Of a stretch of 64,000 nt of DNA, positions 1 to 64,000 are shown piece by piece. This stretch comes from Alphaproteobacteria bacterium. Lineage in GTDB: Bacteria > Pseudomonadota > Alphaproteobacteria > Sphingomonadales > Sphingomonadaceae. The stretch covers positions 1,798,001-1,862,000 of the forward strand of contig VBAC01000001.1 in NCBI GenBank assembly GCA_005883305.1. Direction: 5' to 3'. The notes beneath the pieces are model-generated. The model was not told the origin of the DNA. It saw only the letters and a list, made by a program, of their open reading frames with translations, and searched no databases. The position numbers and the translations under genes are program-made. The first letter of the stretch is position 1; every line of letters starts with the position of its first letter.

Positions 1-603
1 GGCCGCTTCGGACTGGTAGACCGGCTGGTTCACCTCCAGCTGGCGGCCGGCGAAGGCCGAATGCATGCCGAGGATCTTGTTCCAGACCTCCTCGGGCGAG
101 CCGCCCTGGATGTTGCCGACCGTGGCGATCGCGCCCGGGTTGACCAGCGGGTTCATCTCGCGGCCGCGATATTGCTCGACCGCGGTGATCGAGTTGAACA
201 CCTGCCCGGTGGCGTCGACTCCGACGCTGTCGATGATCCGCTGGTCGCCCGATTCGTTCATCACGAGCGCGGCGTTGATCACCTTGGAGATCGACTGGAT
301 CGAGAAGACCTGCTCGGAATCCCCGGCGGCGTGGATCCGGCCGTCACTGCCGACCAGGCTGACCCCGAATAGAGTCGATGGCACCTGGGCGAGCGCCGGG
401 ATGTAATCGGCGTTCGCGCCCTCGGCGAGGCCGGCGTAGCGCTGTTGCGCGCCCTGGACCACCTGATCGAGCCGTGCGGCCGGGACCGCCGCCGTGCGGC
501 ACCCCTGCGCGCCGGCGGCCGTTGGCAGGCCCATTGCCGCAATTCCCGCGCCGGTCGCCAGTGCGCCGATCATCGCGCGGCGGTTCATGGTCATGTCGTT
601 CAT
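1..603 (-). CDS. glsA: Glutaminase, Tat-exported, partial (3' end outside window)
   Basis: Hydrolyses glutamine to glutamate and ammonia (serine-dependent beta-lactamase-like fold). The visible 201 residues carry the family signature QSISKV with the S-x-x-K pair at about S104/K107, then the FNS motif near 136-138 and NPLVNPGAIA near 151-160, the family's NPxxNAGAI block. The N-terminus has a twin-arginine stretch (MNRRAMIGALATG) and an alanine-rich hydrophobic segment to about residue 33, so export to the periplasm is likely, which is unusual for a glutaminase but known. The start at 603 has GGGGAG eight bases upstream; in-frame ATGs at 594 and 588 are alternatives. It lies 25 bases behind the DcaP-like porin and is probably cotranscribed with it. 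The gene continues beyond base 1. Confidence 0.9.
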   Translation of the reverse strand, partial: MNDMTMNRRAMIGALATGAGIAAMGLPTAAGAQGCRTAAVPAARLDQVVQGAQQRYAGLAEGANADYIPALAQVPSTLFGVSLVGSDGRIHAAGDSEQVFSIQSISKVINAALVMNESGDQRIIDSVGVDATGQVFNSITAVEQYRGREMNPLVNPGAIATVGNIQGGSPEEVWNKILGMHSAFAGRQLEVNQPVYQSEAA

Positions 604-628
604 CTGAATTTCTCCCCGGAATATCGGA

Positions 629-1978
629 TCAATTCGCCCACAGCTGGTCGCTCGAGAACGAGATCTTGAACGAGAATTGGAGGCGCACGTCGTCTCCGCT
701 GGCGCCGTCATTGTCGGTGCGCTGGCCCCACAGGATCTCCGGCCCCATCAGGATCCGCCCGGCCGGCGCCCACAGGACGTTGGCCGAGGCATATTCGCCG
801 CGGTGGAAGGCGGTCGGATCCTGGAAGTTGGTGTTGTCGACCTCGGTCATGCTGTAGCCGATCGCCGAGCTCAAAGTGGGCGTCCACTGCAGGTCGAGAT
901 AGGCGGTGATCCCGAGCAGGGGCACGGCCTCGGCCTCGCCCAGCTGGTGGAGCGGGACCGGCGGCGGCGGGAAGATCGGCGGGGCGATCAGCAGCGCCGC
1001 GCTCGGCGCCAAGTCCATGCCGCCGTCGTTCATGTAGCTGGCGATGCCCTCGCCATAGACTCCGCCGAGGCGCAAGGTGGCGATGCCCCATTTGAACGCG
1101 CCGCCGAGCATGATTCCCCAGCCGAGCTCGCTTCCGTGCGGCTCGTTGTCGACCGTGCCGAGCGTGTCGTAGCCGATCTTGCGCAGCAGGCCGGAGAGCT
1201 GGATGTGGCCCCAATCGCCCTGATAGCGGACCATCGCGGTGAAATCGGGCAGCTCCTCGTTGTTCCTGATATTGGTGGCGAGCTCGGAATCGATCAGGCG
1301 GATGCCGCCGGGATCGATGTCGCCGGTGGCGTGCTCGAGAGCGACCGCCGCGGTCCAGCCGCCGCTGTTGACGAAGGTGAAGCGAAGCTGCGGCGTGCGC
1401 AGGAAGACCATGCCCGCCGGGCCCCAATAGTCGACCACATTGGGAAAGAGGTCGCCGTCCATGAACAACGTGTTGGTCTGGCCGGCGAGGATCGGGCCCC
1501 AGCGCCCGTAAGCGTGGCGGATCCGGATCGTGGTCTGGCCGGCGTCGCCGCCGACTCCGAACAGGTCGAACTCGAACTTCACCTCGTAATCGCGCCCGGC
1601 CATCTCGCCGTCGCCGCGAACGCCGAAGCGCGACTGGCGCACCGAGAAGATCGACTGGCCGTCGCTTCCAAACTGGCCTTCCACCGTCGGAATGCGCGAA
1701 GGCCGCAGGGTCGCCGCCCAATCGGGATTGACGCGCTCGAAATCCTGGATGGCGTCGAACTGGGCGAAGCCGTAGATTTCGAGGTGGTGGACGTCGGCGT
1801 TGGTGCTGGCCTGGAGGTTGAGCCAGTCGCCGGTCCGGTCGACGGCCGGCGCCGCGGCCCGCGCCTGCTCCTCGGCCGGCGCCTGGGCGGCCGCCGGTGC
1901 CGGATCGACCGGTCCCTGAACCGGCGCGTCCGGTGACGATGCGAGCACGAGCATCGCCGCAATCAATCCCTCGCTCAT
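629..1978 (-). CDS. DcaP-like outer-membrane porin
   Basis: 449-residue beta-barrel porin of the DcaP family (trimeric channels taking up dicarboxylates and other small acids). After a short hydrophobic leader and an Ala/Pro-rich linker (residues about 1-45) comes the family core: YGFAQFDAIQDF, NPDWAATLRPSRIP, SRFGVRGDG and GQTNTLFMD, followed by alternating aromatic/polar strands to a C-terminal LWAN. Start chosen at 1978 because GGAAGGGG precedes it; the open frame runs further upstream to 2164 but that part looks non-coding. The leader is short for a signal peptide and could be misjudged. Its neighbour downstream is a periplasmic glutaminase, which suggests a glutamine/glutamate uptake role, but that is inference. 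Confidence 0.85.
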   Translation of the reverse strand: MSEGLIAAMLVLASSPDAPVQGPVDPAPAAAQAPAEEQARAAAPAVDRTGDWLNLQASTNADVHHLEIYGFAQFDAIQDFERVNPDWAATLRPSRIPTVEGQFGSDGQSIFSVRQSRFGVRGDGEMAGRDYEVKFEFDLFGVGGDAGQTTIRIRHAYGRWGPILAGQTNTLFMDGDLFPNVVDYWGPAGMVFLRTPQLRFTFVNSGGWTAAVALEHATGDIDPGGIRLIDSELATNIRNNEELPDFTAMVRYQGDWGHIQLSGLLRKIGYDTLGTVDNEPHGSELGWGIMLGGAFKWGIATLRLGGVYGEGIASYMNDGGMDLAPSAALLIAPPIFPPPPVPLHQLGEAEAVPLLGITAYLDLQWTPTLSSAIGYSMTEVDNTNFQDPTAFHRGEYASANVLWAPAGRILMGPEILWGQRTDNDGASGDDVRLQFSFKISFSSDQLWAN

Positions 1979-2045
1979 GATAAGCCCCTTCCGCGAAAAC
2001 CCTTTGCCGGCTCGTTCTGGGGCTTCCGGAGCAGGGCGGCACTCC

Positions 2046-2101
2046 GGCAATCCCCGGGTTTGGCCCCGGGTGATCCCCGACAAGGAGGGCGGGTAATCCC
2101 C
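2046..2101. promoter_or_regulatory. Three 10-bp direct repeats at exact 23-bp spacing upstream of the porin gene
   Basis: GGCAATCCCC (2046-2055), GGTGATCCCC (2069-2078) and GGTAATCCCC (2092-2101) lie 68-123 bases upstream of the porin start. The spacing is exactly 23 bp each time. Similar blocks occur near other genes of this neighbourhood (GGTGATTCCCC at 5223, GGTAATCCCG at 7335). This looks like an iterated operator or activator site; the cognate regulator is unknown. Confidence 0.45.
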
Positions 2102-2167
2102 TCCTTCCGGGCTGGGTCTTTTCCCGTAGAGCGCAGGGCCGGTCCGGGCGCGCCCATCCGCCAACGA

Positions 2168-2204
2168 AGAAGGGCGGCGAAGCCCGAAGCTTCGCCGCCC
2201 TTCT
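2168..2204. terminator. Perfect 16-bp hairpin between the Gly-rich gene and the porin gene
   Basis: Arms 2168-2183 and 2189-2204 are exact reverse complements around a 5-base loop (CCGAA). It starts 20 bases after the stop of the minus-strand glycine-rich gene, the position of a terminator. No T-run follows on either strand, so it may be an RNA-stabilising or rho-assisted 3' hairpin, not a classical intrinsic terminator. Confidence 0.55.
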
Positions 2205-2224
2205 CAGGGATAGCCCCCGGCTCC

Positions 2225-3268
2225 CTAGGGCATTGGTTGGGGCGGCAATGGCGGAGGCGCCCCGGGATCCGGATTGCCCTGCGGCTGCTCGACGACGACG
2301 TAGGTGATGTCGTCGCCCTGATATTGCGGCGCATACCAGGCGCCGCCGCAGCCGTAATAGGGGCTGCCGCCGTAATAATAAGGCGAGCACCCGCCCGGCA
2401 GATAGGGGTAATAGGAGCCGACGATCGCCGCCGTGGCCATCCCCACGGCGAGGCCGGCGCCGGGGAACCAGTTGTCGCCCCAGCCATAATCGTTGTCCCA
2501 ATTGCCGTTGCCGTTGCCGACGTTGATGTCGCCGGTGTTGATGTTGCCGTTGTTGACGTTGTTGCCGCCGCCGGGCCGGTTTCCGGGCCGGCCCGCGCCG
2601 CCCACTCCACCGACTCCGCCGACACCGCCGACTCCGCCAACGCCACCGACTCCGCCGACACCACCGACGCCTCCGACACCGCCGACACCGCCCGGACGGC
2701 CAGCACCGCCTACGCCGCCAACGCCGCCGGGACGGCCAGCGCCGCCGACACCACCGACTCCACCGGGACGGCCGGCCCCGCCGACTCCGCCGACACCGCC
2801 CGCGCCGCCGGGACGGCCGACATTGCCTCGGCCGGTGGTTGGCCCGCCGTTGGAGGGACGGTTGCCCATGCCCCTGGCCGCGCCGTAGCTGCGGTCGGCC
2901 GTGGACGGACGCGATCCCCCGTAACCTCCGCCGCGGTTGCCGCCATAGGTGCCGCCGCCGCGATTGCCGCCATAGGACCCGCCGCCGCGGCCGCCGCCGT
3001 AATTGATGCTGCTGCGCGATCCGCCGCGCACGCCCGAGCTCATGCCGCGCGAGGAGCCGCTATAGCCGCCGCGCCCGCCGCCGCCGCCGCCGCGATAGCC
3101 GCCACCACCGCCGCCGCCGCCGCGGCTGAATCCGCCGCCGCCGCCGCCGCCGCGTCCGCCTCCGCCGCCGCGTCCGCCCCCGCGCTGTGCGTCGGCCGTG
3201 GTGGCGGCGACAATCGAAAGAACGCCGACGGTGGCGATCAGGAAGCTGGAAAGCTTGAACTTGCTCAT
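2225..3268 (-). CDS. Glycine-rich secreted repeat protein
   Basis: 347 residues. A signal peptide (MSKFKLSSFLIATVGVLSIVAATTADA) is followed by an RGGGG-rich segment (about 28-105), a Tyr/Gly segment, and a long GGVGGVGGAGRPGG-type repeat tract (about 150-225). An Asn/Gly stretch, a hydrophobic helix (VGMATAAIVGSYYPYLPGG) and a Tyr/Cys/Gly C-terminus ending in a proline tail follow. The start at 3268 overlaps the stop of the DUF2092 gene (ATGA) and has AGGGAG upstream, so the two are translationally coupled. No enzymatic motif is visible. Composition suggests an extracellular or envelope structural protein; function unknown. Confidence 0.8.
   Translation of the reverse strand: MSKFKLSSFLIATVGVLSIVAATTADAQRGGGRGGGGGRGGGGGGGFSRGGGGGGGGYRGGGGGGRGGYSGSSRGMSSGVRGGSRSSINYGGGRGGGSYGGNRGGGTYGGNRGGGYGGSRPSTADRSYGAARGMGNRPSNGGPTTGRGNVGRPGGAGGVGGVGGAGRPGGVGGVGGAGRPGGVGGVGGAGRPGGVGGVGGVGGVGGVGGVGGVGGVGGVGGVGGAGRPGNRPGGGNNVNNGNINTGDINVGNGNGNWDNDYGWGDNWFPGAGLAVGMATAAIVGSYYPYLPGGCSPYYYGGSPYYGCGGAWYAPQYQGDDITYVVVEQPQGNPDPGAPPPLPPQPMP
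2596..2819. repeat. Low-complexity tandem coding repeat (GGV/GGA/GRP units)
   Basis: Degenerate 9-18 bp tandem units encode repeated Gly-Gly-Val and Gly-Arg-Pro-Gly-Gly on the minus strand. All spurious long frames on the plus strand here (Pro-Pro-Thr or Ala-rich) derive from it. Such tracts change length easily by slippage. Confidence 0.7.
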
Positions 3269-4059
3269 GGACGGTCTCCCTGCGCGAGCGCGGTTGTTTC
3301 CACAGGAATGCGGTCGGCGCCCTCGGGGGCGACGAAGGTGAAGGTTTCGGGCGTGATCGTCGGGTTGAGGTCCCAGGTCAGCCGCGCCTCGTAATCGGGC
3401 CGTGCGGGATCGCGCAGGTCGGTGATCCGGTACATGCACGGCAAGGGCCGATCGCCGGTCTCGATCCAGATCTCCCAGTCGACGTCCGGCTGGCGATAGG
3501 CGTAGTGGGTGCAGGTCTTGTCGTCGATCGCCTCGACCCCGACCACCGTCGCCGATGTCAGGCGCTGGGTCAGCTCGGGATTGACCCCGAACTCGAACAG
3601 GTCGGCGAAGGGGATGACCAGGCCGAGGCGGGTGGCCGCGACATCGAGCATCTCCTTGATGCTCGGCGGGGCCTGCACCGTGGCATAATAAGCCTGGCGC
3701 GGCGCCCAGATGGTCAGGGTCCGCCCGTCATAATAATATTGCCGGCGCTTGCGCGACGAATCGAGATTGGCGCGAAGCCGCCCCGGGCGCTGCGCGATCA
3801 GGTCGATCGCTCCGGTATATTGGATCGTCTGCCCGGTATCGAGCACCTCCTCGGTGGTGATGTCGCCGGTGACTCCGAACGTCATGATCGAGCGAAGATG
3901 GTCTCCCATCCGCTCGAGCGCGGCGATCGCCTCGGGATCGCGCTGTTCGGCCGGCGCCGCCGTCGGGACCGGCGCGGTGGTTCGAGGGGCCTGGGCGGCA
4001 GCGCCGCCCGCGAAGAGTAGAAGAGCGGCAAAAGCCGGCGCAGCCGTGGCAAGGCGCAT
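3265..4059 (-). CDS. DUF2092 family periplasmic protein
   Basis: 264 residues with a clear signal peptide (cleavage after GGAAA, about residue 22). The body matches the DUF2092 pattern, an LolA/LolB-like fold: a conserved run around YTGAIDLIAQRPGRLRAN, then RRQYYYDGRTLTIWAP and a C-terminal TWDLNPTITPETFTFVAP. Two cysteines (in DDKTC and PLPCMYR) may pair. Role unknown; the family is often beside envelope proteins. Its stop overlaps the start of the glycine-rich gene (ATGA), so these two form an operon, presumably driven from 4060-4187 where a TAGGGG/CCCTAGG motif cluster lies. Confidence 0.85.
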   Translation of the reverse strand: MRLATAAPAFAALLLFAGGAAAQAPRTTAPVPTAAPAEQRDPEAIAALERMGDHLRSIMTFGVTGDITTEEVLDTGQTIQYTGAIDLIAQRPGRLRANLDSSRKRRQYYYDGRTLTIWAPRQAYYATVQAPPSIKEMLDVAATRLGLVIPFADLFEFGVNPELTQRLTSATVVGVEAIDDKTCTHYAYRQPDVDWEIWIETGDRPLPCMYRITDLRDPARPDYEARLTWDLNPTITPETFTFVAPEGADRIPVETTALAQGDRP

Positions 4060-4187
4060 CAGACCAATCTCCCATGTTGTGCGGCTCAGCTTTGACTACG
4101 TCCCCGGCGAGCGTCCCATCGGGCGAAACCCCCAAGCGCGAGGAGAAAACCCGGAGGAAGACGCATGGGGAATCCCGGTAGGGGTCC

Positions 4188-4937
4188 CTAGGCCGCCTCC
4201 CCCGTCGGTTCGCAGGCCAGGGAAACGCTGACCCGGATCAAAGTCCCGGCCGCCGCGCCGGGCTTGATGCTCACCCGGCCGCCGATGTCGCTGACTCGGG
4301 CCTGGATCGAGCGCAGGCCAACCCCGAGCATCGCCGACTCGCCGCCGGCATCGAAGCCGACTCCGTCATCCTCGATCTCCAGCTCGATCCGCTGGCCGAC
4401 CCGGTTGCAGCGAATCGTGACCGCGCTGGGGCTGGCATGCTTCCCGGCGTTGATCAGCGCCTCCTGGGCGACCCGGTAAAGCGCCTCTTCCACCTCGTGG
4501 GGAAGGCGGTCCCGGATGTTCGATTCGAAGCGGACGTGGAACCGAGCCCTCTTGGCCAGGCCGCGAACCATCGCCTCCAGCGCGGCGCCGAGCCCGCTGT
4601 CGGTGACCGGCGGCGGATGAAGCACGTAGCTCATCGTCCGAAGGTCGTTCTGGGTCTGGTCGATCAGCGCGCAGGTCTCGTCGAGCAGAGCGCGCGTGGC
4701 GTCGGTGCGGCATCGCCGGCCCAGCATCCGAAGATTGAGATTGATCGCGACGAGATCCTGCGCGGTCGTATCGTGCAGTTCGCGTGCGATCCGATGCCGC
4801 TCCATCTCCTCGACTCGGGCGAGCAGCCTGAACAAGGCTCGCTTCTCGGCCCGGGCGTCGATCGACGATTCGACCAGTCTCAAGAGCGGCGCTCCACTGG
4901 CGTCGTTCGCGAAACGTGCGGAAAACCCTTGCTCCAT
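4188..4937 (-). CDS. NarL-type sensor histidine kinase without sensor domain
   Basis: 249 residues. A short N-terminal coiled helix leads into a HisKA_3 dimerisation/phosphoacceptor domain with the H-box RHRIARELHDTTAQDL (acceptor H55). A HATPase_c domain follows with ALYRVAQEALINAGKHA as N-box, DDGVGFD as G1 and GVGLRSI as G2 box. There is no membrane segment or recognisable input domain, so it is probably cytoplasmic and sensed through a partner. Start at 4937 has GGGAAGGG nine bases upstream; the longer frame to 5024 is not supported. It is divergent from the LuxR-type response regulator at 5372, its likely partner. Confidence 0.9.
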   Translation of the reverse strand: MEQGFSARFANDASGAPLLRLVESSIDARAEKRALFRLLARVEEMERHRIARELHDTTAQDLVAINLNLRMLGRRCRTDATRALLDETCALIDQTQNDLRTMSYVLHPPPVTDSGLGAALEAMVRGLAKRARFHVRFESNIRDRLPHEVEEALYRVAQEALINAGKHASPSAVTIRCNRVGQRIELEIEDDGVGFDAGGESAMLGVGLRSIQARVSDIGGRVSIKPGAAAGTLIRVSVSLACEPTGEAA

Positions 4938-5371
4938 CAGCCAATTCCCTTCCCGATCATGGCAGATGCCGAGGCATGATACGCGCCTCGCGTCCGGGCT
5001 TGCCCTCCCCCTCAAGCAGTCCACGACCTCCTTTGCTCAGTTGGTCCGATAAGGGTTTTTAGCGTGGCGGTTCGTCCCTAGGGTATTCGGGTAAGCCCCT
5101 AGGTATTTCCGGGCGGCTTCCCTGTAGGCTCCCTCAGGCTTCGGATCGGCGCCCCCCGAGGCCGCCACCCGGGAAATGGGGCCGTCCGCGACTCGATACG
5201 CCGATTCGCCGCAGGGCCTTGGGGTGATTCCCCGATAGCGGGGCGACCCGGAATACGGACAATGGATTTGCGTGAGCCCACTAAGTGGGGCGCCGGTTCG
5301 ATTGCGTGGCTCCAGCGACAGGGGGCGATGACGGCCAACGGATACCCAACCTGCCGCGCGGCACGGCTGTG
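4938..5371. promoter_or_regulatory. 434-bp divergent control region between kinase and response regulator
   Basis: No gene is seen. Promoters for both genes must lie here. The clearest signals are two CCCTAGG-type blocks, CCCTAGGGTATTCGGG (5076-5091) and CCCCTAGGTATTTCCGGG (5096-5113), phased by 21 bp. A related CCCTAGG block is at 4186-4192 upstream of the DUF2092 gene. A further GGTGATTCCCC resembling the porin-upstream repeats is at 5223-5233. These could be response-regulator binding sites (autoregulation); not proven. Confidence 0.45.
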
Positions 5372-6034
5372 ATGAGCCAGCTTGCGCCTGCGCACGAGCC
5401 GAAAAAGGTGATGGTCGTCGACGATCACCTGATCGTCCGGCGCGGGATCATCTCGCTGATCGCGGAGGATCCGGCCTTCGCCGTCTGCGGCGAGGCCGAC
5501 GACGGCGCCCAGGCCCTCGATCTTGCCGCGGAAACGCTCCCCGACATCGTCGTGCTCGATATCTCGCTGCCGAAGATCGGCGGGATCGACGTCGCCATCC
5601 AGCTGAAAAGGATCGCGCCGGACGCGGAGATCCTGTTTCTCACCATGCACGACAATGAGCGGATCGTCGCCGATGCCCTGCGGGTCGGCGCACGCGCCTA
5701 TCTGCTCAAGTCCGAATGTGACGACAAGCTGATGGAGGCGCTGCGCGCGCTTGCCCGCCACCAGCCCTTTTTCGCCGCCCATGTCTCCGAGCGGCTGCTC
5801 GAATCCTATCTCAACGTCCGAACCGATCATTCGGCGACTCCGCTCACTCCGCGCGAACGGCAGGTCGTCACGCTGGTCGCCGAGGGCAACAGCAACAAGG
5901 CGATCGCCGCGATTCTGGGCGTCCGCGTCAAGACGGTCGAGACCCATCGCGGCTCGGCCATGCGCAAGGTCGGCGCGAAATCCGCCGCGGACCTCGCCCT
6001 CTACGCCGCGCGCCACCGGCTGGTTCAGATCTGA
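5372..6034 (+). CDS. NarL/FixJ-family response regulator
   Basis: 220 residues. An N-terminal receiver has the acidic pair D17/D18, the phosphoacceptor D63 in IVVLDISLP, and the conserved Lys in AYLLKSE. The C-terminal LuxR-type HTH spans about 152-215 (LTPRERQVVTLVAEGNSNKA, then VKTVETHRG). Start taken at ATG 5372, from which the receiver domain begins normally; a longer frame reaches 5285 and the ribosome site at 5372 is weak, so the exact start is uncertain. It probably receives phosphate from the divergent kinase and may bind the repeated motifs in the shared upstream region. Confidence 0.9.
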   Translation: MSQLAPAHEPKKVMVVDDHLIVRRGIISLIAEDPAFAVCGEADDGAQALDLAAETLPDIVVLDISLPKIGGIDVAIQLKRIAPDAEILFLTMHDNERIVADALRVGARAYLLKSECDDKLMEALRALARHQPFFAAHVSERLLESYLNVRTDHSATPLTPRERQVVTLVAEGNSNKAIAAILGVRVKTVETHRGSAMRKVGAKSAADLALYAARHRLVQI

Positions 6035-6035
6035 T

Positions 6036-6246
6036 AGGGGTCCGTACTCAGTTAGCCTGGGCGGTTTCGTTTGATTTACAGAGTCATCCCGGCGAAGGCC
6101 GGGACCCATGAACACGGTCCTCGAGGTGAAGCGAGATCGCCGCCGCCAGCACCTCGGCCACTTCGGTTCACGGGCCCCGGCCTTCGCCGGGGTGACTCCC
6201 CTGGAGTTGCAGCGACACTCGACTTCCTAATTGAGTACGTACCCCT
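6036..6246. repeat. 211-bp palindromic element with 20-bp terminal inverted repeats and a central REP pair
   Basis: Ends AGGGGTCCGTACTCAGTTAG (6036-6055) and CTAATTGAGTACGTACCCCT (6227-6246) are inverted copies with 18 of 20 matches. Inside, a REP pair (CATCCCGGCGAAGGCCGGGA near 6085 and its inverted partner near 6176-6194) is also mirror-symmetric. The element exactly fills the gap between two convergent stop codons, so it may also end both transcripts. It looks like a MITE/REPIN-type unit; no target duplication was recognised. Confidence 0.65.
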
Positions 6247-7250
6247 CACGTCAGCGATTTCCGGGCCAGTGAGGGCGCCATGCCGAACGTCTGCGTGTAC
6301 CAGCGCGTGAAGGCCCCAAGCGAGGAATAGCCCAGCACGTCCGCAATGTCGGTCAGCCGCATCCGCGGATTGGCCAGATGCTGCTGCGCGAGCTGGGCGC
6401 GAATCCTTTCGAGCACGTCCGTGAAGCTCGTGCCGTCGGCGTCGAGGCCGCGCTGGAGCGTTCTCAGATTCATTCCCAGCGCGAGAGCGACCGACTTGAT
6501 GGAGGCGCGGCTCGCCGGAAGCAGCATCAGGATCGCGTGCTCGACCTCCTGGGTCAAAGTGCGCCGGTCCGACGTCATGACCGATGCGATCAGAGTCCCC
6601 GCATGATGCGCAAGGGCGGGCTCCGCGCGCGGATTGGGCCGGTCGAGATCGGCCGGGTCGAGGACGAGGCCGTTGAGCTCGGCATCGAAATGGACCGGGC
6701 AGCCGAACAGCTGCCGGTAGACCTCCAGATCGCGCGATTCCGGACGCGAATAAGTGAAACAGACGCTCTCCGCGTGCCAGCCGGGTCCGAGCACCGATGC
6801 GCACATATGGGCCAGGACTCCCAAAGCGAGGTCGGAAGCCTGGCGCGAATAGACGGGCGGATCGAGCGCGAAATCCTCCCGCAGCACGACCGCGCCGGGC
6901 CGTTCGTCGATGCCGAGAACGAGCGTCGAGTTCATCCGGTGGCGGTTCTCGGCGAGGGTCGCCAGCGCAGCACGAAGCGTCGGCTGGTGGGCGATCAGCA
7001 GGCTGACCATGCCGAGATCGGCGAGGCTACGGCAGGCTGCCATGCGCAGCGCGAAGGTCTGGCAGGCCGACGCGGCCGCGCTGGATTCGAGCAGGGCGAT
7101 CGCGCCCCGAGCGGGAATCACCTGCTCCGGGCTGAGGAGCATGGCGCGGCTGAGGCCCGCCGCTCGAAGATGCGGCAAAGGGTCGAGGCCAAGCTGCCCC
7201 GCAACGTCGAAATAGCCGGTCAGCGCAGCGACTCGCACGAGCTCAGCCAT
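6246..7250 (-). CDS. AraC-family transcriptional regulator
   Basis: 334 residues. The N-terminal half matches the arabinose-binding-like domain typical of OruR/ArgR-type AraC members (GLSRAMLLSPEQVIPARG, then MVSLLIAHQPTLRAAL). The C-terminal about 100 residues hold two helix-turn-helix motifs (SIKSVALALGMNLRTLQRGL and LTDIADVLGYSSLGAFTRW). GGAGG precedes the start. It is divergent from the quinone-reductase/TauD/BKACE run with a 111-bp shared gap, so it is the obvious candidate regulator of that run, probably responding to its substrate. Effector unknown. Confidence 0.88.
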   Translation of the reverse strand: MAELVRVAALTGYFDVAGQLGLDPLPHLRAAGLSRAMLLSPEQVIPARGAIALLESSAAASACQTFALRMAACRSLADLGMVSLLIAHQPTLRAALATLAENRHRMNSTLVLGIDERPGAVVLREDFALDPPVYSRQASDLALGVLAHMCASVLGPGWHAESVCFTYSRPESRDLEVYRQLFGCPVHFDAELNGLVLDPADLDRPNPRAEPALAHHAGTLIASVMTSDRRTLTQEVEHAILMLLPASRASIKSVALALGMNLRTLQRGLDADGTSFTDVLERIRAQLAQQHLANPRMRLTDIADVLGYSSLGAFTRWYTQTFGMAPSLARKSLT

Positions 7251-7361
7251 GATCAGTCCCTCCGAGCCTCCAAGCCAAGGTCATGAGATCGGAAATTAGT
7301 GTCATGAACGGTTAAATCCGAAACCGCAATCGGCGGTAATCCCGAGTTCCTGAGGAACGGG

Positions 7362-8345
7362 ATGACGATGGCCACCGCAATTCGATTTCATGAAGCCGGC
7401 GGACCCGAGGTGCTCCGTGTTGAGCAGGTCGAGGTCGGCGCCCCCGGCCCCGGCGAGGTCCGCATCCGCCACGAGGCGGTGGGCCTCAACTTCGCCGATA
7501 CCTATTTCCGAATGGGCTATTATCCGGTGCCGGTGCCGAATGGCATGGGCGTCGAGGGCGCGGGAGTCGTCGACTCGGTCGGCGAAGGCGTGAGCGATCT
7601 CGTCCCCGGCGACCGCGTGACCTATACCGGCAGCCCGCTCGGCGCCTATTCGACCGAGCGGGTCATGCCGGCCGCCAGCCTGATCAAGCTGCCCGACGAG
7701 ATCGATTGCGAGACCGCCGCGGCGATGACCATGCGCGGCCTCACCGCCTCCTACCTTCTTTTGCGCATCTGTCCCTGGCTCAAGGCCGGCGACACCATCC
7801 TGCTCCACGCGGCCGCGGGGGGCGTCGGCCTGATCGTCTCCCAATGGGCGAAGATCCTCGGCCTTCGCGTCATCGGCACCGTCTCGAACGGAAAGAAGGC
7901 CGCGCTCGCCATGGCCCATGGCTGCGACGAGATCATCCTTTACGGCGACGAGGACGTCCCGGCCCGGGTCCGCGAAATGACCGGCGGCGAAGGCGTGCCG
8001 CTGGTGATCGACACGGTCGGCAAGGACACGTTCGAGGGGTCGCTCGCGTCTCTCAAGCGGCGGGGCCTCCTCGTCTGCGCGGGCACCTCCTCCGGACCAG
8101 TGCCCCCGATCGACGCGCTCCAGCTGGCGATGAAGGGCTCGCTCTACGTCACCCGGCCGGCGCTGGCCGACTATATCGCCGATCCGGCCGAGCGCGCCGA
8201 CCTCGCGGGTCAGCTGTTCGATCATGTCGCCTCGGAGCGGATCCGGATCGAGATCAACCAGCGCTACCGGCTCGAGGACGCGGTCCAGGCCCATCGGGAC
8301 ATCGAGGCGCGCAAGACCACCGGCTCCTCGATCTTTGTAGTCTGA
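7362..8345 (+). CDS. Zinc-independent NADPH:quinone oxidoreductase (MDR family)
   Basis: 327 residues, quinone oxidoreductase branch of the medium-chain dehydrogenases. It has an N-terminal GroES-like domain (VGLNFADTYFRMGYYP, PNGMGVEGAGVV) and a Rossmann domain with LLHAAAGGVGLIVSQWAK around residue 145-162. Zinc-binding cysteines of alcohol dehydrogenases are absent. It would reduce quinones or enones with NADPH. It is the first gene of the run leading to the BKACE gene, with GAGGAACGGG before the start, and 14 bases separate it from the dioxygenase gene. Its actual substrate in this pathway is unknown. Confidence 0.88.
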   Translation: MTMATAIRFHEAGGPEVLRVEQVEVGAPGPGEVRIRHEAVGLNFADTYFRMGYYPVPVPNGMGVEGAGVVDSVGEGVSDLVPGDRVTYTGSPLGAYSTERVMPAASLIKLPDEIDCETAAAMTMRGLTASYLLLRICPWLKAGDTILLHAAAGGVGLIVSQWAKILGLRVIGTVSNGKKAALAMAHGCDEIILYGDEDVPARVREMTGGEGVPLVIDTVGKDTFEGSLASLKRRGLLVCAGTSSGPVPPIDALQLAMKGSLYVTRPALADYIADPAERADLAGQLFDHVASERIRIEINQRYRLEDAVQAHRDIEARKTTGSSIFVV

Positions 8346-8359
8346 CGAAGGAGGTTGCG

Positions 8360-9208
8360 TTGCGTGTCGAGCCTTTGACCGCCCATATCGGCGCCGAGCT
8401 TTTCGATGTCGACCTGGCCGAGGCGGCGCGTAACGATGATCTGTTCGGCGCGATCAAGGCCGAGCTTTTGAAGCACAAGGTTCTGTTCCTCCGCGACCAG
8501 GCGATCGAACGGACCGACCACGTCGCCTTCGCCCGCCGCTTCGGCGAACTGGAAAGCCATCCCATGGTCGGCAGCGATCCGGAGCATCCGGGCCTCGTCT
8601 GCATCTACAAGGATCTCGATTCCCCTCCCAACCATTTCGAGAATGCATGGCATTGCGATGCGACCTGGCGCGAGTGCCCGCCGATGGGCGCCGTGCTGCG
8701 CTACATCGAAGGGCCGAGCGTCGGGGGGGACACGATCTGGGCCAACATGACTCGGGCCTATGAAGAGTTGCCCGACCACATCAGTGCGACCATCCAGGAC
8801 CTGAGGGCGCGCCATTCGATCGAAGCGACCTTTGGCGCCCGGCTGCCGATCGAGAAGCGTCTCGCGCTCAAGGCGCAATATCCGGATGCGGAACATCCTG
8901 TTGTCCGCACGCACCCGGAAACCGGCGAGAAGGTGCTGTTCGTCAGCGGCTTCACCACCCACTTCACCAATTTCCACACCAGCGACAACGTGCGCTACGG
9001 CCAGGATTTCGCGCCCGGCAGCGCCAACCTGCTCAGCTACCTGATCGGCCGCGCGGCGATCCCCGAATATCAGGTGCGCTGGCGCTGGCAGCCGAACAGC
9101 GTCGCCATCTGGGACAATCGCTGCACCCAGCATTACGCCGTGATGGATTACTGGCCCGCGGTCCGGAAGATGGAACGGGCCGGGATCATCGGTGATCGTC
9201 CCTATTAA
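8360..9208 (+). CDS. TauD/TfdA-family Fe(II)/2-oxoglutarate dioxygenase (TTG start)
   Basis: 282 residues, close in length and motif order to TauD. Iron ligands are H98 and D100 (AWHCDATW) and H258 (TQHYA). A C-terminal Arg in KMERA (about R273) is placed like the TauD arginine that binds 2-oxoglutarate or sulfonate. RWRWQPNSVAIWDNR is nearly the TauD sequence. Start chosen at TTG 8360 because a full AAGGAGG (8348-8354) lies five bases upstream and no ATG/GTG is available in frame nearby. The family desulfonates taurine and related sulfonates or cleaves aryloxy ethers; which applies here is unknown. Neighbours BKACE and YeiH exporter are compatible with sulfonate use. Confidence 0.87.
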   Translation: MRVEPLTAHIGAELFDVDLAEAARNDDLFGAIKAELLKHKVLFLRDQAIERTDHVAFARRFGELESHPMVGSDPEHPGLVCIYKDLDSPPNHFENAWHCDATWRECPPMGAVLRYIEGPSVGGDTIWANMTRAYEELPDHISATIQDLRARHSIEATFGARLPIEKRLALKAQYPDAEHPVVRTHPETGEKVLFVSGFTTHFTNFHTSDNVRYGQDFAPGSANLLSYLIGRAAIPEYQVRWRWQPNSVAIWDNRCTQHYAVMDYWPAVRKMERAGIIGDRPY

Positions 9209-9242
9209 ATTCCCGATCTCACCCTCGTAGGAGGCAACACCA

Positions 9243-10301
9243 ATGCAGTTTCTCGACGATTCCCTTCTCCCCGAGACCCAGGACAAGCTGGTCATCACCG
9301 TCGCCCCCTACGGGCCGGAATGGGAGATCTCCGATTTCCCCGAAGATCTTCCGCTGACGATGGAAGAGCACGTGCAGAAGGCGGTCGACTGCTACAATGC
9401 CGGCGCCACGGTGCTGCACATCCACGTCCGCGAGCTGGACGGCAAGGGCTCCAAGCGCCTTTCCAAGTTCAACGAATTGCTCGGCCTCATTCGCGCGCGA
9501 CTTCCCGACATGATCCTTCAGGTCGGCGGCTCGATCTCCTTCGCGCCCGAGGGCGAGGGCGCCGAGGCCAAGTGGCTGTCGGACGACACCCGCCACATGC
9601 TCGCCGAACTGGAGCCCAAACCCGACCAGGTGACTATCGCCGTCAACACGTCGCAGTTCAACATCATGGACCTGATGAGCGCGGACGAATACAGCAAGAC
9701 CAGCCTCGCCGATCCCGCGACCTATCGCGCCTATCGCGAGATGATCGTTCCGGCCGGCCCCGAGTGGGTGGAGGAGCACCTGCGCCGGCTGACCGGCGCC
9801 GGCATCCAGCCCCATTTCCAGCTGACCAAGATGCCCGATCTCGAGACGGTCGACCGGCTCGTCCGCCGCGGCCACTACAAGGGGCCGCTCAACCTCACCT
9901 GGATCGGCATCGGCGGCGGCTTCGACGGGCCCAATCCGAACAACTTCATGGAGTTCATTCGCCGCGCTCCGGACGGAGCGACGATCACCGCCGAATCGGT
10001 GATGCGCAACGTCCTCCCCATCAACGTCATGGCGATGGCGATGGGCATGCACACCCGCTGCGGCAACGAGGACACACTCTATGGCCCCGACGGCGGCAAG
10101 ATCACCTCGGTCCAGCAGATCGAGCAGCTCGTCCGCATCGCCGGCGAGCTCGGCCGCGGGGTCGCGACGGCGAAGGAGGCCCGCGAAATCTACAAGATCG
10201 GAGTCCAGTACAACAGCGTCGAGGAGACTCTGGCGAAGAACGGCATGGCGCCGAACCGCGAGCGAGGGCAGCGGGGGCTGCCCGTGCGCTACGCGGCCTA
10301 G
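9243..10301 (+). CDS. BKACE family beta-keto acid cleavage enzyme (DUF849)
   Basis: 352 residues. The family condenses a beta-keto acid with acetyl-CoA and splits it into acetoacetate plus a new acyl-CoA; the founding member is 3-keto-5-aminohexanoate cleavage enzyme. The TIM-barrel zinc ligands are seen as HIH (H59/H61), and the family signatures GGSISFAPEG-like, NLTWIGIGGG and AMAMGMHTRCGNED are present. GTAGGAGG precedes the ATG. Sitting between a TauD-like dioxygenase and an MFS carrier, it should act late in degradation of the imported compound. The specificity of BKACE enzymes varies widely, so no substrate is assigned. Confidence 0.9.
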   Translation: MQFLDDSLLPETQDKLVITVAPYGPEWEISDFPEDLPLTMEEHVQKAVDCYNAGATVLHIHVRELDGKGSKRLSKFNELLGLIRARLPDMILQVGGSISFAPEGEGAEAKWLSDDTRHMLAELEPKPDQVTIAVNTSQFNIMDLMSADEYSKTSLADPATYRAYREMIVPAGPEWVEEHLRRLTGAGIQPHFQLTKMPDLETVDRLVRRGHYKGPLNLTWIGIGGGFDGPNPNNFMEFIRRAPDGATITAESVMRNVLPINVMAMAMGMHTRCGNEDTLYGPDGGKITSVQQIEQLVRIAGELGRGVATAKEAREIYKIGVQYNSVEETLAKNGMAPNRERGQRGLPVRYAA

Positions 10302-10307
10302 GGCGGA

Positions 10308-11603
10308 ATGACCGCCATACCTCTCGAGCAAGCGGGCGCGGACCGGAGGGGCGAGCCCGCCCGTCCGGCCGCCTATGCCTGGGTGGTCTTCGCCCTCACC
10401 TTCGGCCTGCTCATCTCCGACTACATGGCCCGCCAGGTGCTGAACGCGGTCTTCCCGCTGCTCAAGGCGGAATGGGCGCTCAGCGACACCCAGCTCGGCG
10501 CGCTGAGCGGGGTCGTCGCTTTAACGGTCGGCCTGCTCACCTTCCCGCTGTCGCTTCTCGCCGACCGCTGGGGCTGGATCCGCTCGATCACGATGATGGC
10601 CATCCTGTGGAGCATCGCCACCCTCATCTGCGGCATGGCCAAATCCTACGAGGCGATGTTCGCCGGACGGCTGCTCGTCGGCATCGGCGAAGCCGCTTAT
10701 GGCAGCGTCGGAATCGCCGTCGTCGTCAGCGTCTTTCCCAAGTCCATGCGCGCGACTCTCGCCGCCGCCTTCATGGCCGGCGGCCTGGTCGGGCAGGTGC
10801 TCGGCGTCGGGCTCGGCGGACATATCGCCGGGCTTTACGGCTGGCGGACCGCGTTCCTCGCCATCGCGCTCGCCGGCCTCGCCCTCGCCTTGATCTACCC
10901 GCTCGTCGTGCAGCAGCGGCGGACGGACGCTCTGGCCGAGCGCCTCGGCAACGCTCCCGGCATATCCGAAGGCGCGCGCCCCTCGCTCAAGCTCCTGTTT
11001 GCGAAGCGCGCCCTCGTCTGCGCCTATGTCGCAAGCGGCCTCCAACTCTATGTCGGCGGCGCGCTGCCGGCGTGGCTGCCGACCTATTTCCACGACTATT
11101 ACGGTCTCGGCATCGCGGCGGCCGGCACGCGCGCGGCGCTGTTTCTGCTCGTGGGCGGGGCGGGCATGGTGCTGTGCGCCATGCTCAGCGACAGGCTGTC
11201 GAAGCGCCGGCCGACAGCCAAATACGAGCTCTCGATCTGCTGCAGCCTGATATGCGCCGGCGTGCTTGCGCTCGCCTTCGCTTTGCCCCCGGGGCCCCTG
11301 CAGCTCGCGGCGCTCGCGGCCGGAATGTTCTTCGCCGCGGCCACGAGCGGCCCCGCCGGTGCGATGGTCGCCAATCTGACGCCGCTGCGAATCCACGGCA
11401 GCGCCTTCGCCACCCTCACGGTCGCCAATAATGCGCTCGGCCTCGCTGCCGGGCCGATCCTCACCGGCCGGCTGGCCGACGCCTGGGGCTTGTCGGGAGC
11501 ATTTGCAGTGCTGCCCATTCCCTGTATCGCCGCCGCGATCATCTTCTGGATCGGCCGGCGCTCTTATCCGGCCGACCTCGCCTCCAGCGCCGCGAGGGCC
11601 TGA
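10308..11603 (+). CDS. MFS transporter
   Basis: 431 residues with about 12 hydrophobic segments and the major-facilitator signature after helix 2 (SLLADRWGWIRS), plus GRLLVGIGEAAYGS in helix 4, typical of the spinster/organic-anion-like MFS branch common in sphingomonads. It begins six bases after the BKACE stop and its stop overlaps the next start (TGATG), so it belongs to the same unit. Most likely imports the substrate of the dioxygenase/BKACE pathway; this is inference from position. Confidence 0.88.
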   Translation: MTAIPLEQAGADRRGEPARPAAYAWVVFALTFGLLISDYMARQVLNAVFPLLKAEWALSDTQLGALSGVVALTVGLLTFPLSLLADRWGWIRSITMMAILWSIATLICGMAKSYEAMFAGRLLVGIGEAAYGSVGIAVVVSVFPKSMRATLAAAFMAGGLVGQVLGVGLGGHIAGLYGWRTAFLAIALAGLALALIYPLVVQQRRTDALAERLGNAPGISEGARPSLKLLFAKRALVCAYVASGLQLYVGGALPAWLPTYFHDYYGLGIAAAGTRAALFLLVGGAGMVLCAMLSDRLSKRRPTAKYELSICCSLICAGVLALAFALPPGPLQLAALAAGMFFAAATSGPAGAMVANLTPLRIHGSAFATLTVANNALGLAAGPILTGRLADAWGLSGAFAVLPIPCIAAAIIFWIGRRSYPADLASSAARA

Positions 11604-12607
11604 TGCCCATCTCCGCATTGCTCGAAAAGCCGCGCCGGCTGGCGCCGGGCCTCGTTGCCAGCCTGATCATCGCCGCAGCCGCGACCTTCCTCTCGCAGCA
11701 TTATGGCGCGCCGGTGATGCTGTTCGCCCTGCTGCTCGGAATGGCGATGAACTTTCTTGGCGAGCAGGACAATTGCCGTCCCGGCCTCGATCTCGCCGGC
11801 AAGAGGCTGCTTCGCATCGGGGTCGCACTCCTGGGCTTCCGGATCACGCTCGGGCAGGTCGCGGCGCTCGGCGCCGGGCCGGTCTTCCTGGTCGTCGGCG
11901 CAGTCACTTTGACGATCGTCTTTTCGGTGCTCCTCGCCTGGGCGATGGGCTTCAACCGCCTGTTCGGGCTTCTCTCAGGCGGCGCGGTGGCGATCTGCGG
12001 CGCCTCGGCCGCGCTCGCTTTGTCGGCGGCGCTCCCGGCCCATCCGCTCAAGGAGCGCGCGACCCTGTTCACCATCGTCGGCGTGTCGACCCTCTCGACC
12101 CTGGCGATGATCCTCTATCCGACGATCGTCGCGCTCGCCGGCTTCGACGGAGTCCACGCCGGCATGTTCATCGGCGGAACGATCCACGACGTCGCCCAGG
12201 TCGTCGGCGCCGGCTACGGCATCTCGCCCGAGGCGGGCGACGCCGCGACCCTGGTCAAGCTGATGCGCGTGGCGATGCTGGTGCCGGCCGTGCTCGTCGC
12301 CGGCCTCGTCGCCAGACGCTACGGGGTGACTGAAACGGGCAAGCGCCCGCCTTTGCTGCCGGGCTTCGTCCTCGCCTTCGTCGCTTTGGTCGTCGTCGGC
12401 AGCTTCGCTCCGGTCCCGGACGGCCTTCGCGCCGCCGGATCCGCGCTGTCGGGCTGGTGCCTGGTCACGGCGATGGCCGCGATCGGCGTCAAGACCCGGC
12501 TCGGCGACGTGCTCGCGGTCGGCTTCAAGCCCGTCCTGCTGATGATCGCCGAGACGGCGTTCATCGCCCTCATCGTTTTCGCCGCGCTCTACGCCGGCCT
12601 CGTCTGA
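11603..12607 (+). CDS. YeiH/UPF0324 family membrane protein (putative sulfate/sulfite exporter)
   Basis: 334 residues, about 10 hydrophobic segments. Family markers LLRIGVALLGFRITLGQV, GGAVAICGASAALALSAA and GMFIGGTIHDVAQVVGAGY are all present. YeiH-type proteins are annotated as putative sulfate exporters and are found with sulfonate-catabolic genes in other bacteria. One-base overlap with the MFS gene (TGATG) shows coupling. Next to a TauD-like dioxygenase it suggests that inorganic sulfur must be expelled, which is a testable hint about the pathway. Confidence 0.85.
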   Translation: MPISALLEKPRRLAPGLVASLIIAAAATFLSQHYGAPVMLFALLLGMAMNFLGEQDNCRPGLDLAGKRLLRIGVALLGFRITLGQVAALGAGPVFLVVGAVTLTIVFSVLLAWAMGFNRLFGLLSGGAVAICGASAALALSAALPAHPLKERATLFTIVGVSTLSTLAMILYPTIVALAGFDGVHAGMFIGGTIHDVAQVVGAGYGISPEAGDAATLVKLMRVAMLVPAVLVAGLVARRYGVTETGKRPPLLPGFVLAFVALVVVGSFAPVPDGLRAAGSALSGWCLVTAMAAIGVKTRLGDVLAVGFKPVLLMIAETAFIALIVFAALYAGLV

Positions 12608-12624
12608 TCCGGCCCGGGAGCAAC

Positions 12625-13197
12625 ATGGCCAACTATCGCGCGATCACCACGCTGTTCGTCCCCGGCCTTCGCGGCCACGTCGCCGAGCATTGGCAAACCC
12701 ACATGGCCGCCCGGATCCCGGGATCGGTCACGGTTGAGCCGATTACGGAGAACGGGCTCAGCCGCGAGGCGCGCGTGGCCCAGCTCGATGCCGCGCTCCA
12801 GGCGATCGCGGGCGACGTCGTCATCGTCGCCCACAGCGCAGGCGTGCTGATGACCGCTTTCTGGGACATGGCGCCGACGCGCCGAATCCAGGGCGCGCTG
12901 CTCGTCACTCCGGCCGACGTCGAGGCGCCGCTGCCGGAAGGCTATCCCGCCTTCGCCGAGCTCGCCGCGGGCGGCTGGCTGCCGATCCCCCGCAGCCATC
13001 TTTCCTTCCCCGCGACAGTGATCGTCAGCCGCAACGACCCGCTGGCCGATTACGGGAAGGTCGCGGCTCTGGCCGAGGCTTGGGGCGCGGACCTTCACGA
13101 CGCCGGCGAGGTCGGCCACCTCAACCCCGCCGCGGGCTACGGCCCTTGGCCCGAGGGCCTCGCGCTGTGGAACGGGATGATCTCGCGGATCGGGTGA
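12625..13197 (+). CDS. RBBP9/YdeN-like small serine hydrolase
   Basis: 190 residues, alpha/beta hydrolase of the RBBP9/YdeN group. It has an N-terminal VPGLRGHVAEHWQ segment, nucleophile elbow VAHSAGV (family pattern H-S-x-G), acidic residue in SRNDPLADY and terminal His in GEVGHLNPAAGYGPWPEG. Activity on esters or amides is expected; biological substrate unknown. ATG at 12625 has GGGAG upstream. It follows the YeiH gene by 17 bases and closes the operon ahead of a REP element and terminator. Confidence 0.85.
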   Translation: MANYRAITTLFVPGLRGHVAEHWQTHMAARIPGSVTVEPITENGLSREARVAQLDAALQAIAGDVVIVAHSAGVLMTAFWDMAPTRRIQGALLVTPADVEAPLPEGYPAFAELAAGGWLPIPRSHLSFPATVIVSRNDPLADYGKVAALAEAWGADLHDAGEVGHLNPAAGYGPWPEGLALWNGMISRIG

Positions 13198-13230
13198 GGT
13201 GGCTCGACCTGCTCTGCAGTTTAGCCCTAC

Positions 13231-13333
13231 CCGCTCATCCTGAGTAGGGACTGAGCTTGGCGAAGGCCCGTGTCGAAGGACCGTCCTTCGAGACGCCGCT
13301 TCGACAGGCTCAGCGGCTCCTCAGGATGAGCGG
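13231..13333. repeat. REP-type palindrome, CTCATCCTGAG family, copy 1
   Basis: CCGCTCATCCTGAG at the left and CTCAGGATGAGCGG at the right are inverted; an inner palindrome (TCGAAGGACCGTCCTTCGA) and a CGACAGGCTCAG block fill the middle. The same family is found at 47655-47756. It lies between convergent genes. Confidence 0.75.
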
Positions 13334-13342
13334 GAGGGCCGT

Positions 13343-13391
13343 AAAAAACGAGGCCGCCATGTCCTTGGGGTGACATGGCGGCCTCTTTTTT
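13343..13391. terminator. Bidirectional intrinsic terminator
   Basis: Perfect 13-bp stem (13351-13363 with 13372-13384), 8-base loop, followed by C and a T-run (13386-13391) on the plus strand and preceded by AAAAAA (13343-13348), so it should terminate both the plus-strand BKACE operon and the minus-strand TonB receptor transcript. Confidence 0.9.
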
Positions 13392-13392
13392 C

Positions 13393-13510
13393 CCGACCCT
13401 GCACGGTCGGAGCCTGTAAAGCCGGCGGCACGCCCCCGCACCGCCGGCTCGGAGGCCGACAGCGGCCTCCGGCGGGAGTCGCGCCGCGTGCGGCCGCGGC
13501 GCGACTCCCG
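13393..13510. other. String of four hairpins in the 3' UTR of the TonB receptor gene
   Basis: Back-to-back inverted repeats: 13393-13410 (6-bp arms), 13421-13448 (8-bp arms), 13451-13470 (8-bp arms, 4-base loop) and 13473-13510 (16-bp perfect arms, 6-base loop, starting just after the receptor stop codon). With the terminator this gives five stems in 160 bases. No protein frame is credible. It may be a stabilised 3' UTR or a small RNA source. Confidence 0.6.
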
Positions 13511-13513
13511 AGA

Positions 13514-15988
13514 CTAGAAGCGAATCGTCCCGGAGACTCCGTAGGTGCGCGGATCGCTGTGCAGGCGGCGGACCGCCGTGCTTCCCGGGAAGACGCTGTT
13601 GCGAAGCCCGAGCGCAGAATCGAGCACCTGGTAGAGATCGCCGAGCGAATAGTTCGCGTTGGTCAGGTTATTGCCGAACAGCGAAACCGACCAGCGGTCA
13701 TTGGCGCCGTTGAGCGTGAAGCGCGCGCCGAGCAGGGCGTAGCCGTCCTGAAGGGTCTGCGGGTTCGCATCGGTGACGAGGCCGATATACTGGTCCGAGA
13801 TATAGGACAGGTTGCCGTTCACCGCCCAGGTCAGGCCGCTCGAACCCAGCTCGCCCGTCCAGTCGACCGCCAGGCGGCCCTGGAATTCCGGCGAGAAGGT
13901 CACCGGCTTTCCGGTCAGGTCCTGAGTCGCGCCGAGCCCCACGGCCGTGCAGGCCGCCGGGACCCCCGGACCGAGGATCGCGCAGCCCGGAAGGCCCGAA
14001 GCGTTGTGATAATCGGTGAAGCTCGAATCGAGATAGGCGAGCGAGCCGGTGAAGGTCAGGTTGCGGGTCGGCGCGGCGACGAGGTCGAGCTCGAAGCCCT
14101 GCTGGCGCAGATTGCCGGCGTTGCGGATGGTGAAGCTCGTGCCGTCGAACGCGCGGTCCTGGTAGCCGGCAATGTCCATCCGGTAGAGGGTGATGTTCGC
14201 GGTCAGCTTGTGGTCGAGCCACGTCGTTCGCGCGCCGAGCTCGTAATTGTCGACGGTCTCCTGGCCGAACAGGCGCTGGGTGGAGATGAGGTTGCCCGAG
14301 GGATCGAAGCGCGAAAGCGCCGGCGATCCCCCGCCCGAATTGTAGCCGCCCGATTTGTAGCCGGTCGAATAATTGGCGAAGAACATCATGTCCCGGTTCG
14401 GCTGCCAGTCGAGGCTGAAGCGGTAGGTGAAGCGTTCCTCGGAAAGATCGGGGAAGGTCAGCACCTCTGGCGCGCGGAAGGGCACGATGAACGGGTTGCT
14501 CACGCGCTCGGCGTAGGAGCCGCTCTTGTCGTCGCGGGTCCAGCGGCCCCCGGCCGTGAACGACACATAGTCGTTCAGGTGGAACGTCGCCTGGCTGTAG
14601 GCGGCGATGGATTCGACCGACTGGAAGACGTCCTGATCGGCCGCGTTGTGGCCCCCATTGGAGGCGAGGAAGCTGTTGCACGCCGTGCGGCCCGGGCCGG
14701 CCGCGACCAGCGCGTTGCAATATTGCGCGTTCATGTGGAGCTGCTCGTCGAGCCGGTAGTCCTCCGAAAAATAATAGAGGCCGGCGACCATGTCCAAATG
14801 GCCGTTCAGCCAGGTCCGGGTCGGCGAGACGAACTGAAGCTCGTGATTCTGGCTCTTCGAGCGGTAGTCGCCGGTGCGGGAGGCGATCGGCAACGGCGTG
14901 AAGATCACGTCGCCGTCGAGCTGGTCGTTGTCCCAGTCGCGGTAGGAATTGATCAGGCGGACGGTGCTTCCGTGAAGGTCGAGCGAGAGCGTGCTCGAAA
15001 CGCCCCACTGCCGGTCGCTGAGGTCGGCGGTGACATATTGGTTGAGGAGCCGATCGTTGAGGTTGGTGTCCGGAAGCTGGCCGCCGAGGCGGGTCTGGAG
15101 CGCCGCGAGCGTGGCCGGGCTCACCGTGTTCGGATCGAAGTCCAGGTTGACGAAGCCGTCGCCCGACGAATGGTTGTAGTCGCCGCGGACGATCCATTCG
15201 ACATTGCCGAAATCGGCGCGAAGGGTCGCCCGGAGCGCCTGCTCGTCGACTCCGCCATATTGATGGCCGTCGAGTCGGTTGGTCCAATAGCCGCCGAACC
15301 ACTGGCTCATTCCGGCGACCCGAAGGGCGACATTGTCGGTGATGGGCACGTTCACGAAGCCCTCGGCCCGGTAGCGGTCGCCATTGGCGATCTCGCCGGT
15401 CAGCTGGGCGGCGAAGTGGTTCACCGGGGTGGCGGTATGGAGCGAGAGCGCCCCGACGCTGGCGTTCCGGCCGAACAAAGTGCCCTGCGGGCCGCGGAGT
15501 ACCTCGACGCTCTGCATGTCCATCAGCGCGCCGACGATCGCGCCCGCGCGCGGCACGTAGATGCCGTCGACGAACACCGCGACGCTCGGCTCGATCGTCG
15601 TGTTGCCGGCGGCGCCGATGCCGCGGATGTTGAGGCGGAGGAAGGAGGATTGGACGCCCTTGGTCGCCTGGAAGTTCGGCGCGATCCGGCCGAGATCCTG
15701 GACGGTCACGACATTGGCCGCGGCGAGCGTGTCGCCGGAGAAAGCGGCGATCGAGATCGGCACGTCCTGGATATTCTCGGCGCGGCGCTGGGCGGTGACC
15801 GTGATCGTCGAATCGTCGCCGGCCTCGGCCGCGGGTTGGGCGGCCGCATCGGGCGCCGGCGCGGCGTCGTTCTGCGTCGCCTCGGCCTCGCCCGCCGCGC
15901 CGTCGCGGGCGTAAGCCGGCGCGGCCATCAGCGCCACCGAGAGCGCCATCGCACTGACAAAATTTACCGACCGAACCCGAGCAATCAT
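13514..15988 (-). CDS. TonB-dependent outer-membrane receptor
   Basis: 824 residues. Signal peptide (MIARVRSVNFVSAMALSVALMAAPAYA), a TonB-box-like STITVTAQRR near 60, plug domain (about 70-185: DVPISIAAFSGDTLAAANV, LNIRGIG, FVDGIYVPR, VEVLRGPQGTLFGRN) and a 22-strand barrel ending GVSGTIRF with a terminal Phe. This is the sphingomonad-type family in which substrate cannot be told from sequence. Start at 15988 has GGGGAGAGG upstream, partly within a hairpin. Divergent from the RTX protein gene; no dedicated regulator or ABC partner is adjacent. Confidence 0.92.
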   Translation of the reverse strand: MIARVRSVNFVSAMALSVALMAAPAYARDGAAGEAEATQNDAAPAPDAAAQPAAEAGDDSTITVTAQRRAENIQDVPISIAAFSGDTLAAANVVTVQDLGRIAPNFQATKGVQSSFLRLNIRGIGAAGNTTIEPSVAVFVDGIYVPRAGAIVGALMDMQSVEVLRGPQGTLFGRNASVGALSLHTATPVNHFAAQLTGEIANGDRYRAEGFVNVPITDNVALRVAGMSQWFGGYWTNRLDGHQYGGVDEQALRATLRADFGNVEWIVRGDYNHSSGDGFVNLDFDPNTVSPATLAALQTRLGGQLPDTNLNDRLLNQYVTADLSDRQWGVSSTLSLDLHGSTVRLINSYRDWDNDQLDGDVIFTPLPIASRTGDYRSKSQNHELQFVSPTRTWLNGHLDMVAGLYYFSEDYRLDEQLHMNAQYCNALVAAGPGRTACNSFLASNGGHNAADQDVFQSVESIAAYSQATFHLNDYVSFTAGGRWTRDDKSGSYAERVSNPFIVPFRAPEVLTFPDLSEERFTYRFSLDWQPNRDMMFFANYSTGYKSGGYNSGGGSPALSRFDPSGNLISTQRLFGQETVDNYELGARTTWLDHKLTANITLYRMDIAGYQDRAFDGTSFTIRNAGNLRQQGFELDLVAAPTRNLTFTGSLAYLDSSFTDYHNASGLPGCAILGPGVPAACTAVGLGATQDLTGKPVTFSPEFQGRLAVDWTGELGSSGLTWAVNGNLSYISDQYIGLVTDANPQTLQDGYALLGARFTLNGANDRWSVSLFGNNLTNANYSLGDLYQVLDSALGLRNSVFPGSTAVRRLHSDPRTYGVSGTIRF

Positions 15989-15994
15989 GAACCT

Positions 15995-16022
15995 CTCCCC
16001 GCTATAAGCTTTCGGCGGGGAG
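15995..16022 (-). promoter_or_regulatory. Hairpin covering the ribosome-binding site of the TonB receptor gene
   Basis: CTCCCCGC (15995-16002) and GCGGGGAG (16015-16022) are perfect inverted 8-mers. On the minus-strand mRNA the proximal arm GCGGGGAG pairs with CUCCCCGC, and the proximal arm overlaps the purine-rich ribosome site next to the ATG at 15988. Which arm is nearer the start: 15995-16002 reads GCGGGGAG on the mRNA and ends six bases before AUG. This could gate translation. Confidence 0.45.
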
Positions 16023-16381
16023 CTTGGCGGCAGGGTGCCGATCCCATTGCGCATCTGATGCCAGCACTTTGGCATTTCGTGACAGGATGCCGCCGCCGGC
16101 GGGCGGGAAGGTTGGCCTGATCCATTTGGCCGTGACCTCTGGACACCTGCCTCCCGGCGAGTCACTCTGGCCCGTCAAAGTAGCGTCATGGGGCCGAGTC
16201 GCATCGCGACAAGTCAACGGCGGATACAGGTTCGTTCCGCTTTTTCGGGCTCGATCGGCTCTGCACGACGGGATTTCGATCGGGAGCGGCAGCACCAGCG
16301 CATTACAGCCTCTTTTCTCTCAGTTCTCGCGAGAAATGCGGGGTGCGCGCGCCTGATCGTCCAGAGCGGGAGGGATTCGAC
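16023..16381. other. Divergent intergenic region, no gene seen
   Basis: About 360 bases between the TonB receptor leader and the RTX gene. Promoters for both must be here. No convincing -35/-10 pair, regulator palindrome, ORF with ribosome site or RNA gene could be recognised beyond GGGAGG immediately before the RTX start. Confidence 0.4.
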
Positions 16382-19300
16382 ATGCCGACCTATATCACCG
16401 GGACCAATGGCGACGACACGATCAGCGGCGGCAACGGCGTCGACATCATCTACGGCGGCGGCGGCAACGACATCCTCTCGGGGGGCAACGGCGTCGATAC
16501 GTTGTTCGGCGAGGACGGCAACGACCAGCTCTCCGGCGACAACGGAGCCGACCATCTCAACGGCGGCGCCGGGGACGACCTGATCGACGGCCTGCTCGGT
16601 TTCGACACCGCTTATTATTCCGGGGCGATCGGAGAATATTCTTTCTTCTCCGCGGCCGGCTATCTGCACATCCTGCATCTCGGCGGCGGCGGCGCCGACG
16701 GCCACGACCGGGTGAGAAACGTCGAGCGTCTGGTCTTCGCCGACCGGATCATCGACATCGGCAGCGGCAAGAACGCGCCGGTCGCCGGCGACGACCATGT
16801 CTTCATCGACGAGAACGCGGGCACCTACAGCAGCGGCGCGGCCAGCGTGAAGAACAATGATTTCGATTTCGACGGCGACCCGCTGACCGTGACCGGCGGC
16901 ACCTTCACCGGCACCTATGGCACGCTGACGCTCAATTCGAACGGCACCTACAGCTATACTTTGTTCGCGTCGGACCAGGCGCTCGCCCAGGGCCAGAACG
17001 TCCAGGACAGCTTCAACTACGTCGTCACCGACAATGACGGCAGCGACACCGGCACGCTCGTGATCCACATCGCCGGGGTCAACGACGCCCCGACCGCCAA
17101 TCCCGACGAGGCGACGGGCGGCGAGAACGAAATTATCCTGATCGACGTGCTCGCCAACGACAGCGACGTCGACAACGGCGCGATCCTCACAGTGACCGCC
17201 GCCTCCGCTCCGGCCGGCCAGGGCACCGCCTCGGTCGTCGGCAACCAGGTCCAGTTCGATCCGGGCACCGACTTCGACTATCTCGGCGAAGGCGAGAGCG
17301 CGGTCGTCACCGTCGAATATACTATCGAGGACGAGCATGGCGCCCAGTCGGTTTCGACGATCGAGATCACGGTCGAGGGCGAGGACGATCCGGGCGCGGT
17401 GATCGTCGGCACTCCCGATGACGATACGCTGACCGGCACTTCGGGCGACGACGTCATCACCGCGCTCGGCGGGAACGATGCCGTGTTCGCCCAGGGCGGC
17501 GCCGACCTCGTCGACGGCGGCGACGGCGACGACCTGCTGAACGGAGAGGCCGGCAACGACACCCTGCTCGGCCAGGCGGGCAATGACACCCTCGAGGGCG
17601 ACAGCGGCAACGATCATCTGTCGGGCGGCGACGGCTTCGACTTCCTCAGCGGCGGGTCGGGCGACGATTTGGTCGAGGGCGGCAATGACAGCGACTTCCT
17701 GTCCGGCGGCGAGGGCAACGACCAGTTGCTCGGTCAGGCGGGCAGCGATTCCCAGTTCGGCGACGAAGGCGACGACGTTCTCTCGGGCGGCGACGGCGAC
17801 GACAGCCTCAACGGCGGCGACGGCGACGACAGCCTCGACGGGGGCGACGGCGCCGATCTCCTGTTCGGCGGCCTCGGGACCAACAGCCTGACGGGCGGCC
17901 TCGGCGACGACGATATCACCGCCGATTCCTCCGAGGGCGCCCAGACGATCGACGGCGGCGGCGGCAACGACACGATCCGAGTCAATTACCGCTCGTCCGC
18001 CAGCACGATCGCCACCGGAAGTGGAATCGACGCGATCGAGATCCTCCACGCCGACGTCGGCGCCGCGGCGATCGTCATCACCGACTTCACCGCCGGCAGC
18101 GGCGGAGACGTCGTCCAGCTCGAGACCGGCGACGGCGCCCTGCTGAGCCTGCTCTCCGGCTGGGACGGAAGCACGAATCCGTTCGGTTCGGGCTTCCTGC
18201 GGCTGCAGCAGACCGGCGCCGACACCGTGCTCCAATGGGATCAGGACGGCGTCGCGGGCGGCGCGAATTGGGAGACGCTCGTCGTCTTCCAGAACACGAC
18301 CGTGGGCGATTTCACCGGCGCGAACTTCGCGCCCGGCTATCCGCCCGACGGATCCGCTCCGGCGGGCCAGACGATCACCGGCACCGCCGGCGGCGAGACG
18401 CTGACCGGCACGATCGGCGACGACACGATCAATGCTCTCGGCGGCAATGACGTCGTCTTCGGGCGGGCGGGCAACGATGTCATTAATGGCGGAGACGGCT
18501 CGGATTTCCTCAACGGCGAGGCTGGAAACGATACAATCGACGGCGGTAACGGGGACGACCAGATCGACGGAGGCGCGGGCGACGACAGCCTGTCCGGCAG
18601 TGCCGGCAGCGACCAGATTTTAGGCCTGGCCGGGACGGACGATCTGTCGGGCGGCGACGGCTCCGACTACCTGGACGGCGGCGACGGCAACGACAGTCTC
18701 CAGGGCGGCAACGACCAGGACACCCTGTCGGGCGGGGCGGGCGACGATATTCTCGACGGGGGCGACGGCGACGATTTTCTGTTCGGCTCCACCGGGGTTA
18801 ACAGCTTCGCCGGCGGTCTCGGGGACGACACCATCATCGCCGATTCTTCGGACGGCATCCAAACGATCGACGGCGGCGACGGCAACGACACGATCCGCCA
18901 TTATTATCGTTACTCCGCCAGCACGATTACGACTGGAAGCGGCAGCGACACGATCGAGCTCTCTTATGCGAATCTTGGCCTGGCAGCGATAATCGTCAGC
19001 GATTTCACGACCGGCGGAGGCGGCGACACGTTCCGGCTCGAAGGCTACGAGGGCGCCCTTCTGGACCAGCTTTCCGGGTGGGACGGCAGTTCCAATCCGT
19101 TCGGGTCGGGCTTTCTCCGGCTTCTTCAAACCGGCTCCGACACCTGGCTGCAATGGGACCAGGACGGGGCGGCCGGCGGAGCGAATTGGGAAACGCTGAT
19201 CGTCTTCCAGAACACCACCGCCGGGGACTTCACGGAGGCGAATTTCTTGCCCGCTTATCCTCCCGGCGGCGGCGTTCCGCCGGGGGAGACGATTGTCGGC

Positions 19301-20050
19301 ACCGCCGATGACGACGTGCTGGTCGGTACCGTAGGCGGCGACACGATCGATGGGCTCGGCGGCGCGGACTCGGTGTTCGGTCAGGCTGGCGACGACCTCA
19401 TTCATGGCGGCGACGGCTTCGACAATCTGAACGGCGGCGACGGCAACGACGTCATCGAGGGCGGCAATGATGACGATGCCTTGTCCGGGGGCGAGGGCGA
19501 TGACCAGTTGTCCGGTCAAGCCGGAAACGATTTCCTTTTCGGGGAAAATGGCAACGACCAACTGACGGGGGGAGACGGTCAGGACAATCTCAGCGGCGAT
19601 GCGGGCAACGACGTCCTTGCCGCCGGACTGGAAGACGACATCTTGTCGGGCGGCGATGGGGACGACAGCCTCGACGGCGGCGACGGCAGCGACTCCCTCG
19701 CGGGCGGCGACGGCTCGGACATTCTGACCGGCGGCGCGGGCGTCGACTTCTTCAACTTCGATTTCCCTTCGAACGGCCCGGACGAGATCACCGACTTCCT
19801 CAGCGGAACCGATCTGATCCGTGTTTCGGCAAGCGGCTTCGGCGGGGGCTTGAGCGAAGGCGGCGGCGTATCGCTTGTCTCCGGGTCGGATCCGACAGCA
19901 TCGGGCGCGACGGGGCAATTCCTCTATGACATTGATGACGGGCGTTTGCTTTGGGACGAGGACGGAACGGGAGGAGGCGCCGCCGTGCTGGTGGCGACGC
20001 TCAGCAGCGTTCCGCCGCTGGCGGCTACCGACTTCCTCATCATGTCGTAG
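16382..20050 (+). CDS. Large RTX calcium-binding protein with VCBS/cadherin-like domains (type I secretion substrate)
   Basis: 1222 residues, very Gly/Asp-rich and acidic. Order: RTX nonapeptides GGxGxDxxx (about 5-80), a VCBS/cadherin-like repeat (about 135-235: DENAGTYSSGAASVKNND, VTGGTFTGTYGTLTLNSNG), a tandem-Ig-like domain (about 236-338: NPDEATGGENEIILIDVLAN), then three RTX modules beginning near 341, 665 and 971. Modules one and two each end in a distinctive block with SGWDGSxNPFGSGFLRL and LQWDQDG; the third ends in a serralysin-like C-terminus. There is no N-terminal signal peptide, as expected for type I secretion with a C-terminal signal. No HlyB/HlyD/TolC set adjoins it. Start at 16382 has GGGAGG. 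Likely adhesin or surface/matrix protein; no catalytic domain seen. Confidence 0.85.
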   Translation: MPTYITGTNGDDTISGGNGVDIIYGGGGNDILSGGNGVDTLFGEDGNDQLSGDNGADHLNGGAGDDLIDGLLGFDTAYYSGAIGEYSFFSAAGYLHILHLGGGGADGHDRVRNVERLVFADRIIDIGSGKNAPVAGDDHVFIDENAGTYSSGAASVKNNDFDFDGDPLTVTGGTFTGTYGTLTLNSNGTYSYTLFASDQALAQGQNVQDSFNYVVTDNDGSDTGTLVIHIAGVNDAPTANPDEATGGENEIILIDVLANDSDVDNGAILTVTAASAPAGQGTASVVGNQVQFDPGTDFDYLGEGESAVVTVEYTIEDEHGAQSVSTIEITVEGEDDPGAVIVGTPDDDTLTGTSGDDVITALGGNDAVFAQGGADLVDGGDGDDLLNGEAGNDTLLGQAGNDTLEGDSGNDHLSGGDGFDFLSGGSGDDLVEGGNDSDFLSGGEGNDQLLGQAGSDSQFGDEGDDVLSGGDGDDSLNGGDGDDSLDGGDGADLLFGGLGTNSLTGGLGDDDITADSSEGAQTIDGGGGNDTIRVNYRSSASTIATGSGIDAIEILHADVGAAAIVITDFTAGSGGDVVQLETGDGALLSLLSGWDGSTNPFGSGFLRLQQTGADTVLQWDQDGVAGGANWETLVVFQNTTVGDFTGANFAPGYPPDGSAPAGQTITGTAGGETLTGTIGDDTINALGGNDVVFGRAGNDVINGGDGSDFLNGEAGNDTIDGGNGDDQIDGGAGDDSLSGSAGSDQILGLAGTDDLSGGDGSDYLDGGDGNDSLQGGNDQDTLSGGAGDDILDGGDGDDFLFGSTGVNSFAGGLGDDTIIADSSDGIQTIDGGDGNDTIRHYYRYSASTITTGSGSDTIELSYANLGLAAIIVSDFTTGGGGDTFRLEGYEGALLDQLSGWDGSSNPFGSGFLRLLQTGSDTWLQWDQDGAAGGANWETLIVFQNTTAGDFTEANFLPAYPPGGGVPPGETIVGTADDDVLVGTVGGDTIDGLGGADSVFGQAGDDLIHGGDGFDNLNGGDGNDVIEGGNDDDALSGGEGDDQLSGQAGNDFLFGENGNDQLTGGDGQDNLSGDAGNDVLAAGLEDDILSGGDGDDSLDGGDGSDSLAGGDGSDILTGGAGVDFFNFDFPSNGPDEITDFLSGTDLIRVSASGFGGGLSEGGGVSLVSGSDPTASGATGQFLYDIDDGRLLWDEDGTGGGAAVLVATLSSVPPLAATDFLIMS
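17402..19291. repeat. Tandem duplication of a 306-324-codon RTX module inside the RTX gene
   Basis: Unit A (17402-18373) and unit B (18374-19291) align end to end, the DFTxGxGGD block recurring 918 bases apart (18083 and 19001). Unit A is 18 codons longer in its RTX array. A third, truncated unit starts at 19292. The non-RTX block in A and B is strongly conserved at protein level. Confidence 0.75.
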
Positions 20051-20104
20051 GTCGCTGCCTTCCCGCCAGCCGCGCGCCTCGGCTTGGCGCAAGGGCGGCC
20101 TCGT

Positions 20105-20599
20105 CTACCGGCGCACCTGGATCCGGTCGGCGGGCGCCAGCTCGATCTCCTGGCAATTGTCGCCAGCACCGCAACGATCGACGACGAGGAAATCGCTATC
20201 GGCGTCAAGGACCAGCAGGAAATGGTGCCAGACGCCCTTGCCATAGTGGACCCCCTGGTGCCCTTCCGCCCGGAACAGGCGGATGGCGGCGGGGTCGAAA
20301 TCGCCTGGCGGCGCCACTGCGACCAGATAGGGCCGGCCGCTCAGCGGGACGAAGCTCTGGCTCCCCAACGGGTGGCGCTCGAACGTCTTGAGCACCGGCT
20401 CGGCGAGCGGCCTGGCGCGGAACAGGCTGATCGCGCCGGTGCCGCCACCGTCCGCGACGTCGATCTCGGCGAGCCGGTCGTAGCGCACCGCATGGCCCTG
20501 GTTGATGTCCAGCTTCACCCCCGCGTCCGACGCCTCGATCACGCGGCCGAAAGGCGCGAAGGCCTCGGCGGTCAACGGCTCGGGGTTTAGCTCGCGCAT
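20105..20599 (-). CDS. allA: Ureidoglycolate lyase
   Basis: 164 residues, full length for AllA. It splits ureidoglycolate into glyoxylate and urea, the last step of allantoin breakdown via allantoicase. Family features seen: N-terminal LTAEAFAPFGRVIE, central FERHPLGSQSFVPLSG and YGKGVWHHFLLVLD with the metal-site-type histidines. AAGGGAG precedes the start. It is divergent from the puuE-to-moeA operon across only 55 bases and completes its pathway. It converges with the RTX gene (54-base gap, no terminator recognised). Confidence 0.93.
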   Translation of the reverse strand: MRELNPEPLTAEAFAPFGRVIEASDAGVKLDINQGHAVRYDRLAEIDVADGGGTGAISLFRARPLAEPVLKTFERHPLGSQSFVPLSGRPYLVAVAPPGDFDPAAIRLFRAEGHQGVHYGKGVWHHFLLVLDADSDFLVVDRCGAGDNCQEIELAPADRIQVRR

Positions 20600-20654
20600 C
20601 TTTCTCCCTTGTGCACCGCACGGCTCCGTTTCATCCTGCCCTGCTTGATAGGCG

Positions 20655-21572
20655 GTGCATTTGACTGAGACCAGCTACCCACGCGACCTGACCGGCTACG
20701 GCCGGATGCCGCCGCATGCCGCGTGGCCGGGCGGCGCGCGCATCGCGATCCAGTGCGTGCTCAATTATGAGGAGGGCGCCGAGGCCAATATTCTCGACGG
20801 CGATCCTTCCTCGGAGGTGTTCCTGTCGGACATTCCCAATGCGGCGCCCGTGGCTGGGGCGCGGCACATGAGCATGGAGCAGATCTACGAATATGGTGCG
20901 CGCGCCGGGGTGTGGCGGCTGCTTCGGCTGTTCGAGCGCTACGATCTTCCGCTCACCGTGTTCGGCGTGGCGCTGGCGATGCAGCGCAATCCGGCGGTCG
21001 TGGACGCCTTCCTGGAGGCCGGGCACGAGATCGCCTCGCACGGCTGGCGGTGGATCAACTACCAATATGTGCCGGAGGCCGAGGAGCGCGCGGACATGGA
21101 GCGGGCGATCGAGGTCCACCGGGAGCTGACCGGCGAGCGCCCGCTCGGCTGGTATACTGGCCGGACCAGCCCCAACACGCGGCGGCTGGTCGCCGAGGAG
21201 GGCGGCTTCCTCTACGATGCCGACGATTATTCGGACGATCTGCCCTTCTGGACGAAGGCGGCGGGAAGGAGCCAGCTGATCGTCCCCTATTCGCTGGAAA
21301 CCAACGACATGCGCTTCGCCAGCGCGAACATGCACACCGGCGACCAGTTCTTCGAATATCTGCGCGATTCGTTCGACGTGCTTTACGCGGAAGGCGAGGA
21401 GCGGCCGAAGATGATGTCGGTGGGGCTCCACTGCCGGCTCGCCGGGCGCCCGGGCAAGCTTGCCGGGCTGGAGAGGTTCCTGAAGCACGCGCTCGGCCAC
21501 AAGGACGTGTGGTTCTGCCGGCGAATCGAGATCGCCCGCCACTGGCGGGAGGCGCACCCCGATGAATCCTGA
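20655..21572 (+). CDS. puuE: Allantoinase, polysaccharide-deacetylase type
   Basis: 305 residues, cofactor-light allantoinase of the PuuE family (NodB/polysaccharide deacetylase fold), hydrolysing allantoin to allantoate. Family motifs: YGRMPPHAAWPGGARIAIQ at the N-terminus, NYEEGAEANILDGD, EIASHGWRWINYQ and GWYTGRTSPNTRRL. The start is taken as GTG at 20655; TTG at 20661 is possible, and neither has a strong ribosome site. First gene of the 14-gene purine/Moco operon. It overlaps the allantoicase gene by 11 bases. Confidence 0.93.
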   Translation: MHLTETSYPRDLTGYGRMPPHAAWPGGARIAIQCVLNYEEGAEANILDGDPSSEVFLSDIPNAAPVAGARHMSMEQIYEYGARAGVWRLLRLFERYDLPLTVFGVALAMQRNPAVVDAFLEAGHEIASHGWRWINYQYVPEAEERADMERAIEVHRELTGERPLGWYTGRTSPNTRRLVAEEGGFLYDADDYSDDLPFWTKAAGRSQLIVPYSLETNDMRFASANMHTGDQFFEYLRDSFDVLYAEGEERPKMMSVGLHCRLAGRPGKLAGLERFLKHALGHKDVWFCRRIEIARHWREAHPDES

Positions 21573-22578
21573 TACGCCCGCCGGAGGCTCGATGACTCAG
21601 CTGCGCCAGCTTTACGTCGACCTCGCCCAGCCCCGGCTCGGGGCCGAGGTCGTCTTCGCGACCGACGATTTCTTCGCCGACAAGGCACGCCTGATCGATC
21701 CGGCCGAGCCCGTCTTCATCCCCGGCAAATATGACGAGAACGGCAAGTGGATGGACGGCTGGGAGAGCCGCCGCAAGCGCGTGCCGGGCCACGATTGGTG
21801 CGTCGTCCGCCTCGGCGTTCCCGGGATCGTCGCCGGTTTCGAGATCGATACCAGGCATTTCACCGGCAATTATCCGCCGTTCGCGGAGGTCGAGGTCTGC
21901 CGGAGCGACGAGCAAGTACCCGCGGACGATGCGGGCTGGACCAGAGTCACCGAACGGCTGCCGCTCCAGGGCGATCATCGCACCTATTTCCCGATCTGGT
22001 ATGAACAGCCAGTGACGCACGTCCGGCTGCACATTTTCCCGGACGGGGGAGTGGCCCGGCTTCGCGTCTGGGGAGCGGTGGCCAAGGATTGGTCGAGAGT
22101 CGGCGCGGACGAGAGGCTGGACCTGCTGGCGATGGAAAATGGCGGGCGCGGAATCATCGCCAACGACGAGCATTACGGCCGGGTCGAGAACCTCACCGCC
22201 CCGGGCCGAGGAGCGAACATGGGCGACGGCTGGGAGACGAGGCGGCGGCGCCAGCCCGGGCACGACTGGGCGGTGCTGAAGCTCGGCGCAGCGGGTCGGA
22301 TCGAGGAGGTCGTCGTCGATACCGCCCACTTCAAGGGCAATTATCCGGACCGCTGCTTCCTCCAGGCGGCCGCGCAGGCGGCCGGATCGCCGGAGGAGAT
22401 CGCGGCGCAATCGGAAAGCTGGCCGCTGCTCTTGCCCGAAGTGAAGCTGGAGGCCGACAAGGTGCACGTCTTCCGCGACGGCCTCGCCGATCTCGGCGCA
22501 ATTCGCTTCGTCCGGCTGAACATCGTCCCCGACGGCGGGGTCAGCCGGCTCCGGCTGATCGGGCGGGTCGAGCGATGA
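21562..22578 (+). CDS. alc: Allantoicase
   Basis: 338 residues with the duplicated allantoicase domain: first repeat DDFFADKARLIDP, KWMDGWESRRKR and DTRHFTGNYPP; second repeat MGDGWETRRRRQPGHDWAV and DTAHFKGNYPD. It hydrolyses allantoate to ureidoglycolate and urea. The start ATG at 21562 overlaps the end of puuE; ATG at 21592 is an alternative. Its stop overlaps uraD (ATGA). With AllA this fixes the ureide branch as urea-releasing, not ammonia-releasing; no urease gene is in the window. Confidence 0.94.
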   Translation: MNPDTPAGGSMTQLRQLYVDLAQPRLGAEVVFATDDFFADKARLIDPAEPVFIPGKYDENGKWMDGWESRRKRVPGHDWCVVRLGVPGIVAGFEIDTRHFTGNYPPFAEVEVCRSDEQVPADDAGWTRVTERLPLQGDHRTYFPIWYEQPVTHVRLHIFPDGGVARLRVWGAVAKDWSRVGADERLDLLAMENGGRGIIANDEHYGRVENLTAPGRGANMGDGWETRRRRQPGHDWAVLKLGAAGRIEEVVVDTAHFKGNYPDRCFLQAAAQAAGSPEEIAAQSESWPLLLPEVKLEADKVHVFRDGLADLGAIRFVRLNIVPDGGVSRLRLIGRVER

Positions 22579-23015
22579 CCGCCTTGTTCGAACATTCCCC
22601 GTGGGTGGAGGCGCGCGCCGACGCCCGCCCCTCCTCCGGCGACCGGCATGCCGACCTCATGGCCGTCGTCCGCGAGGCGGCGCCGGAGGAGCAACTGGCC
22701 CTGATCCGGGCCCATCCCGAGCTTGCGGGCAAGGCGGCGATCGACGGCGCCCTTACCGAAGCGAGCGCCGCCGAGCAGGCCAGCGCCGGGCTCGACCGGC
22801 TCACGCCCGCCGAGTTCGAGCGCTTCCACGCGCTCAACGCCGCCTACGCGCAAAAATTCGGCTTTCCGTTCATCATCTGCGTTCGGCTGACCGACAAAGC
22901 GGGCATCCTCGCCGCGATGGAGCGCCGCCTCGCCAACGACCGCGAGACCGAGATCGAGGCGGCGATCGAGCAGGTCGGCGAGATCGTCCGCCTCCGCCTG
23001 GAGACAATCGCATGA
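22575..23015 (+). CDS. uraD: OHCU decarboxylase, short form
   Basis: 146 residues. It decarboxylates 2-oxo-4-hydroxy-4-carboxy-5-ureidoimidazoline to S-allantoin. Visible family motifs: FEHSPWVEARA near the N-terminus, LIRAHPELAGKAA (catalytic His), and FGFPFIICVRL plus the terminal ETEIEAAIEQVGEIVRLRL. It is about 15-20 residues shorter than usual at the N-terminus, since the family normally has a helix before the SPW motif; no upstream in-frame start is free because the gene begins within the alc stop (ATGA). Probably functional. Confidence 0.9.
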   Translation: MTALFEHSPWVEARADARPSSGDRHADLMAVVREAAPEEQLALIRAHPELAGKAAIDGALTEASAAEQASAGLDRLTPAEFERFHALNAAYAQKFGFPFIICVRLTDKAGILAAMERRLANDRETEIEAAIEQVGEIVRLRLETIA

Positions 23016-23347
23016 CCAGCCTCAGCACCCATGTGCTCGACACGATGCACGGCCGGCCCGCGGGGGGCATGAATGTGGCGCTGAGCGGTCCGGCCGGCGA
23101 GATCGCGCGCGGCGCCACCAACGCCGACGGGCGCTGCCCCGATCTGGCGCATGGCGGGCTCCCGCCGGGGCGCTACACGCTGCGCTTCGCCGTCGCCGAC
23201 TATTTCCGGAGCCTCGGCCTCGCCCTCGCCGATCCGCCCTTCCTCGACGAAGTCGCGGTGGACTTCGGCGTCGCGGCGGACGGCGGCCACTATCACGTGC
23301 CCCTGCTCGTCTCGCCTTTCGCTTACTCCACCTACCGGGGCAGCTGA
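23012..23347 (+). CDS. uraH: 5-hydroxyisourate hydrolase
   Basis: 111 residues, transthyretin-like HIU hydrolase converting 5-hydroxyisourate to OHCU. Signature residues are all present: LSTHVLDTMHGRPA at the N-terminus (catalytic His in THVLD), an Arg in the GRYTLRF strand, a central His in HYHVPLL, and the C-terminal tetrapeptide YRGS that defines this family. Start overlaps the uraD stop (ATGA). Confidence 0.95.
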   Translation: MTSLSTHVLDTMHGRPAGGMNVALSGPAGEIARGATNADGRCPDLAHGGLPPGRYTLRFAVADYFRSLGLALADPPFLDEVAVDFGVAADGGHYHVPLLVSPFAYSTYRGS

Positions 23348-23350
23348 TCG

Positions 23351-24511
23351 ATGGCGATCGACTGGTCCGAATGGCTGAACCTGGCGCTCAGGTGGCTTCA
23401 CCTGGTCACCGGGATCGCCTGGATCGGCTCGTCCTTCTATTTCGTCTGGCTCGACAATCACCTGAAGAAGCCGACCGCCGGCGAGGCCTCGGGCGAGCTC
23501 TGGTCGGTGCATGGCGGCGGCTTCTACCACAACCAGAAATACCAGGTGGCGCCGACGGCGATGCCGGACGAATTGCACTGGTTCAAATGGGAGGCCTATT
23601 TCACCTGGATCAGCGGCTTCTCGCTGCTCGTCCTGATCTATTATGTCGGCGCGCAGAGCTTCCTCGTAGATCCGGCCAAGGCGGCGCTGAGCCCGGCTTT
23701 GGGCATCGGCATCGGCCTCGCTTCGCTGGCGCTCGGCTGGCTGGTCTATGACGCCCTGTGCCGATCGCCGGTGGGATCGAACAATCTTGCGCTCGGCCTC
23801 GTCTGGTTCGTCTGCCTGCTGTTCGCGGCCTCGCTGCTCGACAGCCTGTTCAATTCCCGCGCGGCCTATCTGCACGTCGGGGCGATCGTCGGCTCGGTGA
23901 TGGTCGCCAACGTCTTCTTCATCATCATCCCGAACCAGAAGAAGGTCGTCGCCGACCTGGTCGCCGGCCGCACGCCCGATCCGGCGCTTGGGGCGGCCGC
24001 CAAGCAGCGCTCGCTGCACAACAATTATATGACCCTGCCGGTCTTGTTCATCATGATCAGCAATCACTATCCGATGACCTATGGCGCCCAGAGGCCGTGG
24101 CTCGTCCTCGCCCTGCTCGGCCTCACCGGAGTTGCGATCCGCCACGTCTTCAACCTGCGCGGTCGGGGAAGGCCGACGCCGGCGGCGATCGCCGTGGCCG
24201 CGGTTCTTGCGCTCGCCAGCGTGACTTACGTCACCTGGGAGAAGAGCGCCCTCACGCCCGCCACCGGCCCGGCCGGCACTTTCGCCGAGATCCAGCCGGT
24301 CCTCGCCACCCACTGCGCATCGTGCCACAACGTCCCGAACCCGCCGCGCGGCGTGGCGCTCGACAGCTACGAGCATGTTCGCGCGGCCTCGGCGCGGATC
24401 AAGGCGATGGCGGTCGATACGCAGGTGATGCCCTTGGGCAATCCCACCCACATGACTCCCGCCGAGCGGCAGCGGCTTGGCGCGTGGATCGCCGCGGGGA
24501 CCCCGCGATGA
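23351..24511 (+). CDS. puuD: Membrane urate hydroxylase with C-terminal cytochrome c
   Basis: 386 residues. The N-terminal about 290 residues form the PuuD urate-oxidase membrane domain with roughly eight helices ([68 protein letters not shown]). A C-terminal monohaem cytochrome c follows with CASCH at 322-326 and a distal Met in GNPTHM. It oxidises urate to 5-hydroxyisourate, passing electrons to the respiratory chain instead of making peroxide. It begins three bases after uraH and overlaps xdhA (ATGA). Confidence 0.94.
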
Positions 24512-25875
24512 TCCGCTTCCTCCTCGACGGCGCGGTGATCGAGGTCGAAGAGACCGATCCGACCGTCACCGTCCTCGACTATCTGCGCTACACGCTGCGC
24601 CGCACCGGCACCAAGGAAGGCTGCGCGGAGGGCGATTGCGGGGCCTGCACCGTGCTGGTCGGGGAGCTCGACGGCGGCGCGGTCCGCTGGCGCGCCCTCA
24701 ACGCCTGCATCCTCTTCCTGCCGATGATCGACGGCAAGGCGCTGAAGACGGTCGAGAGCCTGTCGCAAGGCGGCGCGCTTCACCCCGTTCAGCGGGCGAT
24801 GGCCGACGGCCACGGCTCGCAATGCGGCTTCTGCACCCCGGGCTTCGTCATGTCGCTTTATGGGCGGAGCATTGGCGCGCTCGGCACCGAAGGGACTCCA
24901 GTCAAGGACGTCATCGCCGGCAATCTCTGCCGCTGCACCGGCTACGGCCCTATCCTGGAGGCGGGCGAGGCGAACCCCCCGGGGCTCGCCGACGACGGAG
25001 ACGTCGCCGCCCTGCTCCGCGCGCTCGCCCCCGCTTTCGGCCATCCGGCCAGCGCCGACGAGCTTGCCGACCTCCTCGTCGCGCATCCGGAGACCCGCAT
25101 CGTCGCAGGGGCGACCGATGTCGGCCTGTGGGTGACCAAGGGCCTGCGGGATCTCGGTCGCGTCGTCTTCATCGGCGACATCGCCGATTTGAGGATCATC
25201 GAGGAGAGCCCCGAGGGTCTCAGGCTCGGCGCGGGGGTCCGCTATTCCGAGGCGAAGGACGCGCTCGCCCGCCTCCACCCAGACCTCGGCGAGCTGGTCC
25301 GCCGGATCGGCGGCCTCCAGGTCCGCAACGCGGGCACGATCGGCGGCAATATCGCCAACGGCTCCCCGATCGGCGACATGCCCCCGGCGCTGATCGCGCT
25401 CGGCGCCGAGCTCGTGCTGCGCCGGGGCGACGAGCGCCGAACCATGCCGCTCGAGAAATTCTTCCTCGCCTACGGCAAGCAGGACCGCGCGCCGGGCGAG
25501 TTCGTCGAGAGCGTCCGCATTCCCCGCCCCGCGCCTTCCACCCGCATTCTCGTCCGCAAGCTCTCGAAGCGCTTCGACAGCGACATCTCCGCCTTGTGCG
25601 GCGCCTTCGCCATCAGGGTTGAGAATGGCGGGATCGTCGAGGCGCGGATCGCCTTCGGCGGCATGGCCGGGATCCCCGCGCGCGCTCCGGCCTGCGAGGC
25701 GGCGCTGGCCGGAAGGCCCTGGTCCGAGGAGACCATCGAAGCCGCGGCGGGAGCGCTGGCGCAGGATTACCGGCCGCTCAGCGACCTTCGCGGCTCGGCC
25801 GAATATCGCCTCGCCGCCGCCGCCAACCTGCTTCGCGGCCTGTGGCTCGAGCCCGAAAGCCTCGCCGATGCCTGA
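24508..25875 (+). CDS. xdhA: Xanthine dehydrogenase small subunit (2Fe-2S/FAD)
   Basis: 455 residues. The plant-type 2Fe-2S domain has C39, C44, C47 and C67; the second cluster domain has C106, C109, C141 and C143 ([20 protein letters not shown]). An FAD-binding domain follows ([37 protein letters not shown]) and then the CO-dehydrogenase flavoprotein C-terminal domain. It carries electrons from the Moco subunit to NAD. The start overlaps the puuD stop (ATGA) and its end overlaps xdhB by eight bases. Confidence 0.95.
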
Positions 25876-28102
25876 GGTCGCCCGCCCGCTTCGCCACGAC
25901 AGCGCCGAGGGCCATGTCTCCGGCGGCGCGCGCTATGTCGACGATCTGCCCGAGGCGCCCGGAACGCTGCATCTCGCCTTCGGCCTCGCGGCCGACGGCC
26001 ACGCAAGGCTCGCCGGGCTCGACCTCGCCGAAGTCCGCGCCGCGCCGGGCGTGGTCGCGGTCTTCACCGCCGCCGACATTCCGGGCGAGAACAATGTCGG
26101 TCCGGTGTTTCACGACGACAAGCTCTTCGCGGAAGGGGAGATCCTCTATCCGGGCCAGCCCTTGTTCGTCGTCGCGGCGGAGAGCAATCGGGCCGCCCGC
26201 GCCGCGGCAAGACTGGCGAAGGTCCAGGCCGAGCCGCTCCCCGCCCAGGTCACGATCGCGGAGGCGCGGGAGGAGTTCGAGCCGCCGCAGAGAATGGTCC
26301 GCGGGGACGCCGGGGAAGCGCTCGTATCGGCGCCGCACCGCCTCCAGGGCCGCGTCGAGATGGGCGGGCAGGAGCATTTCTACCTCGAAGGCCAAGCCGC
26401 GCTGGCGACGCCGGGCGAGGCCGGGCAGCTCCATGTCGTCAGCTCGACCCAGCATCCGAGCGAGGTCCAGCACCTGATCGCGGCGCTGCTCGGCCTCCGC
26501 AGCGCGGACGTGACGGTCGAGGTCCGCCGGATGGGCGGCGCGTTCGGCGGCAAGGAGACCCAGGCCGCCGCCTACGCCGCTGCCTGCGCCCTCGTCGCCG
26601 CCAAGACCGGCCGGCCGGCCAAGATCCGCGCCGACCGCGACGACGACATGGCGATGACCGGCAAGCGCCACGATTTCCTCGCCGACTACGACGTCGGCTT
26701 CGACGGCGAGGGCCGGATCGAGGGCATCCGCATCGACCTCGCCTCGCGTTGCGGCGCCACCGTCGACCTCAGCCTGGCGATCAACGACCGGGCGATGTTC
26801 CACGCCGACAATTGCTATTACCTGCCCGCGGTCGAGATCGTCTCCCGCCGCTTCAAGACCCACACCGTCTCGAACACCGCCTTCCGGGGCTTCGGCGGAC
26901 CGCAGGGGATGATGGCGATCGAGCGGGTGATGGACGCCATCGCGGCGCATCTCGGCCTCGATCCGCTCGCCGTCCGCCGGGCCAATCTCTACGGCCCCGG
27001 CCGCGACGTCACGCCCTATCACATGACGGTCGAGGACAATGTCGTCCCCGACATCATGGCCGAGTTGGCGGAGAGCGCCGGCTATGAAGCGCGGCGCGAG
27101 GCGGTCGCGGCGTTCAATGCCCGGCATCGAATCCTCAAGAAGGGCCTTGCCCTCACCCCGGTCAAGTTCGGGATCAGCTTCACCACCACCCATCTCAACC
27201 AGGCCGGCGCTCTGGTCCTGGTCTATGCCGACGGCTCGATCCACCTCAACCATGGTGGAACCGAGATGGGGCAGGGGTTGATGATCAAGGTCGCCCAGGT
27301 GGTGGCGGACGTGTTCGGCGTGCCGATCGACGCCGTGAAGGTCAGCGCGACGCGAACCGACAAGGTCCCGAACACGTCGGCAACGGCGGCCTCCTCGGGC
27401 TCGGACCTCAACGGCATGGCGGCGAAGAACGCGGCCGAGACGATCAAGGCGCGCCTCGACGCCTTCGCCGCCACCGACCCGGACTCCGCGAACTGGACCT
27501 TCCCCGAGCTTTGCCGCCGCGCCCATCTCGCCCGCATTTCGCTCGCGGCGAGCGGCTATTACGTGACGCCCAAGATCCACTACGACCGCGCCACGCACCG
27601 CGGGCGCCCGTTCCTCTATTTCGCTTACGGCGCTGCGCTCAGCGAGGTGGTGATCGACACGCTCACCGGTGAGCACCGCGTGGTCGCGGTCGACATCCTC
27701 CACGACGTCGGCCGCTCGCTCAACCCGGCGATCGACCTGGGCCAGATCGAAGGCGGCTTCATCCAGGGCATGGGCTGGCTGACCATTGAGGAGCTGGTGT
27801 TCGACGATCGCGGCCGGCTGCTCACCCACGCCCCCTCGACCTACAAGATCCCGACCGCCGGAGACCGCCCGTCGCATATGGACATCCGCATCTTCGAGCG
27901 CGGCGAGAATGTCGAGGAGACGATCCAACGCTCCAAGGCGGTCGGCGAACCGCCCTTGATGCTGGCCATCTCGGTCTTCTCGGCTTTGACGCAAGCGGTG
28001 GCCGCCGCCGCGCCCGGCAAGGGGCTGCCGAAGCTCGACGCGCCGGCCACGCCCGAACGCATCCTCGCCGCGATAGGCGAGCTCCGAGCACGCGATGGGT
28101 GA
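25868..28102 (+). CDS. xdhB: Xanthine dehydrogenase large subunit (molybdopterin-binding)
   Basis: 744 residues. Moco-subunit motifs in order: [50 protein letters not shown] and the catalytic-Glu loop AVGEPPLML. It hydroxylates hypoxanthine and xanthine to urate at the molybdenum site. A longer frame reaches upstream to 25619 but the true start is ATG 25868, which begins [18 protein letters not shown] as in the family. It forms the XdhAB heterodimer; XdhC and the moa/moe genes directly downstream serve its cofactor. Confidence 0.95.
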
Positions 28103-29024
28103 TTGGACCGCACACGCCCGCCAGGCGCTGCGCGAAGGCCCCGCGGCGCTGGTCACCATCCTCGCCGTCGAGGGCTCCGCGCCGCGCGGGCCGGGGGCGC
28201 GGATGGTGGTGACGGAGAAGGGCCTGAAGGGCTCGATTGGCGGCGGCAAGCTCGAATATCAGGCGACCGAGCAGGCACGGGCGATCCTTGCGCATCCGCC
28301 GGGCAGCTGGCGGGTGCAGGATTATCCGCTCGGGCCGCTGCTCGGCCAATGCTGCGGCGGGAGGGTTCGGCTGCTGGTCGAGCGGCTGGAGAGCGTGCCC
28401 AATGGCGACGGCCCGTTCGAGGTCATTCTGTCGGATCGCCTCGAGCGCACCCTGTTCCCCGGCGAAGGCCGGGGCCCAGGCCAGGACGAAGTCCTGGACC
28501 CCGGCCTTCGCCGGGGAACAGTAAGTGCCAGAGGTCCGCTCCCTGCGGCCGGCGCCCGTTTCGTGGAAATCGCCGAGACCGAGACCCTTCCCGTCTTCCT
28601 CTTCGGCGCCGGCCACGTCGGCCGAGCCATCGGCGCCCGCGCCGCCGGCCTGCCGCTCGCTCTCGCCTGGTATGACAGCCGGCCCGAAATGGCGCAGACC
28701 GCAGGCGTGGTCCTCGCCGGCGAAGAGGAGATGACCGCCCAGGCTGCCGCGGCGGGGGAGGATGCGGCGATCGTCATCCTCACCCACGATCACGGCCTCG
28801 ACTACCGCCTCACCGCGGCGGCGCTCGCCGGCCGCGCGCGCTTCGTCGGCCTGATCGGCTCGAAGACCAAGCGCGCCCGTTTCCTTTCGCGCCTCGCGGT
28901 CGACGGCGTCGATACCGCACGCCTCACCTGTCCGATCGGGCTGCCGGGCATAAGCGGGCGGGAGCCGGAGGTGATCGCGATTGCCGTCCTCGCCCAACTG
29001 CTCATGCTGAGAGACGCCGAATGA
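28095..29024 (+). CDS. xdhC: Xanthine dehydrogenase maturation factor XdhC (with in-frame REP insert)
   Basis: 309 residues. XdhC binds sulfurated Moco and inserts it into XdhB. The N-terminal XdhC/CoxI domain is recognised by TILAVEGSAPRGPGARM, GSIGGGKLEYQA and GQCCGGRVRLL; the C-terminal Rossmann domain by LFGAGHVGRAIG, ILTHDHGLDYRL and FVGLIGSKTKRARF. Residues 120-143 between the domains are encoded by a 70-bp REP palindrome, giving an unnatural Gly/Arg-rich linker (GEGRGPGQ...). The frame is kept, so the protein is probably still active. It overlaps xdhB by eight bases and guaD by ATGA. Confidence 0.93.
   Translation: MGDWTAHARQALREGPAALVTILAVEGSAPRGPGARMVVTEKGLKGSIGGGKLEYQATEQARAILAHPPGSWRVQDYPLGPLLGQCCGGRVRLLVERLESVPNGDGPFEVILSDRLERTLFPGEGRGPGQDEVLDPGLRRGTVSARGPLPAAGARFVEIAETETLPVFLFGAGHVGRAIGARAAGLPLALAWYDSRPEMAQTAGVVLAGEEEMTAQAAAAGEDAAIVILTHDHGLDYRLTAAALAGRARFVGLIGSKTKRARFLSRLAVDGVDTARLTCPIGLPGISGREPEVIAIAVLAQLLMLRDAE
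28452..28521. repeat. REP palindrome inserted in xdhC
   Basis: The outer arms 28452-28473 and 28500-28521 are perfectly complementary (22 bp, containing CCCCGGCGAAGGCCGGGG) and an inner pair CCAGGAC/GTCCTGG closes the loop. It belongs to the same GGCGAAGGCC family as the REP pair in 6036-6246, but sits inside a coding region. Confidence 0.8.
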
Positions 29025-30307
29025 AAGCCTTTCGCGGCGAGATATTGAGCGTTCCCGAGGATCCTGCGACCGCCGGGGCCGAGGCGGTTCGCCATTTCGA
29101 GGACGGTCTGCTGGTGGTCGAGGAAGGCTTCGTCCTCGCCTGCGGGCCTCATGCCGAACTTGCCGGGACCTTCGCCAGCGTGCCCGCCGAGCGGCTGGAA
29201 GGCCTGGTCGTCCCCGGCTTCGTCGACGCGCACGTCCATTATCCGCAGATCGAATGCATCGCCTCGCACGGCGAGCAGCTGATGCAGTGGCTCGAGCGCC
29301 ATATCTTTCCGGCCGAGAAGGGGTTCGCTGACCGCGCGCACGCGGATTCCGTCGCGGCCTTCTTCCTCGACGAGTTGCTTCGCCACGGCACCACCAGCGC
29401 GCTCGTCTTCGCCACCGTCCATGCCGGCTCGGTCGATGCCCTGTTCGAGGCCGCGCTGGCGCGCGACATGCGGATCGTCTCGGGCAAGGTGCTGATGGAC
29501 CTGGGGCCGGAGGGGCTTCGCGACAGCGTGGCCTCGGGCCGCGCCGACACCGAGGCGCTGATCGCCCGGTGGCGCGGGCGCGGGCGGCTCGGCTATGCGG
29601 TCACCCCACGCTTCGTTCCCACGTCCAGCGAGGGACAGCTCGCCGACGCCGGCGCGCTGGTCGCCACACATCCCGACGTGCTGATGCACACGCATCTTTC
29701 CGAGAATCAGGGGGAGATCGCGCACGTCGCCGAACGCTTCCCCGACGCCGCCGATTATCTCGACGTCTACGACCGCTTCGGCCTGGTCGGCCCGCGCTCG
29801 GTCTTCGCCCATTGCGTCCACATGAGCGAGAGGGCGCTGTCGCGCATGGCCGAGGCGGGCGCCGGCATCGCCTTCTGCCCGACGAGCAACATGTTCCTCG
29901 GCTCCGGCCTGTTCGACCTCGATCAGGCCGACCGCCACGGCGTCCGCATCGGCATCGGCACGGATATCGGCGCGGGAACGACGCTTTCCATCCTTCACAC
30001 GCTCGGCGAGGCCTACCGGACCTGCCAACTGAGGGGCGCGAGCCTCGATCCCTTCCGCGCGCTCCATCTCGCCACCGCGGGCGGCGCACGGGTGATGGGC
30101 ATCGCGACCCGCGTCGGCGCGCTGCTTCCGGGCCAGGAGGCCGATTTCGTCGTTCTGGACGAACGCTGCACGCCTCTGCTCGCCCGCCGCTGCGCGGGCG
30201 CCTCGCTCCACGACCGGCTGTTCGCGCTTCAGGTGCTGGGCGACGACCGCGCCGTCGCCGCCACCTATTTGCGCGGCCGCCGCGCTTATGGGAGGGAGGC
30301 GCGATGA
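29021..30307 (+). CDS. guaD: Guanine deaminase
   Basis: 428 residues, amidohydrolase superfamily. Metal and substrate motifs: DAHVHYPQ (HxH), HTHLSENQGE, FAHCVHMSE and IGTDIGAGT (catalytic Asp), with the guanine-deaminase-specific PGFVDAHVHYPQIE and SNMFLGSGLF blocks. It deaminates guanine to xanthine, feeding XdhAB. Coupled to xdhC and moaD by ATGA overlaps at both ends. Confidence 0.94.
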   Translation: MKAFRGEILSVPEDPATAGAEAVRHFEDGLLVVEEGFVLACGPHAELAGTFASVPAERLEGLVVPGFVDAHVHYPQIECIASHGEQLMQWLERHIFPAEKGFADRAHADSVAAFFLDELLRHGTTSALVFATVHAGSVDALFEAALARDMRIVSGKVLMDLGPEGLRDSVASGRADTEALIARWRGRGRLGYAVTPRFVPTSSEGQLADAGALVATHPDVLMHTHLSENQGEIAHVAERFPDAADYLDVYDRFGLVGPRSVFAHCVHMSERALSRMAEAGAGIAFCPTSNMFLGSGLFDLDQADRHGVRIGIGTDIGAGTTLSILHTLGEAYRTCQLRGASLDPFRALHLATAGGARVMGIATRVGALLPGQEADFVVLDERCTPLLARRCAGASLHDRLFALQVLGDDRAVAATYLRGRRAYGREAR

Positions 30308-30528
30308 AAATCCTCTTCTTCGGCCGCCTCGCGGACAGCCTCGGGCGCGAGCTGGAGCTGGACGTTCCCGAGACCGGCTGCACCGTCGCCGAGCTTCGGG
30401 GCCGTCTTGCCGGCGCGGTGTCCAGCCCGGGGGTGCGCGCCTGCATCGACCGGGTGATCGTCGCCGACAGCGCCCGGGTGCTGCCGCATCACGAAGTCGC
30501 CTTCGTTCCGCCTCTGTCGGGGGGCTGA
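30304..30528 (+). CDS. moaD: Molybdopterin synthase small subunit MoaD
   Basis: 74 residues, ubiquitin-like fold, ending in PPLSGG, the C-terminal Gly-Gly that carries the thiocarboxylate sulfur. Start MKILFFGRLAD is family-typical. It overlaps guaD (ATGA) and is one base from moaE. No MoeB-type activating enzyme is in the window. Confidence 0.93.
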   Translation: MKILFFGRLADSLGRELELDVPETGCTVAELRGRLAGAVSSPGVRACIDRVIVADSARVLPHHEVAFVPPLSGG

Positions 30529-30529
30529 G

Positions 30530-30991
30530 ATGCGCATCGACACTCGCCTCACCGAAAACCCGCTCCGCCCCGAGGAGGAGCTGGCCCGCTTCATCGCCGG
30601 CCTGGAGGGTGACGGCGCGGTGGTCAGCTTCACCGGCCTGGCGCGCCCGGCCGGCGCCGAGGGGCAGGCGGTGACCGGCCTGTTTCTCGATTCCTATCCC
30701 GGAATGACCGAAGCCTCGCTGGAAGGCATCGCCCGCGACGCTCTGGAGCGCTTCGAGGTGAGCGCGGTGAGCGTCGTCCACCGCTGCGGCCGGATCGGCC
30801 CGGGCGAGGCGATCGTCTTCGCAGCAGCCGCCGCGCGGCACCGCCGCGCCGCGTTCGAGGCGGCAGACTATCTGATGGACCGGCTGAAGACCGACGCGGC
30901 CTTCTGGAAGCGCGAGGAGGGCGCCGGCGGCCCTCGATGGATCGAGCCCACCGAGGCCGACCGCGCGGCCCGCGCCCGCTGGAGCGCCTGA
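30530..30991 (+). CDS. moaE: Molybdopterin synthase large subunit MoaE
   Basis: 153 residues. MoaE motifs: [41 protein letters not shown] and [13 protein letters not shown] with the conserved lysines of the active site. Together with MoaD it converts cyclic pyranopterin phosphate to molybdopterin. It usually has an EHYxGM motif; here SYPGM replaces it. The TGATG junction with moaB indicates coupling. Confidence 0.92.
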
Positions 30992-31524
30992 TGGCCGGGA
31001 TCGACGAGAGCCTCGCTTTCCATCCGCTGCGCATCGCGGTGCTGACGATCTCCGATACGCGGGACGAGGAGACGGACACGTCCGGTCGCCTGCTGGTCGA
31101 GCGTCTCGAGGCCGCCGGGCACGCGCTTGCAGGCCGCGCCATGGTCGCCGACGATATCGTTGCGATCCGCAGCCAGGTTCAGGCCTGGGCGGACGGTCCG
31201 GGCGTCGACCTGGTGCTGACCACCGGCGGCACCGGCTTCGCTCCGCGCGACGTGACGCCCGAGGCTGTGCGGCCCCTGTTCCGACGCGAGATGGACGGCT
31301 TTTCCGTCGCCTTCCACCAGGCGAGCCTCGCCACGGTCGGCGTCTCGACCATGCAATCGCGCGCCTTCGCCGGCCAGATCGGGGACACGTTCGTCTTCTG
31401 CCTGCCCGGCTCGAACGGCGCCTGCCGCGATGGCTGGGCGCTGATCGGCCCGCTGATAGACAGCCGCCACCGCCCCTGCTCACTCGCCGGCGAGGTGCCG
31501 CGCCTCAGGCATCTGCTCGCGTGA
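30991..31524 (+). CDS. moaB: Molybdenum cofactor biosynthesis protein MoaB/Mog family
   Basis: 177 residues, MoCF domain. [38 protein letters not shown] and the C-terminal [13 protein letters not shown] are MoaB-like. It probably adenylylates molybdopterin before MoeA inserts molybdate. Start ATG 30991 shares a base with the moaE stop; the frame extends upstream to 30937 within moaE but that is not needed. Confidence 0.9.
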
Positions 31525-31994
31525 CTAGGCTCAGCCATCTCGACGAGTCCGGCCGAGCGCGGATGGTCGACGTTTCGGACAAGCCGGCGACGGCCCGCGT
31601 CGCGACCGCGGAAGGCCACCTAAGATGCCGGCCCGAGACGCTCGCCGAGGTCCGTGCCGGCGCCGCGCCGAAGGGCTCGGTGATCGAGACGGCTGAGCTG
31701 GCCGGAGTGATGGCCGCGAAGCGCACCGCCGAGCTGATTCCGCTCTGCCACCCGCTGCCGCTGACCAAGGTCGCGGTGACTGTCGCCATGGACGAAAGCC
31801 TGCCGGGCTTCCGCATTCACGCCGAAGCGCGCACGACCGGCCCCACCGGAGTCGAGATGGAAGCGCTGACCGCGGTCTCGGTCGCGGCCCTCACCCTGTT
31901 CGACATGCTGAAGGCGATCGACCGGGAGATGGAGATCGGCGGCATCGCGGTAACCGCCAAGAGCGGCGGCCGATCCGGCGACTGGCGCAAGTGA
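31521..31994 (+). CDS. moaC: Cyclic pyranopterin monophosphate synthase MoaC
   Basis: 157 residues. [21 protein letters not shown] is the canonical MoaC N-terminus; [15 protein letters not shown] and [20 protein letters not shown] hold the active-site residues. It forms cPMP from the MoaA product. GTG start within the GTGA overlap with moaB; it also overlaps moeA by GTGA. Confidence 0.95.
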
Positions 31995-33142
31995 TTTCGT
32001 TCGACGAGGCCGTCGCCCTGATCGCCGAGGCCGCTCGCCCGCTGGGGCGCGAGACTGTGCCGCTGGACGAGGCGCACGGGCGGGTTCTGGCCGGACACAT
32101 GCGGGCGCGCCGCGATGCGCCTTCGGCCGACGTCTCGGCGATGGATGGTTATGCAGTGCGCGAAGCCGATCTTCCCGGGCGCCTGCGCGTGGCGGGAGAG
32201 TCTTTCCCCGGGCGCGGCTTTGCCGGAACCATGCACGCCGGCGAATGCGTACGCATTTTCACCGGCGCTCCGCTGCCCCCCGGCGCCGGCCGGGTCGTGA
32301 TCCAGGAGGACGTGAGCCGCGAGGGTGAGTTCGCCGGCTTCGCCGCGCCAGCGGGCGAGGCGCGTCACATCCGCCGCCGCGGCTCGGACTTCGCGGCCCG
32401 CGATCTCCTGCTCGAGCCCGGCCGCCGCCTCGATGCGCGGGCCCTGGTCGTCGTCGCGGCCGCGGACATTGGCGAGGTCGAGGTCTTCCGCAGGCCCCTA
32501 GTCGCGCTGCTCGCCACCGGCGACGAACTGGTGGAACCGGGCGAGGGCGGCGGGCTGCCGGACAGCGTTTCGCCCGGCGTCGCGGCGCTGCTCGCCGATT
32601 GGGGCGGTGAAGTGAGCGCTCGGCGGCGGCTCCGCGACGATCCGGGCGAGATGCGCCGGGCCGCGGGCGAGCCGGCCGATCTCCTCGTCGTCACCGGCGG
32701 CGCCTCGGTCGGCGAGCGCGACTTCGCCAGGGCGATGTTCGACGGGCTCGACCTGATCTTCTCGAAGGTCGCGATCAAGCCCGGCAAGCCGGCCTGGCTC
32801 GGCCGGGCCGGCGGCAGGCTGGTCATCGGCCTGCCCGGCAATCCCACGTCCGCGATGGTGACCGCGCGTCTGCTGCTCGCGCCATTGCTTGCAGGGCTCA
32901 CCGGGCGCGCGCCGGCCGAGGCGCTGCGCTGGCGCTCGGCGCCGCTGGCAGAAGGGCTCGGCCCCTGCGGCGATCGGGAAACCTTCGTCCGCGCACGCTA
33001 TGACGGCGAGACGGCGCGTCCGCTCCGCAATCAGGATTCGGGCGCGCAGAAGATGCTGGCTGACGCCGACCTGCTGATCCGGCGGCGGCTTGGCGCTCCG
33101 GCGGCCGCGAAGGGTGAGGTGGTCGAAATCCTGGATTTCTAG
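31991..33142 (+). CDS. moeA: Molybdopterin molybdenumtransferase MoeA
   Basis: 383 residues, full MoeA architecture. [16 protein letters not shown] near the N-terminus, [10 protein letters not shown] and [12 protein letters not shown] in the MoCF domain, and [11 protein letters not shown] before the C-terminal barrel. GTG start in the GTGA overlap with moaC. Its stop (TAG at 33140-33142) overlaps the stop of the convergent TauE/SafE gene. Last gene of the plus-strand operon. Confidence 0.94.
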
Positions 33143-33879
33143 GCGAAGAGCAGCTTGGCGCCCGCGACCGCGAGCACCAGGGCGAGCGCCTGCAGCAACC
33201 TCTCCCGCGGAAGCCGCTCGACGCCCAGCCAGGTGCCGATCAAGGCCCCAGCCAATACCGCTCCGGCGAGCCAGGGCAGCTCCGCCGGCAGGCCGCGCAC
33301 CGCGGCGAGATTGCCGGCGAGCCCGGCGGCGGAGTTGAGGACGATGAAGCCCGCCGCCACGCCCGAGGTGTGCCGGGGCGTCTCCCAGCCGAACAGGATG
33401 ATCAGGGGCGAGAGGAAGATGCCGCCGCCGGTCCCCGTCAGCCCGGCGAGCAGGCCGAGGCCCGCGCCCGCGGGAAGGGCGATCGCGAGCGAGGGCGTCC
33501 TGACCTCCTGGTAGGCCAGCGTCTTCGGCTGCCAGAACAGGCGCGCGGCGGCAGCCCAGAGCAGCAGACCCACGAGCGGCCGGTAATATTCGCCCGGAAG
33601 GTGAATGGCGCCGCCGATGAACGCGGCCGGCGTCGCGGTGACGGCGAAAGCCAGGAGCAGCCGCAAATTGGTCTGCCCCTCGAGCCCGTAGCGCAGCGCA
33701 CCGAAGCCCGCGACGACGAGATTGAGGGCGAGCGCGGTCGGCCGCATCGTCTCGGGCGCGATCGCGAACAAAGCCATGATCGCGAGATAGGCCGAAGCGC
33801 CGCCATGCCCGACCGAGGAATAGAGCGCCGCCGCGACCGCCATCGACAGGGCGATCCAGGCGAGGGTCGCGCCGTCCAT
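33139..33879 (-). CDS. TauE/SafE family membrane exporter
   Basis: 246 residues with about eight hydrophobic segments and the two internal family motifs, SSVGHGGASAYLAIMALF in the first half and AGLTGTGGGIFLSPLIILFG in the second. Members move sulfite, sulfoacetate or other anions; substrate here is unknown. Start overlaps the moaA stop (TGATG) so it is cotranscribed from glcB-moaA. A link to the sulfur chemistry of Moco or XDH maturation is possible but unproven. Confidence 0.88.
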   Translation of the reverse strand: MDGATLAWIALSMAVAAALYSSVGHGGASAYLAIMALFAIAPETMRPTALALNLVVAGFGALRYGLEGQTNLRLLLAFAVTATPAAFIGGAIHLPGEYYRPLVGLLLWAAAARLFWQPKTLAYQEVRTPSLAIALPAGAGLGLLAGLTGTGGGIFLSPLIILFGWETPRHTSGVAAGFIVLNSAAGLAGNLAAVRGLPAELPWLAGAVLAGALIGTWLGVERLPRERLLQALALVLAVAGAKLLFA

Positions 33880-34859
33880 CAGCCGCCGGTGACGCTCATG
33901 TGTCGCTGGACGGCGGGCCGCGGCGCGTTGATCGCGAAGTCGTGTCCCTTGGGCTTGCCGGCGATCAGCCGGTCGAGCGCGCCGTTCACCGCGTCCGACC
34001 CGCCCGCGCGAAGCAGCTCCCGCAGCTCCACCTTCTGATCCTGGCCGAGGCAGCCATAGACCGTCCCCGTGGCGGCGACGCGGATGCGGTTGCAGCCGGC
34101 GCAGAAATTGCCGGTCAGCGGGGTGATGAGCCCGAGCCGGATGCCCTCCACTTCGTAATAGCGCGCCGGCCCGCCGGTGCGGTGGAGCGAGGGAATCAGG
34201 CCGAAGCGCGTTTCGAGCCGCTGTCTGACCTCGCTCAGCGGCAGATAATAAGCGGTCCGGTCCTCCTCCACCGCGCCCAGCGGCATGGTCTCGATCAGCG
34301 TGAGGTCGAAGCCGCGGCCCGCACACCAGACGAGCATGTCCCCGATCTCGTCCTCGTTGAGCCCCTTGAGCGCGACCATGTTGATCTTGATCGCGAGGCC
34401 CGCCGCCGCCGCGGCGTCGATCCCGGCGAGCACCTGGTCCAAATCCCCATGCCGGGTGATGTGCCGGAAGCGCTCCGCGCGCCGGCTGTCGAGGCTCACG
34501 TTGATGCGCTCGATTCCCGCCTCGCGGAGCTGCCGCGCATGAGCGGCGAGCCGCGTCCCGTTGGTCGTCATGGTCAGCTCGTCGAGCCCGCGCCCGATCC
34601 GCGCGCCGAGCATCTCCGCCAGCGCGATTATTCCCCGCCGCACCAGCGGCTCGCCGCCGGTCAGCCGGATCCGGGTGACTCCGCGGGCGATAAAGATGTC
34701 GGCAAGCGCCGCGATCTCTTCCAGCGAGAGGATGTCGCTCTTGGGCAGGAAGCGCATCCGTTCGGCCATGCAGTAGCGGCAGCGCAAATCGCAGCGGTCG
34801 GTGACCGACATGCGCACGTAGCTGATTCGGCGGCCGAACGAATCGATCATGGCAGGCAT
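33879..34859 (-). CDS. moaA: GTP 3',8-cyclase MoaA
   Basis: 326 residues, radical-SAM enzyme starting Moco synthesis from GTP. The N-terminal cluster motif is C23-x3-C27-x2-C30 (CDLRCRYC), with RLTGGEPLVRRG next. The C-terminal cluster region is FCAGCNRIRVAATGTVYGCL, and the protein ends in SVTGG, the essential Gly-Gly tail. It lies on the opposite strand to the other moa genes, overlapped by glcB and TauE stops and starts (one base each). Confidence 0.95.
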   Translation of the reverse strand: MPAMIDSFGRRISYVRMSVTDRCDLRCRYCMAERMRFLPKSDILSLEEIAALADIFIARGVTRIRLTGGEPLVRRGIIALAEMLGARIGRGLDELTMTTNGTRLAAHARQLREAGIERINVSLDSRRAERFRHITRHGDLDQVLAGIDAAAAAGLAIKINMVALKGLNEDEIGDMLVWCAGRGFDLTLIETMPLGAVEEDRTAYYLPLSEVRQRLETRFGLIPSLHRTGGPARYYEVEGIRLGLITPLTGNFCAGCNRIRVAATGTVYGCLGQDQKVELRELLRAGGSDAVNGALDRLIAGKPKGHDFAINAPRPAVQRHMSVTGG

Positions 34860-36922
34860 CACGCCGTCCCCTCCTTCAGCCGGCGCCTGAAGCTGTGCAA
34901 AAGCGGCTCGGTATAGCCGTTGGGTTGGGCGACGCCCTCGAACACCAAAGCGCGCGCCGCCTGGAAGGCGAGGCTGGTTTCCTCGTTGCCGCTCATCGGC
35001 CGGTAGAGCGGATCGCCCGCATTCTGCGCATCGACCTTCGCCGCCATCCGCCTCAGCGCGGCATCGACCTCCTCGACGGTGCACACGCCGTGCAGCAGCC
35101 AGTTGGCCATGTGCTGGGAGGAGATTCGGAGCGTGGCGCGATCCTCCATCAGGCCGACGTCGTGGATGTCGGGCACCTTGGAGCAGCCGACGCCCTGATC
35201 GATCCAGCGCACGACATAGCCGAGGATTCCCTGGGCATTGTTGTCGAGCTCCCGGCTGATCTCCTCCGAAGACCAGTTGCGTCCGATCGCCAAAGGGATG
35301 CTGAGCAAGTCGTCGAGCGGCGGTACCGCCTCCCCGGCAAGCGCGCGCTGGCGCTCGAACACGTCGACCTGGTGGTAATGAAGCGCGTGGAGCGTGGCCG
35401 CGGTCGGGCTCGGCACCCACGCGGTGCTCGCCCCGGCCTCGGGATGGGCGATCTTCTGCGCGAGCATGTCGCCCATCAGGTCCGGCGCCGCCCACATCCC
35501 CTTGCCGATCTGCGCCTTGCCGGAAAAGCCGGCGGCAAGGCCGATGCGGACGTTGCGGTCCTCATAGGCCTTGATCCAGGCGCTCCCCTTCATCTTCGCC
35601 TTGGGGATCATCGGCCCGGCGCGCATCGATGTGTGAATCTCGTCGCCCGTGCGGTCGAGGAAGCCGGTGTTGATGAAGACGATGCGGTGTCGCAGCGCGT
35701 GAATGCACGCGGCGAGGTTGGCGGAGGTGCGCCGCTCCTCGTCCATCAGGCCGACTTTGATCGTGTAGCGGGCGAGGCCGAGCAGGTCCTCGACCGCATC
35801 GAACAAGGCATTGGCGAAGGCTGCTTCGTCCGGCCCGTGCATCTTGGGCTTCACGATATAGATCGAACCCGCGCGGCTGTTGCGGAAGCGGCCGAGGCCT
35901 CTGAGGTCGTGAACGCCGATCAGGCTGGTCACGATCGCGTCGAGAATGCCCTCCGGCGCCTCGCTTCCGTCGGCGAGCAGGATGGCCGGCGTGGTCATCA
36001 AATGCCCGACGTTGCGCACGAAGAGGAGGCTGCGGCCCGGAAGGGTCAAGTCGCCATAAGTCCGGTCGCCAGCGAGCGACCGGCCCATGGTTGTCCCGCC
36101 TTTGTCGAATCTGGCCTCCAGATCGCCCTTCATCAGTCCGAGCCAGTTGCAATAGGCGGCCACCTTGTCCTCGGCGTCCACCGCCGCGATGCTGTCTTCC
36201 AGATCGACGATCGTGGTCAGCGCCGCTTCCAGCAATATGTCGGCGATACCGAGCGGATCGTCCCGGCCGATCGGATGGGCGGGGTCGACGACGATCTCGA
36301 TATGGAGCCCGTTGTGGCGGAACAGCACCGCGCCCGGTGCGCGCGCAATCAGCGCCGGATGCTCTCCGCCCTCGACCGCAGCCTCCCATCGCGGCAGGGT
36401 CTCGTCGAGAAAGGCCCGCGCCCGGGCGACCACCTGTGCGCCGCGTTCCGGATCGTATCCCGGCCCGCGGGGCGTGCCCGGCAGGGCATCGGTGCCGTAG
36501 AGCGCATCGTAAAGGCTCCCCCAGCGGGCGTTGGCGGCGTTGAGCAGGAAGCGCGCGTTGAGCACCGGGACGACCAATTGGGGGCCGGCGAGGCGCGCCA
36601 CTTCGTCGTCGACATTTTCGGGGTCGATCGTGAACGGGCCCGGCTCGTCGGCGAGGTAGCCGATCTCGCGCAGGAATTCCCGATAAGCGACGGGGTCCGG
36701 CTGCCCCGGCTGCGCTTCGTGCCAGGAGTCGATCCTCGCCTGTAGCGCATCGCGAGTCTCGAGCAGCGCGCGGTTCTCCGGCGCGAAGCGGGCATAGATA
36801 TCCGCCGCGCCGCGCCAGAAGGCGTCCGCTTCGATTCCCGTTCCCGGCAGCGCCTCCTCCTCGAGGAAGCGCGCCAAAGTCGCGGCGACCCGAAGCCCCG
36901 CCTTTTCGATCCTGTCGGCCAT
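34859..36922 (-). CDS. glcB: Malate synthase G
   Basis: 687 residues, slightly shorter than the usual about 720 of isoform G. It condenses glyoxylate with acetyl-CoA to malate. Family blocks seen: [75 protein letters not shown] (catalytic Asp/metal region in EDRATLR). It is the first gene of a minus-strand unit with moaA and the TauE/SafE gene. Placement beside a pathway whose end product is glyoxylate (AllA) strongly suggests dedicated glyoxylate disposal. Confidence 0.95.
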
Positions 36923-37020
36923 CGCCTTGCTGTTTCGGCGCGGCGCCGACCTTCGTCAACCGGCGGTTCGGGGCGAGTCCGGCAAATGGCGAACGCGCGA
37001 CGCTCGTTCAGCGCCGGGCG

Positions 37021-39384
37021 TCAGGGATGAAGGATGGTGCGGCCCGCGGCCCTCGCGTCGACGGCTGCGCGGCTGAACAGCATCGGCTGCATCGCGCCGT
37101 TGATCCAGGGCGCATAGTGATCGCGATAGTGAGGCGAACGGGGATCGCCCGACTGGCCCGGGAAATTGAGCATCAGAGAATTGTCCCAGGCGCCGACGTC
37201 GATCACCTGCAAATAGCTCGCTCCGCCGCTGACCTGCCAGGCGGGAGCGCTCCGCAGCCAGCGCGCCATGACGGTGTAGGAATCGCCCCCCGACCCCTCG
37301 CCCTCGATCGCCGGAAAGGCCGCGGCGATGGCCGGAATGCGGTATAGCGGATGCCGGATCTGTACCTGGTGCAAGGTGCCCCAGCGCCAGGCGGCGGGAT
37401 CCGGCCCCAGTTGCTCGAGGCCCTGCGCCCAGGCGGAGGCGAGCGCGGCGCCGAAAAGAGCGTCGCGGGCTGCGGCCGGGTCCGGCCCGAGCCGCTGGTC
37501 GGGGTGGGCGAGCAGCCCGAGCAGCACCGATGGCGCGATCTCCTTGACCAGCTCACGCGCCCGCTCCGGCACGATCGCCGCGAGCATCCGGTTGCCCAGC
37601 TCCCGCCAGAGGATCTCGTAGAGGGCCGCCGGGGCGCTGTCGGCCTCCAGCCGCCCGTCCCAGCCGCGCAGCATCGCCAGCGCCGGCGCCGCGCCCGCCG
37701 ATCCGCTCGCCGGCAGCAGCGCGACGAGCTGCCGCGCCGGGGTGGAGAGCGTATCGTGCATCAGGGCGACGCTGTCGGCGAGGCGGTGCCTCGGCTGCGC
37801 GGACAGGACATCGGCGATGCGCTGGTAGCGATAGGGATCGCGAAAGGAAAAGGCTGGAATGCGGTCGCGCGGCCAGCCTTGGGGAAGGTTGTTCTGGTTG
37901 GCCGAGGCGAACCAGCCCTTGGCCGGATTATATTCGCTCGGCAGCGCGCGGAAATCGCGCATGGCGGTCCAGTCGTAGCGCCCGTCGCCGGGCACCGGCA
38001 TCAGCCCGTCGCCCTTGCGCCGAACGGGCACGTAGCCGATCACCTGCCAGCCATGGTTGCCGTCGACATCGGCGTAATGGAAGTTGGTCGGCGACGGGTG
38101 GAAGCGGAAGGCGGATTCGCGAAGCTCGGACCAGTCCCGCGCGAGGTTGATCGCGATCATCGCGAAGGCGCCGCTGGCGCCCGGCTGCAGCTCGACGGCG
38201 GCGAGGGCGGTGGCGCGGCGCCGGGCCGGATCGTGCGAGACCACCGGCCCCTGGGCGGCATAGCGCAAAGTCGCCTGCCTTGGCGGCCCGTTCTTGACCG
38301 GGATCGAGATTTCGACGCGCTCGAACGGACGCCACCCCTCGCCGTGGCGGTACCGCTCCGGATCGTCGGGGTGAAGCTCAAGGACGAACAGGTCCTCCTG
38401 GTCGATATGGAAATTGGTTCGGCCGAAGGCGAAGCGATCGGTGTGGCCCTGCATGATCCCCGGCAGGCCCGGGGAGCCGCCGCCGATCACGTCGAGCCCG
38501 GGAGCGGTCAGATGGGCGACGTGGCGCGGATCGAAGCCGCCGATGCCAAGATGCGGATCGTTGGCCAGGATCGGCCGGCGCGTCGCGCTGCGCCCCGGGC
38601 CGACGGTCCAGGCGTTGCTTCCGGCGTTCGCGGCCGACGAGGCCGAAGCCTCGGGAGCCGGGACCAGCGCGTTCCACGGAAGGCCGCCCAGGCGCAGCAC
38701 CCCCAGATCGGCCTCGGACACTGCGGCGGCGTCGAGCCCTTCGGGCACGGCGAGGTCCCACGCCGGTTGCAGCGGAGCGATCACCGCGTCCAGCCCGAGC
38801 AGCCCCATGGCGGCGAGCCGCGCGCGCCGCACCTCGGCCTCGACGCTGAACGAGCCGCCGCGTGCCAGCACCATGTCGCGCACGTCCCACCGGAGCGGGC
38901 TCACGCCCAGGATGGAATATTCGAGGGGCAGCAGCGCCGGATCGGCCATAACCTCGTCGATCCGGGCGTTGATCCCCGCCGCATAAGCGCGGGCGCAGGC
39001 GACGAGATGTGCCGGCACCGCAGCCAGCTCCGAGTCCAGGTCGCCGCGAAAGAGGAACAGCCGCGCCGCGGCGTCATGGGCGGCGAACTCGGCCCCGAAC
39101 GCCTCCGCCAGCCGCCCGAGCTCGCGCCGGTGCGCGAGGTCGAGCTGGAACAGGCGGTCGCGCGCGACGGCATAGCCCTGGCCGAAAAAGGCGTCGGGGA
39201 TCGATCGGGCGCGGATATGGGGGACGCCGTAGGGGTCGTCGACGATCTCGACCGGCGCCGACAGGCCCGCGGCCGCCACCTGGCGCGTGCGCGAGACGGC
39301 CGCCGCGGCGGCGAGTTGGCCGGCCGGCAAAAGTGCAACCGTCGCGGCCGAGCCGAGCAGGAATGAGCGGCGGTCGAGCGTCAT
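37021..39384 (-). CDS. Penicillin-acylase-family N-terminal-nucleophile amidase, Tat-exported
   Basis: 787 residues. N-terminus MTLDRRSFLLGSAATVALLP is a Tat-type signal. The proenzyme layout is typical: alpha chain, a linker, then the autocatalytic nucleophile S256 in AGSNAWTVGP, followed by ANDPHLGIGG and SPGLPGIMQGHTDRFAFGRT. The family hydrolyses acyl amides: beta-lactams, acyl-homoserine lactones, or acylated amino acids and peptides. Last gene of a three-gene operon with LysA-like and D-threonine-aldolase-like genes (ATGA junctions), so an acylated amino-acid-derived compound is a likely substrate, unproven. Confidence 0.9.
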   Translation of the reverse strand: MTLDRRSFLLGSAATVALLPAGQLAAAAAVSRTRQVAAAGLSAPVEIVDDPYGVPHIRARSIPDAFFGQGYAVARDRLFQLDLAHRRELGRLAEAFGAEFAAHDAAARLFLFRGDLDSELAAVPAHLVACARAYAAGINARIDEVMADPALLPLEYSILGVSPLRWDVRDMVLARGGSFSVEAEVRRARLAAMGLLGLDAVIAPLQPAWDLAVPEGLDAAAVSEADLGVLRLGGLPWNALVPAPEASASSAANAGSNAWTVGPGRSATRRPILANDPHLGIGGFDPRHVAHLTAPGLDVIGGGSPGLPGIMQGHTDRFAFGRTNFHIDQEDLFVLELHPDDPERYRHGEGWRPFERVEISIPVKNGPPRQATLRYAAQGPVVSHDPARRRATALAAVELQPGASGAFAMIAINLARDWSELRESAFRFHPSPTNFHYADVDGNHGWQVIGYVPVRRKGDGLMPVPGDGRYDWTAMRDFRALPSEYNPAKGWFASANQNNLPQGWPRDRIPAFSFRDPYRYQRIADVLSAQPRHRLADSVALMHDTLSTPARQLVALLPASGSAGAAPALAMLRGWDGRLEADSAPAALYEILWRELGNRMLAAIVPERARELVKEIAPSVLLGLLAHPDQRLGPDPAAARDALFGAALASAWAQGLEQLGPDPAAWRWGTLHQVQIRHPLYRIPAIAAAFPAIEGEGSGGDSYTVMARWLRSAPAWQVSGGASYLQVIDVGAWDNSLMLNFPGQSGDPRSPHYRDHYAPWINGAMQPMLFSRAAVDARAAGRTILHP

Positions 39385-40514
39385 TGCGAGCGTCCCCGGG
39401 CGTCGACCGGCCAGATGTCGATCACCGTGTCGCCGCGGACGATGTGGTAATGGTCATAGAGGTTTACCGTCGGATCGCAGTGCGGCACGGCGCAAGTGAC
39501 GATCGCACCGACCTCCATTGCGCCCCCTTCGCTGAATTCCAGCCTGCCCTGCTCGTCGCCGGAGAAGACGTAGCGCGCGCCCTCGGGCGCCCCACGCACG
39601 ATCCGCGGCGGTCCCGCGTCGGTGGCGAAGGCCTTGAGCCCGGCATCGGTCGTCGCTCGGCCCGGCAGGTTGGCGCTGATCACCGTCGTCTGCACGAACA
39701 GCGCCGTTTCGAACGGCGCGCGCTCGCCCTCCCACACATCCTCATATTCGGCGTCCATGAAGACGTAGGACCCTGCCTGCAGCTCGGTGAGCACCGCGGC
39801 GGACGGGTCCAGGTCGAAGGTCCCGGTTCCGCCGCCGGTCACGATCGGACAGGCAAGGCCGCGCGCCTCCAGCGCATCCCGCATGTCGGCCAAGGCGGCC
39901 ATTACGGCCAGCGTCGCCGCCTCGCGCTCCCGGCGGTCGTGAACGTGCATCAGATGCCCGGCATAGCCCTGGATGCCGGCGAGGCCGAGGCCCGGCGCGG
40001 CCGCGATCCTCGCGGCGAGCGCGACCGCGCCGTCACCCGGCGCGATTCCGGTGCGGTGCTGCCCGACGTCCAGGTCGAGGATCACCTTGAGCGGCTTGCC
40101 GGAGTCCGCGGCCGCGTCGGCGAGCATCGCCACGTTGGGGGCGCAATCGGCGACGACCATCAGCTCCGGGCAGCGCCGGTTGAGCGCTGCGAGACGCCGG
40201 CAGCCCTCCGCGCTCACCACCGGCGAGGTGAGCAAGATGGATTCGATCCCCCCGCCGGCCAGGATCTCGGCCTCGCCCAGCTTCGCGCAGCAGATGCCGA
40301 TCGCGCCGGCGCCCAGCTGGCGCCTGGCGATCTCGATCGACTTGTGGGTCTTGGCGTGCGGCCGCAACGCAATTCCGCTCTCCGCGCAAAGGCGCGCCAT
40401 CTTCGCGATATTCGCCTCGAGCAGGTCGAGGTCGACGATCACGCTCGGCGTATTGAGCCGCCATCGCCCGCCCGGCACACCGACGAGATGCGCATTGACC
40501 CCGGCATCGGTCAT
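39381..40514 (-). CDS. DSD1/D-threonine aldolase-type PLP enzyme
   Basis: 377 residues, alanine-racemase fold (type III PLP). The PLP lysine is K55 in RPHAKTHKS; C-terminal metal-site motif PHCDPTVNLYDHYH is characteristic of D-threonine aldolase and D-serine/D-threo-3-hydroxyaspartate dehydratases. It acts on D-beta-hydroxy amino acids; which reaction cannot be told. Start 40514 overlaps the lysA-like stop (ATGA) and its stop overlaps the amidase start (ATGA). Confidence 0.88.
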   Translation of the reverse strand: MTDAGVNAHLVGVPGGRWRLNTPSVIVDLDLLEANIAKMARLCAESGIALRPHAKTHKSIEIARRQLGAGAIGICCAKLGEAEILAGGGIESILLTSPVVSAEGCRRLAALNRRCPELMVVADCAPNVAMLADAAADSGKPLKVILDLDVGQHRTGIAPGDGAVALAARIAAAPGLGLAGIQGYAGHLMHVHDRREREAATLAVMAALADMRDALEARGLACPIVTGGGTGTFDLDPSAAVLTELQAGSYVFMDAEYEDVWEGERAPFETALFVQTTVISANLPGRATTDAGLKAFATDAGPPRIVRGAPEGARYVFSGDEQGRLEFSEGGAMEVGAIVTCAVPHCDPTVNLYDHYHIVRGDTVIDIWPVDARGRSQ

Positions 40515-41785
40515 CGTGCGGCTCCTTCGAGCCACGTGGGCACATGTTCCTCGGCGAGATAGGCGTCGGTTTCGCGCCTCGGCCGGACCACCGCCCAATT
40601 GGCGCCGTCGACGAGCACCTCGGGGGCGAGCGGGCGCGAATTGTAGGTCCCCGCCATGGTGGCTGCATAGGCGCCCGCGGTGCGGATCACCACGAGGTCG
40701 CCCGCATCCACCCGGTCCATCCGACGCGCCACGGCGAACACGTCGCCGCTCTCGCAGACGGGGCCGACCACGTCCGCGATCATGTCATCGCCGCTGGGCG
40801 AGACCGCGCCGATATCGTGCCAGGCGTCGTAGAGGCTCGGCCGCATCAGATCGTTCATCGCGGCATCGACGATGACGAAGGGATTGTGGACCCCGGGCTT
40901 GACGCGCACGACCTCGGTCAGAAGCACGCCGGCATTGCCGGCGATGAGCCGCCCCGGCTCGAAAATCAGCCGCACGTCCCAGCCGCGAGTCGCGCGCGCC
41001 ACCATCGCGCCATAATCTTTCACACTGGGCGGCGGCGGGGCGGAGGGATCGTATTGAACGCCGAGGCCGCCGCCGAGGTCGGCCGTGGACACTTCATGGC
41101 CACTCGACCTGAGCTCGGCGATCGCCGCGCCCAGCTTGGCGAACGCCTTCTCCAGCGGGGCGAGGCTGGTGAGCTGGCTGCCGATGTGCACCGCAAGGCC
41201 CCTGAGCTCCAGGCCCGGCAGCCCCCGGAGCGCCGCGCAGGCGGCGAGCGTCTCGTCGACCGGAATACCGAACTTGTTGTGCGCGGCCCCGGTCGAGATC
41301 TTCGCGTGGGAGCCGGCGTCGACGTCAGGGTTGACGCGAAAGGCGACCGGCGCCGTCCGGCCCATGGACAGCGCGACCTGCGACAGCATTTCGGCCTCGG
41401 GGAAGGATTCGAGGTTGAACTGGCAAAGCCCCTCGCCAAGCGCGGCCCTCATCTCCTCGGCGGTCTTGCCGACGCCCGAGAAGACGATCCTGTCGGGCGC
41501 GATCCCGGCCGCCCGAGCGCGGCGATATTCGCCGCCGGACACGACATCGGCGCCCAGCCCTTCCGCCGCCAGCGTCGCGAGGACGGCGATATTCGGGTTG
41601 GCCTTGACGGCAAAGGCGACGAGCGGGTCCTCGAGCGGGGACAAGGTGGCGCGCAAGGCGCGCGCCTGGCTCCGCATCGCGTTGGCGGAATAGACGAAGA
41701 CGGGCGTGCCGGCAGCCGCCGCGATGTCCGGCAGGGCGACGTCCTCGCAATGGGTGACCCCGGCGCGAAGGTGGAAATGGCTCAT
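40511..41785 (-). CDS. lysA: Diaminopimelate decarboxylase (LysA) or paralogue
   Basis: 424 residues with the complete LysA pattern: PLP lysine K61 in FAVKANPN, HIGSQLTSLAPLEKAF, DLGGGLGVQYD, FEPGRLIAGNAG and VCESGDVFA (catalytic Cys) near the C-terminus. It decarboxylates the D-centre of meso-diaminopimelate to L-lysine. Here it leads an operon with a D-amino-acid enzyme and an exported amidase instead of lysine or argH genes, so it may be a catabolic paralogue. Whether another lysA exists in the genome cannot be seen. Confidence 0.87.
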   Translation of the reverse strand: MSHFHLRAGVTHCEDVALPDIAAAAGTPVFVYSANAMRSQARALRATLSPLEDPLVAFAVKANPNIAVLATLAAEGLGADVVSGGEYRRARAAGIAPDRIVFSGVGKTAEEMRAALGEGLCQFNLESFPEAEMLSQVALSMGRTAPVAFRVNPDVDAGSHAKISTGAAHNKFGIPVDETLAACAALRGLPGLELRGLAVHIGSQLTSLAPLEKAFAKLGAAIAELRSSGHEVSTADLGGGLGVQYDPSAPPPPSVKDYGAMVARATRGWDVRLIFEPGRLIAGNAGVLLTEVVRVKPGVHNPFVIVDAAMNDLMRPSLYDAWHDIGAVSPSGDDMIADVVGPVCESGDVFAVARRMDRVDAGDLVVIRTAGAYAATMAGTYNSRPLAPEVLVDGANWAVVRPRRETDAYLAEEHVPTWLEGAAR

Positions 41786-41796
41786 CGCTCTACCCG

Positions 41797-41833
41797 AAAA
41801 AAGCGGCGCGGCTCCGGGAAGGAACCGCGCCGC
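41797..41833 (-). terminator. Intrinsic terminator of the second TonB receptor gene
   Basis: On the minus strand a 13-bp GC-rich stem (41833-41821 with 41815-41803, one G-U pair), 5-base loop, then six U residues (41802-41797). It begins 15 bases after the receptor stop and separates that transcript from the lysA-like operon. Confidence 0.9.
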
Positions 41834-41847
41834 CGGAGATGTGCCCG

Positions 41848-44800
41848 CTAACGGATGTCGAAGCGAACGCCAACGCGGAACGCGGTTCCGAGCATGTCGC
41901 TGAAGGTGGGGTTAGCCGCCAGTCCGGTCTCGGGCAGCACGATCGGATCGGCGTCGAACAAATTCGTCACGTTGACGAAAAACTGTCCGTTACCGCGGCC
42001 CAGGGCATCGAAATTCACCGTCGCGTTGAGATCGACGTAGAATGTCCCCGATACATGATTGTTGTCGTAGGTCGGGAAGGCCGAAGCCTCCGCGGCCGTT
42101 CGTCCGGCGGGGCAGGTGCCGGGCGCGCATTCGATGCCGTTGGCGGCATAGCGGCCGGAGCTCACGCCGCGCCCGACGACGGTGATCGAGCCCTGCGGTG
42201 AATCATAGCCGGCGCTGACCCGGTAAATCCAGCTCGGCGTGCTGAACTGGCCCCCGTTCACCCCGGTCGTGTCGAGCACGGCCGCGCCGACGATGCCGGT
42301 GTCGATGATGTTCTCGAGATAGTGGGTCGCCATGCCGCGCAGGGTAAAGCTGCCTTGGGCTTCCGCCCAGACCCGGTTCAGCGGCAGCCGGTAGGTCGCC
42401 TCGAAATCGATGCCGCGCACCAGCCTGCGCTGGAAGTTGAACGGCTGGGTCTTGATCAGGACGCGGGTCGCGTTGGCCGGATCCTGGGTGATGGCGGTGC
42501 AGACGTCCTCGCGTCCCTGGAAGCAGAAATTGATGATGGTCTGCGCGCTGAGGCTGTCGATCGCGCCCTCGAGGTCGATCCGGAAATAATCCACCGACGC
42601 GCTGAAACCGGGGATGAATCGGGGCGTGAGGACGCCGCCGAGATTCCAGCTGTCGGCCTTTTCGGGCTCCAGGTTCAAATTGCCGGTGGCGAGCCCGGAA
42701 TAGCCGATGCTGGCTGTGTTGTAGACCACGCCGTTCAGCGGCGTGGCGGTGCCGGTCGCGGGATTGAAGAACGGGTTGTTGACCGAGTCGGTGTTCGCCG
42801 TGCCGGCGGCGAACAGCTCGTTGAGGTTGGGCGCGCGGATGTCCCGCGACCGCGTGACCCTGAGCCTGAAGTCGTCGATCGGCGACCAGGTCGCGCCGGC
42901 GCGCCAGGTCGTGACGTAGCCCGAGGTCGAGTAGTCGGTGGCGCGCACGGCGCCGTTGAACTCGAAGCCGAAGCCCAGCGGCACCACCGTCTCGAAATAG
43001 GCTTCCTTGACGCTGAAGTCGCCGTTTGACGGCAAGTAGTTGCCGACCGACCAGATGTTGGTGGTGCCGGTCGGCGTGATGATCGGCTGGAACTCGACGG
43101 GAACGAACCCCTGGATCTGCTCCTTGCGATACTCCGCGCCGATCGCCATGCTGACGTCGCCGGCCCAGGTCGCGAAAGGCGTGAACGACAGGTTGGCGCC
43201 GGTCACGAACTGTTCCACCACCTCATCGCGATAGGGGGCGCCAAGCACGTAGGAGATGGCCGCCGGATTGGCGACGCCGACGCCGAGGCGGTTCAAGGGC
43301 ACGCAATTGGGGTCGTTGTTGGTGGCGATCGCGTCGAGGTTGACCACGCACTGGATCGAGCCGACGGCGTAATTGCCCGGATTGCCGGCCTGGGCGAAGG
43401 CAACGCTGGTGGCGTTGGCCAGCCGCTGCGTGTGCATGATGTTGCGCAGCTGTTCGCGCAGATCGGCGCGCCCATATTGCCCATAGACGTCCCAATGCGC
43501 CTGGTGGTCGAACAGTCCGAACTCCCCTTGGGCACCGAGCACGTAACGCTGCACCTCGCGCGTGTTGTTGATGACCCGGTAGGGAAGGTCGACGGCGGTA
43601 GTGGCGAGGGTGACGCTGGTGATGCCCGTCAGGGTCGTCGGCCCGAGCGCGTTGTAGAGGAAGGCGTTGCAGGTGATCGGCGCAGCCGCGGCCGTCGCCG
43701 CGGTGCCGCAGCCGGTCGCGTTCAGGACCTGGCCGGTCGACAGGTTCGGGCCGGCGTTGAAGAACACCTCCTGCCAATTGTACGAGGCTTCGGCGAAAAG
43801 CGTGACATTGTCGGCGACGTCGAAGCTGAGCCGCCCGAAAATGCCGTGGCGATCGTCCTCGGCGTCGAGGCCGATGCGGCGGCCCGAATCGTTGACCCGC
43901 CAGCTGCCGCCCTGGGTCAGGGTCGGGGCGGCCGTGCCGGTGGGCACAGGGAATGTCAGCGCGCCATATTGATACTGGAGGACCCGGCCGCCCCCGCCGA
44001 AATAGATGCCGCGCAACCGGTTGGCGACTCCGCCCGCCGAGTTGGTGATGAGGCCGCCCGGCGTCGAGTTCGCCGCGCCGACCTGGAGCAGGGTGGTGAT
44101 GAATTGCGGATTGGCGCTGGCGGTCGTCCAGGTCGGGTCCTGGATGCGGACGTAGCCTCTCTGGTTCCAGTCGCGGTCGGAGACGTCGAAGATGCCGTCC
44201 TTATGCGCGATTTCGCCGCTGACCATGAAATGGCCGCGGCCTCCGGCGAAGGACGTGCCCCACGCGGCGTTGAAGGAATAGTTGAAGCCGTCGCCCCGCG
44301 AGGTGATGCCGGTGTCGCCTTCGAGATGCAGGCCCTCGAAGTCGTCATTGAGGATGAAGTTGACGACGCCGGCGACGGCGTCCGATCCATAGGAAGCCGA
44401 CGCGCCGCCGGTGACGATGTCGACCCGCTCGATGAGCGATTGCGGGATCGTGTTGATGTCGACCACGCCGGTGATCGTCGAGGCGACGGATCGCCGGCCG
44501 TTGATCAGGATGAGCGTGCGGGTCTCGCCGAAATTGCGCAGGTTGAGCGCGTTGATTCCGGCCTGCCCGCTGCTGATGTTGAGGCGCGAGTTGGACGGCC
44601 GGGTCGAGCCGGCGAGCGACGGGATCTGATTGACGAAATCGGCGATGTTGTTGGTCGGGGAGGTGTTCTCGATATCCGCCGCGGTCAGCACGGTGAGCGG
44701 GGTCGGCGCCTGATAGCCGTCGCGTACGACGCGGGTGCCCGTGACGACGATATCCCGGCGCTCCGCGTCGTCCGCCGGGGCCGCGGCCGTCTGGGCCGTC

Positions 44801-44916
44801 GCTGGGTCGGTGCCTTCGGCCGGCGCAGCCTGAGCCCGGGCGCTGCCGGAGAAAGCCATGGCGGTGAAGGCGGCGCCACAAAAAAGAACCGATTTCAGTG
44901 ACTTGGAAGCACGCAT
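41848..44916 (-). CDS. TonB-dependent receptor, large (peptide/oligomer-type plug)
   Basis: 1022 residues. Signal peptide (MRASKSLKSVLFCGAAFTAMAFSGSARA), TonB box-like RDIVVTGTRV, and plug domain with QIPSLAGSTRPSNSRLN, GINALNLRNFGETRTLILI and RVDIVTGGASASYGSDAVAG. The barrel ends FRVGVRFDIR. This Ala/Gly-rich plug type with VNGRR/INGRR-V is widespread in sphingomonads and xanthomonads and often takes up peptides or glycans; substrate not determinable. AAGGGGGGG precedes the start. Divergent from the AmpG-like permease gene. Confidence 0.92.
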   Translation of the reverse strand: MRASKSLKSVLFCGAAFTAMAFSGSARAQAAPAEGTDPATAQTAAAPADDAERRDIVVTGTRVVRDGYQAPTPLTVLTAADIENTSPTNNIADFVNQIPSLAGSTRPSNSRLNISSGQAGINALNLRNFGETRTLILINGRRSVASTITGVVDINTIPQSLIERVDIVTGGASASYGSDAVAGVVNFILNDDFEGLHLEGDTGITSRGDGFNYSFNAAWGTSFAGGRGHFMVSGEIAHKDGIFDVSDRDWNQRGYVRIQDPTWTTASANPQFITTLLQVGAANSTPGGLITNSAGGVANRLRGIYFGGGGRVLQYQYGALTFPVPTGTAAPTLTQGGSWRVNDSGRRIGLDAEDDRHGIFGRLSFDVADNVTLFAEASYNWQEVFFNAGPNLSTGQVLNATGCGTAATAAAAPITCNAFLYNALGPTTLTGITSVTLATTAVDLPYRVINNTREVQRYVLGAQGEFGLFDHQAHWDVYGQYGRADLREQLRNIMHTQRLANATSVAFAQAGNPGNYAVGSIQCVVNLDAIATNNDPNCVPLNRLGVGVANPAAISYVLGAPYRDEVVEQFVTGANLSFTPFATWAGDVSMAIGAEYRKEQIQGFVPVEFQPIITPTGTTNIWSVGNYLPSNGDFSVKEAYFETVVPLGFGFEFNGAVRATDYSTSGYVTTWRAGATWSPIDDFRLRVTRSRDIRAPNLNELFAAGTANTDSVNNPFFNPATGTATPLNGVVYNTASIGYSGLATGNLNLEPEKADSWNLGGVLTPRFIPGFSASVDYFRIDLEGAIDSLSAQTIINFCFQGREDVCTAITQDPANATRVLIKTQPFNFQRRLVRGIDFEATYRLPLNRVWAEAQGSFTLRGMATHYLENIIDTGIVGAAVLDTTGVNGGQFSTPSWIYRVSAGYDSPQGSITVVGRGVSSGRYAANGIECAPGTCPAGRTAAEASAFPTYDNNHVSGTFYVDLNATVNFDALGRGNGQFFVNVTNLFDADPIVLPETGLAANPTFSDMLGTAFRVGVRFDIR

Positions 44917-45084
44917 CGAATTATCCCCCCCTTGGCAGCAGCCAATCGGCATTAAGTAACAATAATCAGGCGGGCCGCCATAGTTTCTGTTGGCCAAGCC
45001 ATAACCTGCCGCCATCTTATGGGCGAAAGCGTCGCAGGCGTGATAGCCCGTAAAAAGCGGCCGCGTCGGGATCGGGGGAGGGCT

Positions 45085-46614
45085 ATGGCTTCACAAGCAA
45101 AGGGCAGCGCCGCGCCGGCCGGCCCGGTCGTGTCCGGAGGCATTGGCCGCCAGGCGCTCTACGTGCTGCTCGGCTTCTCGGCCGGCCTGCCTTTCTACAT
45201 GTTCTCGACCGTCCTCTCGCTGCGCCTCCAGGCGCACGAGGTGGGGCTGGTCGTCATCGGCTTCTTCGCCTGGGTGCAGCTGCTGCCGACCTTCAAGTTC
45301 CTCTGGGCGCCGCTCCTCGACCGCTACGAAGTGCCGGGCTTCGGCCGCTTCTGGGGCAAGAGGCGCGGGTGGATCATGCTCGCCCAGCTCGGCATCTTCG
45401 TCTCGATGGCCGTGATGGGGCTGACCTCGTCGGACGGGAATCTGGGCATCACGGCGCTGTTCGCGGTGCTGCTCGCCTTCTGGACGACGACCCTGGAAGT
45501 CGCCGCCGACGCCTGGCGGATCGAGCTCGCGCCGACCCAGGCGGAGCAAGGCCCGCTCGCCGCCGCCAATCTGTGGGGCTACCGAAGCGCGATGGTCGCC
45601 GCGGGCAGCGGCGCTCTGCTCGTCGCCGACCAGCCCGGCTTTGGATGGACCGGCGCCTATCTCGCAATCGCCTTCTTCGCCTTCCTGCCCTTCCCGCTGC
45701 TCGCCCTTATGCGCCCCGATCCGGGCCACGGCGGCGGCCGCGCCGGCGCGCTCGTCACGGGCCTGGGCGCGAGCGCGATCATCCTGGGTGTGTCCGCCGC
45801 CGCCGTCGGCGCGGTCGGCTGGCTGCTGCTCGGCGCCGCGTCGGCCATCGGCATCAGCGGGCAGACCAACGTCACCCCCTTCGTGCTGGCGGTCTGTATG
45901 GTGCCCTTCCTGGTCATGGCCGCGGCGCTTCCGAAAATCCGCAAGCTTCCGCCGTCGGCCCCGGCGCGGCGCTCCGTCGCGGTCGGCCCCTATGTCGACT
46001 TCTTCTGGCGCTACGGCTTCATGGCGCTGGCGCTGATGGCCTTCGTCTCGGTCTACCGAATGGGCGACGTGCTTGCGCTGAACCTGTCCAAGCCGATGAT
46101 CCGCGATCTCGGCTATTCGCTGACCGAGATCGGCCTCGCCGATTCCTATGTCGCGCTGATCGCGAGCATCGTCGGCGTCGGCCTCGGCGGCTGGATGGCG
46201 GCGCGCTGGCGGATGACATGGACCCTGGCGATCGGAGCCTTCTTCGCCGCGCTCGGCAATTTCGGCTTCGTCTGGCTCGCCCACCAGCCGGTGGACGGGA
46301 CCGCCCTCTATTTTGCCACTGCCGCGGACCAGTTCGGCAACGGCATGTCCGGGGCGATCTTCGTGGTCTATCTCTCGCTGCTGGTGAACCCCCGCTATCC
46401 CGGGGCTCAATATGCCTTCCTCTCCGGATTCGCCTTCCTGCTGCCGCGGCTGCTGTCCGGAGCGGGCGGCTCGATCGTCGAGGCGTTCGACCGCGCAGGC
46501 TATCGGGGTTTCGACCTTTTCTTCGTCATCACCGGCGTGGCCAGCCTGGCGGCACTGCTGTTCCTGCCGCTCATCGCAGGGGCCCGCCCCCGTCCCGCGG
46601 ACGACAGGCCATGA
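45085..46614 (+). CDS. ampG: AmpG-like MFS permease
   Basis: 509 residues, about 12-14 hydrophobic segments. AmpG markers: LGFSAGLPFYMFSTVLSLRL, FKFLWAPLLDRYEVPGFGRF, GKRRGWIMLAQLG and LEVAADAWRIELAP. AmpG carries anhydromuropeptides from periplasm to cytoplasm for cell-wall recycling. Start placed at ATG 45085 because GGGGGAGGG lies just upstream; an earlier in-frame start at 45019 is unsupported. It overlaps the S12 hydrolase gene (ATGA). The divergent TonB receptor makes import of external muropeptides conceivable. Confidence 0.87.
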   Translation: MASQAKGSAAPAGPVVSGGIGRQALYVLLGFSAGLPFYMFSTVLSLRLQAHEVGLVVIGFFAWVQLLPTFKFLWAPLLDRYEVPGFGRFWGKRRGWIMLAQLGIFVSMAVMGLTSSDGNLGITALFAVLLAFWTTTLEVAADAWRIELAPTQAEQGPLAAANLWGYRSAMVAAGSGALLVADQPGFGWTGAYLAIAFFAFLPFPLLALMRPDPGHGGGRAGALVTGLGASAIILGVSAAAVGAVGWLLLGAASAIGISGQTNVTPFVLAVCMVPFLVMAAALPKIRKLPPSAPARRSVAVGPYVDFFWRYGFMALALMAFVSVYRMGDVLALNLSKPMIRDLGYSLTEIGLADSYVALIASIVGVGLGGWMAARWRMTWTLAIGAFFAALGNFGFVWLAHQPVDGTALYFATAADQFGNGMSGAIFVVYLSLLVNPRYPGAQYAFLSGFAFLLPRLLSGAGGSIVEAFDRAGYRGFDLFFVITGVASLAALLFLPLIAGARPRPADDRP

Positions 46615-47627
46615 TCGACGAGGTGGCGGAACGGGCCTTCGCGCCCGCGGCACAGGCCGTCGCCGAAGGCCGGATTCCGGGTACGGCGCTCGGCATCGTG
46701 GCCGCCGACGGGCGGCGCGCCGTACGCCTCGCAGGGATGGCCGCGCTGATCCCGGAACCCGAGGCGCTGACGGAGAATCACTGGTTCGACCTCGCCTCGG
46801 TATCCAAGGTCATCGCCACGACAAGCATGATCCTGACGCTGGCGGAGCAGGGCCGGATCGGCCTCGACCGGCCGCTGACCGATGCGATCCCCGACCTTCG
46901 CCAATATGACGTCGCCAACGCCGCCGAACGGTCGCTGACCTTCCGCGACTGCCTTGCCCACCGCACCTTCCTTCCGGCGGTTGAGCCGATCTACACCTAT
47001 GGCAGCGATCCCGAGCGCCTGCGCGCCTTCGTGCTGCAGCGGGAGTGGCGCCACGGCCCGCCGGTCTATTCCGACATCAATTTCATCCTCCTCGGCATCG
47101 CAATCGAGCGGATCACCGGCGCGCCGCTGTCGGCCTGGCCGCTCGGGCCGGGCCTGAGCTACGGTCCGCCGCCCGGCCCCGCCGTCGCCACCGAGGCCTG
47201 CTCCTGGCGCGGCCGCGTGATGAAAAGCGAGGTCCATGACGAGAACGCATGGGCGCTTGGCGGCGCGCCGGGCCATGCCGGCCTGTTCGGGACGGTGGCC
47301 GGCGTGCTCGCCTTCGCCGCCGGTCTGCTCGACGGGAGCGGCGCCTCGCCATTCATGCTTCGGGCGATCCGAACGCCCGTGCACGAACACCGGACCTGCG
47401 GCTGGGAGCGGCGCTTCGCGGGCTGGCACGGCGGCGACGCCTGCTCCGGCGGGACGATCGGCCATACCGGCTTCACCGGCACCGGGCTGTGGGTCGATTT
47501 CGAACGCGGCCTCGCCTGGACCTTGCTGACCAACCGAGTCCACCCGACCCGCCATCGCGAGACCGGCATAGCGGAGCTGCGCCGCGCCACCGGCGATGCC
47601 GTCGTGGAGGCGTGGGACGCGGCTTAG
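46611..47627 (+). CDS. Serine hydrolase, beta-lactamase/S12 family
   Basis: 338 residues, no signal peptide. S12 motifs: S63-x-x-K66 (ASVSKV), Y-S-D in PPVYSDINFILLG as the YxN-type loop, and HTGFTGTG as the third motif. The family contains class C beta-lactamases, D,D-peptidases, D-aminopeptidases and esterases. Lack of an export signal and coupling to AmpG (ATGA) favour a cytoplasmic muropeptide or D-amino-acid peptide hydrolase over antibiotic resistance, as inference. A REP element follows. Confidence 0.85.
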   Translation: MIDEVAERAFAPAAQAVAEGRIPGTALGIVAADGRRAVRLAGMAALIPEPEALTENHWFDLASVSKVIATTSMILTLAEQGRIGLDRPLTDAIPDLRQYDVANAAERSLTFRDCLAHRTFLPAVEPIYTYGSDPERLRAFVLQREWRHGPPVYSDINFILLGIAIERITGAPLSAWPLGPGLSYGPPPGPAVATEACSWRGRVMKSEVHDENAWALGGAPGHAGLFGTVAGVLAFAAGLLDGSGASPFMLRAIRTPVHEHRTCGWERRFAGWHGGDACSGGTIGHTGFTGTGLWVDFERGLAWTLLTNRVHPTRHRETGIAELRRATGDAVVEAWDAA

Positions 47628-47654
47628 AGCAGGATTGCCTTTAACTGCCTCCCT

Positions 47655-47756
47655 CCGCTCATCCTGAGGAGCCGTTGAGCCTGTCGAAACGGCGTCTCGA
47701 AGGACGGTCCTTCGAGACGGGCCTTCGCCAGGCTCAGTCCCTCCTCAGGATGAGCG
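47655..47756. repeat. REP-type palindrome, CTCATCCTGAG family, copy 2
   Basis: CCGCTCATCCTGAGGAG at the left pairs with CTCCTCAGGATGAGCGG at the right; the centre holds TCGAAGGACGGTCCTTCGA. It is the reverse-oriented relative of 13231-13333 and again lies between convergent genes. Confidence 0.78.
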
Positions 47757-47779
47757 GTTCAGCATAAGCTGTTCAGGCT

Positions 47780-49249
47780 TTAATTCGCCTCGGCGATCAG
47801 GTTGAGGGCGGCGTCCATGAATCCGGTCGCGCTGACGTCGCCCGGCACGTCGTTGGCGTAGAATGAGAAGATCAGGGTCCGGCCGCTTCGGGCGGTCAAA
47901 TAGCCGGACAGAGCGTTGGACGCGTTGAGCGTTCCGGTCTTGGCGAACAGGCGCCCCTCCAGCGGGGTCCCGCGAAAGCGGCGGGCGAGCGTTCCGTCGA
48001 CCCCGGCGACCGGGAAGGTCGCCCGCCACGCCGCGCCCCAGGGCTGGGCGGCGGCCCAGCGCAGCAAAGTGGCGACCGCGCGGGGCGACAGGCGATTGTA
48101 GGTCGACATGCCCGAGCCGTCGGACAGGTCCCAGGCCGTCCGGGGCACGCCCGCTGACGACATCATCGCCGCGATCGCCGCCACGCCGTCCTCGATCGAG
48201 CCCGAGCCGGCGATCAGGCCGACGCGGCGGAGCATCAGCTCGGCATGCAGATTCTGGCTGACTTTGCTGATCAGAATCAGGTCCTCGGCAAGAGGCGGCG
48301 GAGTCAGCCGGGCCAGCGCCTCGGGCTCGCTCGGGCGAGTCACGGGCCGGTCGCCCCGGCGCGCCGGATCGTCGCCGTCGCGCGCGAAGGGCCGGTGGCG
48401 CGCCTCGGCGTCGCCAGTGACCCGAACGCCCCGCGCTTCGAGCAACGTGCGCAGGCGCCAGGCCGCGAAATGGGCCGGGTCGTCGATGCCCATCCGAAGC
48501 GTCTCCGGCTCGGCGCCGACGGCGATCGTTCCGGTGAGCCGCAGGACGCGGCTGTTCGGCATCCGCTCGAACTGCAGCTCGGTCGTCCCCGCCGCCGCCG
48601 TCGTCGCGAGATTGGTCACCTCGTAATAAGGCAGCATGTCGAGCGCCGGGCGTTCCCCCACCGCTCCGGGGGTGACCCGAATTGCCAGCTCGTTGTCGTC
48701 GAGGGTCAGCGCCGAAACGCCGGTGCCGTAGCGGCTCTGGATATTGTTCCAGCTCATCCCCGGGCTCCAGCGCTGGTCCGGGAACAGGCTGTCGTCGCCG
48801 ACGACGTTGCGCACGCGCCGGGTCCGCGCGGCCACCGCGTCGGCCAAAGCGGCGAGGCAATCCACGGCGCAATCCGGCGCGCTCGACAGCCGGGCGTCGC
48901 CATGGCCGGCGAGGATCACGTCGGGCGACCGCCGGCTCCCGTCGAGCCGCACCGAAGCGCCGCCGGCGGCGTCCGGCCGGTCGAGCGCGGTCATGTTGGC
49001 GAAGGCCGCGGCGGTGGTCAGCATCTTGGTGTTGGAGGCCGGGATGAAGCGGGCGTCCGGATTGACCGCGACCAGCTCACGCCCGTCCTCGGTCGTCACC
49101 ACCAGGCCGAAGCGCGTGCCCGCCGGAGCGGCGGCCAGGCCGGCCTCGACCCGTTGCTGCAGCGGCGCCTGCAAAGCGTGAGCGGGCGAAACCGCGGAGA
49201 TGGCGACCGCCAGCAAGGCGATGCGCAGTGGGGAATGGGGAGCCGGCAT
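47780..49249 (-). CDS. dacB: D-alanyl-D-alanine carboxypeptidase, PBP4 type
   Basis: 489 residues, S13 family. Signal peptide to about residue 25 (AHA), catalytic S72-x-x-K75 (PASNTKM), second motif region DGSGMSTYN and third motif KTGTLN near 437. The long insertion domain between the first and second motifs is present, as in PBP4. It trims or cleaves peptidoglycan stem peptides in the periplasm. Convergent with the S12 hydrolase gene and divergent from the S9 peptidase gene. Confidence 0.92.
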   Translation of the reverse strand: MPAPHSPLRIALLAVAISAVSPAHALQAPLQQRVEAGLAAAPAGTRFGLVVTTEDGRELVAVNPDARFIPASNTKMLTTAAAFANMTALDRPDAAGGASVRLDGSRRSPDVILAGHGDARLSSAPDCAVDCLAALADAVAARTRRVRNVVGDDSLFPDQRWSPGMSWNNIQSRYGTGVSALTLDDNELAIRVTPGAVGERPALDMLPYYEVTNLATTAAAGTTELQFERMPNSRVLRLTGTIAVGAEPETLRMGIDDPAHFAAWRLRTLLEARGVRVTGDAEARHRPFARDGDDPARRGDRPVTRPSEPEALARLTPPPLAEDLILISKVSQNLHAELMLRRVGLIAGSGSIEDGVAAIAAMMSSAGVPRTAWDLSDGSGMSTYNRLSPRAVATLLRWAAAQPWGAAWRATFPVAGVDGTLARRFRGTPLEGRLFAKTGTLNASNALSGYLTARSGRTLIFSFYANDVPGDVSATGFMDAALNLIAEAN

Positions 49250-49383
49250 CGGGGCAGCCTAGGGCACATCCGGCCCGGGGCAATACGGCATCGCTCATTC
49301 CGAGCGTTCGCGCCGCTATAACGGCGGGGCATTTAGCCCAGGCGGCACTTGCCAGGCGGGCGCGCCGGCCTCAATCCAGGGCG

Positions 49384-51435
49384 ATGAAGAAGCACCTCCT
49401 CGTACGACTGTGGCTCATGGCGATCGGCCTTGCGCTCCTGCCCTCGGCCGCCGCCGCCCAGCGCGACCCGTTGGCCGAAGCCCTCGCCCTCCCCGTCGCG
49501 AGCGGCCTTGCCGGCGCTCGCGACGTGCCGCGCTTCGCCTGGATCGTGAACGAGGCCGGCGTTCGCAACATCTGGGTGGCGACGCGCGGCGTGCCGGCGC
49601 GGCGCCTGACCGCCTTCACCGAGGATGACGGGCAGGAACTGTCCGAAATCGCCCTTAGCAACAACGGCGCGAGCCTCGCTTTCGTTCGCGGCGGCGACGA
49701 GGAGTTTCCGGACCAGGAGGACCTGCCCAACACCGGCGCCGCGCCCTTCACGCCGCCCCAGCAGGTGTTCGTGGTCTCCGCCAGTGGCGGCGACGCGTTG
49801 GCCGTCGGCCAGGGCCATTCGCCCAGCTTCTCGCCCGACGGCGGGCGACTGGCCTTCACCCGCCGGGGCGAAATCTGGCTGTGGACGCGCGGGAGCGAGG
49901 CGCGGCGCATCGCCAAGGTCGGCGGAAGCATCGGCCGTCTCACCTGGTCGCCGGACGGCACCCGATTGCTGTTCTCGGAGGATCGCGGCGAGCACAGCCT
50001 CGTCGCCGTTCTGGACGCGGATGGCGAGCGCCTGCGCTATCTCGATCCCGGCCTCGGCCAGTCGATCGAGCCTGTCTTCTCTCCGGACGGCCGCCAAATC
50101 GCCTTCATCCGCTATGTATCGCCGCCCGCCGGAGCGGCGGCCGACAGTGGGCCTTATTGGTCGATCCGGCTGGTCGACCTCGCCACCGGCGAGGCGCGCA
50201 CGCTCTGGACAGCGCCGGCCGGCCCGGGTGGGCGCTATTACGGGACCCGAAGCCGCAACCTGTTCTGGAGCCGAAGCGGGCTGATCCTCTTTCCCTGGGA
50301 GCGGACCGGCTGGCTTCACGTCTACGCGCTCGACGCGCAGCGGGGCGGCACGCCGCGCGCCCTGACCGCCGGCGCCTTCGAGGTCGAGACCTTCCTGATC
50401 GATCCGGCACGCGACGATCTCCTCTACGCTGCCAATGCCGGCGATATCGACAGCCGCCACATCTGGCGCCGGCCGCTGGGCGACGGCGCGCCGCTGCGAT
50501 TGGGCGGCGGCGATACGATGCAGTTCGCTCCGACGATCGCGGGCGATTCGGTCGCCGCAATCGCGACGAGCGTGTCCAGCCCGGCCCATCCCGTCCTCCT
50601 CGGCGCGCGCGAGACGCCGCTCGCGCCCGTCCCCACCGCTTCGGGCTTCGCCGCGCCCGAGGTGGTGACGTTTCGCGCCGAGGACGGAGTCGAGGTTCAC
50701 GGCCAATATTTCCGCGCCCGCGGCCCGGGCCGCCATCCGGCGCTGGTCTACGTCCACGGCGGCCCGCGCCGGCAGATGCTGCCCGGCTTCCACACATCCG
50801 GCTATTATTCGAAGACGTATATCATGAACCAGCACCTCGCCGCGCTCGGCTATGACGTGCTGTCGGTGAATTATCGCAGCGGCACCGGCTATGGGCTCGC
50901 CTTCCGCGAGGCGGCGGAGACCGGCCGCGAGGGCGCGTCGGAATATCGCGACATCCTCGCCGCCGGGCGCTGGCTTGCGGCGCGGGGCGATGTCGACCCG
51001 GCCCGCATCGGCGTGTGGGGCGGGAGCTGGGGCGGCTATCTCACCGCGCTCGCTTTGGCGCGCGACAGCGGCCTGTTCGCGGCCGGCGTCGATCTTCATG
51101 GTGTCCACACCATGCTTCGCCCGGTGCCCAACTCATTGTCGCCCCAGGCGCAGGAACGCGCGCGCCAGGTCCAGTGGGACTCCTCGCCGCTCGGCGCGAT
51201 CGATCGCTGGCGCTCGCCGGTGCTGCTGATCCACGGCGACGACGACCGGAACGTCGACTTCTCCCAATCGCTGCTCCTGGCGCGCGAGCTGGCCGCCCGG
51301 CACATCCCCTATCGCGAGCTTGTCTTCCCCAACGAGCGCCACAGCTTCTTCCGCCACGACAACTGGCTCCGCGCGCTGCGCGCCGCGGAGGAGTTCCTCG
51401 ATCTTACGGTGATGCGCCGGCAACCGCTGCCCTGA
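49384..51435 (+). CDS. Exported S9-family prolyl oligopeptidase/dipeptidyl peptidase
   Basis: 683 residues. Signal peptide (MKKHLLVRLWLMAIGLALLPSAAAA), a beta-propeller-like region with repeated SPDGxRLxF-type blades (about 60-420), and a C-terminal alpha/beta hydrolase domain. Catalytic triad: S548 (WGGSWGGYL), D621 (HGDDDRNV) and H653 (NERHSFF). Acts on short peptides in the periplasm or at the surface. ATG at 49384 begins the signal peptide; the longer frame to 49228 is not supported. The role in peptide scavenging alongside its neighbours is inferred. Confidence 0.9.
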   Translation: MKKHLLVRLWLMAIGLALLPSAAAAQRDPLAEALALPVASGLAGARDVPRFAWIVNEAGVRNIWVATRGVPARRLTAFTEDDGQELSEIALSNNGASLAFVRGGDEEFPDQEDLPNTGAAPFTPPQQVFVVSASGGDALAVGQGHSPSFSPDGGRLAFTRRGEIWLWTRGSEARRIAKVGGSIGRLTWSPDGTRLLFSEDRGEHSLVAVLDADGERLRYLDPGLGQSIEPVFSPDGRQIAFIRYVSPPAGAAADSGPYWSIRLVDLATGEARTLWTAPAGPGGRYYGTRSRNLFWSRSGLILFPWERTGWLHVYALDAQRGGTPRALTAGAFEVETFLIDPARDDLLYAANAGDIDSRHIWRRPLGDGAPLRLGGGDTMQFAPTIAGDSVAAIATSVSSPAHPVLLGARETPLAPVPTASGFAAPEVVTFRAEDGVEVHGQYFRARGPGRHPALVYVHGGPRRQMLPGFHTSGYYSKTYIMNQHLAALGYDVLSVNYRSGTGYGLAFREAAETGREGASEYRDILAAGRWLAARGDVDPARIGVWGGSWGGYLTALALARDSGLFAAGVDLHGVHTMLRPVPNSLSPQAQERARQVQWDSSPLGAIDRWRSPVLLIHGDDDRNVDFSQSLLLARELAARHIPYRELVFPNERHSFFRHDNWLRALRAAEEFLDLTVMRRQPLP

Positions 51436-51463
51436 AGCATGATCGTCCAAGACCGATTCATCT

Positions 51464-51545
51464 CGTCATTGCGAGCGAAGCGAAGCAATCCAGAGCAGCC
51501 TCGGAGGCCGATGGATTGCCGCGTCGCTTCGCTCCTCGCAATGAC
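51464..51545. repeat. REP-type palindrome, CGTCATTGCGAGCGAAGCGAAGC family
   Basis: CGTCATTGCGAGCGAAGCGA at the left is the inverted match (small gaps) of TCGCTTCGCTCCTCGCAATGACG at the right, with AGCAATCC/GGATTGC further in. Third REP family in the window; lies between two convergent stop codons. Confidence 0.78.
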
Positions 51546-51568
51546 GGTTCGGTCAAAACGATTGCGTT

Positions 51569-52399
51569 CTACAGGTAGTGCGGCCCGCCCCGCTCGCGCA
51601 GGTCCTCATAGTGAACCAGCGCCGGCTCCGGGCCCAGCGGCACGGGCCGGCCGTCGCGGAAGGCCCATTCGCCGCGGTCGCAATCGCCGGCGCGGACGTA
51701 GCCGTTGATGTAGAAGCGGCGCAGATGGTCCGAGCGGTTCGGGCCCGAGCCATGGACCAGATAGGGGTTCCACAGAACGAGGTCGCCGGGATCGAGCACG
51801 AGCCGGATCGCCTCCGCGGCCGAGAGGCCCACGCGCTCCAGCGCCGAGTCGGACATCGCATTGCCCAGCACGTCGCTGTCCGTGTCCAGATCGAGGTCGC
51901 CCTGCAAATGGCTTCGCGGAACGAAGGACATGCCCCCGGATTCCGGCCGGTGCGGATCGATCGCGAGCCCGGTCTGGACGTAGGCGGTGCCGAGGTTGCG
52001 GTAGCAGTCGGCGGGCACTCGGAAGCGCGAATCCTGGTGCCAGGCGAAGTCGCCTACGGCCCCCGGCGCCTTCCAGTGGATCTGGTTGATGATCTGCTTG
52101 ACGTCGCGCCCGATCAGCGGCTCGAGCAAGGCGGCGAAGCGGGGATCGAGGCGCACCGCGTCGAGCGCGGGGCGGTGGTAGGAGGGCCATTGCACCATCT
52201 GCACCAGCGGTCCGCCGGGCCCTTGCGCGATTTTGTAGAAGAGATTGCCGTGGCGGAAGCTGCGGCCGTGCGCGACCCCCTCGGCATGGACGGCGTCGAT
52301 CTCCGCGCCGATCGCGGTGATCTCCCGGGAGCTGAAGAAACCGCGGACGATCGCGTAGCCGTCGCGATGCCAGGTGGCCGGATCGACTGGTTCAATCAT
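51569..52399 (-). CDS. Phytanoyl-CoA-dioxygenase-family Fe(II)/2-oxoglutarate oxygenase
   Basis: 276 residues. Double-stranded beta-helix with iron ligands H121 and D123 (WHQDSRF) and H216 (LVHGSGPN), and the 2-oxoglutarate Arg in LRRFYING. GGMSFVPRSH is family-typical. Members hydroxylate diverse small molecules, including free amino acids and ectoine. It is the last gene of the minus-strand LysR-DgcN-DgcA operon, overlapping the symporter gene by eight bases, so an amino-acid-related substrate is plausible. Confidence 0.87.
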   Translation of the reverse strand: MIEPVDPATWHRDGYAIVRGFFSSREITAIGAEIDAVHAEGVAHGRSFRHGNLFYKIAQGPGGPLVQMVQWPSYHRPALDAVRLDPRFAALLEPLIGRDVKQIINQIHWKAPGAVGDFAWHQDSRFRVPADCYRNLGTAYVQTGLAIDPHRPESGGMSFVPRSHLQGDLDLDTDSDVLGNAMSDSALERVGLSAAEAIRLVLDPGDLVLWNPYLVHGSGPNRSDHLRRFYINGYVRAGDCDRGEWAFRDGRPVPLGPEPALVHYEDLRERGGPHYL

Positions 52400-53642
52400 C
52401 GTCCGAAGAGCGAAGGACGGCGTCGTCCAGTTCCCCCTCCCACCGCGCGATGGTGGTCGCGACGGTGAGATTGGCGCTCGCGCTCGGCACCGTGCGGGTC
52501 ATGTCGAGCAGCCGGTCGAACGGGAGGACGAAACCGACCACCAGAGCGGTCTGTTCCGGAGCGATGCCGACCGAGGAGAGAACCGCCGCCAGCATGAACA
52601 AGGAGGCCGACGGCACGGGCGCCGTTCCGAATGCCGCCAGCGCGCCCGTCAGCAGAACGAGCCCGTAGACGACCGGCGTCGGCTCCACTCCCAGCGCCTG
52701 CAGGCTGAACATGCTGAGCAGGCCGACATACATGGCCGTGCCGTCCTTGCCGATGCTTGCCCCGAGCGGAAGCACGGTGGAATAGATCGGCCGGCCGAGG
52801 CCGAGGTTGCGCTCGGCGACACGCATCGCGACCGGCAGGGTCGCCGAGCTGGAAGCGGTCGAGAAGGCCACCGCCAGAGCGTCGATGATGCCGCGGAAGA
52901 AGGGGCGCAGCGGAACCCGCGCGGCGAAGCGCAGCAGCAGCGTGTGAACCAGCAGGATCTGGATCAGGGAGCCGAGCGCTACCGCCAGCGCCAGCCAGCC
53001 GACATTGACGAAGACGGTCGCGCCGTTCGCTGCGACCGCTCCGGCGATCAGCGCGAACACGCCGAACGGAGTCGCTTCCATGACGATGGCGACGATCTTG
53101 AGCAGGACCGCCGTTGCCGACTGGAGCAGGTCCGCGAACGGCTTGCCCGCCTCCCCCGCCACCAGGGGGCCGATTCCGAGCAGGATGGCGACGAAGATGA
53201 TCGCCAGCATGTCGCCCTTCGCCAACGCGTCGAAGATGTTGACGGGGACGATGCCGATCAGCTGCTCGTAGGGCGTCGGCGGCGCGCCGATGGCGTGCGG
53301 CGCGGCGGTTCCGAGCGGCGCCCCTTCGCCGGGCCGGATCAGGCTCGCCACCGCCATCCCGACGGACACGGCGACGGCGGTGGTGAAGGCGAACAGGGCG
53401 ATCGTCCGCCCGCCGATCCCGCCAAGCCGCTTCGGGTCGCCGAGCGTGGTGATCCCCGCGGCGATCGTCACCAGCACGATCGGCACGACCAGCATCCGGA
53501 TAGCGCGCACGAAAAGGTCGCCGAGAAACTGCACCCAGGGCGCCGCCGCGGGCCAGAAGGCGCCGAGGAGGAGGCCGAGCGCCAATGCGGCCAACACCCG
53601 CTTCCACAAGGGAATCGCGAACCAGCGGCGCAGCAGGGTCAC
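52392..53642 (-). CDS. Dicarboxylate/amino acid:cation symporter (DAACS, GltP-like)
   Basis: 416 residues, about eight helices plus two hairpin loops. Family signatures: serine-rich STASSSATLP in HP1, VLPLGASIGKDGTAMY in helix 7, and GFVLPFDRLLDMTRTVPS near the end (Asp/Arg ligand-binding region). Family members take up glutamate, aspartate, C4-dicarboxylates or neutral amino acids with Na+ or H+. Coupled to the D-aminoacylase gene by ATGA; probable importer for the amino acid handled by DgcN/DgcA. Confidence 0.92.
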   Translation of the reverse strand: MTLLRRWFAIPLWKRVLAALALGLLLGAFWPAAAPWVQFLGDLFVRAIRMLVVPIVLVTIAAGITTLGDPKRLGGIGGRTIALFAFTTAVAVSVGMAVASLIRPGEGAPLGTAAPHAIGAPPTPYEQLIGIVPVNIFDALAKGDMLAIIFVAILLGIGPLVAGEAGKPFADLLQSATAVLLKIVAIVMEATPFGVFALIAGAVAANGATVFVNVGWLALAVALGSLIQILLVHTLLLRFAARVPLRPFFRGIIDALAVAFSTASSSATLPVAMRVAERNLGLGRPIYSTVLPLGASIGKDGTAMYVGLLSMFSLQALGVEPTPVVYGLVLLTGALAAFGTAPVPSASLFMLAAVLSSVGIAPEQTALVVGFVLPFDRLLDMTRTVPSASANLTVATTIARWEGELDDAVLRSSDDD

Positions 53643-55192
53643 GGGCAGGTTCCGGCGGTCGGCGTGTGCGCCAGCCCGCGCCCGGCGGCGGCTCCGGTCA
53701 GCGCGCCATCGTCGACCGCCAGCGCGCCGTTGACGAGCACCGTTCGAACGCCCGCCGCGAGCAGGGTCGGCTCCTCATAGGTCGATCGTGCCGCATAGGT
53801 TTCGGGGTCGAAGACGACGATGTCGGCAAAGGCGCCCGCCCGCAGCCGCCCGCGGTCAACGAGCCCGAACGTGTCGGCGGTCAGCGATGTGCTTCGCTCG
53901 ATGAACGCGCGCAGGCCGATCACGTGGAGCCTGCGCACATATTCCGCATATTTGCGCGCGAAGCTGCCGAACGCGCGCGGATGCCCGCCGGAGGCGTCCG
54001 AGCCGGTCATCACCCAGGGCCGGCGCATGAAGGCGGCGATATCCTCCTCGGTCTGGTTGAACGATGCGACGCTCGTATCGTCGACGCGGATCACGGCGAT
54101 CGCTGCGGCAACCGGATCGAGCCCGAGCGTCCGCGCCGCCTGGGAAAGCCGCTGCCCCCGATATTGGCCTTCGCTGATCAGCAGCGAGTCCGCGCCGCCC
54201 CGCCGGCGAAGATTTTCCGTCATGTCGGCGCGCAGGCGCTCCGCCACGCTGGAATCGTCGAAGCGGCGGAGCAGCGCCGGCCGGCCGCCGTCGTGCGCCC
54301 AGCGCGGCACCAGCGCGGCGGCGAGGCTCGTTCCCGACGCCGACCAAGGATATTGATCGGCGGTGACCCGCTGCCCGGCCGCCCGCGCCGCCTCGATCCG
54401 GGCGATGATCGCCGGGGCCTGGCCCTGGACGTCGACTCCGAGCGCCTTGATATGGGAGATGTGGACCGGCAGCCGTCCCTCGCGGCCGATGGTGATCGCC
54501 TCGTCCACCGCCGCCGCGAGCCCGATCGAATAGGAAGATTCGTCGCGCAGGTGACTGTCGTAAACGCCGCCCCGCACACCCGCTTCCTGCGCCAGCGCGG
54601 CCACTTCCCCGGTCGTCGCGAAGCTTTGCGGCGCGTAGAACAGGCCGGTCGAAAGGCCGAGCGCGCCCTGGCACATCCCCGCCGCGACCATCTGCCGCAT
54701 CCGCGCCAGCTCGTCGGCGGTGGGCGCCCGGTCCGCGTCGCCGATCACCGCGCGGCGGACCGTGCCGAAGCCCACATAGGCGGCATAGTTGATCCCCACG
54801 GGCCGGCCCTGGGCGCTGCCGAGCACTGCCGCGACGTCCAGATCGCCCCCGCCGTCATTGCCGATGAAGGCGGTCGTCACCCCCTGCATGAGGAAAGCGG
54901 GGACCAGCCGGGTCCGGGCGTCGGCATCGGCCAGCTGATCGCCGACATGGGTGTGGGGATCGATGAATCCGGGCGCGACGATCATGCCGTGCGCGTCGAT
55001 CACCCGCGCGGCCGAAAGGGATAGATGCGGGCCAACGGCGCGGACGCGCCCGCCGGAAATCGCGACGTCGCCGACGAAGGCTGCGTCCGATCCGGTATAA
55101 ATGGTGCCGCCGCGGATGATCAGATCGACATTCTCCGGCGGCGCGGCCGCGCCGAGGAGCGCCGTGGCGAATAGAAGCCCCAACAATTTCAT
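53639..55192 (-). CDS. N-acyl-D-amino-acid deacylase (D-aminoacylase family)
   Basis: 517 residues. Lipophilic leader MKLLGLLFATALLGAAAPP suggests export. The amidohydrolase core has H80-x-H82 in PGFIDPHTH, a metal-site region GGVYDSHLRDES, VHISHIKALG and the terminal-Asp motif MTGSDASGGHPRAFGS. The family frees D-amino acids from N-acyl forms or cleaves D-amino-acid-containing peptides. Start fixed by the ATGA overlap with dgcA (ATG 55192). It lies between the DgcA-like epimerase and the symporter genes, consistent with producing a free D-amino acid in the periplasm for uptake. Confidence 0.9.
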   Translation of the reverse strand: MKLLGLLFATALLGAAAPPENVDLIIRGGTIYTGSDAAFVGDVAISGGRVRAVGPHLSLSAARVIDAHGMIVAPGFIDPHTHVGDQLADADARTRLVPAFLMQGVTTAFIGNDGGGDLDVAAVLGSAQGRPVGINYAAYVGFGTVRRAVIGDADRAPTADELARMRQMVAAGMCQGALGLSTGLFYAPQSFATTGEVAALAQEAGVRGGVYDSHLRDESSYSIGLAAAVDEAITIGREGRLPVHISHIKALGVDVQGQAPAIIARIEAARAAGQRVTADQYPWSASGTSLAAALVPRWAHDGGRPALLRRFDDSSVAERLRADMTENLRRRGGADSLLISEGQYRGQRLSQAARTLGLDPVAAAIAVIRVDDTSVASFNQTEEDIAAFMRRPWVMTGSDASGGHPRAFGSFARKYAEYVRRLHVIGLRAFIERSTSLTADTFGLVDRGRLRAGAFADIVVFDPETYAARSTYEEPTLLAAGVRTVLVNGALAVDDGALTGAAAGRGLAHTPTAGTCP

Positions 55193-56181
55193 GTCCGCGA
55201 GCTCCCCCAAAATCCGGCTTCCGGCGGATGGATGAAGCCGCCGTCCATCCCGATGCCGCCGGGGCGATCCTCAAGGAGCCAGACGGGACCGTCAAGGTCG
55301 ACGAAATCCGACATCATCGCGAGATGCAGCGCCGGCGCGATCGACAGTGACGAGCTCACCATACAGCCGGTCATCAACCCGAGCCCCCGCGCCCGTGCGG
55401 CCTTCGCAAGCGCGAGCGCGGCGGTGAGCCCGCCGGCCTTGTCGAGCTTCACGTTCACTGCCTGGTAGCGTCGCGCGACGACCTCCAGATCGGCGGCGAC
55501 GTGGACGGATTCGTCGGCGCAGATCGGAACCGCCGGGGTGAAGCCTTCCAGCCAGTCGTCCGAACCGGCGGGCACCGGCTGCTCGATCAGGGCGACCCGC
55601 GTTTCGACGAGCACCGGCTGCATCCTGTCCAGCAACGCCCGGTCCCAGCTCTCATTGGGGTCGACGATCAGCTCCGCCCCCGGCGCCGCCGCCCGCACCG
55701 CGCGGATCTGCGCCTCGGGGTCGTTCGCGTCGACCTTGATCTTCAGCAGCGGCGCCTCCTCCAGCATCGCCGCCCGGGCCATAGCGCCGGGCGTGTCGAT
55801 CACCACCGTCATCGCGCTGGCCACGGGCCGCAGAGCCGGTCCGCCGATCATCGCCGCCACGTCGCGGCGCGAAAGCCTGGCCTCCAGATCCCACAGGGCG
55901 CAATCGATCGCGTTGCGCGCGGCCCCGGCGGGCAAAGCGTCGAGGAGCGCGGCGCGCCCTCCCCCCTGCTCGATCATCGGGCGGACCTCGTCGATCGCCG
56001 CCAGCGCGCCCTCGATCGTCTCGCCATAGCGCGGGTAGGGCACGGCCTCGCCGCGCCCGATCGCGCTGCCCTCGCCGATGGTCACCGTGACCACGTCGGC
56101 CGCCGTCTTCGTTCCGCGCGCAATGCGGAACGGACGGATCAGAGGGAAGCGATCGTGCTGGGCCTGGAGGGTACGGGACAT
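55189..56181 (-). CDS. dgcA: Enolase-superfamily epimerase, DgcA/L-Ala-D/L-Glu epimerase type
   Basis: 330 residues, muconate-lactonising subgroup. Catalytic Lys pair in LLKIKVD (K147/K149), metal ligands D174 (IVDPNESW), E200 (LIEQP) and D223 (CADESV), and the second lysine in KLDKAGG. The group includes dipeptide epimerases of cell-wall recycling and DgcA, the N-acetyl-D-glutamate racemase. Adjacency to a DUF1611 gene, as in the DgcN/DgcA pair, favours the latter. ATG 56181 gives a 43-base overlap with the upstream gene. Confidence 0.87.
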   Translation of the reverse strand: MSRTLQAQHDRFPLIRPFRIARGTKTAADVVTVTIGEGSAIGRGEAVPYPRYGETIEGALAAIDEVRPMIEQGGGRAALLDALPAGAARNAIDCALWDLEARLSRRDVAAMIGGPALRPVASAMTVVIDTPGAMARAAMLEEAPLLKIKVDANDPEAQIRAVRAAAPGAELIVDPNESWDRALLDRMQPVLVETRVALIEQPVPAGSDDWLEGFTPAVPICADESVHVAADLEVVARRYQAVNVKLDKAGGLTAALALAKAARARGLGLMTGCMVSSSLSIAPALHLAMMSDFVDLDGPVWLLEDRPGGIGMDGGFIHPPEAGFWGSSRT

Positions 56182-57170
56182 AGATATTCGATGATGGGAT
56201 CGACGCCGAAGGCGACCGGATCGGTACAGGGAAGGCCCATCTTGTCCGCGGACGATGCGCACAGCCGGCGGGCGGCTTCGGGTTCCATGCCGGAGGTGTT
56301 GAGGCAAATGCCTACCCCCCGCACGTCGCGGCTGGTCAGCCGCGCCGCGGCGAGGTTGGCCTCAAGGCAGTCCGCAAGATCCGGGACGGCGCGGCCGGGA
56401 ACGCCGCGAATATGGGCCCGGCCGGGCTCGTCGCACAGGACGAGGGCCTTTGGCTGAGCACCGTGGAGGAGCCCCAGAGACACGCCGGCGAAAGAAGGGT
56501 GGAAGAGAGAGCCCTGCCCCTCGATCAGATCCCATCCGTTGTCGCCGCGCGCGGGTACCAGCTGCTCGATCGCGCCGGAAATGAAGTCCGCCACGACGGC
56601 ATCGACCGCCACGCCCTGGCCGGCGATCAGGATCCCGGTCTGCCCCGTCGCCCTGAAATCCGCTCTTACGCCGCGTGCGCGCAGCGCTCGGGTCAGCGCG
56701 ATCGTCGTCACCATCTTGCCGACCGAGCAATCCGTTCCGACGGTCAGAAGGCGGTTGCCGAGCCGCTCATGACCCTTGCCGACTGTCAGGCCCGAAGGCG
56801 GATCGCGAACGTCGAACAGCCGCAGATTCCGCTCCTGCGCGAGCGCGGCGAGAGACGGCACGTCGCGCAACCGCTGGTGCAGGCCCGACGCCACGTTCAG
56901 TCCGGCGTTCAGCGCCGCCGCCGCATCGGCGACGAGATCGGCCCCGAGCTCGCCGCCGGCCCCCGCTATGCCGAGGACCAGTGTTCTCGCCCCCGCGGCG
57001 ACGGCCTCCTCCATGCCCATCCGCGGCAGATCCAGAGTCAGCGGGCAATCGTCGTGGCGAAACTCACCGACGCAATCCTCGCCGCGAAACATCGCCACGC
57101 CCCGCGACGTCTTGATCGCGAGCGGATCGCTGGTGTGCCCCAGATAGAGAAGGTATGGCGCCGGGATCAT
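56139..57170 (-). CDS. dgcN: DUF1611 protein, DgcN-like (D-glutamate N-acetyltransferase)
   Basis: 343 residues. Family N-terminus YLLYLGHTSDPLAIKTSRG, then a DgcN/MurNAc-like middle and a P-loop-like GTDCSVGKM (145-153) followed by FRATGQTGILIAG and DLIEGQGSLFHPSFAGVSLG. DgcN was shown in marine bacteria to acetylate D-glutamate, which DgcA then racemises. Start placed at ATG 57170 where family members begin; GTG 57191 is an alternative. The function here is by homology and context, not demonstrated. Confidence 0.85.
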   Translation of the reverse strand: MIPAPYLLYLGHTSDPLAIKTSRGVAMFRGEDCVGEFRHDDCPLTLDLPRMGMEEAVAAGARTLVLGIAGAGGELGADLVADAAAALNAGLNVASGLHQRLRDVPSLAALAQERNLRLFDVRDPPSGLTVGKGHERLGNRLLTVGTDCSVGKMVTTIALTRALRARGVRADFRATGQTGILIAGQGVAVDAVVADFISGAIEQLVPARGDNGWDLIEGQGSLFHPSFAGVSLGLLHGAQPKALVLCDEPGRAHIRGVPGRAVPDLADCLEANLAAARLTSRDVRGVGICLNTSGMEPEAARRLCASSADKMGLPCTDPVAFGVDPIIEYLCPVPSRPSTIASL

Positions 57171-57238
57171 CGCCCCAAGGCTAGCCCGCACCCCCGGCGT
57201 CCGCGCATATCCATGCGGCGGCGCGCCATAGCCGCGCG

Positions 57239-58123
57239 CTATGGAATATCCAGGACCTGCTTGAGCGTCTTGAGGAACTCGGTCGCCAGCGCGCCGAGCG
57301 GCCGATTGTTCAGGAACATGGCGTGAATGTCGAAGGTGATCCGCGGCTTCAGCGGCCGCATTGCGAGGCCGGGCGCGAGGCAGGCCTGGGCCGTGAAGCT
57401 GTCGATCACCGTCATTCCCACGCCGTGGCGGACCAGGGCGCCGGCGATGTAGAAGGTGCGCGCGGAGATCACGTCGTCCAGTTCGATGTTCAGCCGCTCC
57501 AGCTCCTCGGTGAAGAGCCGCCCCGTCGGTCCGCTCGCGGCGAGGCTGATGAAGCGCTTGCCCTGGAGCCTGGTCAGCTCGATGCAGGGCGGGGCATCCG
57601 GCATGTCCTCCTCACGATAGAGCACCACGAGCTCGCCTTCGCCGACCCAGCGCTGGGCGATCGGGGCTGCCGGCGGCACCTGATAGGCGATCGCGATGTC
57701 CGTCTCGCGTTCGTGGAGCTTTCGCAGCAGATCGTCGTGGTGGACGGTCTGCAGATCGAACTTCACATTCTCATGCGTCCGCAGAAAACGCGCGACGGCG
57801 GTGGGAATGGCGTCGAGCGCGAGCGACGGAAGCGCAGAGATGCGCAAGGTTCCGCCGGCCCCGCGGCGAAGGTTCCGACCTGCCTCGCGCAGCGCGTGGA
57901 CCCGGTCCTGGATCTCGCGGACCTCGACGAACAGCAAATGCGCGTCCTGGGTCGGCACCAGCCCGCCATTGGTGCGCTGGAAGAGCTGGAATCCGAGCAG
58001 GCTCTCCGCGTGGCGAAGCATCTTCGACACCGACGGCTGCGACACGTTGAGCGCGCGCGCGGCCGCGCTTACGGAACCGTTGACGTAGACGGCGTGGAAA
58101 ATCTCGATGTGGCGCAGATTCAT
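57239..58123 (-). CDS. LysR-family transcriptional regulator (DgcR-like position)
   Basis: 294 residues. N-terminal winged HTH (LRHIEIFHAVYVNGSVSAAA, LNVSQPSVSKMLRHAE) and a LysR effector domain. It is the first of the minus-strand series, 68 bases upstream of the dgcN-like gene, and the DgcN/DgcA pair elsewhere is controlled by a LysR regulator (DgcR), so it is its likely activator. It is also divergent from the efflux operon (273-base gap); control of that operon cannot be excluded. Confidence 0.9.
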   Translation of the reverse strand: MNLRHIEIFHAVYVNGSVSAAARALNVSQPSVSKMLRHAESLLGFQLFQRTNGGLVPTQDAHLLFVEVREIQDRVHALREAGRNLRRGAGGTLRISALPSLALDAIPTAVARFLRTHENVKFDLQTVHHDDLLRKLHERETDIAIAYQVPPAAPIAQRWVGEGELVVLYREEDMPDAPPCIELTRLQGKRFISLAASGPTGRLFTEELERLNIELDDVISARTFYIAGALVRHGVGMTVIDSFTAQACLAPGLAMRPLKPRITFDIHAMFLNNRPLGALATEFLKTLKQVLDIP

Positions 58124-58396
58124 TCAGGCAGATGTCCCCCCCAATCCATCGCAAACTCCTCACGCCGACGGTGATCGCCATTGCCGCCCCCGCCACCGTC
58201 GCGCAGCTGACGTCCGCGTTCGAGTCTAAAGCGTCCGCGCGCTTACACAACCTATCGCCTACGCGCGCGATCTAATCACCCCTCCGGGGCCTGAGCGCCT
58301 CGGACTAGGGAGTTGCGCATAGCCGTTTAGGGATTCGCCCCAATGACGTTGCCCGGCGCCGCTCGATAGATTCGCCCCTGATCAGCGGAGGGCGGC

Positions 58397-59539
58397 ATGA
58401 AGTTCGAGCGCATCAAGGGCGGCGAAGCCGTCGCGGGATCAGGCCGCCGTCGCATGATCATCGTCATCGCGGCCGTCGTCGTCATTGGCGCCCTGGCCTG
58501 GTGGTTACTCTCGGGATCGAGCCTTCCGGCCGGCTTCGCCTCCGGCAACGGCCGGCTCGAAGCGAACGAAGTCTATATCGCCGCCAAATATCCGGGGCGG
58601 ATCCGCGAGGTGCTCGTCAACGAAGGCGACATCGTCCAGCGCGGCCAGGTCGTCGCGCGGATGGACGTCGACGAGCTCGAGGCGCGGCTTCGCCAGGCCG
58701 AGGCGCAGGTTCGCGAGGCCGAGGACGCGCAGCGCATCGCCTATGCCGAAGTTGCCGCCCGCGGCTCCCAGGTCGGCGCGCGCCGGGCGGAGGTGAGCGC
58801 TCGCCTGGCCGAAGCCAATTTCGCCGGCCAGCAGCACAGGCGCTCGCAGAACCTGGTGCCTTCCGGCGCGGTCAGCCAGCAGGAAGCCGAGACCGACAAC
58901 GCCCGCATGCTTTCGACCCGCGCCACGGCGGCGGGCACCCGAGCCCAGATGGCCGCCGCTCAGAACGATCTGGTCGGCGCCCAGGCGCAGGCGATCCGTG
59001 CCCAGTCGACGATCGCCGCCGCGCGCGCCGAGGCCGATCGAATCCGCGCCCAGATCCGCGACTCCGTGCTCGTCGCGCCGATGCGCGGCCGGGTGGAGAA
59101 CCGTCTCGCCGAGGTCGGCGAGGTGCTCGCCGCCGGCGGCCGGGTCTTCTCGATCGTCGATCTTCGCGACGTCTATATGTACGTCTTCCTGCCCGAGGAG
59201 GTGACCGGGCGGATCGCCAACGGCTCCGAGGCTCGGATCGTGCTCGACGCGGCGCCGCAATACCCCATCCGCGCCTTCGTCTCCTTCATCTCGCCGACTG
59301 CGCAATTCACGCCCAAGGCGGTCGAGACCGAAGAGGAGCGGCACAACCTCACCTTCCGCGTGAAGCTCCAGATCCCGCGCGACCGGCTCGCCCAATATGA
59401 GCAGCTCGTGCGCGTCGGCGCGCCGGCGATGGGCTATGTCCGCTTCGACAACAGCGCCCAGTGGCCGGCAAACCTCCAGCCGCCGGCCCGCATTCCGCCG
59501 AACCTCTTCGCACCCGCCGGTCGCCAAGGCGGACGATGA
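58397..59539 (+). CDS. HlyD-family periplasmic adaptor
   Basis: 380 residues. One N-terminal membrane helix (about 20-42), biotinyl-lipoyl half-motifs (ANEVYIAAKYPGRIREVLVNEGD and DSVLVAPMRGRVEN), a long Ala/Gln/Arg-rich coiled-coil hairpin (about 95-220) and beta-barrel domain. It resembles the YhiI/YbhG group that works with RbbA-type ABC exporters. GGAGGG precedes the start; its stop overlaps the ABC gene (ATGA). Confidence 0.9.
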   Translation: MKFERIKGGEAVAGSGRRRMIIVIAAVVVIGALAWWLLSGSSLPAGFASGNGRLEANEVYIAAKYPGRIREVLVNEGDIVQRGQVVARMDVDELEARLRQAEAQVREAEDAQRIAYAEVAARGSQVGARRAEVSARLAEANFAGQQHRRSQNLVPSGAVSQQEAETDNARMLSTRATAAGTRAQMAAAQNDLVGAQAQAIRAQSTIAAARAEADRIRAQIRDSVLVAPMRGRVENRLAEVGEVLAAGGRVFSIVDLRDVYMYVFLPEEVTGRIANGSEARIVLDAAPQYPIRAFVSFISPTAQFTPKAVETEEERHNLTFRVKLQIPRDRLAQYEQLVRVGAPAMGYVRFDNSAQWPANLQPPARIPPNLFAPAGRQGGR

Positions 59540-62283
59540 TGGCGTTCGCCGCAGATGAATTCTGCGCGAGCGTCCGAAACATCACCCAGGTCTATGGTGA
59601 GACGGTAGCGCTCGACGACATCAGCCTGGACATTCCGGGCGGCAAGATGATCGGGATGATCGGGCCGGACGGGGTGGGCAAGTCCACGCTGCTCGGAATC
59701 CTCGCCGGCGTGCGCAAGCTGCAAAGCGGCGAGGCGACCTCGCTCGGCGGCAATATCGACGACCCCAAGTTCCGCACGGCGGTCGCTGCGCGCATCGCCT
59801 ATTTGCCGCAGGGGCTCGGCAAGAATCTCTATCCGACACTTTCGATCTTCGAGAATGTCGATTTCTTCGGCAGGCTGTTCGGCCAATCGAAGGCGGAGCG
59901 CGAATACCGGATCGACGACCTCCTCACCAGCACCGATCTCCAGCCCTTCCGCGACCGGCCGGCGGGCAAGCTTTCGGGGGGCATGAAACAGAAGCTCGGC
60001 TTGTGCTGCTCGCTGATCCACGATCCCGATCTGCTCATCCTCGACGAGCCGACCACCGGCGTCGATCCGCTCGCCCGGCGCCAGTTCTGGGACCTGATCG
60101 ACCGAATCCGCGAGCGCCGCCCGCAGATGAGCGTGATCGTCGCCACTGCTTACATGGACGAGGCCGAGCGGTTCGACTGGCTGGTGGCGATGAACGCCGG
60201 CAAGGTGCTCGACACCGGCAAGCCCGCCGAGATGCGCGAGAAGACCGATTCGGAGACGCTCGAGCAGGCGTTCATCAAGCTTTTGCCGCCGGAGGCGCGC
60301 GAGGGCCATCACGAGCCGGTCATCGGTCCGTTCAAGGCCTCCGGCGGGCCGCCGGCGATCGAGGCCCACGGGCTGACCCAGAAGTTCGGCGCCTTCACCG
60401 CCGTCGACCATGTCGAGTTCAAGATCGAGCGCGGCGAGATCTTCGGATTCTTAGGCTCCAACGGCTGCGGCAAGACGACGACGATGAAGATGCTGACCGG
60501 CCTGCTGCCGCCGACCGAGGGCACGGCTCTCCTGTTCGGCCAGGCGGTCAAAGGCGGCGACATCGAGACCCGCCGCCGGGTCGGCTTCATGAGCCAAGCC
60601 TTCTCGCTCTACACCGAGCTCACCGTTCGGCAGAACCTGATCCTGCACGCCCGCCTGTTCGATCTCACCCCCGAAGCAGGCGAGAAGCGGGTCGAGGAGC
60701 TGATCACCAAGTTCCAGCTGGAGACGGTCGCCGACACGCTCGCCGAGGCCATTCCGCTCGGCATCCGCCAGCGCCTGTCGCTCGCCGTCGCCGTGCTGCA
60801 CGAGCCGGAGGTGCTGATCCTCGACGAGCCGACCTCGGGCGTCGATCCGGTCGCTCGGGACGGCTTCTGGGAGTTGATGATCAACCTGTCGCGCGAGGAG
60901 GGGGTGACGATCTTCCTCTCCACCCACTTCATGAACGAGGCGGCGCGCTGCGACCGGATGTCGATGATGCACCGCGGCAAGGTCCTCGCCCAGGGGCCGC
61001 CGGCGGAGCTGGTCAAGGCGCGCGGGGCGCCGAACCTGGAGGCCGCGTTCATCGGCTATCTGGAGGACGAGCTCGCCAAGGACGCCCCGCCGGTGCTCGA
61101 AGCGGTCGAGCCGCCGCCGGCAGCCGAGGTCGAATCCCACGCCGGCGACAAGGCCGGCAAGTTCAGCTTCAGCCGCGTCTGGGCCTTCGCCCGGCGCGAG
61201 GCGATCGAGCTTCGGCACGATTCGGTGCGGCTCGCCTTCGCCGTGTTCGGGCCGCTGTTGCTGATGGTCGTGTTCGGCTACGGCATCTCGCTCGACGTCC
61301 AGCACCTGACCTACGCCGTGCTCGACTACGACAACTCCGCCGCGAGCCGCACCTATGCCGACGCCTATCGCGGCTCGATCTATTATGACGAGCACGATCC
61401 GGTGACCAACGATGCCGAGCTCGACCGGCGCCTCAGAAACGGCGAGCTGCGCTTCGTGCTCGAGATCCCGAACGGCTTCGAGCGCGAGCTTCGCCAGGGG
61501 CGCCAGCCCGAAATCGCCTCCTATTTCGACGCCGCCGTGCCCTTCCGGGCGGAGACGGCGCGCGGCTATGTCGAAGGCACGCACGGCGCCTACGAGGCGC
61601 AGCTTCGCCGGACCAACGGGCTCGCGCCGCCCCGCCAGGCGATCGTCATGCAGCCCCGCGCTCTCTACAACCAGTCGTTCGAGAGCGTTTACGCGATGGT
61701 CCCGGGCGACATCATGCTTCTGCTGATGCTGATCCCCTCGATGCTCACCGCGCTCAGCGTCGTGCGCGAGAAGGAGCTGGGATCGATCGCCAATTTCTAC
61801 GCGGCGCCGGCGACCCGGTCGGAATTCCTGCTCGGCAAGCAGCTCCCCTACATCACCGTCGCACTGATCCAGTTCGTCACGCTCGTCGCGCTCGCCGTCT
61901 TCCTGTTCGGCGTGCCGGTCAAGGGCAGCCTTCTCGCGCTCGCCGTCGGAGGCCTGATCTACGTCCTCGCGAGCACCGGCTTCGGCCTGCTGATCTCGGT
62001 CTTCGCCAGCACCCAGACCGCGGCGATCTTCGCCGCGGCGATCATCACCATCCTGCCCGCGGTGCAATTCTCGGGCATGTTCGTGCCCACCTCGTCGCTC
62101 TCCGGCGGCGCCTGGTTCGCCTCGCAGATCTTCCCCAGCACCTATTTCCAGGCGGTCGCCGTCGGCACCTTCACCAAGGATCTCGGCTTCGCCGCGGTCT
62201 GGCCGAACCTGCTCGGCCTGGCGATCATCGCCGCGATCTACTTCACCGTCTCCGCCGCTCTCCTCAAGAAGCAGGAGAAGTAG
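59536..62283 (+). CDS. Fused ABC exporter: two ATPase domains plus ABC-2 permease (RbbA-like)
   Basis: 915 residues. First ATPase: Walker A GPDGVGKST (43-51), signature LSGGMKQ, Walker B LLILDEPTTGVD. Second ATPase: Walker A GSNGCGKTT (307-315), Walker B VLILDEPTSGVD, but the signature is PLGIRQR instead of LSGG, as usual in RbbA/YhiH-like proteins. From about 555 on, an ABC-2 permease with a large periplasmic loop and five or six helices (GDIMLLLMLIPSMLTALSVV). Works with the HlyD, YhhJ-like and NodT-type neighbours; substrate unknown. Confidence 0.92.
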   Translation: MMAFAADEFCASVRNITQVYGETVALDDISLDIPGGKMIGMIGPDGVGKSTLLGILAGVRKLQSGEATSLGGNIDDPKFRTAVAARIAYLPQGLGKNLYPTLSIFENVDFFGRLFGQSKAEREYRIDDLLTSTDLQPFRDRPAGKLSGGMKQKLGLCCSLIHDPDLLILDEPTTGVDPLARRQFWDLIDRIRERRPQMSVIVATAYMDEAERFDWLVAMNAGKVLDTGKPAEMREKTDSETLEQAFIKLLPPEAREGHHEPVIGPFKASGGPPAIEAHGLTQKFGAFTAVDHVEFKIERGEIFGFLGSNGCGKTTTMKMLTGLLPPTEGTALLFGQAVKGGDIETRRRVGFMSQAFSLYTELTVRQNLILHARLFDLTPEAGEKRVEELITKFQLETVADTLAEAIPLGIRQRLSLAVAVLHEPEVLILDEPTSGVDPVARDGFWELMINLSREEGVTIFLSTHFMNEAARCDRMSMMHRGKVLAQGPPAELVKARGAPNLEAAFIGYLEDELAKDAPPVLEAVEPPPAAEVESHAGDKAGKFSFSRVWAFARREAIELRHDSVRLAFAVFGPLLLMVVFGYGISLDVQHLTYAVLDYDNSAASRTYADAYRGSIYYDEHDPVTNDAELDRRLRNGELRFVLEIPNGFERELRQGRQPEIASYFDAAVPFRAETARGYVEGTHGAYEAQLRRTNGLAPPRQAIVMQPRALYNQSFESVYAMVPGDIMLLLMLIPSMLTALSVVREKELGSIANFYAAPATRSEFLLGKQLPYITVALIQFVTLVALAVFLFGVPVKGSLLALAVGGLIYVLASTGFGLLISVFASTQTAAIFAAAIITILPAVQFSGMFVPTSSLSGGAWFASQIFPSTYFQAVAVGTFTKDLGFAAVWPNLLGLAIIAAIYFTVSAALLKKQEK

Positions 62284-63411
62284 ATGCGCGGCTTCTGGCA
62301 CATCTTCCACCTCGGCATAAAGGAGCTGGTCAGCCTGTGGCGCGATCCGGTGCTGCTGTTCCTGATCGCCTACACCTTCACCTTCTCGGTCTACACGCCG
62401 GCCAAGAGCGCGGTGATGGACGTCGTCAACGCCTCGATCGCGATCGTCGACGAGGACCGGTCCGAGGCATCCCGCTCGGTCCAGGACGCGATGCTCCCCC
62501 CGCTCTTCCTGCCCGCCCAGATGATCCCTTTCAGCGAGATCAACCGGGCGATGGACCGCGGCCGCTACACCTTCGTCGTGCTGATCCCGCCGCGCTTCCA
62601 GGCCGACCTCGAGGAGGACGCGCGCCCCGAGGTCCAGGTCGTCACCGACGCCACGGCGATGAGCCAGGCGGGCCGGGGCCCCGGCTATATCCAGACGATC
62701 GTCAACGCCAGCGCGGCGCCTTACTGGTCGGTCGGCGCCCGCCCGCAGGACCGGCCGGTCGTCGGCATGCAGACCCGCGCGCGCTTCAACCCCAACATGC
62801 TGCAAAGCTGGTTCGTGGCGATCAACCAGGTGATCAACAACATCTCGGTTCTCGCCATCTTCCTGTGCGGCGCGGCCGTCCTTCGCGAGCGCGAGCACGG
62901 CAATATCGAGCACCTCCTCGTCATGCCGCTGCGCCCGTTCGAGCTGATGTTCGCCAAGGTCTGGGCCAACGGGCTGGTGGTGATGGTCGCCGCGATGGCC
63001 TCGCTCTTCCTGGTGGTGAAGGGCGCGATCGGCGTTCCGGTCTCGGGCTCGATCGCCCTGTTCGCCGCGGGTCTTGCAATCTACCTCTTCTCGGTCACCG
63101 CGCTCGGAATCATGCTGGCGACGATCGTCCGCTCGATGCCCCAGTTCGGCCTGCTCGCCTTCCCGGTGTTCATCGTCATGAGCCTATTGTCCGGCGGCCA
63201 GACCCCGCTCGAGAGCATGCCGATCTTCCTCCAGAAGGCGATGCAGTTCGTCCCCTCGACGCATTTCGTCGCCTTCTCGCAGGCGGTGCTGTTCCGAAAC
63301 GCGAGCGTGACGATGGTCCTCCCCGCGATGCTCAAGATGCTCGCGATCGGCATGGTCTACGTCCTCTATTCGCTTACCCGCTTCCGCAAGATGCTGGCGG
63401 CCATTCAATGA
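62284..63411 (+). CDS. ABC-2 type permease (YhhJ-like)
   Basis: 375 residues. N-terminal helix (ELVSLWRDPVLLFLIAYTFTF), a periplasmic domain (about 45-175), then five helices in the C-terminal half with the ABC-2 motif REREHGNIEHLLVMPLRPFELM. It starts directly after the stop of the fused ABC gene (no gap). Probably pairs with the permease half of that protein to form a heterodimeric channel. Confidence 0.92.
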   Translation: MRGFWHIFHLGIKELVSLWRDPVLLFLIAYTFTFSVYTPAKSAVMDVVNASIAIVDEDRSEASRSVQDAMLPPLFLPAQMIPFSEINRAMDRGRYTFVVLIPPRFQADLEEDARPEVQVVTDATAMSQAGRGPGYIQTIVNASAAPYWSVGARPQDRPVVGMQTRARFNPNMLQSWFVAINQVINNISVLAIFLCGAAVLREREHGNIEHLLVMPLRPFELMFAKVWANGLVVMVAAMASLFLVVKGAIGVPVSGSIALFAAGLAIYLFSVTALGIMLATIVRSMPQFGLLAFPVFIVMSLLSGGQTPLESMPIFLQKAMQFVPSTHFVAFSQAVLFRNASVTMVLPAMLKMLAIGMVYVLYSLTRFRKMLAAIQ

Positions 63412-63422
63412 GGAGCCCGAAG

Positions 63423-64000
63423 GTGAAGACGAAGCTCATGGCGGTCACGCTCGCGGCCCTTTCCGTCGGGGCCTGCACGATGGGGCCCGATTACGCGCGG
63501 CCGCAGATCAGCCAGCCGGACGCATTCCGCGCCCAGATCACGCCCGCGGAGGCGAGCTCTTTCGCCGATCTTCCCTGGTGGGACGTGTTCAACGATCCGG
63601 CGCTTCAGGCGCTGATCACCGAGGCGCTGACCAACAACAACGATCTCGCCATCGCCGCCGCGCGGATCGAGCAGGCGCGCGCCCAGCTCGGAGTCTCGCG
63701 CTCCGAGCTCTACCCGCAGATCGGCTACGGCGCCGACGGCGGCGTCCAGCAGACCCTCGCCCCTACGCCGGGCGACGTCGACACGGTGGGCTACGCCTCG
63801 ATCGGAAGCTTCTTCAACGCCGCCTGGGAGCTCGACATCTGGGGCCGGGTGAGGCGGCGGAACGAGGCCGCGCAGGCCAACATCTTCGCCCAGGAGGAGG
63901 TTCGCCGCGGAATCATGCTGAGCCTGGTGAGCGACGTCGCCGCCGGCTATTTCCGCCTTCTCCGGCTCGACCGCGAGCTGGCCATCGCCGAGGAAAGCTC
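63423..64000 (+). CDS. NodT/OprM-type outer-membrane efflux lipoprotein, partial (3' end outside window)
   Basis: Visible part about 193 residues. A lipoprotein signal (MKTKLMAVTLAALSVGAC, lipobox VGAC) leads into GPDYARP, then FADLPWWDVFNDPALQALI and NNNDLAIAAARIEQARAQLG, the usual start of the outer-membrane factor coiled-coil domain. Start taken as GTG 63423 because AGGAG (63411-63415) is seven bases upstream; ATG 63408, overlapping the previous stop, is an in-frame alternative. It completes the tripartite exporter and runs off the window end. Confidence 0.9.
   Translation, partial: MKTKLMAVTLAALSVGACTMGPDYARPQISQPDAFRAQITPAEASSFADLPWWDVFNDPALQALITEALTNNNDLAIAAARIEQARAQLGVSRSELYPQIGYGADGGVQQTLAPTPGDVDTVGYASIGSFFNAAWELDIWGRVRRRNEAAQANIFAQEEVRRGIMLSLVSDVAAGYFRLLRLDRELAIAEES

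Follow-up and report, generated by a model that had tools for sequence, protein, structure and literature searches.

A stretch of 64,000 nt (the window) from an Alphaproteobacteria bacterium of the Sphingomonadaceae (GCA_005883305.1, contig VBAC01000001.1, positions 1,798,001-1,862,000 of the forward strand) carries an operon that we regard, with a modest lean in favour of this reading, as a D-glutamate scavenging operon, a variant of the DgcN-DgcA route and the inner part of a wider uptake regulon. Judged from the sequences, its genes seem to release D-glutamate, bring it into the cell and turn it into L-glutamate, and in relatives most of the set is retained, apparently under the control of a single common genetic switch. 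Gene content, order, conservation, co-occurrence and box placement were computed here, and we infer every substrate, every reaction and the binding of the LysR protein to the box. D-glutamate is a component of peptidoglycan, and D-amino acids are counted as resistant dissolved organic matter in the available parts of two accounts (PMC10845958, PMC12363236). The DgcN-DgcA D-glutamate catabolic pathway (Yu et al. 2023, ISME J, doi 10.1038/s41396-023-01364-6) is described, in the part of the literature available to us, from intracellular D-Glu onward; the arrangement in the window proposes how D-Glu is freed and imported upstream of that route. Beyond the pathway as described in the available parts of later papers, the window operon also encodes a deacylase that is exported and a symporter of the SDF family, and in the window's relatives further uptake genes likewise have a LysR-type box in front of them.

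The operon comprises six open genes in series on the minus strand at positions 51569-58123, and the Pfam family named for each gene scored above its curated cut-off. The first gene encodes a LysR-type regulator (57239..58123; HTH_1 and LysR_substrate). It is followed by dgcN, a DUF1611 gene of the D-glutamate N-acetyltransferase family (56139..57170), dgcA, encoding an enolase-superfamily racemase/epimerase (55189..56184), an exported D-aminoacylase-like amidohydrolase with the N-acyl-D-amino acid deacylase fold (53639..55192), an SDF/DAACS acidic amino acid symporter (52392..53642; Pfam SDF) and an accessory PhyH-family Fe(II)/2-oxoglutarate oxygenase (51569..52399; Pfam PhyH). A preliminary description of this DNA had five of the six genes overlapping, and the coordinates agree: four overlaps join the last five genes, measuring 46 bp (DUF1611/enolase), 4 bp (enolase/amidohydrolase), 4 bp (amidohydrolase/symporter) and 8 bp (symporter/PhyH). 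The gap between LysR and DUF1611 is approximately 47-68 bp; the dgcN start was placed at a conserved ATG, and a GTG at 57191 is possible. The same description had called for a check of all six genes in relatives, and conservation held in part. The order LysR-dgcN-dgcA-deacylase was found in 12/20 genus loci at 66-93% protein identity and is therefore not due to chance, whereas all six genes, with PhyH adjoining the symporter, were found in only 4/20.

As in the DgcN-DgcA pathway, dgcN in the window is followed directly by dgcA on the same strand, and both products scored above NCBIfam equivalog cut-offs. DgcN reached 486.3 bits with model NF041892 (cut-off 480, a margin of only 6 bits) and DgcA reached 423.7 bits with NF042940 (cut-off 400). 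The G, D, C, G and K of the DgcN motif GTDCSVGKM were invariant in 81/81 sequences, as were the catalytic KxK, D-E-D and K of DgcA in 71/71. These scores and residues uphold the earlier DgcN-like and DgcA-like assignments at family level, and in 70/80 named loci dgcA is the next gene after dgcN.

The deacylase starts with a hydrophobic stretch that resembles a signal peptide in a crude scan and on reading by eye, and it matches the N-acyl-D-amino acid deacylase fold group in fold and sequence over its whole length. Of 298 family genomes analysed, 41 have both DgcN and the deacylase, 4 have DgcN without the deacylase and 10 have the deacylase without DgcN; thus the deacylase is present in 41/45 dgcN genomes, and the two genes lie within 6 kb of each other in 37/41 of those having both. 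The deacylase is truly coupled to dgcN, and its linkage supports its earlier inclusion in the dgcN system. Residues K249 (aligned to K250 of 3gip) and R406, which we take to be the Lys and Arg for the substrate alpha-carboxylate, were invariant in 67/67 copies. At the position of the metal-ligand Cys, presumably a feature of D-aminoacylase proper (1m7j type), 62/67 copies have Asp, 3 Gly and 2 His. The window enzyme differs from D-aminoacylase 1m7j and the Bordetella N-acyl-D-glutamate deacylase 3gip in its signal-peptide-like start, in this Asp replacing the metal-binding Cys and in a shorter loop after the Asp. There is no clear conserved counterpart of Arg295 of 3gip, which we take to be the D-Glu side-chain residue; the 3gip alignment stops at residue 291, short of Arg295, and the nearest deacylase Arg, R297, is kept in 37/67.

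Linkage also supports the proposed uptake by the symporter as part of the operon, and its acidic-amino-acid residues are kept. The Arg equivalent to R397 and the Asp equivalent to D394 (in what we take to be GltPh numbering, and presumably substrate-site residues) were conserved in 32/32 and 31/32 copies, respectively. At the positions of GltPh N401 and D405 the window protein has Ser (shared by 25/32 copies) and Asn (28/32), and because of these two residues we describe it as an SDF relative whose site is altered, and not as GltPh-type.

A LysR-type box, ATAGC-N5-GCTAT with the T-N11-A signature, was identified at 57228..57242, overlapping the LysR stop codon and 57 bases from the dgcN ATG. 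This dyad near the controlled promoter fits a putative LysR-type regulator box, and the LysR protein encoded at 57239..58123 is the candidate regulator. Matches to the consensus ATARC-N5-GYTAT precede dgcN in both Alpha- and Gammaproteobacteria; in some relatives they also stand in front of TonB receptor or penicillin acylase genes and, in one copy, in front of a gamma-glutamyltransferase gene. The preliminary description contained neither the conserved box, which is new here, nor the wider island around the operon. Across 100 loci (1.93 Mb) there were 79 exact boxes compared with 0.8 expected, and 70/79 lay upstream of a tested gene at a distance of no more than 320 bp. In this set an exact box preceded DgcN in 47/99 copies, the TonB receptor in 8/33 and the penicillin acylase in 8/16; none of AmpG, DacB, the serine hydrolase, S9 and PhyH had its own exact box, and only 1/65 deacylase copies did. 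The 75 loci outside motif discovery gave 55 boxes, whereas 59 permuted half-sites averaged 2.4. Among 12 whole genomes there were 31 exact sites, of which 17 lay within 12 kb of dgcN, in 11/12 genomes; this genome-wide total was not above the 47 of a reversed-pattern control. This genome has 2 exact boxes versus 4 in the reversed-pattern control, Sphingomonas jeddahensis (G697) has none, and the two window matches at up to one mismatch are unremarkable against 0.98 expected. The case for the box rests on its placement and conservation; the count per genome is not unusual.

A LysR match of any identity was detected in 52/80 named dgcN loci, and the box is also present ahead of dgcN at loci whose preceding gene is not the tested LysR. 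The Gammaproteobacteria LysR matches are mostly approximately 30% identical, which leaves room for a different regulator in that class. The box makes membership of the gene set predictable, and testable in harmless laboratory strains.

The wider island extends beyond the oxygenase gene. It contains an S9 peptidase with a signal-peptide-like start (49381..51435, plus strand; Pfam Peptidase_S9), a DacB/PBP4-type D-Ala-D-Ala carboxypeptidase of family S13 (47780..49249, minus; TIGR00666 score 210.7, cut-off 107.8; 22/80 named loci) and a serine hydrolase of the beta-lactamase fold (46611..47627, plus; Pfam Beta-lactamase; 14/80) that overlaps the gene for an AmpG-family muropeptide transporter (45085..46614, plus; TIGR00901 score 333.4, just below the cut-off of 350; 13/80). 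Further along are a TonB-dependent receptor (41848..44916, minus; Pfam Plug and barrel; 30/80) and, at the far end, a penicillin acylase-family hydrolase (37021..39384, minus; Pfam Penicil_amidase; 14/80). The receptor start at 44916 follows a signal-peptide reading, and the open frame extends to 45015. A possible second LysR-type box with one mismatch lies at 45001..45015, between the receptor gene and ampG; the same near-box occurs in 7 genus loci, counting the window, and is not found in three others (L246-L248). A TonB-dependent receptor beside a D-aminoacylase gene is also described in the marine gammaproteobacterium NOR5-3 (PMC3400609), a link like that to the N-acyl-D-amino acid deacylase here; the available part of that account mentions no dgcNA link or shared box.

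In the mechanism we propose, the exported deacylase would act outside the cytoplasm, releasing D-Glu from N-acyl-D-Glu or from L-Xaa-D-Glu peptides, for example those from peptidoglycan breakdown; in chemical terms, a dipeptide with C-terminal D-Glu is itself an N-acyl-D-amino acid. D-Glu would then enter through the SDF symporter, DgcN would acetylate it and DgcA would convert N-acetyl-D-Glu to N-acetyl-L-Glu, which may pass to a deacetylase encoded elsewhere or to arginine synthesis. Looking for such a deacetylase turned up 12 M20-type candidates in this genome, 8 of which scored above the cut-off; none was assigned to this step. The LysR protein would control the operon through the T-N11-A box before dgcN. 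In some relatives the box also precedes the gene for a TonB receptor or a hydrolase of the penicillin acylase type and, in one copy, for a gamma-glutamyltransferase, and we therefore place the operon as the inner part of a regulon for uptake of D-Glu-containing material. More tentatively, and a little short of probable, one LysR group may act through ATARC-N5-GYTAT to govern a dedicated outer-membrane-to-cytoplasm system that harvests D-Glu from peptides of cell-wall or natural-product origin in Sphingomonadales, Hyphomonadaceae, Caulobacteraceae, Xanthomonadales and some Vibrionaceae; its lineage-variable parts would be the TonB receptor, amide hydrolases that are exported (gamma-glutamyltransferase and the penicillin acylase and D-aminoacylase types), a glutamate symporter, DgcN and DgcA.

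The E. coli dipeptide epimerase YcjG bears on how the dgcA product is read. YcjG scored 424.1 bits on NF042940, compared with 423.7 for the window protein, and in the tree it branches among dgcN-linked DgcAs; 71/71 DgcA sequences carry an unchanged DxD motif, presumably the binding site for the ammonium group of the dipeptide. The NF042940 model alone does not separate N-acetyl-D-Glu racemase from YcjG, which affects surveys relying on DgcA labels, and because the two proteins score the same we infer the DgcA reaction from its linkage to dgcN. DgcA could then instead be a YcjG-like L-Ala-D/L-Glu epimerase that recycles L-Ala-D-Glu imported from cell-wall turnover, with another role for DgcN; AmpG, DacB and the serine hydrolase in the same island would suit this. 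The E. coli ycjG-mpaA-pgrR-mppA murein peptide region resembles the window in having a DgcA-like epimerase and a regulator (PgrR, which we take to be LysR-type) beside cell-wall peptide genes. We consider murein-dipeptide recycling quite unlikely: the window protein scored 300.4 against the epimerase equivalog NF011708, below its cut-off of 343, whereas YcjG scored 677; the frequent adjacency of dgcN is needless for a dipeptide epimerase; and the operon has an exported D-aminoacylase-fold enzyme and a symporter for amino acids, not peptides. The 12 kb examined around E. coli ycjG, unlike the window, has no dgcN and no D-aminoacylase gene. It is also unlikely that other or several D-amino acids, such as D-Asp or D-Gln, are scavenged with D-Glu as one substrate among them. 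In the deacylase, the sole Arg that might bind a D-Glu side chain is not conserved, and one box has an aminotransferase class IV gene on one side and an M81 peptidase gene on the other (L102); however, the DgcN model is an equivalog and glutamate-linked partners recur, namely the GltS glutamate symporter in 11/80 named loci, all labelled Xanthomonadales (336.4 on the GltS equivalog model against a cut-off of 310.75 for the one copy scanned), and gamma-glutamyltransferase near dgcN in 14/80.

The proposed scavenging of D-glutamate by the operon would not call on the oxygenase, which the preliminary description had taken as a step fused to the pathway. Such a step, whether hydroxylation of D-Glu or N-acetyl-Glu by PhyH or removal by it of a modified D-amino acid, is very unlikely, and the claim was not sustained. 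PhyH was present in 13/45 dgcN genomes, absent at the threshold used from 32/45, and present in 8 genomes without dgcN. Its orthologues in 15 family-sample loci (L152-L166) and 15 other alphaproteobacterial loci had no dgc gene, deacylase or like symporter nearby, and no neighbour family recurred in more than 5/16 or more than 3/15 orthologue loci outside the operon. PhyH instead keeps company with the S9 peptidase: among island copies, 11 had both, 1 had S9 only, none had PhyH only and 22 had neither. PhyH therefore seems to be an accessory, optional passenger gene and not a step of the D-Glu route, and it may have entered the island together with S9. The protein itself has 71 invariant columns, common to operon and lone copies alike. 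Its HxD and H, which we take to be the iron triad, and an Arg, presumably the 2-oxoglutarate residue, were invariant in 26/26 copies, and its predicted model had a pLDDT of 89.2.

The six-gene minus-strand series claimed in the preliminary description was present at 51569-58123, and all members were named by Pfam over curated cut-offs: LysR, DUF1611 (N and C domains), MR_MLE enolase superfamily, Amidohydro_3, SDF symporter (DAACS) and PhyH. The claimed overlaps were also confirmed, with 46 bp shared by the DUF1611 and enolase genes and 4, 4 and 8 bp at the next three junctions, using gene starts chosen by conservation. The DUF1611 protein cleared the cut-off of the NCBIfam equivalog for DgcN (486.3 versus 480 bits), and the enolase-superfamily protein that of NCBIfam DgcA (423.7 versus 400); the enolase-superfamily protein fell below the L-Ala-D/L-Glu epimerase equivalog cut-off (300.4 versus 343). 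The E. coli K-12 dipeptide epimerase YcjG (L249:4931-5893), used as a control, reached 677 on the epimerase model and 424.1 on DgcA model NF042940 (cut-off 400), so DgcA labels based on the model alone may include dipeptide epimerases. YcjG also sat amid dgcN-linked DgcAs in a quick FastTree analysis of 80 proteins, and all 71 aligned DgcA copies shared the catalytic residues and the DxD motif. The DgcA reaction was therefore assigned via the partner gene dgcN, which immediately preceded dgcA in 70 of 80 named loci (the top 80 among at least 589). Some dgcN matches in family genomes (G035, G064, G067, G246, G297 and G298) carried one internal stop codon.

As read from its genes, this is a DgcN-DgcA operon extended outward by a predicted exported deacylase and a symporter. 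Its target is probably D-Glu from acylated or peptide sources; the PhyH oxygenase is accessory. The neighbours of the operon are lysA and genes for an S9 peptidase, DacB, a TonB receptor, a penicillin acylase, an aldolase-like enzyme and an AmpG-family transporter, the last overlapped by a serine hydrolase gene (SerH), and the order TonB-AmpG-SerH-DacB-(S9-PhyH)-DAACS-deacylase-DgcA-DgcN-LysR recurred in the genus, with losses. Among the 80 named loci, a number of which lie on cut contigs, we counted DgcA in 71, LysR in 52, deacylase in 40, DAACS in 31, TonB in 30, DacB in 22, SerH, penicillin acylase and gamma-glutamyltransferase in 14 each, AmpG in 13, GltS in 11, S9 in 4 and PhyH in 3. All 32 aligned symporter copies had the Arg equivalent to GltPh R397 and 31 of them had the Asp, both substrate-site residues in GltPh; two other substrate-site positions were unlike GltPh in most copies. 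All 11 GltS sodium/glutamate symporter loci were Xanthomonadales by title; the one GltS scanned scored 336.4 against an equivalog cut-off of 310.75, and one GltS locus (L086) had a distant SDF match as well. The presence of two unrelated glutamate transporters adjoining dgcN argues for glutamate as the solute. A 2025 paper reports gltS mutations that reduce the D-Glu need of a Vibrio fischeri auxotroph (PMC12502697).

The operon probably lies inside a candidate LysR-type regulon that includes outer-membrane uptake genes in some relatives. Aligned LysR-dgcN gaps of 24 loci yielded the dyad ATARC-N5-GYTAT, a T-N11-A box, located in the window at 57228-57242 and overlapping the LysR stop. Analysis of 100 loci (1.93 Mb, duplicates removed) revealed 79 exact boxes compared with 0.8 in first-order Markov resampling, and for 70 of the 79 a tested gene began no more than 320 bp downstream. 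These preceded 47 of 99 DgcN copies, 8 of 16 penicillin acylase, 8 of 33 TonB, 3 of 66 LysR, 2 of 44 DAACS, 1 of 65 deacylase and 1 of 12 gamma-glutamyltransferase copies; no exact box was found in these loci upstream of AmpG (18 copies), SerH (23), DacB (32), S9 (14), PhyH (12), GltS (11) or DgcA (88). The 75 loci outside motif discovery held 55 exact boxes, 25 of them before dgcN, compared with means of 2.4 and 0.27 for 59 permuted half-sites; the largest permuted values were 20 and 8, the 8 arising from a half-site sharing a form with the box. Where a same-strand LysR preceded dgcN (30 named loci), the box was exact in 21, had one mismatch in 7 and was absent in 2. An exact box was also present ahead of dgcN when the preceding gene was the deacylase (5 loci) or when no tested gene occupied that position (8 loci; 78 of the 80 named loci had sufficient upstream sequence), so the box does not simply arise from the LysR reading frame. 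Presence of a LysR in the locus (40% identity or higher) was associated with an exact box ahead of dgcN: 38 loci had both, 15 the LysR alone, 9 the box alone and 37 neither. Further exact boxes lay between an M81/MlrC-type metallopeptidase and a divergent class IV aminotransferase (L102:6813-9721). In Dyella and Rhodanobacter loci, exact boxes were also found ahead of genes for M61-type peptidases and TonB receptors, a single protein having been scanned for each of the two kinds. MlrC is known from the breakdown of microcystin, a cyclic peptide containing D-Glu.

The case for the box is its placement and conservation. Twelve whole genomes held 31 exact sites versus 47 for the reversed pattern, so total number was not raised; the window's genome had 2 (one at dgcN) versus 4, and one of the 12 had no exact box. 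By manual count, 17 of the 31 were less than 12 kb from dgcN, in 11 of 12 genomes; the dgcN site was the sole exact one in genomes G012 and G017, and two Luteimonas genomes had 4 of 5 and 3 of 4 within the island or next to it. With one mismatch allowed, the window contained 2 matches, near the expected 0.98. The one-mismatch site, at 45001-45015 in the interval separating ampG from the TonB gene, was absent from genus loci L246-L248 and present in 7 genus loci including the window, inside some 60 bp of conserved sequence nearer the TonB gene; a second LysR-type box here is possible to probable.

Several further features of the island were observed. In relatives an amidohydrolase gene of the island separated the operon from S9 or DacB (L035:3116-4960, L040:5453-7405, L028:14009-15916), one with a weak Xaa-Pro dipeptidase match; the window has just 133 bp at the corresponding position (51435-51569), so the gene seems to have been lost there. 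PhyH orthologues in three loci of one alphaproteobacterial group (L228, L231, L233) were, read by eye, near a putative Asp/Glu-racemase-like protein and a DadA-like oxidase. In locus L151 of genome G134, deacylase, PhyH, S9, DacB, SerH and AmpG stood together with dgcNA absent from the stretch; the genome's dgcN was about 350 kb away. The lysA gene (40511-41785), the genome's only one over the family cut-off, adjoined the island TonB receptor, an arrangement shared by four relatives in the genus (L239, L240, L242, L243). A 3-hydroxy-D-aspartate aldolase-like PLP enzyme (39381-40598) scored 312.7 bits, under the 690 cut-off, and homologues with 49-54% identity lay upstream of LysR in L029, L042 and L044. 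A sphingomonad-type island was also found in Arthrobacter sp. TPD3018 (L075; QDFQ01000001.1), a 1.67 Mb contig filed as actinobacterium; the DgcA tree placed it with Sphingomonas species, and the record label looks wrong.
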